Positions 1 to 64,000 of a DNA stretch of 64,000 nucleotides are shown here, piece after piece (the stretch's first letter is position 1; every line of letters starts with the position of its first letter). The notes below the pieces were generated by a model. That model had not been told where the DNA came from. It saw only the letters and a list, made by a program, of their open reading frames with translations, and did not search any database. Both the position numbers and the translations under genes were made by a program. This DNA comes from Hirudinaria manillensis (taxonomy: Eukaryota > Annelida > Clitellata > Hirudinida > Hirudinidae). The stretch is from positions 13,322,501 through 13,386,500 of the forward strand of contig CM067527.1 of the NCBI GenBank assembly GCA_034509925.1. The letters are read 5' to 3'.

Positions 1-219
1 ATATAAAATGGCCAATAATGGTTGTATTGATAATATATATTTATAAGTCATGTATGTATCGTTAAACTTTTAATAATAATAATAATAATAATTATTATTA
101 TTATTATTATTATTATAATTACAATAATAATAATAATAATAATTTAAACAAAATATTAATGGCAAGAACAAACAAAAGCTAAAGTCCAAAACCGCACACG
201 AAAGCACACATTCGACAAC

Positions 220-9304
<9,085 letters not shown>

Positions 9305-12300
9305 CTTCGAAAATGGAATCGATTTTTGAAATCACGATTGATTGATTGATTGATTGATTGATGAATTGATTGATTGATGAATTGATTGATTGATCGATTG
9401 GATGATGACGACATCTGAAATGTTTATCGACTTTTCTGAGCAGACGACTCGGGCCGGCGACAGATGTGTGTCCTTGTGCTCGCGATGTGCTTTCGACCAA
9501 ATTAATGTCAGTCAATCAATGCTTTCTGCTTTATGCGTCTGCTTCACTTTTTTATTTTGTCTCAATTTGAGATTTAAATTCTTAAACCGACGTTTAAAAC
9601 GGTTTCACTTTGAAATTAACTTCGTCCATGAAAAATGAAATTGAAATTTGTTGGCATTTAAGTCTAACATAGACGACCATAGCCAAAAGTAAACCTTAAA
9701 CAGATGTCATTTGAGCTTAATTAATTAATTTATTTATTTATCAATTATTAATAAATTATTTAAGATAAATGTTGTTTATCTGCTTTTGTTTCATGTTCTG
9801 TGCACTAATCATAGTACTGCTCAAATTTCTGAAGGTCAAACGATTTCAAAGAATCAAGCATGAATCACATCGTAACAATGTCACATGCCAACCCTCACCA
9901 GGTCACAAAGAATTTATAAGTAACAAACTGATAAGAATGTTTGTCAATAAGATGAACTTTGTGATCAAACAATGCACTTCTTCATGTTGTATTAAGTCAT
10001 TAAGGAGTGAATTAAGAACAGAATTATAAATTAAATTTAAGAGTCCTGCAATGAGTACACAAGTACACAAAATTAGTACAATTGAATAACACTTCAAAAC
10101 TTTTCTCTTGTCTAAATAAACCTAGTCTGTGATTGAGTTTGAAAAGATTAGCCATCTTAAGGTTAAAGGAATCGTGATTTCGTTAGAGATTTTTAATTCT
10201 TTTAAAGACGAGAATTAATGCGTTAAACTACATCCAAAAAAAAACTTAATTCAGTCAATTATGTTTGGTTTAAACAAAATTATTTATACTATATTGTCTA
10301 AAAAGCAGATACTTCACAAGTAAAAAAGAGACATGTGTTTCAATCTCAAAATTACTCACAGATTCTTTTATTCCACTGATTTCATCGTCGCCACAAAAAG
10401 CAGACAACCAACTCTTCCCAACCATCGTTAGATTTCAGATCTTCCTTAACCTTCCTTTCCTAAATGCTGAAATACCTGAAATACTGGGTGAAAACTCTCT
10501 AAAAGCTTCTCGATTTCTTTTTTAAAGTCGCCTTTATGAGATCTTCAGAAATGCCTAACGGTACTCGATTACATAACGACCGGCTGGTACATTGTCTAAC
10601 GCCGCATGATCGAGTAACAACAAACGAACAAAAATCAGAAAGTGACCTTTTTCTAAGATATCCGTTGCCAAGTAGCTAATTGTAAAAGCCGACATAATAT
10701 TTCGAAGCTAGTGCTACAGTTTTAGTCTGTTTAAATAAAGATTTATTTAAAAATTACATCTTATAGCGTGTCGTTTCTTGAAAAACAAAATTAAATGAAG
10801 GATCATTAGTAAACTTTGAAATTAATTCACACGAAAAGTTTCAGTTTTATTAATGCACTACCTACTTATGCACTTATTTTATTAGTATATTTTTACCGAT
10901 TCTAGAAAATCAAATTACTGCAAATGCTTTTAAGTACGCAACAGCAGACCACTTCAAAAGACTTACTATGCAAATTCAGCGAATTCATTTTGATTCATAT
11001 TTCAGAAAAAAGAATTTGTCCTCTCTTCCGGACTTTAATCCTTAGCCTTGCATTGGAATGCAATATAAAAATGTCTCACTTATTGCTGCATTTAACGCCT
11101 TATAGTTAAAGCATTTTTATCAATTTTTAAAAATTCTTTTTCTGGCCGTTTAAATTTAATTTTAAGCAGATGACGATTTAAGGATTTAAAAAAAGTATTT
11201 ATTTTAATAACACGTTTGAAAAAAAAAGTTAACAAATTTTATGAATTCGTTTAAGACTGTTCCCAAACGAAATCAAACGAATAGCTTCACTATGATGATA
11301 AGTGTTTACTTGACAATTTTTTAAATTTATTTATCCTACTAATAGTTAATTCTTATCATCGGAATTTTTCAGTAACTATATTTCATTACCGCTCTTGAGA
11401 AATGACGCCACTTAAGCGGTCGCTAGAGTCAAATGGAACAAAGTCCAAAGACAAATGTTATACCTTTCTAAAGATGTCACTAATAACTTTTTTTCTTCTT
11501 CAAAGTCGAATATGATATTATTTTAAATTTAAATTTTTTTATAATTTATTGTTTCGGAAATAAAATTTGAAACGAGTTTCAGTTAGTGCTATTAGTTTTA
11601 ATTAAGAACTGTTATTAAAATAATATTCGTGACTGTATTACATTTAATTGAACGAACCACATTCAATATATTTTATTGCTTTAATAAAACTTTATGCATG
11701 CTTCAGGAAATCCCACGACAGAAGCAAAACAACGTATCCATCCAAATTGGTCATCTCGGCTATCACCAAACAGACTCAACATGAGCCAAAAACAGCGCCG
11801 GAAACACTTTCAGAGCTAAAGGCCTAATTGATAATTCAGTTATAATATTATAATAGTTTATAATATTTTATGATAATTCGACTGAAGGATGCCTGGATAC
11901 AATTACTGAGATCTCCCAGGAAGAGGAAACAACAACAACACAAAGTTCAGAAGAAACGACTTCCTACATTCAGACAGTTATTGAGATATCAAAACCTGTT
12001 TGTTGCATTCATGTTTTAACAGGTAAAATGTTTTTGATCAGAAGGTGCGAAATTCCAAGTTCCAAGTGTAACTTCATGTTTTTCTTCGAGATAAACAAGA
12101 GATGCCGTGAAGAATATAAATATTATCATTAATAAATAATTTAAATCTGTTTTCGCACTATTTTGCGATGAATTTAATAGTAAAATGTCTAAATAATTGC
12201 AATCACAATTATTTAAGTAGGTTATCAGTTGAGTAATTTTAACTGAATTTGCAAATTAAATTAATTTGTCGGACATGACTAAATCTAAATATCTCAATAA

Positions 12301-13590
12301 TATATTTTATTATTTAATAACAATATTATTATTATTTTAATAATTTAATATATTTTTTCTTTGTAATCTTGTTAAAATTGTGGATGACGTCGAATCCAAT
12401 TATTGGAAAACCGAGAATTCAGAATTCTTTGCTGTGACGTAATCGTCAGTGAATGCTGAACGAAAGTAAACAAATGTTCGAAATAAACTCCTAAAAATCA
12501 AACGAAATTCGGTTTTAAATTCCGAAATAGTCGATTAAATGTTCAATTTAGCGGTTAATATTTCATAATTTGACTTTTAAAAATATAATTTATTCATCTA
12601 TGATTTAATATGCGTGCATAATTTGCAAGATTAAATCCGATATTGTTCGGTCCAAGAAGCCTAGGGTTTATTGTAATCCTTCATAGGCTGTCAAACTATT
12701 TGTTTTCCTTTTTCGTTCTTCACTTCTTCGTCGTTCGAAATGGTTCGAATTTATAATTTCATATTTAATTTTATAACTTAATTTGTGAACTTTTAAAACT
12801 GTTACGAGCTGTTAAGATGGAGAAATTGGTTTTCTGCGTCATCTTTTGAGATTAAATTAACTTTTAATTTCAATTAATTCCATTCATTTATCACTTTCGA
12901 AAGAGATTTCCAATCTTCATTTACTTTTAAATTTAATTTCTATTTTTTTTTAATATTTCAAATGTTTCGTAAAGAAATAACCTTTTTTAAAGAAATTCTT
13001 AGAGATTTAATCGTTCCAAATTATTTCGATAATTGTTAATTTACTAGTTAATGGTAATATTAATACTTTCATCGTTTGTTCATAAATTGTGTTGCATTCT
13101 GAACGATCTTGTTACCAAAACACTGGCAACAAAAAAAAATAATATTTTCCTTTATTTTTCTCCGAGGATTAAAACGGCTTTGAAATTTAACGACTCTGAG
13201 ACGATGGGAAATCATTCACAGCTTCCGTGCATTTTACTTTTTATTACTTTAAATTAACGTTGAAGCCTTGACAAGAGTCTTGGTTCAAGCTGCTTTAAAT
13301 AACACAAGTTTCGCAAGAAAGAAGACAATATCAGCCGTTATCAACGTTTTTGATTCTTTTTCAAACATTTCCCGCTTTGGGTCGATTGAAAAAACTTTAT
13401 TTGTTATTGTGGATTAACGCTTGAAAAGGGGGAAAAGAGGAATTTTTAAAATAGCCTTTACAATTATCATCATCGTCGTCATCACCAGCGTCATTATTAT
13501 TATTTATTATTATTATTATTATTATTGTGTTATTTAATTGCTTTTCCAATTTAGTAGATATCCAATTTTGTAAATTGTACCTATACAATA
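9305..13590. other. No gene recognised; 5' flank of ABCC and AT-rich sequence
   Basis: The first part (about 9340-9410) is a GATT tetranucleotide run just upstream of the first ABCC exon seen. It probably holds the 5' intron and the unlocated start exon. The rest is AT-rich with short open frames that lack similarity or coding character. No RNA gene was recognised. Confidence 0.5.
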
Positions 13591-13900
13591 CAGTAAAACC
13601 TTTAAATTGGAGCACCCGAAAATAGGTTAAAACCTGTCCTTAAGGCCACTTTGTCTAGGGACCGGCAAGATTGAAAGACATAGAGAAGGCCAAAAAAGCT
13701 TCAATCCTGACTTTTTCTTAATAAACTGTGATTTCCTAATATATTTTTCACGAAATGTGCTTGTTTTCACTTAATTATAATGATTTTTCTGGGTTTAGAT
13801 TTCCTATATTTTAACATAGACACCTGAGTAAAGGGACAACCTCTCCATAAGGACACTTTTTCGTGCAAAGTATACCTGTCTCTATAAACAGGTTTTACTG
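13591..13900. mobile_element. Pogo/Tigger-like MITE, about 310 bp
   Basis: The element starts CAGTAAAACCT and ends with the inverse AGGTTTTACTG, and TA dinucleotides flank both ends (13589-13590 and 13901-13902). The interior contains further paired segments such as CCTTAAGGCCAC and CCATAAGGACAC. No transposase is present. CAGT(A/G)(A/G)AACCT termini with TA duplications are typical of pogo-group non-autonomous elements; the family assignment is inference. Confidence 0.75.
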
Positions 13901-16900
13901 TATTATTATCATCTTTCTTTAAGACAAATTATTCTGAAAAGCATTTTACCTGCTCACTTTTGATGCGTTCCCCCTGATTCGGATCAAATCGAAGACTACC
14001 GTTTAAGGCCAAATATTGTATTCATTAAAACCTAAAACTAACTGAAAGGTTAATTAATATAATTAATGCCATTTAATTAATTAATTTAGTTAATTGGTTT
14101 TAACCAATTAAATTATCAGATGAAATTTTGTCTTTATAAAGTCTGTTTATTGTTCTTGCATTTCCAGAAAAAAAAATCGTGCTAAGCTGGCTAGCACCCA
14201 AGCATATCTCGCCACCAGACCCCTGAGGAATAGGCGCTATATGAATGGATGGGCGTCTCTGAAGCTTACTCATGCGCTATATAAATTGAATTATTCCAAT
14301 GGGTGTCCCGATTTCTTGGGTGTCCCGATTTCTTGGTTCATGCCTTTGTACCGTTTTTTTTTCGGCAACTTGTATCAATTTCGTATTCATTAATGATTGT
14401 TATTTGAATAACATTTAAATAAATATTTGTAATAAATGAATAAATATTTGATAACATTTTGGTCGATAAATTGTTTAAATTAAAGAATAAATCTAAAAAT
14501 ATGTCTTCCTTTTCGAGGTTTAATGAGGTCATAAAATGAGTCGTGCAGATGAAAAATGGACAACGTGAATGCTTTGGAAATCCGACTTCGTTATCTCCTC
14601 AAGAATCAAAAATCAAAATAGATTCATCAACATTTAATGAAATCCAAACTTAATGCATTAGTCACGTGTCCAATGATTTCAAATAATTTATCTATTTAAT
14701 TGTTTAAGTAACTCTTCGTTGTCTCAAATTTCATGCAAAGTACGCAAAGATGATTGCAAATCAGACAAATTAGTTGCAATTAACTTACAACAGTCAGATG
14801 CGAAGCACTTTCAGGAGGTGATAATCTTGGATTTTCAGATTTTCACATACGAGGTTCTACTTTTAGAATTACTTCCTCCGATGTTTTGGACATACGTAAA
14901 CAGTGCAAATTAAAAAAATATGTTCTCATGTATCCTTAATGTTGAAAATATTTCCAGCGAACAAAACACAACTTCAAAGATTAGATGATATCTAACCCAA
15001 TATCTATCCATTTGGATATCATCCGTGCTATCGGATTTCTTCACAATAAGAGTGAGATTAATTTATAAGGATCTAAATAAATATATTTTAATGGGGATTC
15101 TTAAATTTTAATTTTTTTTAGAGAGAATTTCTCGTCCAATTTGTCCCTTTTCTCTGAAATAATTTCAAAAAGAAGATAAAAAAGAAACTGGAATTTATGC
15201 AAAACAATCTGCTTCTCATAAGCTGCATTGAAGTGGCGGATGGAGAGAGTTGTGGCTCATAGCATGATTTTCATGGTTTAATATGATTTCTCACAAGTCG
15301 TGATGTGAATTTCAAAATAAGTGTACGAAATGTATTAGCTACTGGCAAGCATTTATTGGATGCTCATCAATATCCATTAGACTTGATGCTATATTTATTA
15401 TCTTGTTTAAACCACCTTTTTTTTATTGTAACTCATTTACAAATAAATAAGAGAATTCTCTGGTAGCACGAGTGAATTTCGTTAATCTATGTTCTTACTT
15501 GATAAATATTTTTTATAATATTATAATAAATATTCAAAATGTTAATCAAGTAAATTAAATAAAAGCTGCTTATGCAATATCTTGAAATACCAATACCATT
15601 GGTTTGTTAAGGTGATTAAAAGCTTATTGGATTTTGAGTCACGACAAATTTGCGATCGTGAAAATACGCTACTACCCTTTTAAGTAAAGCTAATGTACAT
15701 AATAAGTATATAATATATAATAATAATATGTACACAATAAATAATATAATAAAAGCTTATCCCAGAGCAATTACTGCTTAATTAAGTAGCCATTGTTTTG
15801 TCTCAAGACATAATACTTGTACGTGATGTCTAATAAAGGATTTAAAAAAAAACACAAAATATTTCAATCGAATACCAGAAATTTACTCTGCTTTTGATGA
15901 TATTACGTACATTCGCGGCTTTAGTCATCGGCACTAGCACCACCATCATCATCATCGTCGTCGTCATCGGCCAATCTCAATCCCATTTGCAATATCCGCT
16001 TCAACAGAGACTGAGTGAGCGAGCGAATGAGTCACTGATATTCGAAGATCTTCGCATATCACAAGCTCAATGGATAACCTAAACAAACAGCTGGCTAATT
16101 GTAGACAAAGATAGGGATAGACGTAGACAAAGATAGACATATCCATTGGATAGACACAAAGGTAAACCCAAGGATGGGTGTAGGACGAGTCTCATTAATT
16201 CAACTCACTTAAAATATAGCAAAATAAAATTTGGCTGAGCGCACGGACTCATACAAAGCCAATATTTTACAGGCTCATTCTTAACAGACCTAGCAGCAGA
16301 AATAGCGAACGTGTTGGCCAAAAATGTGTTCAACTTGCACACCTACTCAGTTTAGCAGCATGTTCGAGCGACCATTTTAACTATTTTAAAAAGGTTGCAA
16401 CGTAAATAAAATAATTTAATTAATTATCAGAAAAATGTGACTTAATATTATGAGCAGAATTCCCATCTAATTTATTACCAAAGTCTCAAGGTATTTACAT
16501 TAATCTAAAAATACCATTATCCGGGTTCCGTACCCAAGTTTAGTTACAGGCTATTATCTTTGATTTATCCTCCTAGCTAACTATTACATATTTCTTTGAC
16601 TTTGGATATGTATTTAATTTCAATTATTCCCAGCTTTGAATTCCAAGTAAAACAGGTTCCTTTCACACACCTTTTTCAATCCCACGATATTCCATTTTGC
16701 TGAAGTAAATCAAATCTTTTGCAAAGATATTTATTTGGCCTACATAGCGTAGGTTAACCAAATACGTTCATCTCGAGTTAGATTTCAGTGTAAACAATGA
16801 CTATCAGGCCGTCCAAAATATTGAGCGGTCTTATAATAGTACATTGTTAAACTTTCGGGTCATTAAACTTTCCCGAAAATTGAAATCTCAAATTTCCTTT

Positions 16901-19250
16901 TCCAAATGGGCACACATCCGTGTCGTTAATGGGTGAATGCAGACTTATACAAACTCTTAATTGATCCCACAGCGATATTCAAGCCCTTATTCTCAGCTTG
17001 AGAGTCAAAGTTCAGCTGCTAAGGCATGTCGAATGAGCTACATAATTGGGCCAGCGTATCTGGTATATCAATCCGTATGACCACGAATAATTACATTGGT
17101 CATTATGGAAATACATTACGATAATATTCCGACGAGATATATATATGTTGATATATTGTAATAATATATTATAATATTTTTCTCTGTTGCTTGAGTTTAC
17201 CGGAAAAATTGAATTTACGCTAAATTTGAGTGACACACTGAAAAATGGAAATAATTTCAAAAATTGAAATAAAACGAATTAATTTCTTATCTTCGTTTTT
17301 TGGTGAAAAAAATTGAAAGAGAAATTTTAAAGGGTAGCACGATTCCATTTGGTTGCTTTAAAACAACTGCTTTCAATTCAGCCATTTTTATTTTGGCGGT
17401 CAATAAAAACTGAAATTATAAATTTTTCAGTGCGTTCGAACCGAAACGGAAATTATGGGGTGCTAATTGATGTCTTGCGGTTGGTTAAATTCAAAACTAA
17501 TTTTTTATGACACTACAAGAAAATTTGGAGATCAAACCATACGAAAAATATAAGATTTAAAAGTTATTAGGATAAACTCAATTTCGTAAACTTTGAGAGG
17601 CCTGATAAAATGTTTAAGCTGCACTTTAATACTATAAATTTAAATTTAATACTTTAATAATATAAAAAATAAATCTAATAAAAATGAAAGTTTCGAGTCA
17701 TTTTGCTTCGAGTCGTCAAATGTAACACTAACCTACGTCTAATTTATATTCTTAAATTAATGTAGAATTTACAAGTAAACTGAATAGTCTAATCTCTCAA
17801 AAATGGCAGAAAAGCCAATTCGAGATGATATTTCAAAATACCGATGCCAAATACGAGAATAAAACTGCGTGACCAAAAAAGATGGCATGGTCAAAGCAGC
17901 ATAATTAAACAATAATTAACATCATGCCTAAAGCGTTCAAAATTTTTAATTCAAAGAAAAACAATGACTGCTTTCTTTGAAGAATGCCATAATAAATGGT
18001 AGACGCTGAACAAAACTAGACTTTGGAAATCAATCAATTTAAAAGAAAAAAATTCTTCAATTTCCTCAAAATTACAAAGTGCATTTTTTTTCAATTACAC
18101 CTAAGGTAATCTTAAATTCTAAATTACGTTTGGCTGCACCGAGTGGCCAGCATTTTTGTCATTTTTAGAACGAATTGTGGTAGAAATGTTGTGTCTTGTT
18201 TCAGATTCAGGATTGCAGAGGAAAAAAATATGACAACACTGCAATACTAAAGATATGGATGGCAGAAGGAAATCACAAATGAAGCCGTGGTGTCAACGAT
18301 AGTAATGAGTTACGCAGTGTTCTGTTTTGAATTAGTTTCTTTTGCAACCTTCTTGATTGCAAATATTTTCATAAAAGAATTCACCCAAGAGGTAAGTCGC
18401 CATCAGATTGGCAACAAACCCCAACGCGACCCTGACACCAATTTGTACAGAAGGGTATTTTATAAACAACAGATTAAATTTCACCTACTCGATAATTCGA
18501 TTTCAGGCCATAATCAGACGTGATTAATCAAAAGAATAAAGATTTTCAAAATTGATGCCATGGTTTTCTAGGTGTCCTGCGCATGAGAAAAATCAATAAC
18601 CGACTGCCGCCTACCCATTCAGTCAGAAGAAAACCGCCCCTCTTTGACAATCTCATGAAATTGTTCATGTGGACCGAAAAAAATATTGACAATCTCCCTC
18701 TTGAAATTTCTCATATAAGAAATACTCTGCTGAAGTCAGAAATAGACTCGTAGCCATTCCATTCCAAAAGGTCACGTTGCGTAGGCATCTGAAGGTGCTT
18801 TCTGACTTAGTTACTCTGTCGTTAGAGTCATATTCATCTGAGTACAGGAGAAATGAGGACCCTAATCCTCGTATACAGAAAACGACATTTATTGCCGGTC
18901 AAATTCATCCTTCTGTTTTTCAAATTAACAGTCAGAACATAATCAAACCTCCATTGTAGGTACAAAAAAACTTAAAAAACGTAAAAAAAGTCTCTTTTCC
19001 TAAGGAGCGTCCCTTTTTTTATATGAAAATGAATAAACTTAATGAATTCAGGCGTAGTAGTTAAATAATTGGAATGAAAGCGTCAAAGAACTTCTAGAGT
19101 ACATATCACATGTGATGAAAACAGTTAGGCGGATGTGCAAACCCCCACTGCCGGATTCCTTTCATCCGTGGGTTTGTTCGAACTATATAGACATTGTACA
19201 GAGCCGCTGAAACAAAGATATACCTCCGAGGTCGTAACCTTTAGTCGTGG
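13901..19250. other. No gene recognised
   Basis: AT-rich intergenic sequence. A possible SINE-like tail lies at 14219-14304. One short frame at 18290-18391 could encode a hydrophobic segment and ends in a good donor (GAG then GTAAGT), but I found no partner exon. No RNA genes were seen. Confidence 0.5.
14219..14304 (+). mobile_element. Possible SINE-like 3' tail
   Basis: Two GCGCTATAT motifs (about 14234 and 14274), the second reading GCGCTATATAAATTGAATTATT, resemble a 3' tail often found on short retroposons of aquatic animals. A similar GCGCTATATAAATTAA followed by ATT triplets recurs at about 43963. No tRNA-like head was recognised, so the call is tentative. Confidence 0.3.
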
Positions 19251-20924
19251 TTAATCTATGCATATGACATCGGTCGAAAACAGCTTCGTACCCATCAGGT
19301 TGCCATTAGGATTGACATCCCTGTCGACAACAGTCTTGTGAGAGTTTAGAAATGGCTTATCGGAGATTGATATGCACCCTCGGTCTGTTAGGATCGGGAG
19401 TCGATCGAAAGTATCTAGATGCAGTAACTTGTTGGCTTGATCCAGCTCGGAATTCGAGTGAATCGACGACTTTTTCCTCTTGTGGCACACCTGCGAATTT
19501 GCGTCCACGAAGCAGGTAGGTTCTTCAACGACTTTCCAAACGATTTTGCCGTTGTGGCTGTGAGAAACAAGGTTGACGTTGGTGATGTTGTGTTCGACGG
19601 TGTAATGCCTGACCATGTCGGCTTTGTAAAAACCTCCGCATTTGATTATCTCGTTGCAGATCCTACACAGAAAGGACAATACGTGAACATCGCCAGAGGC
19701 ATGGACAGAGTCTTTCATTGCAACTTTATCGACCGTGTAGTGATGCTGAGTGACTTGCTGGAGCGGCTGAATTTGGCCCGGACTTTTGAGTCCGTTAGCA
19801 GATCGAATGCATTTCGGAACGGGGTCGATATTCAAGCAAACCTCGTTCTCCACGCCACACAAATCGACTATGTTTATATTCCTACCCTCTAGTCCGAAGA
19901 TAGAATCGCGGTGGAATCTACTGTCGTTTTCGTTACTGGATTCTCTGCCAGTTAAGTCTGAGGTAACTTGCGAGGACTGGGAATGTAACTTCAGTCGTAG
20001 ACTCGAATGCGAATAAGTGTGATCGGACCTGACCGTCTGCGTCTTTACGAGATTCTGACCGGCTTCCAACAAGCGCACGGGAAGATTGGGCGAGGCCCCA
20101 GGGGCAAGAGAGTACACCCCTTTTATTAGATACTCGTCATCGTCGTGGGTCTGACCGTTCGGTTCTTTCAAAACCTCGACCGAAGAAGTTGGCACGTCAT
20201 CGGGTGCTCGAGGTGTTCGGTCTGAACTGTCGACTAAAGTAACGTTTTCATTTAATCTACGTTTTTTTAAGGTTTTAGAGAGGTCGCTAGTGTCTACGTG
20301 AGATAAGACAACCGAACACGGCCTCATAGACCGGCGTAGCAACTCGCTATTATCAGAAAGATGTTTTATGATGATGCTGTTGTTGTTGCTGTTGTTCTTT
20401 TTGGATCTTTTTCTAAAATTGTACTTAGCGTCGCTCCTGAGACCTTTCCTACCAGACTTGATTTTCGACTTTTTATCTTCCTCCAGCACATCCATGAGAT
20501 CAGTGGAGCACCACTTTTCGTAACTGTTGACGCACTCCAAGAATGACTTGTTCTTGCTCGCCTTTCCAAAGCCACTAGAGAAATCTATTTTACGCCCGAG
20601 GGGCGAACTGAAGTCTAGCAGCAGAAGCTTTTTCGATCGTCCTCGTAGGCCTCTCGTAAATTCGATGGATTTCGAAACCTTGGACGATTTCGATTTGAAC
20701 AATAGCTTAGATTTTCCACTGGACAATTCTTGTGTTAACGAATCGTGAGTATTCGGTGCTTCATCGTCTTCGTCGTCGATTACGATAATTTCGTTCAAGG
20801 AAATCTTAAAAGTTGCAGAACTGGCTTCAGGTTCTGTCGGCTTTTCTTTTTTTATGATCGAATTCAGTTTTAATCCTTCCAAAAATAATTTTTTGTTCAT
20901 AAAATCTTCGTAGGCCGTCGACAT
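19251..20924 (-). CDS. Uncharacterised 557-residue protein with SIM-like motif and C2H2-like finger
   Basis: A single uninterrupted exon, far longer than chance in this AT-rich sequence, begins with ATG at 20924 and stops at 19251. I do not recognise the family. Residues 46-55 (IIVIDDEDDE) fit a SUMO-interacting motif: a hydrophobic core followed by an acidic tail. Near the C-terminus one zinc-finger-like module has C420-X2-C423, then H440-X4-H445. Basic clusters (KKRRLNE, RKRSKK, HKRKK) could serve nuclear import, and the middle is Ser-rich and probably disordered. A nuclear, SUMO-linked or chromatin-related role is inference. The opposite strand also has open frames, but they are shorter and lack motifs. 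No neighbour suggests a pathway. Confidence 0.7.
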   Translation of the reverse strand: MSTAYEDFMNKKLFLEGLKLNSIIKKEKPTEPEASSATFKISLNEIIVIDDEDDEAPNTHDSLTQELSSGKSKLLFKSKSSKVSKSIEFTRGLRGRSKKLLLLDFSSPLGRKIDFSSGFGKASKNKSFLECVNSYEKWCSTDLMDVLEEDKKSKIKSGRKGLRSDAKYNFRKRSKKNNSNNNSIIIKHLSDNSELLRRSMRPCSVVLSHVDTSDLSKTLKKRRLNENVTLVDSSDRTPRAPDDVPTSSVEVLKEPNGQTHDDDEYLIKGVYSLAPGASPNLPVRLLEAGQNLVKTQTVRSDHTYSHSSLRLKLHSQSSQVTSDLTGRESSNENDSRFHRDSIFGLEGRNINIVDLCGVENEVCLNIDPVPKCIRSANGLKSPGQIQPLQQVTQHHYTVDKVAMKDSVHASGDVHVLSFLCRICNEIIKCGGFYKADMVRHYTVEHNITNVNLVSHSHNGKIVWKVVEEPTCFVDANSQVCHKRKKSSIHSNSELDQANKLLHLDTFDRLPILTDRGCISISDKPFLNSHKTVVDRDVNPNGNLMGTKLFSTDVICID

Positions 20925-23900
20925 CTTCGCGAAGCTGAAAGAAAAAATGAAACTCGATAATGATAGAGATAAGCATTACCTCCAATGTTTATGGCCATAA
21001 CACGACCAACGGACATGCACACTAATAACTCTTTTAAAATTGAATGGAGTCATTAATGTTTTCTAAATATAACAAAAAAAACTTACACCGGTAATGAATC
21101 GAATTTAAATTAATTAATTTCATGAGCGTGACTCATTACTGGTGCTTCCAGTAACTCATCTGGAGTTATTTTGCAATAGACCTCCCATCCCGGACACAAA
21201 ACAAATGCTTATCGTAAAAGCGCCTTCTTTCTTATTTTATAAAATAAATTTTAATAACAGTAAAATCATGTTGTCGTTATTGAGTTTATTCCAAATTCTC
21301 TATAAAGGACAAAAACATCTCGCATTTGAAAACGCTATTTTGCGTCAGCACGATTTGTTTCGAACGATTCCACAGACGACGAACAAGCAACGTCTCCAAG
21401 AAATTGCAAAATACCGACTAAATTCTATCGAACAAGATGGCTCCTAATCGATGAAAACAGGCTCACACTGAAACGAAAAGTAGACTAAAAGCTAATATTT
21501 ACAATTCCCCATTTCTACTTTGAAAGAGCAGCAATAGGCTAATTACGAAAGTTCTAGAGAAATTTGGCTGAGCGATTCCGAACATCCAAGTTGAATGAGA
21601 ACGCAAAAACGTTAGGAAATTTAATATATTTATTTGTGTCGGGACTTATTCTAAAAGTTTATAATTGTACCGTCGCAATGATAGTATTACGTGACCAAGG
21701 TCATACTAGATGTTGAGGGCTGAAAACATACAGTGAAATAATTTGATTATAGTGCCGTTTGCTTGAATTCAATTTGAATTCTTTTTACAACTAAATAGAT
21801 CCTTTCTTAATGAGACTTTTTCTTTTAGGCAGCACACCGTCTAACAGCTGACCTCGTCATGATGTCAGCACGGATTATAACCTCATTGTGAAAAACACCT
21901 TCTTAAGGTGATTCATTTCAGTTCACAGATCAGCAAGGTTAGCACAAGAGCAATCTTGGTAAAGCCCTCTCGTACTTTGTCAAATCGACAAAGCAGTGAT
22001 ACCACCAACTTGCTTTGTAAAAGATAGTGTCAGACCAATTAAGGAATGCTTAGAACTGATGATAGATTTGTAGTTTTAATTTATATTCTCTAACTATTCC
22101 TTATGTCATTTCATAATGGCAAAGAATAATTCTCAGCAGTCCATGCTTAGTCCTTGAGAAATTTGGCTTTGCATTTACCTTTCTCCAAAAACTTAGTACT
22201 ATGTGTTGCATACTTTGCTGCATTAGTCTAGCCCAATTACTTTTTAGGATATTGTCGGTTTTTGTTAATTCTTCACATGGATTAATTCTATCAAAAGTCT
22301 TTTTTCTCATTGACATTTGCGTCAAAATAGTTACTGACCGACCGTCTATCAGGATCATTCCACTTGTAGTTTACAAATTACTACAGATTAAAAATTTCCT
22401 TAAACTCACCCAATCTTTCTCTAGGTTTTTAAGTTCGACTCAAAAATCTATCCCAAATCCTCGATGACAAAAAGAAACACAATTAAGTGCTTGGATGGCA
22501 AACAAAGAATGGCTCCCTGCTATTCTTCGATCTATTTAAAGAATGCCTTCGATCCATTAATTCAATTAATTTTATATCTTTCGGTTGCCTCGTAAGGCCA
22601 AATCAGGATGTACACATTAAGTTGTTCCTGGATGAAAGGAGAGATACTGTATAGTTATCCTACTTTTGAGGCACTACTTAGTCGATTCCCATTTGTATAG
22701 CGCCCCCATCCGAAGGTGCTTCTTGATTTGCTCTGGCCAGCTATCGATATAAATAGGTAGACCGCACGAAAGCACTTAGTACTAGTATTTAATTAGTCTC
22801 CTTTCCACATCTAAATATCAAGAGCTTTACCCAACCATCAAACCAGTTATTTAAGATTTAAAATGAACACTCAAGCATCTTAATTTTCGGACTTAAAATT
22901 TGAATTTGGAAATAAATACCTATAATACCATGACACATACGAAGCCCTAACATTTAGGCCAAAAGGGTTCCTTGTATGCGTTAAAAATGTTTGTTGTTTC
23001 CTGCTCTTTGATGTGCAGGCTTTCTGCAACAACACTGTTTCTCCTTATCCACTGAGCACAACATAGGTTAAAGTTCAGGCAAACTTCCATCATGATGGTG
23101 TTGGCTCACAAAAAGATTGCTTGTTTTATTTGAGTTTAAAATTATTAGCAACATTTTGGGAAATGTAACATTTTTAAAATGATTTCTAGACTTTGAAACT
23201 TGAAAAAAGTTGTCGAGCAAATGGACATACTACATGTAAAGTCAAGGCAACATTTAAAATCAGATACTTTGCTTATTACTTTATTTTAAGTGTTATCTTT
23301 TTAACAGAAATCAATGTTGTCCAATTTAAATTTCCAAATTTGATTTGCTTAGAGTTCAAGATATGAACAAATGAAAGAAGAATTTTTATGAAAGAGAACT
23401 ATAAAATCAGATTAAAAGCAATTACCACAAGTTAGTAGTAATTGGTAAATGTTCAGACAGGTACATTCCTGTTAACTTAAAAAAAAAGATAAGCCTTGAC
23501 TCAGAAATTTAGTGACTCAAGAAAAGTTTATGAAACAAGAAGCCCATTGGATCAAAGCTGCAAATGAGAAAATTAAAACATCAGAAATATTTCTTAATCT
23601 TTATAGAAGATCTTGTCTTAGGAAGCATTGCATCAATAAAAGACATCCTTTTACAGAAATGCACCAAAAATTTGCAGAAACTTTTACAATAAGTGCTGCT
23701 CCTTAGCCCAAAAAGTGCCTTCATGTGGAGGCAAGAATGAACATACATTTTTAAAAATCTCTTTTGCAAGGAAGAATACAAAGAAGCTATATAAAGATCA
23801 TAATTATCTTATTAGACTTACCATTATCTACACAAAATATGCTAAAATACTTAATGATATTTTGTTTAGGTGGGGACATTCCTAAATTTCAAAGTAACTG

Positions 23901-26900
23901 CCAGAGTTTGTTCAGAAATTGGTAGTCTTCCTTTTCCTTTTCATAAGTATTGAAAGGTTTTACATAAAGCCTAAAATATTAAAAAGAGTGCTTGAATAAA
24001 AGACATCTTGAAAATAGATATGGATTCATTATACTAAAAGTTATTGTAATCCCAGGATTACATCCAATCACATCCTAAAATTAAATAATGTTGTGTAATC
24101 AATTTTCATTGTACTCAGGAATATTAATTAATATCGCTAGCTTTCACACTATTCAAAGAATAGAAGAAAGTTTCATAGGCTTTAGGATCTGTTAGTATTA
24201 GCAGTTTATGTTAGCGCTCACGCGAGTAATGCTTTTATCATTAATTTATTTAAAATCCATTAAACAAATCTGTTACTTTCTCCGTAGATACCAATGACGT
24301 TATCCAATGTAAAGCAAACCGGAGTTCCAATTATGAATCATTATAACGTCAGAAAGGTCCACCTAACCGCTCGATCCGAAAGAAAATCATTCCAAAAATG
24401 AAAACGCTACCTGATATTACATGAAGCCTTCAAACATCACAACCAGAATCCGTGTATTTTCACCCCCCTTTTTATCGATAGTCGTTTCGGCGAGCGGGCG
24501 AAAATAAAAACAGTCGTTCTAAGTAAAATCCGCCAAAAGCCGAGTTACACAAAGCAAAGTCAACGTAAAAGGAGCGCAGCTAAAGACACTTTGAAACCGT
24601 AAATTGGCTAATGGGCGGAGCTTCAGCAGCTGCTTTGCTGGCAACAGCTAGTAAAAACAGACATAAAGGTCACGGTCATTTAGTAGAGGATGGGTGTTTT
24701 CTAGTACAAGGCGCTAAATAAATCGTCTCCTGGTTGGTCGAGCTTAAATTACTTACAAAGTACTAAGCGCATTTTAAAAATATTCTAAATCATACCGTAC
24801 TGGGACTGCTTGTACTTGTACTGACGGTGATTACACAATGTACTGCGAAGCGCGGCCACCTTCAATAAGCAACACCCTTTTCGAATGTTATTTATCCCCT
24901 TATCATCGACGGTTCAACTGTATAACGTACAAAAGGCTCATCGGTTAATTAATGCGGTTATATTTTCGGAATACATTTAAAAGTTAAATTTCTTAAAGTT
25001 AATTTGCATTATATTTTATAGCACTACATTAGAAGTCGTTTTCAAAAGCGGGCGGATCCATACTGCTCGAAGCTCTCGCTAAACAAGCGGGCCTATAATC
25101 GAGATGTTTCATGCGCTTGTACGTTGAACCAGATGTGGGATCAAATATTGAAAGCTCTTTGTGTAAGTACAAGTACTGACAGCTCAAGTACAAGTACTGG
25201 CTTTTCGCAGCAGGTGCGTTCTGATTGCATTCATAGATCACAAAGTGCAAATAAATCGTTAAAATAAATTTGTGCAGATAAATTTGTGTTGAGTTTCTTG
25301 TCATTGCATTGATTTGCTGGTGTTCGATCCATCAAGCGCGAAGTGCATTCTCATATACTGAATAGAAAATGCTTTTCAAATACTCGAGGTCCAAGCGTAG
25401 TACTGAATATGATAGTACAAATACATAAAATGCATAACCGATTATAAGCATGCATAAATAAAATGATTTTGCCGACCCTACCACAACATATGCTAGAGGC
25501 TGTGGCTTAACTTGGGGAGTATTCACACGATTGAAAGATTGAAATCCTTATGAAAATCATGAATTGAGATGAATTCCTTCTCTAAGCACACGACAGTTTA
25601 TTGTTTACAATAATAAAAGGTTTTGATTAACTTTTCATCACTTTTGTTACGTATGTGGCTACTCATTGCGGCCACACGTGCTTGCCAAGAAAAACAGATT
25701 TGTGTCACACCACGTTATATTTACGCGTATCATCATACAACATTATATTTGCATACAATATTGACTTTTTTTTGAAAATACTATCAGTAAAATTAAAACT
25801 TAAATTAACGCTTTGCTTTATGCAAGATGAATATGAATTCTCAGCTCAAATTTAATAAGTTAAATGTCTATTGCTTATCTTTAGCAAATTAAGTTTATCC
25901 TTTCTTTTATTTTATATTTAATTGTGTTATTATTGGCGCTTGGAAATTCAGTATTTGGTCAATTATAAAGTTAATTCCTCTTCAATATCTCTTTTGAACT
26001 CGGACGAGGCTTTACTTAAACACATTAAACTAATAACGGTCATTAATAATATGTTATATTGTAAGTTATTAAAGTAAATATGACTGAATTCTCAGGGCTG
26101 GTTGGACTCATAGTGTGAGGAATGTTTATCCGCTATTTCAAAACCCTTTTGGGATTTTACCTTAGGATGTGCGGCATGGGTAATCTTTCTTAGCCCCATC
26201 AAAATTTTTGTCAGAGTAGCTGGGAAAAATTGGATTTATATTTAAATTATTGTTTATATTTAAATTATTGTTTGATAAATAATTTCTTCTTAAGTTCCTT
26301 GACACCCAACGTGTTCAAAATGTTCAATCATTGCGATGAATTTTTATTTCATTTTTGGAGCCATACATTTTGTAATACTTAAACAGTCCAATTTATGAGA
26401 GTGGCCTTCAATTTTTTCAATATTAAAAATTACCATATGCCGGATTATGGGTCTTACTCCAGAAAATCCTGAATCCTGTCATAACATATGCCACCGATAT
26501 CAATCGATATCAACACAGTTATATTCAGTTTCTCGAAACAACTCAAAACGTTTTTTCATGGCGCTGTCAATAACTGCCAGACGAGGCTTACATTTTCTTT
26601 GTTTCGCGGGATTTCGGGCTTTTTCCATCTCCGGGTGAATACACATTTAGGCCTGATCATATAACCCCTATCGTCTTTAATGAGATTTTAAAAGTATAGC
26701 TTCCATGATCATCTGTGAGACAATGTATTGGACGTCAATAAAAACGTCATCATCATCATCTTAAATTTTTTATTTCAAACAACGTCCATCACTTGGTCGT
26801 TTAATCAGAAAGATCTGAGGAAAATCTCCGCTAAAAATTTGAATTTACATTGCGTGTTACATCACGACGTGTACAAACATTTCTAAAGTGGACGGAAAAC

Positions 26901-27103
26901 ATACGAGGAATGTTACGTAATAACTTTAAATAGAGCCTTCCATAAATTCTAAGTAATTTTCAATGGATAATGACATGAATAAGGTTTAGTGTTTAAAAAC
27001 AAGGTCGACAAAGGGTCTTGTTATGTAATGGATCCTTAACGCTTCTAGTACTTTAAAATCGTATAATCCTAAGTATCAGTACAATTAGAACTCGAAACTG
27101 AAC

Positions 27104-27142
27104 CTAACCCTAATGCTAACCCTAACCCTAACCCTAACCCTC
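27104..27142. repeat. Short interstitial CCCTAA tract
   Basis: About five CCCTAA hexamers in a row, preceded by diverged CCTAACCCTAATG units. It is the same telomere-type motif as in the ABCC and CLINT1 introns, here in intergenic DNA. Confidence 0.85.
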
Positions 27143-30100
27143 GAACTTAATTTTGATAGGAAATCATTTTCACTGAAGTGTCAAAATAATTACCTAACCA
27201 AACTGGCAAAGGTAAACCCCGAGTACCTGTAAATCTTAGGTTTACAGTCTTAATTGTCAGTTTGCAATTCATGACACCTTGTCAGCCACGAAAAACTGTC
27301 AGCGATGAAGGTATTAGTTTATTAATCATTATTATCGCAATAAAGTTAACGCGTGCCATGGCCTTAGTAATCGTATCATATATAACGTAAAATTACGCAA
27401 TCATTCTCAACGCCTAACACTCTCTGTCCAATAATGAAAGACTGAGTTGCGTTATAAATTTTAAGGGTACCTAACTTCCGATAGAGGCGTACTTCCTCTT
27501 ATCATTTTTTTTGTCTTTATTGAGTTTGGCTTATTTTGACGATTACAGACTACAACAAGATAATTTTATTAAGTTATATTTTTTTATCAATTTTATTATT
27601 ATATATTATTTATGGCGTTTATGATTTCATTTTATCGCTAGCCCTCCAGTTTATAATATTTATATTGTGAATTAATAAATCATAATCATAAACTGTGTCT
27701 CATATTGTTTTATTCCATATTTAAGTGATTTCTTTGAGCACGGAACGCAGTAATGTTCCCTCATATTACTTAAAGTTGCATTGGGTATTTGCCAATGAAT
27801 CTTTTTGACTCCAAAAAGGAAAATACGAGTCTCTATTTGCTGACGTGTGAATGGATGTGATCTACGAGAACACAGACAGGACTGCTCTGAATTATTTGCT
27901 AATTCAAAAATGCCAGAATGAAGTATTTCTATAATTTATTTTAAAGAAAAACAAAAAATTTTTATTTTCGGCATTTAATTTTTCTTTCTGACGACGTTAA
28001 AAACTACTTTTATAACTCTTTATTGCATAATAAGGTCAAGAAAGACTAATTAAAATGCGAAACCTTTAATGAAGCTGCGTTAAGAATCAACAAGAATGAT
28101 ATTAGCCCCATCCATTTGAAGCTTCCGCTATGTTTTGACTTTCATTATTTACCCTAAAAGTATGACTATCCATTTTATCTTAATTACAATCACATTGCTG
28201 CATAATACATATTATACGGTGACAGAAATAGCGATATTATGGAAGCTCCGCGAACGATACGTGGGTTGCATCGTGATTTTGAAAACATTCAATTTAATTT
28301 AACAAAGATATTCGAAAAAGTCCTAAAAAGAAATATCGGATCATAATCAGATTTAAGCATCTGGTAATTTAAACATCTGAAGGGTAATTGAGCAAACGTG
28401 AAGCAATTTCATGTTACGCATCTGACTCCACAAAGTTGTGACGTGTACATATAATTATTATTTCATATGATACAACGCCGATTTACATATTTATGCCAAT
28501 AAAGAGTTGGTCTGTATGACTTTCGGGATTCAAAGCTTTATGATGCCATATTATAAGATCTGACTCGATCAATAGGGATGTATTTTCTAACTTTGGCCAT
28601 AATGTAAAATCATTACTAATGATAACAGGTACAATTAGACGATGAGTTGCATTAGAATTGTATCCAGCCTAGACCTTTTAAACGCAGCACGTTGCATTTT
28701 AGAGACTAACAGGAAACAGCGAGCTTCTAGCTCGAGAAAATATCGACGTCATTGTTGTGCAAGTGAGTCTCTATTCAGTAAGTAATTCGTCCATCGTAGT
28801 CTAATCCATGCTACGTTACGGGTCAATTGACTTACAAACCAAAATCACTCTAGATTAAACTAGCTTAACCTAACTATAACTTATAAAATTTATAAGTACA
28901 TAATCCCGATCCATATTTTAAAATATCCTCAAAAATGTCTTCAATAATTTCAAAGACGTTATCAAATCTAGACGTTATTCAATAACTTAGTAGACCATTT
29001 TTTGAAGACAATAAATTTGGAAAACTAAAAAATTGCCATCCTTTCATTCTTTACGCAGAACGCGAAAGAAAAATGGATGCCAGATAAATTTGGGCTGCTT
29101 TGAATGAATCGTTCAAGCAAAGTAATGTAATTTACTTTCTTACCCGTTACGGGCCTAATACCCTTTATTGAAGGATATAACAATAAAGGGGTAGACCTTA
29201 AGGATTCCGATCTTTGAAAAGTGGGACCAAGCCCAACTTTTGACACCAGACTTAAGCCATTTCTTGATCCCTATTTCACCGGCTCAAATGAAGGGAGACG
29301 GATTGATTGAACCCGATGGTTGATCTTGCTATCAAATCTTGCAATTGTATGAAAAATCCATTATTTAGATGAAAACGAATAGAAATACCCATTTCTTTTC
29401 CCTTATTTCAGAGAAAATTTTGCTACGAGCACTGTTTCTTTCACCCCGGCGCTGAGAAAGTCTTTTATGGATAACTTGATGTTGGTACTTGGTAATACAA
29501 ATCCCCCCCCCCCCCCCCGAAACTATGATTCTCTGAATCACATAATCTAAAAGGAAGCCTGGACGCAAGGGTGTCAAGTTTAGACATTTTCTGAGTAATC
29601 TAATAAAAGTATCCGGATTCCTCTAGAATCTTTCTAGAGGTCAAGACAATACGCACAAGAAGAAGGGCTAAATGTTTTCGACGATGGTAGCAAGTAACAA
29701 GATATTAGTTAGATATTAATAAACAACATTTGTATCGATACAGTCGGTACGAGCTAATGAAAAAAAGCTTTAGGCACTCATTTTAGACTATTATTTTAAA
29801 TTCCTCATTGATGCCTTTAAAGACTTAAGGATATAGAATTTAGAACATATAAATATATAAGACATAGAACTCTAAGTTAACTTGCAACGGCATTTAATCT
29901 TCAGTTAACAGCCAAACACCCACCGGAAACCATTTCAAAATCAAAACAACTTCTGCAAGGGATGGCGTCGATAGGGATGGTCCAATTAATTATTTATTTT
30001 TACTAAATATAATTGATTGTCATATCGCTTATGAGGGTGGACTACATTAAGTGACACGTGGAAAAATATGATTATTATGTAACTGGCTATTAGCAGATTC

Positions 30101-31003
30101 TTTTATAAATTATTTTATTCAAATTTATGGGTTAATGTTAAGGCTAGGGCTGTTCTTCCGTGAATAGCCTTATTAAAATTTACTACAACTTATTTGCTTA
30201 AAGACCTTAAGGAAACGTCAGGGAAAAGATCAATTTATCTGATGCGTAAAGTAAGAAAAAAATGAATAATGACTTTCTCTCGTGCCTTTTGGAATTGCTT
30301 AAAATTCTTGAAAATCCAATTGAAAAATTGCGCAAAACATTTTTGTCTCAAGTTTTTCAAAATAAAAAAAAATTTAAACTCAAAGGTTTTCTTTATAAAC
30401 TTAGTTCATGTCAAAGCACACGCGACGAGAAATGTTTTCGTAGTTCTTGAAAAGTCGAGATTTTACGAAAAACTGTTAATATCACTAACTAGACAATTAA
30501 TACTAGTAATTACAATTACGTCCTTATACTGTTATATTATATCAAACAATTCATGATCTGATTCACTTTAGAATTTAAACTCTCCAAAATGAAGAGAGAT
30601 GAGACATCGGGTTCATGTTTCGCTCTCTGCCAAATTCATTTTATCATCTGGTTTCTTTCTCCTGATAATCTTCAAGTCTCAAGCCGTACTTAAGAATTAT
30701 CATAACGTTCCATTTTAATTATCCGTAACGATGATATTTTTATCATTCATCGTTTTACCATACAAAACGTTATCAGCTATAATAATGACCTTAAACCTAA
30801 CCCTACCATTACCCCTATTTACGATCCTTCCAAACCTAATTCTAACCCTAGCTGTTCCACTTGTATAATGAAATTTAGAATACAGAAATAAGCCTCGTGA
30901 ATCCATTTTCAAGCAAATGACATCGATACATGACCATCGTCACAAAACATAAGCAAAGTATTGCGTACGTGATTGCCATCTCCTCGTTCAATTTATACAT
31001 TTA

Positions 31004-31072
31004 CACTCAAGTCTCGCTATTATGCCACTTTTGCTCGGTCCCGACGGATGGCATAGTATCGAGACTTGAGTG
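31004..31072. mobile_element. Short pogo/Tigger-like hairpin MITE
   Basis: A 69-base palindrome flanked by TA. The left arm CACTCAAGTCTCGCTATTAT pairs with the right arm ending CGAGACTTGAGTG with few mismatches, around a loop near CTCGGTCCCGACGG. The CTCG(C/A)TAT-type arms resemble Tigger/pogo termini. It has no coding capacity. Confidence 0.6.
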
Positions 31073-31913
31073 TATTTGTATTTTCAACAGATACAATTTT
31101 TTTTCGTAAAAATTATCGTAATATTAATTAAAAATGTTTCTAATAAACTAATTGAAAAGTTTATCTGAAATTATTTTTATTGAGGATCGACTCAAAACGA
31201 AGAAAACCCACAAACCGTAAAAAAACGAAAAGACTTTGGAGGGAAAAAGACGCTTGAAGCTTAAAGTTTTCATGGGCAAAAAAAAAGCATTTTAGCTATT
31301 AACTCTAGATGAGTTTCGAACATGACTGACTTTCCTCACCCCAAATGTTAGTTCTGGACGAAATAAGGCATAAAACTATCGATATCGATAAAAAAATCGG
31401 CACTTTTTCATCAAAGATCAATATCCTTCATCATCGCATTTATTTCTTTACCTAGCAATTAACTTAGTTTTTGAACAATCAAATGATAGTGAAGTTTTTG
31501 CAGAATTATTAGTTACAAGGTTTTTTTAATTATTTTTTTTATGAGTTTATTAAGGTATCAAAGCAGCTGAAAGAACAAATAGCAAATTGAACATGTACAA
31601 CATTAAACAAACAATTATGTACATAAATTAATGAAACTAATGAACTTAAAAAACAACAAAATAAACTCATAGTGTCAGTCTTTTAAATAACCTTTCTTAA
31701 CAGACAAGTCATAGACACGCTCAAGTATGTTTAAAACTTGAAAGAAATGAGTTTGAGCATTTTGGAAAATTATTTTTAAAAATTTAAACACAAATATCTC
31801 GTACTTTAGCTCGGTATCTTTTATTGCCCCAATAAAAGGAACCTTGAAAGGATAATTGTTGCTGAAGGTTAACAGCGGCAGATTCATTCAAAAGTAAGAT
31901 CCTATTGTCTAGA

Positions 31914-32198
31914 ATGGAGAACGAAGCTACTACCGAACAGGCACAAATTCAGCCAGTGAATGCACCAGAAACAGTTGAAGTTGCCACAGAGCAAGTCCAA
32001 TCTGAGAATACTGAACCAGAAAAGATGGAAGGCACAGAAAAGACACAAGTGCCTCCCTTGAAACCACTTTACTGCGTGCGTTGTAAATCAAGGAACTTTA
32101 TTCCTGAAGGAGTTCCAAAAATTTGCCACCTATGCCAATTCAAGTTTTTCTATTTTGTGCCAGACGCTCCTGCTCCTGCTTCGACCGAGCAGAAATAA
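31914..32198 (+). CDS. Small zinc-ribbon-like protein, 94 residues
   Basis: A single-exon open frame starting at ATG 31914; the preceding frame extends upstream only through a non-ATG codon. The N-terminal half is Glu/Thr/Gln/Val-rich and probably disordered. The C-terminal half has two CX2C knuckles (CVRC about residue 54, CHLC about residue 71, spaced by 13) in LYCVRCKSRNF...KICHLCQFKFFYFVP, which should bind one zinc. There is no signal peptide or membrane segment. An AATAAA-like signal (ATCAATAAAAC) lies about 60 bases downstream. I do not recognise the family and give no function. It lies 450 bases upstream of a B-box gene on the same strand. Confidence 0.6.
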   Translation: MENEATTEQAQIQPVNAPETVEVATEQVQSENTEPEKMEGTEKTQVPPLKPLYCVRCKSRNFIPEGVPKICHLCQFKFFYFVPDAPAPASTEQK

Positions 32199-32647
32199 AT
32201 TTCCAACTTAATGTAATCATTCTCTGTAGCAAACTATGGTTGACCATTGTCATCAATAAAACTCGTATTTATTTTGAATTAATCTTTAATCAGATCGATA
32301 ATGTTTTCTATGAACTTAAGTAGAAATTGACGAAAATCGTCTTAAAATATTCAAGTCCAAACGCTAGAGTTCCTGGGGAAAAAATCGTGCTACAACGTAT
32401 TTAATAAACATATAACAAATAAAAATAATTTAAAATATAAGCATAAGTTTATATTTATAGTATATTATTTATTACTAGCAATTTAACGATTAAAATTTGC
32501 ACTAAACTCAGGACTGTGGCGTAACACCAGGATACAATCGCGAAAAGGGGAATTCCACCAGTATTTGTTTCTCTATCATTGCCACTCCGCCGCTAAAAGC
32601 TAGAAGCGTCTGGGGTCATTGAAGTCTGTAAAATAAGCTGGAAGGCC

Positions 32648-34698
32648 ATGACTGATCCAAATATTTCTCCTTGTTCTTCTCAGAGTTTAGGACTGCAATG
32701 TTTGCAGTCTTTGGAAATTCCGGATACTTCAAAGTGCCCGACATCTCCGATAGAGATTGAAAGACCACAAGATGGATCGAAAGATTTGAAGATGGACGAA
32801 GTCATCAAACATCTTGTGATTTGTGATAGTTGCAAAATGAACGAGGCCGTTAACTTTTGTATCGAATGTTCTTTTAATTATTGTCCAACATGTTTGGCCT
32901 ATCATGGAAGAATTCCAGCCACAAGTGGCCATCAATTGGAACCACAAAAGGACCAGATTAAGATCAATAGGTGCAAAGAGCATTCCATGATGAAAACGTT
33001 TTATTGTAAAAGCTGCAAGATTCTTATATGCAGTGAGTGTCATTCAATGCACGAAGAGGAGCCTGAAATGATGGAGATAACAGAATATTTCGACTCCGTG
33101 AAAGTGACTTTAGAGCAGAATTTGAAAGCAAAAGAAGACAGAATCGAACTCATCCTTTCGAACGTGAAAATCATTCGCGGTGAAAAGGATAAAAAAGCAC
33201 TTAGTGCCTCAAATTTGAAGAATGAAATCCAGCAAAGAGGTCAAGATCTGAAGAACCTAATTGATGTTATTACAATCGAAAATCAAAAACGTGTCGACAA
33301 AGAATTGGAAAGACAAAGCACTGAAGCCGACGACGTTTTGAAGGAATTGAACGATTCAGAGAAGCAGTTAAAAGCAGAGGTGGAAGCTTTGAAAGAACAA
33401 CTGAAAAACATGACGATTGAAAATGTGCCCGAAATATTCCCTGAAACGACGAACGTAGATGAAGACATCCCATCATATTCTGAAAGCTTTGAAATTTCAC
33501 TCCAATTTAGTGACTCTGAAGAACTGATAAAATTGAGGAAAATATTTGGAGACGTCGTGAAGGGTTAGCGTTTGGCTTCCATTTTTTGTTGCTTAAACAA
33601 AATCTTTGAATGGAAATTCCTAATTCCACAATATTTAAATTAGAAATTAAATTTTAGTTTAGAAATAGTAAGCACTTTTCTTTATAATTCGTGCCTGTTT
33701 ATTTCATGACCCTAACCCCCGTCAGACAGATGTCATACTTGCATGGTTGGTGCCAAATGGAAACACCCACACCACATAAATGTCAATAACGTCACACGGT
33801 CTCAAGCAACTTGAGCCAGCTCTATATAAATTCTTTGATTTAAAATTAATTTTCAATAATTTTCAAATTTGATTAAAACTAATCCTCAATTGCAGTGCAA
33901 AAAGTTAGACTGGTCAAAAAAATCGAGTTCCCATCAGGAAGAATAATTAAGACATTTGCTTCAAGTGAAGATGGTGTTTATGTTGGATGGATGGACAGAT
34001 CAACAACTGAGGTTAAGAAGGTATTTCCATGTCCTGGATGGAATGTTGAATTGTCAGAATACAAAATCGAGGATCATTTAAGTAGTATTTATGATGTATT
34101 AATATGGAATAATAAATTACTTGTGTCTGGAAATTTGAAAAAAGATAGCAAGGCCAATGGTATTGTTGTCATTCCATGTGATCAGAATGGAAACCCTTGG
34201 CTAAGTTACGAAAATGAAATGACTGGAATTTGGAAAATGTCCAAGATATCTGATGAAAAGTTTCTTGTTATAACAGATTACAGTGTTATGTCCTTCTCTT
34301 ATTACACATCAAGATATTTTCCAGGACCTTATATGAAAGTCCTGGAAACATTGAACTTCCATTTTTGCATCACCGATGCCTTGCATGTTAATGATGATCG
34401 CTATGCTGTTGTTTCTTCAAAGAAAGTTGTCGTCGTTAATTCAAAAGGTGAACAGCTTTTTACGTTTTCACCTCTCGATAATTTGGACCCAAATTTCACT
34501 TGTTTGACTCGGGATAAGCGTGGAAATATTTATGTCTACAACTTGCACGACAACAAAATGTATATTTTGAATTCGAACCTCGAATTAAAAGCAGTTTGTT
34601 CTTTGAACAAGTCATTGAACAAAATTTCCTTTGATGAGCATCGAAATTGCCTCACAGCTCTCGATTCTTCCAGCACATTGTATATGTATGAATTTTAG
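32648..34698 (+). CDS. RING-less TRIM-like protein (two B-boxes, coiled coil, C-terminal repeat region)
   Basis: Two exons, 32648-33563 and 33896-34698, join by a phase-1 intron (AAGG then GTTAGC; TTGCAG acceptor) into 572 residues; the first exon alone would stop five bases into the intron. B-box 1 uses C59, C62, C71, C74, C79, C82, H86 and H95. B-box 2 uses C109, H112, C120, C123, C128, C131 and H135. Residues about 150-270 are charged and heptad-like (coiled coil), as in TRIM proteins. The second exon has recurring short beta-rich blocks (DGVYVGWMD, NNKLLVSGN, GNIYVYNLHDNKMYIL, CLTALDSSSTLYMYEF) suggesting a beta-propeller. There is no RING ahead of the B-boxes, so ubiquitin-ligase activity is not supported. 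The likely role is scaffolding or binding; the exact target is unknown. Confidence 0.85.
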
Positions 34699-36236
34699 AT
34701 AAAATGAATTAATGCGAGCCACTTATTTTTGTTTATTCCAAGTTACGAGCAAATATTTGAATAACGGCCATTTTGTTGGAAGTTCTTGATGTACCTATCT
34801 TGGCATGTTGTTATGAGGAAGAATTTAATGTCATTTAATAACATCATGCCAAGTATTGAATACAGACTCTTTATTTGAATTATAGAAACTCTGGAAAAGT
34901 CAAATCCATAAGTATTATGTACTGAATTACGTACAACGAATAATAGCATTATCATAAAATTACTTTAATTAATAAATTAAAATAATAAATTATTAATTAA
35001 TGAATTATTAATTATTTAATAATTATTACTAATTAATGATAATTCTAATAATTATCTTGGAGGGGGAGTGGAATAAATGTAAAATGAAAAAGCAATTAAA
35101 TAGAAGGAAATACCTGAAAACCATGAAGTGGATCAGTTAAAAAAAATATTATCATCATCATCATCATCACCATCATCGAGACTTGCACTAAACAAATTAA
35201 ACGCTGAGAGTACTTGTGCCAGAAATGCATTCCTAACGAGTAGCAAACCCAAGAGAGAGGTTAAAACCTGAAAAAAAGGACATGTTTTGGTGAGAACGTA
35301 TTTTGCAACAACATTTAACAAAATATTTGGACTTCAAAGATGAAGAAGATCCAAAGGACGTTCGAATGTTACCTGTTCTTGTAGCCAAACAAACAAACAA
35401 ACAAACAAACGAAAAAAGACTTTTTAAACATAGATGAGTTTAAATAAACTTTAAAAGCAAAACAAAAGAACAAAAATAAATATAAAACATTTAAAAAAAT
35501 AAAACATTTAAAACGAATTCGCAAAACTTTGCAACGTGTCGAAACTCGTTTGACCGAAACGGCATCGAACGAGAGAACGCTGAATTCCAGAAGAAAGAAA
35601 ACAAACTTGAAAACAAAATAAACTAAAATATGACTTGGAATTTTGAGAGAGATGAGATTCACCACCGACGACCGGTGCGACCTTTGGCCTCAAATGGGGT
35701 CGAGCGGTGCAAAAGGGTCACGAGACACGCGACATAAACGCAAGTCCCGATAAAAGGTCGGCGAGTACTTTCCTGATACCAAAAATTAAAAGATTTGAAA
35801 GATTAAAAAATTTTCCATCAGAAGTTGAACTTATGAACTTTCAACTTTGACTCTTCTTGTGCCAGAGGATCTTTAAAGGTCTGGCGTAATGAATTCTAAT
35901 AACCAATAATAATCGTTACCGATTATTAATAATCAATTATCGTCAGTAATGATCAATACTAAGTTTTGACTCGGTACGACTTCCTTTCAAAGGTCATTGT
36001 CAGTGCAAAGCACACAATCTCACTGAAGTGACTGAAGTAACCAACCTATCGAGCTCGCCATCGTCACAACGTTCAAACACGTTCATCGATCGCCATCATC
36101 ATCATCACCGCAAGCATCGCAATCATCGTCGCGACAGACGCCAAATAACGTCGCAGAAAAAATATTCTTTAAAAACGAAGTCACGGGCTCTCCTTTCCGA
36201 CACCATCCGTCCGTCCGTCAGTCAGTCGTGTCCCAC
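34699..36236. other. No supported gene; AT-rich and simple repeats
   Basis: Contains AAT/ATT runs (34960-35060), an ATC run (35152-35176) and a CAAA run (35388-35410). Two weak minus-strand exon candidates were seen. One has the acceptor CCTTTTTTTCAG ending at about 35274 and encodes VLTSLLGLLLVRNAF. The other begins at about 35776 and runs 37 codons to a stop. Either could be a terminal exon of the gene to the right, but neither resembles an epsinR C-terminus. Confidence 0.4.
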
Positions 36237-38829
36237 CTGAGACCCGAGATGTTCGCCACCTGTAGTGCCAGAGACAATGGCAACGATAATGTCAATTCTG
36301 AACATCACAAAAGCAATAGATGGGTTAGGGTTATGCAAATGAAACGATAAACATGAACATGTAAAACCAATAAATTATGCAAATGAACCAATAAACATGA
36401 ACATGTAAAACCAATAAATTATGCAAATGAACCAATAAACATGAACATGTAAAACCAATAAATTATGCAAATGAAATGATAAACATGAATATTTAACAAC
36501 AACAACATAACCACAACATAACAACTCACCACCAGTCTGGAACGAACCAAACAACTGGTTCTGCACGAAGACGTGGTCCGTGAACAAGTCACACCTTGGC
36601 AACTGTTGCTGACTTTGTGCTGACTTGTGTTGTTGTTGTTGGAAGTGTTGTTGTTGTTGCTGCTGTTGTTGCACAACTTGTTGTTGTTGTTGCATGACGT
36701 AACCGATGGGAACGCCAATCGGAAGAGGGTTTTCGAGGCAGACTTCAAGGTTGGTATTCTGCCAGCTGCTAATAATAGCAACAAACAAACAAACAAACGA
36801 ATTTAAAAGAATTAATAATATTAATTAATAACAATAATATTAATTAATAACAATAATATTAATAATAATTCAATGAATACTCAATAATTATTATCAAGCA
36901 AACCTCTCCCTCAAAAGTTGCTGTTGTTGCAATAAATGCTGTTGTTGTTGTTGCAACATGTGTTGTTGATGTTGTTGTTGGATGTATTGTTGTTGTTGAT
37001 GTTGCTGCTGTGGACTGTAGCTCGTCTGCTTCTGGAAGTGAGAGGCGGGGCTTAAGTTGTCGAGACTGATGTCAACACCTGGATTCTGCCAGGTGTTTGG
37101 GAACTTTTCAGTCTGGAAATGGATTAATATACCAATGAACCAAAATGGTTGTCAGGTCAGATGGACGGACGGGTGGGGAAACCATTTTTCCGATAATCCG
37201 TTGATTGACATCATGAATTCATGCAAGGAGTGGAAGCTCCTCTAACACAACAACAACAACAAGAACAACAACAACAACTGTAGGCAGTCGTGGTCTTGTT
37301 GAAAGAAGGAAGCTCCTCTAACACAACAACAACAACAACAACAACAATAACAACAACAACAACACTCAGTCACCTTGCTTGTCCTGTAGGCAGTCGTGGT
37401 CTTGTTGAATGAAGTCATCCCAGGGGGTTGCATCTGACGACAACAAACATGCAATGACGACGGGGGGTTCCATGTAATCCCTATTTGCTTTGTTGACCCA
37501 GGGTCAACTGGGTGCAATCACTATCATCATCATCATCACCATCGTCATCATCACCATCATCATCAGTCTAACATAAGATTTTTGACTGTAATGATAATTA
37601 CTTTTACTATTATTATTATTATATCATCCAATTAAAGAAGCACTTGAAAGCCAGACTTGGAAATAAATTATGATAATGATAACCTGGTTACAGGAATTGC
37701 CAGCATTGTTGGTCATCTGGAATAAAGGACAATGACATCAATGATGATGATGATGATGATACTATATAGAAATGAATCATGACAGAAAATGGTGGTTGGT
37801 GATGGTGATGATGTTTTGTACCCATTTGACCCCCGCTTACCCCTATGGTGGCATAGTGGGGCACCACGAAGGACTGACCGATGGTCTGCGTGCAGACGAC
37901 ATTCAGAGGAATCAATTGGTTGGCAACTGATGACAACAACAACAACAACTTAATAATAATAATAATATAATAACATTCATATTAAATTGCAAAATTAAAT
38001 TGAACAACAATTAATTATCTCATCATCATCATCATCATCTTCTTGCTTTTGTGTATGACTAGTAGCCATATGCAATCCCTTTTATATTTAGCATATACCA
38101 TCATCATCATCATCATCATCATCATCACCACTCACCTGGCAGAGGTGAGATGAACCCGACAGGTGAGTAGATCGTCGAGTGGGTGGGCACCGAGAGTTCC
38201 CTGAGCAGTTCCACGTTGCTCTGCTTTTTCAGATCCGACGAGTTGTTGTTGTTTTCGGTGTTGTTGTCATTGAAGTCGCTGGAACAACAACAACAATAAT
38301 AACAACAACAACAATAATAATAACAACAATAACAATTACAATGATTCTTGTAGTCACAAGAAGGCCCTTTTGTACCGTGACATCTATAAGCCGTGACGAC
38401 GGTGATGATAATGATAACAGTGGTGATGACGATGATGATGATGATCATCACCCACCTGATCTGCTTCGTCTGCTCTTCAGAAAGAGATGCTAGTGCAGCC
38501 TGTTCCTTTGGTGCTGCCAGTAGGATGATGATGATGATTATTATTATTATTATTATTTCAACGAGGATGAAAGTGATTATATATGATGCTAATGATGAAA
38601 GCAAGACCAACTGAAATCGAAAGTACATTCATTTTGTGTAGCAAACTTATGCTTTGTTAACAGATGACATTTTTGACACTGGTCGTCATCGACATCATCA
38701 TCATCACCGCCACCATCATCATCATCATCATCATCACCATCACAACCACCATGATGCTCACCATCAGTGCAGATGTTCTTGAAATCTGCAAAGTCCCCGT
38801 TTGCATTTTGTTGTCCTGTTGTTGTTGTT

Positions 38830-38860
<31 letters not shown>

Positions 38861-40920
38861 TTGTGTTGAAGACTGAAAAGTCAGCAAAGTCCAAGTTTTC
38901 GTTGGATTCGTCCTGTCAGACGATGATGACGTTGGAAGAACTTCAATATGCATTCTCTCTAATGGCATCCATTAGAGATGCTAACGGATGACTCATAAAC
39001 GACGCATAAATTATGATTAATAGCCAGCATTAATTAGCGATTAAAAGCAAACTTATCGCCTCGAAACCTGGTTGCGGTCGCCACGGCAACGGCCGGAGTC
39101 CCTCTTCGACTTGTCTTCGTCCGACGTGCCGCACTCCTCCTGGTTCCTTGACGGCGTTAATGATGATGATGATGATGACGATGATGATATTTGTAGTGAC
39201 GATGACGACGATGATGATGACGACCATCTTTTGTTCGACTAACTCGGGTTCGTTGGGGACAATGTCACAGATGCTCTTCTTGGTCTTGTTGCCTGTCGAC
39301 TGGAAACCATCCTTTCTCATCTCCACCCAGTCGTCTGCTTTTGTGAGGGCATCATCATCATCACCATCACCACCATCATCCTCATCACCATCAACACCAT
39401 CTTCATCATCATCATCACCATCATCATCACCACCACCATCTTCACCATCATCATCATCACCATGCATGACAACTCACCAACAGAAGCAACGGCATCTCCT
39501 GCCAGTCCGATGTACTTGTCCTTGGCCTTCCTCGCCTTCTTTCTTTCCTCCCTCAGTCGTTCCGAGTCCTGCAGCAGCTCCACGAGCTCCTTTGCCTTCT
39601 GAGCAACTGCACGATGATGATTATGATGATGATGACAATGATGGTGATGATAATGATGACAATTATTATCATTCCAAAGGCCTCTCATTATGGCCTCTAA
39701 AAACTTTGGCTAGTGTCTGTTATTCGTATTCATCGTGTTGTAATTTTTAGAATCATCATCATCATCATCGCCATCATCATCATCATCATCACCCAACAAT
39801 TCAACTAACCATTGATCCCTTGATCCCTGCCACAGTCATCCAGGCAAGAATACGTCGACAGCCTCCTGATGTCGAAGACGTGTTCCCTCGTCGAAGTCAC
39901 GACTCTCTCCGAGCCGTTCCTTATCAGATACGTCAACAAGAGCAGGGACTGCGAGGACAAATGATGATGATGATGATGAGTACCGATAGCAGTGACAAAT
40001 GATGATTATGTTGATGATGATGAGTACTGATTGCGTACCGATTGAATTTGTTGTGAATTTATCTTCGAGCAATATGTATCACTGTCTATGTACAAAAATA
40101 ATTTAATCATCATCAACATTATTATTATTATAATTATTATTATTATTAGCCCACATGTTTGTTTTTTTAGCTGTCAACACTCCCAACGGGAAGTTGGTGC
40201 GCAGTTGGTGATAAAAATGTGATAATGTGACACAATTTACAATCAGTGCAACACAACTGAAAATGTTTGTTTCTTACTACTCCAATGATGATATGAAAAA
40301 CAATGAAAGAAAGACCATGTCAGGCAAATTAATCAGTTTAATCAAATTAACAATTTAATCTGAAACTATTTTACTAAACCATTATTCAGCCTTTTATTGA
40401 GGTCATGATCAACATTAATTTGTTAATATTGTTATCACTACTAATATTGGTCAGCACCGAAAGACCAAACGACAAAAGCAACGATACAAACACACCACAT
40501 GACACACTTTGCCCTAACCCTAACTATAGCCCAACCCTAACCCTAACCCTAGCCCAACCCTAACCCTAGCCCAACCCTAACCCTAACCCTAGCCCAACCC
40601 TAACCCTAGCCCAACCCTAACCCTAGCCCAACCCTAACCCTAACCCTAGCCCAACCCTAACCCTAGCCCAACCCTAACCCTAGCCCAACCCTAACCCTAA
40701 CCCTAGCCCAACCCTAACCCTACACCAACTTTGTAGATTCTCCTCCAGTTTTTCTGATTCTCCTGAAACATTCTCTTCCAAAGCATACCCATCACCTCGG
40801 GGTAGTATTCGTAAGTGAAGGTGTATTGGGCTATTTCGTACATCAGGGTACCGTGGGGTCCCCAGGCATCGTCACTGGTCGCCTCTCGAACTTTGGCCTC
40901 CACTTCGGAGTAGTTCATTA
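36237..40920 (-). CDS. CLINT1: EpsinR / clathrin interactor 1, partial (ENTH domain)
   Basis: A monomeric clathrin adaptor that binds phosphoinositide through ENTH and recruits AP-1 and clathrin at Golgi and endosomes. Exons in order: 40920-40730, 39948-39810, 39606-39478, 39337-39244, 39146-39068, 38912-38762, 38513-38456, 38278-38136, 37926-37841, 37716-37684, 37433-37374, 37112-36904, 36765-36530, and possibly 36259-36237. The first 13 join in phase (1608 bases). Key segments are VMNYSEVEAKVREATSDDAW, NWRRIYKSLLLLTYLIRNGS, ELVELLQDSERLREERKKAR, two DFADF adaptor-type motifs, and TWQNPGVDISLDNLSP, which matches the conserved CLINT1 tail block. Poly-Gln stretches follow. The exon encoding the first ENTH helix and the start codon was not found between 40921 and 42217, and the true C-terminus is unclear. 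Confidence 0.92.
36332..36497. repeat. 44-base tandem repeat, about 3.5 copies
   Basis: Units starting GCAAATGAA(C/A) and containing AATAAACATGAACATGTAAA recur at 36334, 36379, 36423 and 36467 (spacing 45, 44, 44). They lie in the intron downstream of the poly-Gln exon of CLINT1. Open frames across them are not coding. Confidence 0.85.
37228..37409. repeat. Partial tandem duplication overlapping a CLINT1 exon
   Basis: GGAAGCTCCTCTAACACAAC occurs at about 37230 and 37308, and TGTAGGCAGTCGTGGTCTTG at about 37278 and 37385. The second pair is exon sequence: the coding-strand TTCAACAAGACCACGACTGC of the 37433-37374 exon. The left copy keeps part of the exon but not its acceptor or donor, so it is a dead exon fragment within the intron among AAC repeats. 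Confidence 0.8.
40512..40721. repeat. CCCTAA/CCCTAGCCCAA higher-order telomere-like array
   Basis: Blocks of one or two CCCTAA hexamers end in CCCTAGCCCAA. They form 17-base and 23-base units that alternate in a regular 23-17-17 pattern. The array abuts the donor of the ENTH exon (40730) within a few bases, so it begins right at the start of the CLINT1 intron. Confidence 0.9.
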
Positions 40921-42217
40921 CTACGTTGGTCCTTTATTTGGGAAGGAATTTATTTATTTGTTTGTTTATTTATTTATTTATTGGGAAAATCAATAGGAAA
41001 ACAAAGTCAGCAAAAAAATTGAAACAAGGAAATTTCTGTTGACAACAAAATTTTTTATTTTGTATTAGTTGATGCAAAGGTGTGTGGTAAACAGAAAGTA
41101 CAAATTATGCAGTGATAACTTATAAATGATAAATAAATGCAATCTATAAAAGTTTCTAATAATGAAGTTGTAAGGCAATTTACCAACTAGAATTATTTTG
41201 TCAACAAGGTTAAAATGTATTGAAATTAGTTTAGATTTAACAATAGATTTCAGTAAGTTCATTGGAGTGTAATGTAGTAATTCTATCCTTTATGATGGCA
41301 ATGATTTGTTTGTTTTCAATCAATGATGATGATGATTGTTTTTTTTTAATTTCCAGCACGAAATCAAGTTCAAATCTATGCTTATTTAAGGATTTTGTTG
41401 AAAGTGGAACTATAAGGCGATATAAAATTTCGCTTTAAGGTTTTATGCACGTTAGAAATTGCTTTTGGCTAGTAAGCTTTTCATACAATCCACCACGAAA
41501 TCATTTCTAAAAAAAACACCATGAAAACTGAATAATGGCGAATTGATTTGAAATCACTTCAAAAGCCAGATATGATCTCACATTTTGTCAGCCAATTCTT
41601 TTATCATGATTCCAAACATGGTTTAATAATCTTTTAATTATTGCCGTGACTCAAATTTAATAAAAAAAATCGTAAAGAAATCTATTCGCATCTCCACCAG
41701 GCTTGCGCCTAAAAACACAAACGTTGAAGATCGCCAAACGAAGATCAAAGCAATCCTCGATAATGTAGCATCAATGTAAGCACAATAAATTTCCAAATGC
41801 TTTGTCATCAAAGGTAGTCTGATCAACTTGTTTTTTAAAATAAAACATTAACAAATTATCACTAAACTAATCATATAGCTCTACAATGGAAATGATTACA
41901 GGAACTTATGGAAAAAACCATATCGGATTTAGTTGCCGACAATAAAATAAAATCACCTTTGTCTAATTACATTTTTTGAAATATTTTAATAACAACATTT
42001 TGGTTTATAAGAAATAAAGACAAAAATTGATAAGTGTTCTAAAGTGGTAATTAATGGTTTGACAATGGGATACATAATTATATTAAGTTATTTAACCAAA
42101 AGACTATACTTGGTTTTTATTGAAATAAATATCATAAATTTATAAAGGTAAACACCGTGGCCTATTCTATCAAAACATCAGTTGATTCGTAGTGTAGCGG
42201 CTACTACTGCTGTAGCG

Positions 42218-43325
42218 ATGATCAAAGCTATTTTGGTTTTTAACAATCATGGTAAACCGAGACTCACCAAATTCTACCATTACTACGTGAGTTGGATTCT
42301 TCTATAATCACACATGTCTTTTTGAATGCGATGGGCGTATGAGCCATGTGAATCAATTATTTCAAATGAGTTGTGTCACCTAACTGAGTTTTAGTGCATG
42401 TAAAAGGAAAACTAATATTTTTTACTTTGATTGGATGTTTTGTTTTTGAAATCTCAAAAAGTTTAATCTTTCTTAAGTTCATTGCTCTAATAATTGGTTC
42501 TCCTTGTATATTCAGCATAATGTTAAATAGAAACAGCAACGACAACACCAACTTTTAATAATAATAATAATAATAATCGTTAACCAGTCGCCGACCAATT
42601 CTTCAATTTTTATTTACAAATCTACAGTCTGAAGACATGCAACAGCAGATTATCAGGGAAACGTTCCATCTTGTTTCCAAGAGGGACGACAATGTCTGCA
42701 ACTTTCTCGAAGGCGGAACGTATGCTCATAACATTCATGAGAGCATTTTATTTTGCAATGTTGCATCCCGATAGGATAGTGCTAGTTAAGCATAAACATA
42801 ATATTCACAATACGTGTATTTATCATCGTGATTTAAGTAAATATAAGTTATAATATCTTTGACCCACGATTATTGTATTCCATGCTTACTTAAAATGCAC
42901 TAATTATTATTTATATATTAATTGATAATAATATTTATTTCAATATTATTTGTAATTTACATTAAAGATTATTTATAATTGATTCTAAAAGAAAGTTATA
43001 ACAAAAGTCTCTTATCAATTATGATATTATAATGTGAATGGATCTAATTGGTTGGTTATTTTTTTTTTAAGTCTGATCGGTGGCTCTGATTACAAGCTGA
43101 TATACAGACATTATGCCACACTGTACTTTGTATTCTGTGTCGATTCTTCTGAAAGTGAACTAGGAATTCTGGATTTGATCCAAGTTGGTTTGAAGTTGAA
43201 ACATAATTATTAGTTCTTAATTAATTATTATTATTATTAAATATTATTTATTATTATTATTAAATATTATTTATTATTATTATTAAATATTATTATTATT
43301 AACATTTTTATTATTAAATATTATA

Positions 43326-43374
<49 letters not shown>

Positions 43375-44294
43375 GCAGTATACATTTAAAATAGAACCAA
43401 GTGGTTTGTGGTCTTAATTCAGTGTTCCCTATTTATAGGGCTTTCTCCTGAACTTATCTATATTTTGGTTCTGATCCAACGCGTTATCGTAGCGTTCTCA
43501 GCATAATTTATTAAGTATATGTTAATATTTGTGACATTGATAAATAATTAATTTGTTACATTTATTGCATAAATACGCAGGTATTTGTGGAGACCTTAGA
43601 CAAATGCTTCGAGAACGTATGCGAGCTTGACCTCATCTTCCACGTGGACAAAGTAGGTCATTCCATGAATATTAATTACTACGTGCATTAATTATGCTTG
43701 CATTATCATCGGTTTCTGCACTTCAGAAGTTAAAATAAGCTCGTCATGAGTCTTAAACGTTGTGACATTAGCATAAAGTATGATAATCGAACCAGGTCCA
43801 CTGGATTCTGGCCGAACTCTGCATCGGGGGAATGGTACTCGAGACCAACATGACGGAAATCCTCACCCGAATCGAGGAGCAAAACAAACAGGAAAAGAAC
43901 GAGGTGAGAGTTTTTTGCGTTCGGGAAATGCACAAAGCGCCTCCGACGCTATGCATATGGCGCTATATAAATTAACTATTATTATTATTATTATCGCATA
44001 ATGTCATCGTCACAACGATGCATCGTCACTTTTATGCAATGGTTAACATTTGCACCGAATGTTTTTTGATTGATTACTAGTTAGGCCACGAGCATTTTTG
44101 ATCGAATACTAGTTAGGCCACGAGCACTTTTGATAGAACACTAGTTAGGCCACGAGTATGCTTCCGTTCTTTAGGCTGGTCTGGCAGCAGCACCTGCGAG
44201 GGCAGTTTCTGCGGTCAAAGAGATGAACATTCCGCAGAGAATCAAGGACATCAAACTTCCCGAACTTCCTTCTATCGGAAACCTGAAGTTTTGA
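42218..44294 (+). CDS. AP3S1: AP-3 adaptor complex sigma subunit
   Basis: Small subunit of the AP-3 heterotetramer that sorts cargo from endosomes or Golgi to lysosomes and related organelles. Six exons, 42218-42286, 42628-42719, 43072-43183, 43581-43652, 43796-43903 and 44175-44294, with GT-AG junctions, give 190 residues; vertebrate AP3S is about 193. Hallmarks are the start MIKAILVFNNHGKPRLTKFY, then SEDMQQQIIRETFHLVSKRD, LIGGSDYKLIYRHYATLYFV, VFVETLDKCFENVCELDLIF, GGMVLETNMTEIL and the tail AAPARAVSAVKEMN, all conserved in the family. The extreme C-terminus ends LPELPSIGNLKF and is shorter than in vertebrates. An AATAAA lies about 100 bases past the stop. It is divergently arranged with CLINT1. 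AP3S1 and AP3S2 are vertebrate duplicates, so the symbol means the single invertebrate orthologue. Confidence 0.96.
43918..43996 (+). mobile_element. Possible SINE-like tail in AP3S intron
   Basis: GCGCTATATAAATTAACTATT followed by ATT triplets in AP3S intron 5, preceded by AAAGCGCCTCCGACGCTATG. It shares the GCGCTATATAAATT motif with 14274-14290. Two independent copies of the tail plus a triplet terminus suggest a short retroposon, but no head or target duplication was established. Confidence 0.35.
44076..44157. repeat. 32-base tandem repeat, 2.6 copies
   Basis: ACTAGTTAGGCCACGAGCA units start at 44076, 44108 and 44140, just upstream of the acceptor of the last AP3S exon. Small differences exist between copies. 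Confidence 0.85.
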
Positions 44295-44889
44295 TTTTTC
44301 GGAAGCTTGGATTCAAATTAATCGAACGTTGTTGCCCAATTTATCCGAAAAAATTGTTATATGTCTTTGAATCGATTACCGTAATGAACTGTAAATAAAA
44401 TGCAAATCTTGAATATTTTCGGTGTTTTGTGTCTTTTATATCTGTGGAATGCAATCAAAGCATTTCTTTCCAAAAGTGGGCAGAGACAATCCATGTGTGG
44501 TGTTTATTGTCTCTAATATCTTATCGATTGATCTTATCACAAGTATTGTCTTATACTTTGATAAACAACGTTTAATTTAATGAAAATATAATCAAATAAA
44601 AATTAAATTTGATTTTAATATTGGAAGTTTTAGCTCGAAAATACACATACCACAGCAATAACTAGCATAATTTTTTATTTGTACCAACAAAATTATGGCT
44701 AAACATAATAATACCATGAAACATAATAATACCATGAAACATAATAATACCATGAAACATAATAATACCATAAAATATAATAATACCATAAAGCATAATA
44801 ATAACATGAATGTCTTAATCTTCACAAAAAAAATATACCCATCAAAACAATATTATTACACAAGCAAATTATTGCTATCAGATCCACTT
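44295..44889. other. AP3S 3' flank and an 18-base tandem repeat
   Basis: Holds the AP3S polyadenylation region and, at 44701-44808, six copies of an 18-base AAACATAATAATACCATG unit, the last two diverged. These lie just beyond the 3' end of the first inhibitor gene. No other gene seen. Confidence 0.7.
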
Positions 44890-45016
44890 TTATCCATTGT
44901 GTGGAATGTGGGACACTCGCAGATCTTCATCGTAGAAAATTCTGACCCTGTCCATTCTTAGGTCATCAGTTACTGGAGTATCTTCTGGCAGGCAAATGAC
45001 CTGAACAATTTTATTC

Positions 45017-45051
<35 letters not shown>

Positions 45052-46205
45052 GTTTAAATATTTTTAGTCATATTTTATTGGTGCAAATCCAGAAACTATG
45101 TTTGCTTAGAAGAAGAAGGATTTCAAATCCCATGACTTATGTTTAGAAGTTACAATAATAATTATAATAATATTATTATTACTTTTAATAAAATTTAATT
45201 TTTATGGTTCCACACGCATAGCAACAGAAATTTAGTGCTAACGTTGAAGCGTGGATGATGCTCTCTGATGTATTCCCTGGCTTCTTCTACATCCTGGTGT
45301 AGTTAATTATTATAAGGAGTTTATTTTTTTATGAACATTATTTTAAAATTAATTAATATAAAATTATAATAAAATTATTTTTTATAGCTTTTAATATTTA
45401 ATAATATTTAACAACATGAAAAACATTGGCAAAATCATTGAAAATCGTCGTCACCACCATCACCATCAATAGTAGTTTATTTAGGAAAATCGTAAAAGTT
45501 AATGAAATATTTCTCAATAATACTGATAATTAATAAAACAATTTTTTATATTAGAGTAAATAATAATTATTATTATAATAATAATTATTTTAATAATAAT
45601 AATTATTTTAATAATAATAATTATTTTAATAATAATAATTATAATAATAATTATTATTTTAATAATAATAATAATTATAATAATAATTATTTTAATAATA
45701 ATAATTATTAATAATAATATTTATTATTAAAATTATTATTAAATAAAAATAAATTATTATTAAAATAATTATTATTATAATAACAATAATAATAGTAATT
45801 ATAAAAATATTTTTCAAAGAATTTGTGAGCATTTTTACTAGATTTAGGAACAAAAAGTTAGCAAAGAATATAAATAAAATAATTCCAAAATAAAATTTGA
45901 AAGAAACCATAGTTAAATATTTCTAAAATTGGCATATTTCTTTGGCAACACTTTACTCACCTTTCCCACCAAATCTGGCCATGTTTGAAATTCACGTTCA
46001 CCAAAGTCGAACCTGATTTTTAAAACTATTTTCATGTAGATTTTTAATAATTCAATAATTTTTAATCATGTAATTGACAGATTATTAATTAATAAATTAT
46101 AACAAATTGTTAATTAATTATTAATTAATTATTTCTATTTCAATGGACTCACTGCTCCGACAAGACGGACAAACAAAGCAAAGATAAGACAATGGCCGAC
46201 TTCAT
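44890..46205 (-). CDS. Eglin-like serine protease inhibitor 1, P1 Asp
   Basis: A secreted potato-inhibitor-I family member (MEROPS I13; eglin c type) that should block chymotrypsin/subtilisin-fold serine proteases by a rigid, disulphide-free loop. Exons 46205-46153, 46012-45961, 45293-45243 and 45000-44890 give 88 residues. Signal peptide MKSAIVLSLLCLSVLSEQ; core FQTWPDLVGK with the family tryptophan (most paralogues here have Phe); helix DVEEAREYIREHHPRFN; loop exon LPEDTPVTDDLRMDRVRIFY. Alignment to eglin c puts Asp at P1 and Asp at P1'. Both loop-supporting arginines (Arg51 and Arg53 in eglin) are present. The tail lacks one residue compared with other copies. An acidic P1 is unusual, so either a Glu/Asp-preferring target or loss of inhibition is possible. 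Confidence 0.9.
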
Positions 46206-47479
46206 TGCGGACGCAATCTTTAGAATGAAATAAACAAAATCAACGAATTTAATCTAATTTTCAATGAAATTCTCAAAAATTATATTACGTCCGATAAATT
46301 ATATTACGATATTCGAGTTTGCCAGAAGTAACTCAAAAGAATCCTTAAAAGAATTGCTTGTGGCATCCAATTACTAGAGTAATCTTGATATTATCAAATC
46401 TTTATTCATTAATATTACCCTATATTCTCCGTCAAAGTCTATCGGTATTACAAATTATTCCTTGAACAAGCAGAATTTATAAGCACAATATAAACGCTGC
46501 CTATTTCAGAAACAGTCTGAAACAGTCCTAACAGTCAAACAGTCCTAATCTTAAATGGTCTCAGAAAATAAGTTCAATTCGACGAAATTCAGAGAGATTA
46601 AGAGCAAAAATAATAAATAAATACAAGATAACGAACGTTCAAAGTCCAGACACTGCACAAATCGTGAGACACACTTGAAAACATAATCGGATCTTTGAAC
46701 TTTTGCTACGAAATGCTGCGAAATTGAGGCAAAAAATCTACTAAATTACTTAATTAATAATAAATTACATAATTTTGATTTAAAATAATACTTTTAATTA
46801 TGTTTGTTCATGGGTTGAAAATTGGTTCTTTGAACGCTTTGGTTTTTAGCTTATGAGAGACAAACGAATCATTTATTATAAATTATTTATTAAGATTCAT
46901 TTAACTTAGAATTTCTAATAAATAGGATTTAAACCACAAAAGATATTTTAAAACTGTTTGTAAAATTCTTATCCTAATAGGATGTGAACAGTAAAATAAT
47001 TTACATTTAATTTTAATTAAGTTATATTATTGGACATTAATATTAATTTATTTAGGCAAGTATAAATTTATAATTAGCAAATAATTGTTGTTATAATTTT
47101 CTTTAATATTGCACAGCACCTCAACCCAAATTTATGAAAGACAAAAAAGAAACAGCACTAAATTCTGGTTAACAAGAATTTTAAAATAGTTTCAAAATTT
47201 CAAATAAATTTGACATATTTTCAAAAAAAAAAAATAAATTTCGAATAATCGTAAAACGTAAGAAAGTAAAAGACATTCAAAAGGAAAACAAATAAAATAC
47301 AATCATTCACAATTATTTACCATTTGAAATATCAGGTATAAAGTGTTAAAGCAACTATCTCTTCTTATATTTATTCCAGTTCAGAATTATTTCAGTAAAA
47401 AAATATTCATTAATCATTTTAGTTCATAAATATTTCAATTCAAAAAGATATTCATTATATTTTTCCGGTCAAACACTTT
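46206..47479. other. Intergenic, no gene
   Basis: AT-rich DNA between the first and second inhibitor genes. It contains the promoter side of inhibitor 1 and the 3' flank of inhibitor 2. No repeats of note and no exon-like segments recognised. Confidence 0.55.
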
Positions 47480-49249
47480 TCATCCGACAAATGGAACTTC
47501 GACGACACGATTTGTCCGAGTATTATAAAATATCCTCAGCCTATTCTGTCTAAAGTCTGCAGTTATGGGAGACCCTTGTGGCAAGAAATAAAGCTGAAGA
47601 TTTAAAGATTTAATTTAGGAAAATTGAAAATTTATTTGCCCAATTTATTTGCCAATTAGTTGTAGAAAATAAATGTTATAAAATAAAATAAATATATAAA
47701 ATATAAAATGTTGTAAATAATTAATTAATATATTACTATATAAAATATAAATATTATCTCATAATTGTCGGCAGGTTTTACATCTCGAAAAACCAAAAGA
47801 TGTATGCATATAGGACTGAGACTGAAATGCAGTGATCAGTTACACATAAAGGTAAATATACACATATGCACATACATATGCAACATACAGATATTCACAA
47901 AGCATCCTACAGCTAGTAATAATTCACACGAATTAATTCTGAGATTTTTAAAGTTGAAAAATCAAATTCTTGAATTCACTTTTAATCGGGGACGATTCAG
48001 CTGTAGATATAGAGAAACCTCTTCTACGGTCTGAACATTGATTTATTTAAAAGTTCATTTAAATTTAATAATTAAATTATATACGTTTTAATTTCGATTT
48101 AGATGCGTTTAGGCTTTAAAATTAAACAAAATCGAATAAAAATTATCAAATTAAAGGCCTACTTTGTCAACTAATTGTGGAAAACTCTCAAAATAAAAGT
48201 CTGAAATTTGAAGACTGAAACGACAAAAAATCTAGAAAGCACTTCTTCGAAGTAATTGATTTTTAGGGACACGAAATAAGATACCATTTAAAATTCAAGA
48301 ACTTTTATAAATATTGACTTTAAATAATTAAATATTAAAGTAATTCACAAATGTGAAATTTAATCTTTAACAAGGAATATAAAATAATAAACTTCAGGTT
48401 ACATTTTAATGAAACATGATGAAATATGGTGATGGTGAAAAAATGGAGAAAAATAGTGAAAATATGGTGATGGTTAAAAAAAAGGTGATGGCTAAAACTT
48501 CTAACCCTAACACTTACCCTAACCCTAACCCTAAACATAAGTCGTAAGCCTAATACTAACACCAACCCTAAGTTCAAAACCTAGCCCTAACCCTAACCCT
48601 AATCCCATGTTCTAATCCTAGTGCGTAATCCTTGCTTTTAAATGTTGGTAATACCCTAACACTAACCTTAACCCTAACCATAACCCCTAACCATTAATTA
48701 TAATATATATCATAATATTAATATTAAAAATATTATTAATATAAATAATATAATATTCATCATCATCATATAATAATAACAATAATAATAACCTTAGTTA
48801 ATAACCTGAATAATAACCTAGTTAATATTTTAATAGCTTGAATACTGATAATAATAATCATAATAATGATAATTATGATGATAATAATAAAAATAATGAT
48901 GATATAATAATAATAATAATATAATGCTGATAATAATAATAATCATCATAATACTACTAATAAATGACATAATAATGATAACAATAATAGTAATAATGAC
49001 AATTATTGCAATATAATAATATTACTATAACAATAACAATAATTTTAATAATAATAATAATAATAATAGCAATGCTAATGATGATTATAATGATAATACA
49101 TTATAAACATATTATAAATATACATAAATTAATTAAAAGTATTAGTAAGAATCGTTAACGAAAAACTTGGCATGAAACTGTTTTCAGAAACAAAATACTA
49201 ACGCAGACGCTACTGCAATCACGAAACTATGAATCACCCAGAACCTCAT
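47480..49249 (-). CDS. Eglin-like serine protease inhibitor 2, P1 Ala
   Basis: Exons 49249-49203, 48214-48163, 48030-47980 and 47593-47480 give 87 residues. Signal MRFWVIHSFVIAVASA; core YFESFPQLVDK; helix TVEEVSLYLQLNRPRLK; loop exon LPQGSPITADFRQNRLRIFY with Ala at P1, Asp at P1' and both supporting arginines. The correct second acceptor is the upstream TTTCAG at 48215; the nearer TTTCAG would shift the frame into a stop. Intron 1 is about 1 kb, much longer than in the paralogues, because it holds the telomere-like and microsatellite block at 48417-49080. Small P1 residues such as Ala suit elastase-type enzymes (family knowledge; the target is inference). Confidence 0.87.
48417..48690. repeat. 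ATGGTGAAAA / CCCTAA composite repeat, second copy
   Basis: An ATGGTGATGG(T/C)-AAAA tract (48417-48497) runs directly into CCCTAACAC-type hexamers (48502-48690). This repeats in miniature the junction seen at 4748. It is followed to about 49080 by AAT/GAT microsatellites. It lies in intron 1 of inhibitor 2. Confidence 0.85.
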
Positions 49250-49941
49250 CCCGAAAATGATTATATTCTATTTAAAAGTCAAATTCAAAACAATTATTTT
49301 GTAGTTAATATGTCAGACCCTCTCGACCATTTCACAATCTTTAATTCAATATTTTTAAACCAAATGTGGGTGTATTTTACTTAGAAATAAAACAAAAGCA
49401 TCAAAGGTCAGCACAGATCACAGTAAGCAGACATCTTTTTGGTCAAAGACCTGAGACAGAATTTCATTTTAGAATAATTTTTGTTGTTGTTTTGGGGGTC
49501 GTACATAATGACATTAAAGAAGATTACTGAGGACTTATATTAAGAAATTTCTGACTGTAAAGGAGAAGGGTAACAATAGTCCAGATGGTGCCATCATTTA
49601 TTTCCAACAGTGAATTGTCGTAAACAGGAAAGAATCGATGATGATGATGAACTTGTTTAAATACTTTATATTTTATAATAATTATCTCCATTCAAGAATT
49701 TTAATTATTAAAATAATTATCCATTATTTTAATTACTAATTTTCGAATTGCTACCACATCCAAGGAAAACCGAATTTTAAGTTTATTTGGAAGTGTAAAG
49801 TAATGATTCAAAAAGAGTTTCATTTAAGATTTTTATTCGATAAATGTTGATTCAAAGATTCATAAAATCATAAAATTTTCATTGCAAAATGAAAGAAGGT
49901 CTTCAGTGATCTCTTCAAAATTTGATTCTCCAAAGTTACTC

Positions 49942-50669
49942 TCAGCCCACGTACGGTATCATAACAACAAGGTTCGTATGAGGATCGTAATAGACACGCA
50001 CTCTATTGTAGCGGAGGTCAGATGTTACAACAGTAGCCACAGGCAAAAATACAACCTGAAGAATAACATAATTTATTATATTTACATTTATAAAAAGTCG
50101 GTTAAGAACTAAGAAATAATTCCATTTGTGTTATAAAGATTGCATAATATTTCAATAATGTAAATATTTATAAAATAAATAAATAAATTATATATAATGT
50201 AATATTAATATTTAGATTTAATCTATTTTATTTTAATGTGTTTGAACATTTTTAGACATTAACGGAATCTGATTAAAAAGAATCTGTGATTAACGTCATA
50301 ATGAGGATAATGAAGCTTGAAGTATTCGCGAGCCTGTTCTACCGTCTGAAAATAGTAAAATATAACATAAAATCACAAACATTTTAGATAATATTAATTT
50401 TAATAAAAATCAAAAATTAATTTAAAGTATAACAATAATTAAAATTAAATTTAAGATTAAATTACTATCGAAATCCAATGACAACCTTGTCCAGTACATC
50501 TGGAAAACTCCTTAATTCCCCTTCGAAATTTCTGAAAAAATTTGGCAAGTTTATAAAAGTATTCTATGCCACAACAACAACAACGACATAATAACGATGA
50601 ACATCAAAATACTAACGTTGAGGCCACAACCACAACAAACAATCCCAACAACAGCAACGACAGTTTCAT
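49942..50669 (-). CDS. Eglin-like serine protease inhibitor 3, P1 Ser, altered loop
   Basis: Exons 50669-50617, 50531-50486, 50345-50295 and 50055-49942 give 87 residues. Signal MKLSLLLLGLFVVVVAST; core NFEGELRSFPDVLDK, where paralogues have VVGK; helix TVEQAREYFKLHYPHYD; loop exon FLPVATVVTSDLRYNRVRVY. Ser is at P1, and the usual PEGSP ahead of the loop is PVATV. The frame is intact with both supporting arginines kept. The missing Gly and Pro around P5-P4 could weaken the canonical loop, so this may be a neofunctionalised or decaying copy. Its upstream region, signal exon and introns are nearly identical to inhibitors 4, 5 and 6. Confidence 0.88.
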
Positions 50670-50679
50670 CTTCTTTAAA

Positions 50680-50726
50680 ATCACGTTTTGAGAACGTGAT
50701 GTGTGAGCATTTCAACGTCTTTTATT
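50680..50726 (-). promoter_or_regulatory. Conserved upstream element of inhibitor 3
   Basis: Immediately 5' of the start codon lies a 21-base palindrome, ATCACGTT-CTCAA-AACGTGAT (50680-50700). Further upstream is a TATA-like AATAAAAG (50718-50726, read on the minus strand). The same pair occurs at the same distance ahead of inhibitors 4, 5 and 6. Confidence 0.45.
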
Positions 50727-50922
50727 AACAATGAATTTAAGAAATAGGGTTCAAGGGTCAATTTAAATTTAGCCGGCTTAATGGTTATATGTGTGTGTAT
50801 GTGTGTATGTATATGCATATTTATTTATAAGTCAACCTGAACTTTAAGACTCGATACATACTTCAACAATACATTTGTTGTAAATAACAGTCACTTCAAA
50901 TAATAGTATTAATAGTAACAAT

Positions 50923-50955
50923 AACAATAATAATGTTAATAATAATAATAATAAC

Positions 50956-50989
<34 letters not shown>

Positions 50990-50990
50990 G
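50923..50990. repeat. (AAT)n microsatellite
   Basis: AAT triplets with AAC interruptions lie in the spacer between the head-to-head inhibitors 3 and 4. A similar AAT tract lies at the corresponding place upstream of inhibitor 5 (54577-54630) and inhibitor 6 (56835-56893). Confidence 0.85.
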
Positions 50991-51242
50991 TTAGAATAAT
51001 TTATTAGAAGAAAAAACACAATTATATAATTAAAATCAAAGGGTATAATTAGATATAGAACAAAATATATAAATTAATGTTTTCTCATTTCTTGTCTAAT
51101 GCTGTATTAAAAGATAAAAGCTATAACAATGCAATTGCATACAACGAGCTAAAATATACAATCATGAACCTAATCCAGAAAATATGTAATTTAAGAGAAT
51201 ACATAAATTATACTTATATTATTAATATATTGTTGTAACCCG

Positions 51243-51308
51243 TTAGGAAGGCAAGTATTATCTTTCCGATTTAAAATTATTTTAAATTAAATTTAAAGAA
51301 ATTGAATC
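51243..51308 (+). repeat. Inverted repeat, left arm
   Basis: About 66 bases beginning TTAGGAAGGCAAGTATTATC are nearly the exact reverse complement of 52994-53060. The two arms enclose the plus-strand inhibitor 4 and the plus-strand pseudogene. Confidence 0.85.
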
Positions 51309-51440
51309 ATACACACATAAGTACACATACAAACATATGCATAAATATATAAATATATATACATACACATACACACACACAAACATTAAGCCGGCTAAAT
51401 TTAAGTTGACCCTTGAACCCTATTTCTTAAAGTCATCGTC

Positions 51441-51488
51441 AATAAAAGGCGTTGAAATGCTCACACATCACGTTCTCAAAACGTGATT
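51441..51488 (+). promoter_or_regulatory. Conserved upstream element of inhibitor 4
   Basis: TATA-like AATAAAAGG (51441-51449) followed by the palindrome ATCACGTT-CTCAA-AACGTGAT (51468-51488), nine bases before the start codon at 51498. Conservation of both in four paralogues suggests a core promoter and 5' leader element; the palindrome could be bound as DNA or fold in the leader. Confidence 0.45.
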
Positions 51489-51497
51489 TTAAAGAAG

Positions 51498-52206
51498 ATG
51501 AAACTGTCGTTGCTGTTGTTGGGATTGTTTGTTGTGGTTGTGGCCTCAACGTTAGTATTTTGATGTTCATCGTTATTATGTCGTTGTTGTTGTGGCATAG
51601 AATACTTTTATAAACTTGCCAAATTATTACTTTTCAGAAATTTCGATGGGGAATTAAGGGATTTTCCAGATGTAGTGGGCAAGGTTGTCATTTGATTTAG
51701 ATAGTAATTTAATCTTAAATTTAATTTTTATTATTGTTATACTTTAAATTAATTTTTGTTTTTTATGAAAATTAATATTATATAAAACGATTGTGATTTT
51801 ATGTTGTATTTTACTATTTTCAGACGGTAGAAGAGGCTCGCGAACACTTCAAGCTTCATCATCCTCAATATGACGTTAATCACAGATTCTTTTTAATGAG
51901 ATTCCGTTAATGTTTAAAAATGTTCAAAAAAAATGAAAGAAAATAGATTATATCTAAATTATATATAATTTATTTTATAAATATTTACATTTTTGAAATA
52001 TTATGCAATCTTTATAACACTAATGGAATTATTTCTTAGTTCTTAACCGACTTTTTATAAATGCAATTATAATAAATTATGTTATTCTTCAGGTTATATT
52101 CTTGCCTGAGGGTTCTCCTGTAACATTTGACCTCCGCTACAATAGAGTGCATGTCTTTTACGATCCTCGTACGAACCTTGTTAACCAAACGCCGTACTCG
52201 GGCTGA
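51498..52206 (+). CDS. Eglin-like serine protease inhibitor 4, P1 Phe (inverted)
   Basis: The only intact family member on the plus strand. Exons 51498-51550, 51638-51683, 51824-51874 and 52093-52206 give 87 residues. Signal MKLSLLLLGLFVVVVAST; core NFDGELRDFPDVVGK; helix TVEEAREHFKLHHPQYD; loop exon LPEGSPVTFDLRYNRVHVFY. P1 is Phe with P1' Asp. The first supporting Arg is kept and the second is His. The rest tracks eglin c closely, so a chymotrypsin/cathepsin-G-like target is expected from the P1 rule (inference). It lies head-to-head with inhibitor 3 inside the inverted-repeat-bounded block. Confidence 0.93.
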
Positions 52207-52441
52207 GAGTAACTTTGGAGAATCAAATTTTGAAGAGATCACTGATGACCTTCTTTAATTCCAATGAAATTTTTATGATTTCATGAATCTGTGAATCACC
52301 ATTTATCGAATACAAATCTTAAATGAAACACTTTTTGAATCATTACTTTACACTTTCAAATAAACTTATAAATATTTTAAATTAATAAATAACAACTCGA
52401 TTTTCCTTGATGGATGTCGTAACAATTCGTAACAATTTTAG

Positions 52442-52902
52442 TCCAGAAATCGAAAGGACTGTTTTTCCGAAAATATTTGGAATGGTGGTCATTCTAAAAC
52501 ATTTTAAAATTAGAACAATTTAAATTCCATTTAACAAATTCAATCTATTTTTAACAAACTTAATTTTAAATTAATGTTTTTTAATCGATGTAAATATTAA
52601 ATTTTCAGACGGTGTAAAAGGCACGCCAATAGCTTAATCACTTTTATCCAAAATATAAAGTTAGCCATGCTTTGAGTTTCAGTAGTTATGAACAAAGAAT
52701 GTGAAGTTTGTTTTGAGATAAATATTAATATTGTGGAATAAGTTAATGAATTAATAAATTATTATCTCAATCATGATCTATTATTGAGTAGGTTTATTTT
52801 GTATCTGAATCTGTCCCTGTGGTTAATCAAGACTTTCGTCAATACAGGATAATCGTCTTTCACAACTCTCAAACCAAACGTGTTAATCATTTCCGCTTGT
52901 AG
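52442..52902 (+). pseudogene. Degenerate eglin-like copy (plus strand)
   Basis: Three exon remnants in the right order and spacing: 52442-52484 (core-like PEIERTVFPKIFGM), 52609-52659 (helix exon of the standard 51 bases, but with in-frame TAA and TAG) and 52792-52902 (loop exon, SESVPVVNQDFRQYRIIVFH, ending in TAG). Splice AGs and GTs are mostly kept; no signal exon was found between 52207 and 52441. The position matching P1 is Asn. The stops and the missing first exon mark it as a pseudogene. Confidence 0.8.
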
Positions 52903-52993
52903 GTTGAAAAGAATTTTTGTAAATCAATTTGTCAGAAAAAAACTTGCTAAAATTTCATTTAATATCATTTTTTTTTTATTTTATGAACTTTGA

Positions 52994-53060
52994 TGATTCA
53001 ATTTCTTTAAATTTGATATAAAATAATTTTAAATCGGAAAGGTAATACTTGCCTTCCTAA
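52994..53060 (-). repeat. Inverted repeat, right arm
   Basis: Ends in ACTTGCCTTCCTAA and pairs with 51243-51308. It continues at once into CCCTAACC-type hexamers (53056-53083), so the break lies next to a telomere-like tract. Confidence 0.85.
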
Positions 53061-53201
53061 CCCTAACCTTAACCCTAACCCTGCCTTTCTATACCTGTAT
53101 TTCCATTTTAACAAATTATTAAGTTTCCGTTTATTTTCCTAATAATGAAATGAGAAGATTATATTTATGCTTATCTATAACAAATTTTGAAATTCATTTA
53201 G

Positions 53202-53202
<1 letters not shown>

Positions 53203-53257
<55 letters not shown>

Positions 53258-53258
53258 C
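53203..53258. repeat. (ATT)n microsatellite
   Basis: A near-pure ATT run followed by diverged ATT and ATC triplets to about 53335. It separates the inverted block from the 3' flank of inhibitor 5. Confidence 0.9.
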
Positions 53259-53523
53259 ACCATCATCAATATTATTACTATCAGTATTATATTAATATTA
53301 TCATTATTTTCACCATTATTGTTATTATAAGTATTTTAGCCATTTAGTTTAAAATATTTATAAGTCTATTTGGAAGTGTAAAAAGTATTGATTCAAAAAG
53401 TGTTTCATTTAAGATTTGTATTCGACAAATGGCGATTCAAAGATTCATAAAATCATAAAATTTTCATTGGAAAATGAAAGGTCTTCAGTGATCTCTTCAA
53501 AATTTGATTCTCCAAAGTTACTC

Positions 53524-54232
53524 TCAGCCCGAGTACGGCGTCTGATTAACAAGGTTCGTATGAGGATTGTAAAAGACACGCACTCTATTGTAGCGGAGGT
53601 CCAATGTTACAGGAGAACCCTCAGGCAAAAATATAACCTGAAGAATAACATAACTTATTATAATTGCATTTATAAAAAGTCGGTTAAGAACTAAGAAATA
53701 ATTCCATTAGTGTTATAAAGATTGCATAATATTATAATAATGTAAATATTTATAAAATAAATTATATATAATTTAGATATAATCTATTTTATTTCAATTT
53801 GTTTGAACAGTTTCAAACATTAATGGAATCTCATTAAAAAGAATCTGTGATTAACGTCATATTGAGGATGATGAAGCCTGAAGTATTCACGAGCCTGTTC
53901 TACCGTCTGAAAATAGTAAAATACAACATAAAATCACAAACGTTTTATATAATATTAATTTTCATAAAAAACAAAAATTAATTTAAAGTATAACAATAAT
54001 TAAAATTAAATTTAAGATTAAATTACTATCTAAATCAAATGACAACCTTGCCCACTACATCTGGAAAACTCCTTAATTCCCCACCGAAATTTCTGAAAAG
54101 TAATAATTTGGCAAGTTTATAAAAGTATTCTATGCCACAACAACAACGACATAATAACAATGAACATCAAAATACTAACGTTGAGGCCACAACCACAACA
54201 AACAATCCCAACAACAGCAACGACAGTTTCAT
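53524..54232 (-). CDS. Eglin-like serine protease inhibitor 5, P1 Leu (closest to eglin c)
   Basis: Exons 54232-54180, 54092-54047, 53906-53856 and 53637-53524 give 87 residues. Signal MKLSLLLLGLFVVVVAST; core NFGGELRSFPDVVGK; helix TVEQAREYFRLHHPQYD; loop exon LPEGSPVTLDLRYNRVRVFY. This 20-residue stretch carries Leu at P1, Asp at P1' and both supporting arginines, exactly the arrangement known in eglin c. Among the array members this is the best candidate for the true orthologue, with expected activity against elastase, cathepsin G, chymotrypsin and subtilisin (family knowledge). Tail NPHTNLVNQTPYSG. No cysteines in the mature part. Confidence 0.95.
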
Positions 54233-54242
54233 CTTCTTTAAA

Positions 54243-54290
54243 ATCACGTTTTGAGAACGTGATGTGTGAGCATTTCAAAGCCTTTTATTG
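54243..54290 (-). promoter_or_regulatory. Conserved upstream element of inhibitor 5
   Basis: Palindrome ATCACGTT-CTCAA-AACGTGAT (54243-54263) with a TATA-like CAATAAAAGG (54281-54290, minus-strand reading). The arrangement is identical to inhibitors 3 and 4. Confidence 0.45.
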
Positions 54291-55637
54291 ACGATGACTT
54301 TAAGAAACATGGATCAAGGGTCAACTTAAATTTAGCCGGCTTAATAGTTGTTGTGTGTGTATGTGTATATATTTATATATATATGCATATGTTTGAATGT
54401 GTACTTATGTGTGTATGTATATGTATATATATTTATACATCAACTTGAACTTTAAGACTTGAAATCTGAATAATGTTGCATCAGACGATTTTCAAATATA
54501 TTTGACCTTTGATTTTTTTCAGTTAATTCCAAACTTGTTTGGTACGCATGTTTGTTGTAAATAAGTCACTTCAAATAATAATAATAATAATAATAATAAA
54601 ATTAATAATAATAATAATAGTAATAATAATAACTGGAATAATTTGCTAGAAGAAAAAACACAATTTTATAAATAAAATAAAAGTATCCTCATAGGATCTG
54701 AGATAATAACGATATAATTTGTTACCATATGAAATCGTTCTTGAATTATCTTCTAATAAAAACATATAAATTTTTCTATTAAAAGAAAAATAAACAAATA
54801 AATAATTATAATAAAGTATATATTTAAAAAAATTATTCGATTAAAAATAATTAAAGAATCTTCATCTTCTTCTTCAGGTCACAATTGGAAGAACAAATTT
54901 CGTGACCAACCATGTTTTCAACCACGCGAATCCTTTCCTTAGCTCAGGGTTAGGTAACCCTTTGACGTTTGGTTAATGAAGTATTTTAAATCTCAATTAA
55001 AAATGTTAATTTTAAAGAAATCGAATCATCAAAGTTCATAACATCATAAAAATGTTGATAATAAATGAAATTAAATTTTTGCTGGCAAATTGCAACAATA
55101 ACTTCATCTTTTCAACCGTTTTGTAAAGATTTCAATTTACAAAAATGCAATTCGAACATTTAAGTCCTTTTGAATACATTTTTGGATGGTTCATAATCTG
55201 GCGATTGTTTTTTAAAGCGGACCTTCACCGGGGTTAAAAATGTTTTCGTCATTTATTTTCAAATGGGAAATATTTTTAAATTTAAATTTTGTCCATTAAT
55301 TTGACAATTGATTTTCCATCATCTATTTGTGCTTTTAACATTTCTCTAAAAATAGTTGCAATAAACATGCAAAATTATGCATTCTATCGTTTCTATTCTA
55401 TTCGCTCGAATTTGCGAATTGTTCCGACGTCCATCCAGGAAAATGGAATTTTAAGTTTATTTGGATGTTAATTATTGTTAAAGTAATGATTCAAAAAGTG
55501 TTTTAAATGTTTCATTGAAGATTTTTATTCGAAAAATGGCGATTCACAGATTCATGAAATAATAAAAATTTCATTGGAATTAAAGAAAGTCTTCAAATTT
55601 TGTGAGCTATTCAAATTGTGGTCCTCCAAAGTTACTT

Positions 55638-56592
55638 TCAGCCCACGAATGGTGTCTCATCAACACGGTTTGTACGAGGATTGTAAAAGACACGTACTCT
55701 ATCGTAGCGGATGTCCATGGTTACTAGCGACCCCTCAGGCAAGATACGAACCTGAAGTTTAATAATTGGTAATTTATTAGCTCATGAGTTTCACGCAAAT
55801 TAGCAATCAGAAGATTATAAAACGCAGACGGTGGTAGCAAGCACTATTTACAAATTGCATAAAATTTCATATATAATATAATATAATATGATATGATATG
55901 ATATGATATGATATGATATGATATGATATGATATGATATGATATGATATGATATGATATGATATGATATGATATGATATGATATGATATGATATGATATG
56001 ATATGATATGATATGATATAATATAATATAATATAATATAATATAATATAATATAATATAATATTTAGATTTAATCTTTTACGTATTGAACATTGTAGAC
56101 ATTGGTTTTGAAAATATCCGTGTCTAACGTCATATTGAGGAAAATGAAGCTTGAAGTATTCCTGAGCCTGTTTTATCGTCTGAAAACAACGAAATTATAA
56201 TATAACATTAACTTTATTTTAAAAACACAAATTAATTTAATGTACAACGATGGTTACAACGAAAATTAAATTTAAAATTAATTTATTATCTAAATCAAAT
56301 GACAACCTTGCCCACTACATCTGGAAAACTCCTAAATTCCTGATCGAAATTTCTGAAAAGTAATAATTTGGCAAGTTTATAAAAGTATTCTAATGTAATA
56401 TAATAATATATCCATAATAATAACGACATAATAACAATGAACATGAATAATTCTGAAAAGTAATAATTTGGCAAGTTTATAAAAGTATTCTATGCCACAA
56501 TAACAACGACATAATAACAATGAACATCAAAATACTAACGTTGAGGCCACAACCACAACAAACAGTCCCAACAACAGCAACGACAGTTTCAT
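55638..56592 (-). CDS. Eglin-like serine protease inhibitor 6, P1 Met
   Basis: Exons 56592-56540, 56352-56307, 56179-56129 and 55751-55638 give 87 residues. The signal exon differs from those of inhibitors 3-5 by one synonymous base. Core NFDQEFRSFPDVVGK; helix TIKQAQEYFKLHFPQYD; loop exon LPEGSLVTMDIRYDRVRVFY with Met at P1, Asp at P1', Leu in place of Pro at P4 and both supporting arginines. Intron 1 carries a partial self-duplication: TTCTGAAAAGTAATAATTTG occurs at about 56351 and 56452. Intron 3 holds a long ATATG run. Confidence 0.92.
55870..56064. repeat. (ATATG)n / (ATATA)n pentanucleotide tract
   Basis: About 26 consecutive ATATG pentamers flanked by ATATA pentamers, in intron 3 of inhibitor 6. 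The high purity suggests recent expansion. Confidence 0.95.
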
Positions 56593-56602
56593 CTTCTTTA
56601 AA

Positions 56603-56650
56603 ATCACGTTTTGAGAACGTGATGTGTGAGTATTTCAACGTCTTTTATTA
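56603..56650 (-). promoter_or_regulatory. Conserved upstream element of inhibitor 6
   Basis: The same 21-base palindrome (56603-56623), with an AATAAAAGA TATA-like stretch further upstream (56641-56650). Beyond it the shared upstream homology breaks down at an AT dinucleotide run near 56720. Confidence 0.4.
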
Positions 56651-56714
56651 ACGATGACTTTAAGAAATAGGGTTCAAGGGTCAACTTAAATTTAATATAA
56701 AAATAAAATTTAAC

Positions 56715-56746
<32 letters not shown>

Positions 56747-56845
56747 TGACCTTTGAATTTTTTCGGTGAATTCCAAATTTGGTTGGTAAACACTTCAAGT
56801 ACGCGTTTGTCGTAAATAACAGTCACTTCAAATAATAATAATAAT

Positions 56846-56893
<48 letters not shown>

Positions 56894-57948
56894 TTTTATT
56901 TTTGAAAGAGTAAGAACTGCCTCTAATATACTTCCACTAATATTATAATAATATTATATTATTATATATTAAAATATTATTAATAATAATATTAATATTA
57001 ATAATAATAATTAATATTCACCAATATAATAAATCAATAATTAATAATTATTATTCATTTAATAGCAAGCAATAAGATTTACAGAGATAATAACCGAATG
57101 ATTGGAAGAATTAAATTCAAGTTGCAAATAAGTTAATAATAATAATTTAATAAGTTAATAAAGTTACAAATTGATCGATAAACAGCCTCATAAGGTTCCT
57201 TTAATTTGCCGATTTTAATTAAACCTAGTTTTCGGTTTCAGTCGTGTCCGCTTTAACCAAATCAATTCGAAAAGCTTGCGTTTTTAACAGAAACGTGACA
57301 ATAAATATTAAGACATTCATTAACTATTCATTCGAATATTTAAACAGAATATGATTTAAAATGCTCCTTTGTAACTTGGCCCTTCCTCGATTCAAAGAGC
57401 CGCCACTTATGTTTATTTTTGACTTTATTTCATGAAATATGATCAACTTTTAATAATTTTTGAGTTAATTGTTTCAGCAAATACCAATTCGTCAGACAAA
57501 AAAAAGACCAAGCAAGAATTAATATTAATACCAGTTGAAGCTGTGAACTGATTTCATAGGAAAGCAGAAAAAAAAATCAAAAAGCGTTTCGAAAAGTTGA
57601 ACGATTCTCCATAAAATCTGTAATAATTTCTTTAACCCTCTTGAGGCACCTGAAATGAAAGAAATAATTGTTTAATAAAATATAAAATTTCAAATTATTG
57701 ATCAGTTAATTATTAATTCACTAACCAAATTATATTTGAATTAAATTTAAATTAAAATTTTATTAAAAGAAAACATTCACTCAATTTTTCCAATACCCAT
57801 AAAAGCTACAAATACTCCGCCAGCCATACCACTAGAGGTACTGGCTAGAGGTACCACTAGAGGTACTGGCTAATCAAATAAATGCATACATATTCTACAT
57901 AATTTAACAAATCTCAAATTTAAATAAAATAAATCGTTAATAAATAAA
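56651..57948. other. Intergenic, microsatellites only
   Basis: Contains an (AT)n run at 56719-56746, an AAT tract at 56835-56893 and AT-rich sequence to 57950, including a small duplication of TACCACTAGAGGTACTGGCT near 57826-57870. No further inhibitor exons were recognised. Confidence 0.55.
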
Positions 57949-59150
57949 CTAATTAACACAATCACAAACTGCTGTAAATCTTAAACCGTACTCAGTTACC
58001 TCAACAACAATGTTTGTCTCGGGATCATAAAAAACTCGAACTCTTTCAATGCGAATATCTTTGGTAACAGGAGTCCCTTGTATGTAATATAACACCTGGA
58101 ATTGTTATTATTATTAAATCATAAATTATAAATTTATTATTATTTTATATTATTATTATTATTACAATAAATTTAATTAAAGTAAAAAATTGCTTCAATT
58201 AATTTACAATTTTGTTCGGAATAACTTAAACTAGTCACAATCTAAAACAAATAAACTCTTTTCTTAACACACGTAAATATATTCAAGTGATTATTTATGA
58301 AAAATAAATTTAGATTTTTTAAAAGAATTAAGGTTAAAATATTATGAAATGAAAATAAATTTAAAAGTATTCTGCAAATCACGTGGAAATTAGGACGATA
58401 TGTTTCGAAGAAATAATGGACCTCAGCGATGTTCTAAAAGAATTAAAGAAAATAAATTGAATTAAATTATTAAATAATATTTTAAAGAATATTTAAATAA
58501 ATTGATTAAAATCATTTTAAGCCTTTTAATCTATTAATTCATTTAAACAATTATACTAATGGATGCATTATCTAAACTAATTATAATATCTGTAAAATTT
58601 TAATATTAAAATCAATAAAACAATTAAAAATAAAGTTTTATTAATAAAAATAAATTGGAGAAAATTTGCAAGTATTTTGAACATAAAAATTCGTTCGGTT
58701 TTTTGCTTGGCAGAGCAGAGAAGAAAAATATAATTTAAAAAAGTCACCTTGCCCTTTAAGTATGGAAATGATTCGAACTTATTTCTCTCAAAGATTCTGA
58801 AAATAATAATACTATTATATTATATTGTAATAATATTATTATTATTGTCAGAATCTTTGAGAGAAATCAGTTTTATATAATAATAATAATAATATTAATA
58901 TTAATAATAATTAATTATATATAATATTATTATATAATATTATTATATTATATTATTATATTATATTATTATATTATATTATTATATTATTAAAATTATT
59001 ATATTATAATATTATATTATTATATTGTTGTAATATTTTATTATTATTAACAAATGCTTATCGCAATAATAAAATACTAATCTGTACCAACTGTGCATAA
59101 AGAGCTGTCAATAAAAACAGCATCAATCCCAAAGCCAGCAAAAGCTTCAT
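57949..59150 (-). CDS. Eglin-like serine protease inhibitor 7, P1 Lys, extended C-terminus
   Basis: Exons 59150-59092, 58796-58748, 58433-58383 and 58095-57949 give 101 residues. Signal MKLLLALGLMLFLLTALYAQ; core NKFESFPYLKGK; helix NIAEVHYFFETYRPNFH; loop exon IQGTPVTKDIRIERVRVFYD with Lys at P1, Asp at P1' and both supporting arginines. A basic P1 predicts trypsin-like targets, unlike eglin c. Where the paralogues end in Gly-TGA this copy reads Gly-TTA, so the stop is lost and 11 residues (LRFTAVCDCVN) follow, including two cysteines in a family that normally has none in the mature protein. Confidence 0.9.
58903..59036. repeat. (ATATTATT)n AT-rich tract
   Basis: TTATATTA-type units lie in intron 1 of inhibitor 7. 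Next to it is an inverted copy of AGAATCTTTGAGAGAAAT (58848-58865) from the second exon (58780-58797), forming a hairpin-like pair. Confidence 0.75.
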
Positions 59151-60054
59151 ATTTCCAATCTGAACTGAAATAATTTAAAAATCGAAAGGCATTTTATTTA
59201 CGAACAACGCTTTCCAATTATAAACCGTAAAAATTGGGATCTTCACGTTTGGCCAAAGTTCATCATCAAAATTCTACGTAAGAGCTTTTTATTTTCCCAT
59301 TTTAATTGTTGCGTGTCCAATTTATGTAATATTTACATTTGATTTACGTTAAAACATGATAAAATAAAAAAAACTGAAAATCTTCTTTCACCGTGCTTAT
59401 GTTGATCAACTCCACCAATCAGAAATGATTTCGAAGCTCACAAAGCCGGTATTTAGACAGGTTTTTAGGAACAATATTAGCTTGTACCGGCTTGAATTTG
59501 ACTAGCAGTTCAATACGTATGTATGTAGTACGCATCAGCGCAAGTATATTGGCCCGAGAGAATATCAATTATGGCAGACATTGGTCTAGTGAAAGAACTG
59601 ACACAATATAAGCCTTATAAATGCTAAGTTCTAATGAATTGTATTAACAAACATCTAGGTGACTCAATTCGATTTTATCTTAAATTAATAAATATTTCTT
59701 AAATTGTATGTTTTTTTTGGTAAATAAATAATATTTAATTAATTATTTCTTAGTATTTCGTATATTAATTTACTGCTTTATTTGTGATTTTAGATAAATA
59801 TCTAATTAGTTGTTTTTTGTTAAAAGTGAATTATGAATTGAACACTTTTTATGCTATATAATATTTATTTAAGAATTTGAACAGAAATATTGCAGATTCA
59901 GCATCAAATATCAAACCATTTCAATCTCATTGCGCATCACTGATGTCAAAGCGATTAAAAAATTTCCAGATTAAACAAATAATTCCAAAAATAGGAAATT
60001 TTAAAAATATTGGAAGTGTTTTCGTCATCAATTAATCCACTTTAGATTCCAAAT

Positions 60055-61039
60055 TCAGCCCTCATGTGGTACTCTAACAACAAGGTTTGTTTCGGGATCG
60101 TAAAATACTTGGACTCTGTTTAGCACCAACAATCTGGTTAAAGTGGTTCCATCTTTATAAAATTCTGTCTGAATAAGAGAGGAAAATTTGATTGCGTTTT
60201 GTCCAAATACTTAGAAAAAAATTGAATAGAATTATTATTTGCAAAATAAGAATGATAATGCAATTTTATTATATTTTGTTATACATTAATTAAAATAATA
60301 TGAAAACTGAAAAATATTTATTAAATTTTAACGAAAATCTTACCTGCAATTCTGGATGATTCTGTTGAAAATATTCTCGAACCTCGTCCACATGCTATTA
60401 TTATGTCACATATTAATAATAATAATAATAATATATTGAAAATTATGACAAACAAATTAACCAAAACTTTGTTATTTATTTTTTATCACTTCATTAGAAA
60501 TGAATGAAAAGTAAAAAAATTACAAAATGCCCAAATATCTCTTTAGAATCAATACCTTCAATTACACGAGTAATAAATCTGACAGAATACTTTACAGGTT
60601 TTATTTTATATTAAAGATATTTTAAATATTTTAAAGCCCTAATGATGGTAACATTTTGAACACAGAACATAATTCATTCAAGAAATTGAACCAAAAAGCA
60701 GTCTTAAAGTAACAACCTTGTGAAGCAATTCAGGAAAAGAATAGAATTCTCTGCCAAAAAATCTGAAAATCAAATTTAAAATATTAAAATTTTAAATCAA
60801 AATAATGAAACTGAAGTAAATGTTTTGGAAGACGTTCCTACGAAATACCATTTTTTAATATATCGAGGTATTAATTTTCAGCATCATTTATTTTGCATGA
60901 ATTTTTATTTATTTTGTTTATAATAACAGGATATTAATTGGTAAACTAGTATGGACAACAAATCTAAAACAAAGTACAAAACCAACCCAGAAACCAAAGC
61001 AACTGAAAGAAGCAGTCCCAATGCAACCAAAGCCTTCAT
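60055..61039 (-). CDS. Eglin-like serine protease inhibitor 8, P1 Arg
   Basis: Exons 61039-60987, 60762-60717, 60394-60344 and 60168-60055 give 87 residues. Signal MKALVALGLLLSVALVSG; core FFGREFYSFPELLHK; helix HVDEVREYFQQNHPELQ; loop exon YKDGTTLTRLLVLNRVQVFY. P1 is Arg and, unusually, P1' is Leu instead of Asp. The first supporting Arg is kept and the second is Gln. Trypsin- or thrombin-like preference follows from the P1 rule, but the changed P1' and support residues make potency uncertain. Little nucleotide similarity to inhibitors 3-6 outside the shared gene structure, so this is an older duplicate. Confidence 0.9.
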
Positions 61040-61832
61040 ATTTCAACCCCAGTTGTTAACAACACTATAACAATCCTATTATAAGCTTTAACAGAATTAC
61101 ACCAACCCTGTTCGGAGTGTCACTTATTATAAGCTATGCTTGCTGAATGTTACAAAGTCCAGGATTACGCTTAATATTTCATCAGGTCATTATTTTTTTT
61201 TAACCAAATATAATTGGAAAAATAACTCATTGAGTACTTTCTGAAGAAAGAAAGAAAGAAGTATTCCGTTGATTCCTAAAAGTTTGTTTGCATTGTAATT
61301 GAACATCAATCGACAATGAAACATCAACAACAGTCGATGATGTATTCTTAGAAAGATCAATTCAAGTATTATCTGCTTAATTGCTATGGAATTAACGCAT
61401 TTAAAAATTAATTTTAACAATTGCGAAATTTATTAAATTACCAAGGAAGCAATAATGTATTACCAATTTATTAGGCTCAACTGTTCTGCATAATCCATAA
61501 GGTGATTATGGCTGAGCAACGGTTTATTTAAACGTTTTCTTTAAAATTATTGCATTTTCTGTATTTTAGAGAAATTACAACTAAACAGTCCTTTACGTAA
61601 GTTACTCAAATTGGAAATGATAAAAATACATTTTACAAAACAAAGTCTACCTTGACTGTTTCAATATTTTTCTTTAAATTAAATGTTAATCTAAATTTCT
61701 TTATTAAACTCTAAATAACTTTTAATTTCACGTCATTAAAAATTTCAATCTGTTTCATAATGTTGTCTTAAATAATTATAACAAAAAATTTATTGTTTCA
61801 TTTTTAAAGATTTTTTCTTTTATCCATTTTCT

Positions 61833-63023
61833 TCAACCTATGACGGGCACCTGAACGACTTTGTTCGTGTTGGGATCGTAAAACACCAGTACCCTGGAGG
61901 GATTGTAATCGTGGCTCAAGCTTGATCCGATAGGGAGAAATTCGACCTGGAATTTATTCAGGATAATTTGAAAATAATTAAATATTAAAAATATACTATT
62001 TAAAAATAATCTAGCTCAAATATGAAATTTAATATGTTTACTTAAGGGTTTAATTTTGTGAAACTGTCGATTACTTTAGAAAAATCGTTCAAAAAAATTT
62101 CATTTTGAAAACTTGTGAATGTCAAGCATTTTAAGCAGCAATAATATTGCAGAGCTAAAATGAATTAAAAATTAAATAAAATTTTTGGCTACTCACATCC
62201 AGGTGTGGATGATATTGCAGGAAAAATCTCCTAGTCTTGTCGATGCTCTGAATGCAATAATTTTGAAAAAATAAAATTAACTAAATAATAAGCACAATTT
62301 TATGAGGAAAATAAATGTCTATACGTATTATTATGCACATGCAAATGTATTTATAATGGCTAAACCAATGCTTAAGTATTTGTAATATTCATTTTACAAG
62401 TGATTACAGTTAATTTATTAAACTCATTTTAAGAAACAGGTTTTTTGGAAAGGTATGAGACAAAATATCCAATAAGTTCAATTTTCCAAATAAAATAGTA
62501 AAAATATCGCAGAAACATTGAAGCCATTCGTTCATAACCTTGTTGAGCAACTTAGGAAAAGACTGGATTTTTCCCTTAGGACGTCTTTCATGAATAATAG
62601 AAAAAATAAATAAGTTTATATAATGATACATTATAAAATATACATTACACATTTATACCTGTACTATACATCTAAGGCCCAAATTCTAATCGTTAAAGCT
62701 GAACCACATTTGCCGTAGTGGTTAGTGTTAGGGATTAACTCAATAAAATCATCTTTAGTGTTAATCTATTGACATTTGCCCATCTGTCAATACAAGGCTT
62801 AAGTTTAACTTTCAATTAAATCACTTTATCAATAACCTACCTCTGGCATTAATTAATATACTTAAACCTAAATATAATCTATCAGGTAATATATTCATAA
62901 GCACATATATCCGGCATTTGTGTACCGCTAGAAATTCGGATTTACCGGATGTAACACTAACACTGAATCAGCAACGACGAGTAACAACCCAGTAGCACAC
63001 AGCGAAAACAACAATACTCTCAT
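61833..63023 (-). CDS. Eglin-like serine protease inhibitor 9, P1 His
   Basis: Exons 63023-62962, 62584-62539, 62247-62197 and 61946-61833 give 90 residues. Signal MRVLLFSLCATGLLLVVADS; core PKGKIQSFPKLLNK; helix SIDKTRRFFLQYHPHLD; loop exon LPIGSSLSHDYNPSRVLVFY with His at P1 and Asp at P1'. The first supporting Arg is kept and the second is Leu. The short acceptor before exon 2 (CATGAAAG) is weak but gives the only in-phase join. This is the most diverged intact member and the right end of the array in this window. Confidence 0.87.
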
Positions 63024-64000
63024 CTCTCAGGCTGTTGAGCAAAGCAAACAAATCAACAACAAGTATTAATAATTTCTGAAATTATTTCCTTTTATAAAAG
63101 TGGTCGGGAAAATTATGCCTCAAGATGAGCGGAGTTTGATCACTCAAACACTTGAAAATTTCTAAGGTTCAAGTACGTTCACCATTTTCTTTTCTATGTT
63201 ACATGTAGTAAGTGATAATACTCTAATATAACATTATAATACATTAATAATTTAAATTAATTTATAATCACATAAAGATGATTAACCTTTAACATTGAAT
63301 AGATTTTTTCTTAAATTACCTTAAATTTTCTTGAGTTCAAAGTTAATATATTTGCTATTACATATTAAATAAATTCATTATGTTATTCAGACAAAATACG
63401 ACTTGATCCAAAAGCAAAACTGAAGTGCAGCTTTCAAGTTCGAAGCACAATGATTTCAATTTGTTGGATTTATATTCAATAGTGGAACGCAGATTAATTT
63501 TTTTGTTTTTACAATTACTTTGGACTCTTTGCAATTGAATCAACATCTTTATTTCTTCAAAATAACTTTCCGTGTGATTTCAAATCGTTGTTTAAGAATC
63601 GTTGGCTCGATGCCAATTTAATTTTTAATTTGTAAAGATAAAGACCAGATTTGTTTATATTGGAGATGTCAATATTATATAGGTAATGTAAATTTATTTT
63701 CACAAAGAGATTAAAACAGCATCTTGAACGTATCGAGTTCGAAGTTATTCAATACTCAATTTCATTTCACTAACTAAGAGGTTTGAAAATAGTTTTTCTT
63801 ACCAAATCTAATCATAAAACAATGTTGTAAGCAGAATCAATATGCACTGAGAGATTACTGGAACTTGCTCAGAAATGCCAACGAGGCAAGAGACAAGATC
63901 AGGAAAGCAGGGTAGCTGGTAATTCGTCTGGAATTGTTGCAAAAGTCCTTGGTGCAAAAACAATATTGGCCTTCTAATCCACTCTGTTTTCCACATTCAT
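63024..64000. other. No supported gene
   Basis: AT-rich sequence to the window edge. A minus-strand open frame at 63808-63996 includes a hydrophobic stretch (SYPAFLILSLASLAFL in another frame), but neither frame shows the inhibitor exon pattern. Confidence 0.45.

Follow-up and report, generated by a model that had tools for sequence, protein, structure and literature searches.

Described eglins and related inhibitors

Eglin c of Hirudo medicinalis (MEROPS I13 / PF00280) shares its family, its small size and a TxDLR loop with the genes described here. None of its codons was found to be positively selected by SLAC, FEL or PARRIS, and one was by REL, according to the available part of an earlier report (PMC3631404). 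In the genome of Hirudinaria manillensis four eglins were reported, which are 83.08-88.41% similar to eglin and were called relatively conserved (Liu et al. 2023, PMC10671345). Three Whitmania species possess 11, 5 and 2 eglins, and no more than 7 of 15 retain the TLDLR reactive residues (Liu et al. 2025, PMC11897028). These eglins resemble our array in being multi-copy, whereas the text of that report, in the part available, gives no list of P1 residues, exon-intron test or array map.

Plant, rotifer and other I13 inhibitors (CI-2, BWI-1, HPI and database relatives) belong to the same family and have the same loop, with P1 varied across species. Among 61 outside relatives (P0001 and P0002 left out), a sample skewed towards sequences that have words in common with the array, 14 types of P1 residue occur, a variety comparable to that of the array. 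P1 Asp or Asn is found in none of the 61 relatives in this biased sample versus 3 of 16 array genes. The Kunitz/BPTI fold is unrelated to the eglin fold. In its snake venom families, inhibitor genes are reported to lie in tandem, to have introns that are highly conserved and to be under site-specific positive selection (PMC5107962).

The closest results of a literature search for a P1-diversified eglin array were the leech genome papers cited above, in their available text (PMC10671345, PMC11897028). The protein database contains, beyond eglin c constructs, one match named as leech-derived, many matches bearing no name, and a query with the protein of one array gene (g16) found no leech relative in it.

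Gene content and extent of the array

The analyzed stretch of 64,000 nucleotides of DNA from the blood-feeding leech Hirudinaria manillensis (the window) is part of a 14.3 Mb contig. Its positions 44,890-63,023 contain ten copies of an eglin-type (PF00280) gene, nine of them intact and one a pseudogene. The original prediction described them as a tandem of ten copies. The nine intact genes and the decayed copy are borne out, and the outer limits of our in-frame GT-AG models, with four exons in each intact gene, coincide exactly with those predicted; however, the array continues past the window and is not one-stranded, as the Phe copy and the pseudogene lie on the plus strand and the other in-window copies on the minus strand. 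The whole array spans ~45 kb and comprises 16 intact genes along with 3 pseudogenes. Of this, ~26 kb lies beyond the window edge, up to window-equivalent position 90,112, and contains 7 further intact genes and 2 further pseudogenes. All 16 intact translations match the PF00280 profile at E <= 0.001, and a profile of the 16 proteins retrieves the eglin c and CI-2 structures, with 54 distinct PDB sequences at E <= 0.001.

On the minus strand, the Asp copy g01 (44890-46205) has exons at 46153-46205, 45961-46012, 45243-45293 and 44890-45000 (including the stop codon), the Ala copy g02 (47480-49249) at 49203-49249 (a less certain first exon), 48163-48214, 47980-48030 and 47480-47593, and the Ser copy g03 (49942-50669) at 50617-50669, 50486-50531, 50295-50345 and 49942-50055. 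The Phe copy g04 (51498-52206) is an inverted copy, as inverted repeats were found, with plus-strand exons at 51498-51550, 51638-51683, 51824-51874 and 52093-52206. It is followed on the same strand by pseudogene g05 (52609-52899), which consists of what is left of exon 3 (52609-52662), interrupted by two stops, and of exon 4 (52792-52899). The remaining genes are again on the minus strand: the Leu copy g06 (53524-54232; exons 54180-54232, 54047-54092, 53856-53906, 53524-53637), the Met copy g07 (55638-56592; 56540-56592, 56307-56352, 56129-56179, 55638-55751), the Lys copy g08 (57949-59150; 59092-59150 and 58748-58796, both placed manually, 58383-58433, 57949-58095), the Arg copy g09 (60055-61039; 60987-61039, 60717-60762, 60344-60394, 60055-60168) and the His copy g10 (61833-63023; 62962-63023, 62539-62584 with a weak acceptor, 62197-62247, 61833-61946).

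A hydrophobic exon 1 was modelled in 14 of the 16 genes, the choice of exon being partly by hydrophobicity, and exon 1 is tentative in g17 and g19. Counted by eye, cysteines after exon 1 are absent from 13 of 16 models; g01 has one, g17 has one at the start of exon 2, and g08 has two, carried by an 11-residue C-terminal extension.

The nearest of the 16 to eglin c is g06, with 81% identity over 68 mature positions; it groups with eglin c in the tree (support 61) and is 98% identical to the H. manillensis eglin C A0A291RBX5. The 15 other intact genes are 36-71% identical to eglin c, and none has Leu at P1. The published H. manillensis eglins very probably come from the same assembly, where four were counted in the available text versus 16 intact genes here; judged by similarity (81-90% positives), these four would roughly fit the Ser, Phe, Leu and Met copies. 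About 12 further intact genes appear to be unreported in that text (PMC10671345). Should the 16 include the four published genes, roughly three quarters of the array escaped an annotation based on similarity to eglin c. The suggestion that the breadth of P1 residues may be undescribed is partly supported, for this species, by these additional genes, and weakened by the incomplete conservation of the reactive residues in Whitmania and by the P1 variety of the wider family. Inhibitors varied at P1 are already a known kind, and the array is a further example, with more genes than the four reported for the species.

P1 residues and the loop framework

In order along the window, the P1 residues of the intact genes are D, A, S, F, L, M, K, R and H, and the stretch from the loop to the invariant Arg51 is free of indels; all nine are confirmed as predicted. 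The Asn predicted for pseudogene g05 is doubtful: the tblastn alignment sets Gln opposite Leu45 because the copy holds one extra residue, and we rejected Asn as a secure call, leaving Gln or Asn. The seven intact genes past the window have M, N, M, K, D, M and E, so the 16 intact genes have 11 types, with M occurring four times and K and D twice each. The claimed absence of any repeated residue therefore does not hold once the array is followed further; P1 residues are not repeated in the window because its edge cuts the array. We also discarded nine different residues among nine genes as a decisive statistic, its chance being 0.12 under uniform draws and 0.056 under the family's own composition.

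The variability of P1 was compared with that of other positions in a 68-column alignment that joins exon 3 to the final 14 codons of exon 2 and the opening 37 codons of exon 4, with pseudogenes g05, g12 and g13 left out. P1 is the sole column in which the nine in-window copies show nine residues (runner-up 6), and over the 16 intact genes it is again the most variable (11 types; runner-up 9). With one copy per recent clade (12 sequences), P1 has 9 types and seven other columns have 8, a narrower margin. The non-random feature is P1 as the most variable column, rather than the occurrence of all-different residues.

The surrounding framework is near-fixed over the 16 genes, with Thr at P2 and Asp at P1' in 15 each and Arg51 in all. 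In eglin structures the canonical loop carries P2 Thr and P1' Asp and is supported by Arg51 and Arg53 of the core. Thr44, Asp46, Arg51 and Arg53 are all present in 12 of the 16 genes. Deviations from this framework were observed in three in-window copies (Phe, Arg and His) and in one outside the window (g18): Arg53 is replaced by His in g04 and is also missing from g18, g09 lacks the P1' Asp (Asp46), Arg48 and Arg53, and g10 has Ser for Thr44 at P2 and has lost Arg48 and Arg53.

Divergence of the loop exon and codon site models

We aligned seven gene pairs, of which four are recent, with introns less than 6% diverged. In three of these four the loop exon changed 3-4 times more than the introns. 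The Ser and Leu copies (S-L) are 15.8% apart in the loop exon (18/114) and 5.0% in introns (22/440; p 3e-4), the Ser and Phe copies (S-F) differ at 21/114 versus 21/440 (p 9e-6), and g11 and g15, both with Met at P1, at 15/114 versus 29/766 (p 2e-4). The loop-exon dN/dS is 6.4, 2.0 and 4.1, respectively, and nonsynonymous change alone exceeds that of introns in S-L (17 of 83 sites versus 22 of 440, p 2e-5) and in g11-g15 (13 of 86 versus 29 of 766, p 1e-4). The S-L and S-F pairs share the S lineage, and the three positive pairs correspond to two independent lineages.

Divergence is low on both sides of the loop exon: 4-7% in intron 3 directly ahead of it, and 0/47, 1/50 and 4/50 (8%) in the first 47-50 bases past the stop codon of S-L, S-F and g11-g15, or 8/157, 10/158 and 10/160 in the first ~160 bases. 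The longer 250-base 3' flank of the Ser, Phe and Leu copies is 13.5-22.4% different, which is taken as misalignment beyond the first ~160 bases. In several pairs dN/dS of exons 2 and 3 is also high, so that the excess there extends beyond the loop exon. No significant excess was found in the fourth recent pair, F-L (7/114 versus 13/445, p 0.15; loop-exon dN/dS 0.41), or in three pairs with the Met copy g07, where introns differ by 27-28% and the loop exon by 21-26% (dN/dS 0.66, 0.38 and 0.38). The control pair of g18 and its frameshifted relative g12 likewise has no excess (loop exon 4/106, adjacent intron 19/295, p 0.46). In three of the four recent pairs the loop exon outpaces the introns, which speaks for selection favouring change and not for decay.

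Per-site models, proposed with the original prediction as a check, did not detect positive selection at P1. Over the 16 sequences, with deep divergence and low power, M2a was no better than M1a (2 delta lnL 0.00; fitted kappa 1.50, omega 0.34, branch lengths fixed up to a scale), with no class of dN/dS above 1, and P1 was placed in the dN/dS = 1 class with 0.99. A FUBAR-like grid (default kappa 2, omega 0.3) gave P(dN>dS) of 0.32 for P1 and favoured sites Y35 and H65.

Origin and possible role of the array

We consider it probable that the locus is a tandem array of small secreted eglin / potato inhibitor I serine-protease inhibitors, diversified by repeated local duplication with inversion of some copies. 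Each copy would take its canonical loop from the last exon, the loop framework would be mostly kept while P1 and nearby positions vary, the copies would bind different serine proteases, and among recent duplicates selection would favour change in the loop exon. The gene structures, P1 residues, conservation pattern and exon-over-intron excess form the observed part of this explanation. The originally predicted inhibitor repertoire diversified at P1 fits the near-fixed P2, P1' and Arg51, the hydrophobic exon 1 in most genes and the loop-exon excess in three of the four recent pairs; the non-recurrence of residues is not supported.

The same P1 variety might arise under relaxed constraint, if duplicates drift and P1 is the best-tolerated position of the scaffold, with no need of selection for new targets. 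The dN/dS = 1 class of P1 with no class above 1 over the array, the variation of P1 family-wide, the three pseudogenes and the framework losses in g04, g09, g10 and g18 agree with drift, which, however, should not lift nonsynonymous change over the intron level, as in S-L and g11-g15; the P2 and P1' neighbours of P1 are nearly fixed, and the sole pair with a pseudogene (g18-g12) has no excess. We regard relaxed constraint as unlikely. The excess would be an artefact if gene conversion had homogenised introns and exons 1-3 while exon 4 keeps an older divergence. Conversion at the 5' end of copies is likely, as exon 1 (1/53) and intron 1 (1-2 of 82-87) are near-identical even in the Met copy g07, though introns 2 and 3 differ by 17-43%; but the low divergence on both sides of exon 4 and the requirement that conversion tracts leave out a single exon twice, in separate lineages, make it an improbable source of the excess. 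Assembly error, either collapse or false duplication, is conceivable for highly similar inverted copies, which are hard to assemble, and is very improbable given that all 16 copies are distinct in protein sequence and that the assembly statistics agree with the PacBio HiFi and Hi-C assembly, as described in the available text of PMC10671345.

Another reading, compatible with diversification by duplication and selection, is that the inhibitors act within the leech, on proteases of crop content, tissue or symbionts, rather than in host blood, and that their diversity follows the leech's own or microbial proteases. This is a serious possibility, if somewhat short of an even one. In the available parts of the respective reports, eglins and other anticoagulants show no difference in expression between salivary cells and muscle, with protection of crop content cited (PMC7191736), and the non-blood-feeding W. 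acranulata has 11 eglins and eglin expression above that of W. pigra (PMC11897028); on the other hand, leech eglins inhibit neutrophil elastase and cathepsin G (PMC7191736). More speculatively, and with rather low probability, selection on the loop exon may have made natural I13 inhibitors whose P1 residues are rare or unseen in the sampled relatives (two Asp, Asn, Glu, His) and whose targets differ from those usual for eglin, for example acidic-residue-specific serine proteases, so that one genome would come close to holding a natural P1 scan of eglin.

Engineered P1 variants of eglin c exist in the literature. If the copies of the array are expressed, they would provide 11 P1 variants on one natural scaffold that are directly comparable with these engineered variants, and such a comparison would show whether duplication and loop change broadened the protease targets of the leech.

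Organization of the inhibitor array

The window covers positions 13,322,501-13,386,500 of contig C2 (14.27 Mb) of a searched genome comprising 148.4 Mb in 23 contigs. A tblastn search of the whole window with eglin c as query located ten loop exons (exon 4, encoding the canonical inhibitor loop) within 44,893-61,946, and no further loop exon with a comparable E-value in the rest of the window. Splice-constrained searches then gave nine intact four-exon genes with identical phases and in-frame translations, the open frames being by construction, since pieces containing stops were dropped. The outer ends of these gene models reproduce the array limits of the original prediction (44,890 and 63,023), and the P1 residues of the intact copies (position of eglin c Leu45) are D, A, S, F, L, M, K, R and H, as it had claimed. 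Two stop codons interrupt what remains of exon 3 in the tenth copy, g05, and its exon 4 is shortened; it stands as a pseudogene, but its proposed P1 Asn is doubtful, as tblastn gives Gln and a reading from the N-terminal side gives Asn. The choice of first exons rested partly on hydrophobicity, and the least certain model parts are exon 1 of the Ala copy (g02), the hand-set exons 1-2 of the Lys copy (g08) and, in the His copy (g10), the acceptor of exon 2.

Over its whole length the Leu protein (g06) shares 98% identity with H. manillensis eglin C. The Ser, Phe and Leu copies (g03, g04, g06) form large inverted repeats at 49,775-54,351 (up to 895 nt, 95% complementary), which points to duplication with inversion. 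In the Lys copy the frame does not end at the usual terminal Gly but continues for 11 more residues, two of them cysteines (57,949-57,984, minus strand). Interstitial degenerate CCCTAA-like, telomere-type repeats lie within the array at 48,493-48,690 and 53,043-53,082, and intron 3 of the Met copy (g07) contains a long tandem repeat of the pentanucleotide type, first ATATG and then ATATA (55,871-56,065).

The extension of the array was traced by searching the whole genome for PF00280 and the flanking DNA locally. Past the window end, at window-equivalent positions 66,574-90,112 (loci L009-L011), there are seven additional intact genes, with P1 M, N, M, K, D, M and E, and two pseudogenes, one frameshifted and the other with an exon-3 stop. 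The whole array therefore contains at least 16 intact genes and 3 pseudogenes over about 45.2 kb; all four exons were modelled in 14 of the 16 intact genes, g17 and g19 having no settled first exon. The proposal that no residue is used twice fails once the array is followed past the window edge: Met occurs four times, Lys and Asp twice each, and A, S, F, L, R, H, N and E once each. At least four dispersed loop exons, not all of them whole-gene models, lie outside the array (P1 read as S, M, I and R). The genome search scores best candidates only, so copy counts are lower bounds.

Small cysteine-rich, Ly-6/uPAR-like open frames occur inside and beside the array (63,858-64,000; window-equivalent 80.0-83.7 kb, L010 and L011); one of three tested gave a weak match to the QVR family, below the Pfam cut-off. 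Beyond the array, at window-equivalent 91-121 kb (L011-L013, L018), are repeated open frames judged by eye. One piece of them hits the cysteine-rich domain of ADAMTS (E 3e-11), and a second matches the PLAC domain, though weakly and below cut-off; this suggests that a putative metalloprotease cluster adjoins the inhibitor array. Candidate ABC transporter (73-3,945) and ENTH/epsin domain (40,706-40,933) frames, both on the minus strand, were also recognized by eye.

Variability of P1

Nine distinct residues in nine draws have a chance of 0.12 under uniform and 0.056 under family composition, so all-different P1 residues are by themselves weak evidence. Comparison among columns is stronger evidence that P1 diversity is not due to chance. 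Among 68 aligned mature positions, only P1 has nine residues across the nine window copies (runner-up, 6), and over the 16 genes it has the highest entropy, with 11 types (runner-up, 9), next to nearly invariant neighbours (P2 Thr and P1' Asp each in 15/16; Arg51 in 16/16). P1 also has the most Fitch parsimony changes (11; next two columns, 10; mean, 5.1). Its lead narrows to 9 types vs 8 in seven other columns when each recent clade is represented by a single sequence (12, hand-chosen).

For the full set of 16 sequences, which are deeply diverged, dN/dS is 0.34. Codon site models, the per-site check proposed originally, place P1 in the dN/dS = 1 class, with no gain of M2a over M1a; they do not show selection acting at P1 itself. 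The available part of a study of eglin c in other leeches reports almost no positively selected codon (PMC3631404).

Divergence of recent duplicates

Introns served as a neutral yardstick between closely related copies; seven pairs were aligned, four with introns less than 6% diverged. Loop-exon divergence exceeds that of the introns in three of these: 15.8% vs 5.0% for Ser-Leu (p 3e-4), 18.4% vs 4.8% for Ser-Phe (p 9e-6) and 13.2% vs 3.8% for g11-g15 (p 2e-4), a pair in which P1 is unchanged. Because the Ser lineage is common to the first two pairs, the independent significant cases number two. Phe-Leu has no significant excess (6.1% vs 2.9%, p 0.15; loop-exon dN/dS 0.41), nor has the sole control pair, g18 vs the frameshifted g12 (4/106 vs 19/295). 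Selection for loop-exon change in recent duplicates is thus supported.

Alternatively, gene conversion might have made the introns alike, and the loop-exon excess would be an artefact. Over about 160 bases 3' of the stop, divergence returns to 5-6% (Ser-Leu 8/157, Ser-Phe 10/158, g11-g15 10/160), while 250-base flanks of the Ser, Phe and Leu copies are 13.5-22.4% diverged, a difference ascribed to misalignment at greater distance from the stop. No excess is seen in any of the three pairs that involve the Met copy (loop exon 21-26% vs introns 27-28%; loop-exon dN/dS 0.38-0.66), and exon 1 and intron 1 of that copy look recently converted. These pairs and the longer flanks weigh slightly towards conversion, which we still regard as an improbable source of the excess; we consider it likely that the array consists of tandem, predicted secreted eglin-type inhibitors with diversified loops under selection for change.

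Predicted function and relation to known arrays

All 16 genes match PF00280, and a profile of the array proteins matches 54 distinct solved sequences, including eglin c and CI-2. By homology to these two, each protein would inhibit in a substrate-like manner, its loop placing P1 in the S1 pocket of the protease. Going by general S1 specificity, P1 F, L and M would suit cathepsin G and enzymes of the chymotrypsin and subtilisin types; A and S, elastase-like enzymes; K and R, trypsin-like ones; and D and E, those specific for acidic residues, while H and N are unusual at this position. T44, D46, R51 and R53 are all kept in 12/16 genes, the exceptions being g04, g09, g10 and g18; with this set incomplete, the Arg (g09) and His (g10) copies especially may be weaker or altered inhibitors.

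The targets may be host proteases or those of the leech: in the available excerpts, eglins are described as not specific to salivary cells (PMC7191736). Copy numbers given there are seven in H. medicinalis (PMC7303139), four in H. manillensis (PMC10671345), which by sequence similarity probably correspond to copies S, F, L and M, and eleven, five and two in Whitmania, where TLDLR residues are conserved in 7/15 (PMC11897028). P1 has 14 types among 61 outside relatives and ranks 8th in entropy there, and none of them carries Asp or Asn at P1. With P0001 and P0002 excluded, this set draws on plants, rotifers, protists, one bacterium and sources without a name, and it is biased towards members sharing words with the query. 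The suggestion that this breadth is undescribed holds in that a literature search, mostly of open-access main texts without supplements, turned up no description of the 16-gene array or of the P1 residues in it, but not in that P1 varies family-wide and the Whitmania loop residues are only partly conserved. Snake Kunitz genes already provide a case of inhibitors encoded in tandem, with conserved introns and positive selection (PMC5107962). Since P1 variety, multicopy leech eglins and such snake arrays are all on record, the leech array is a system of this already known sort.
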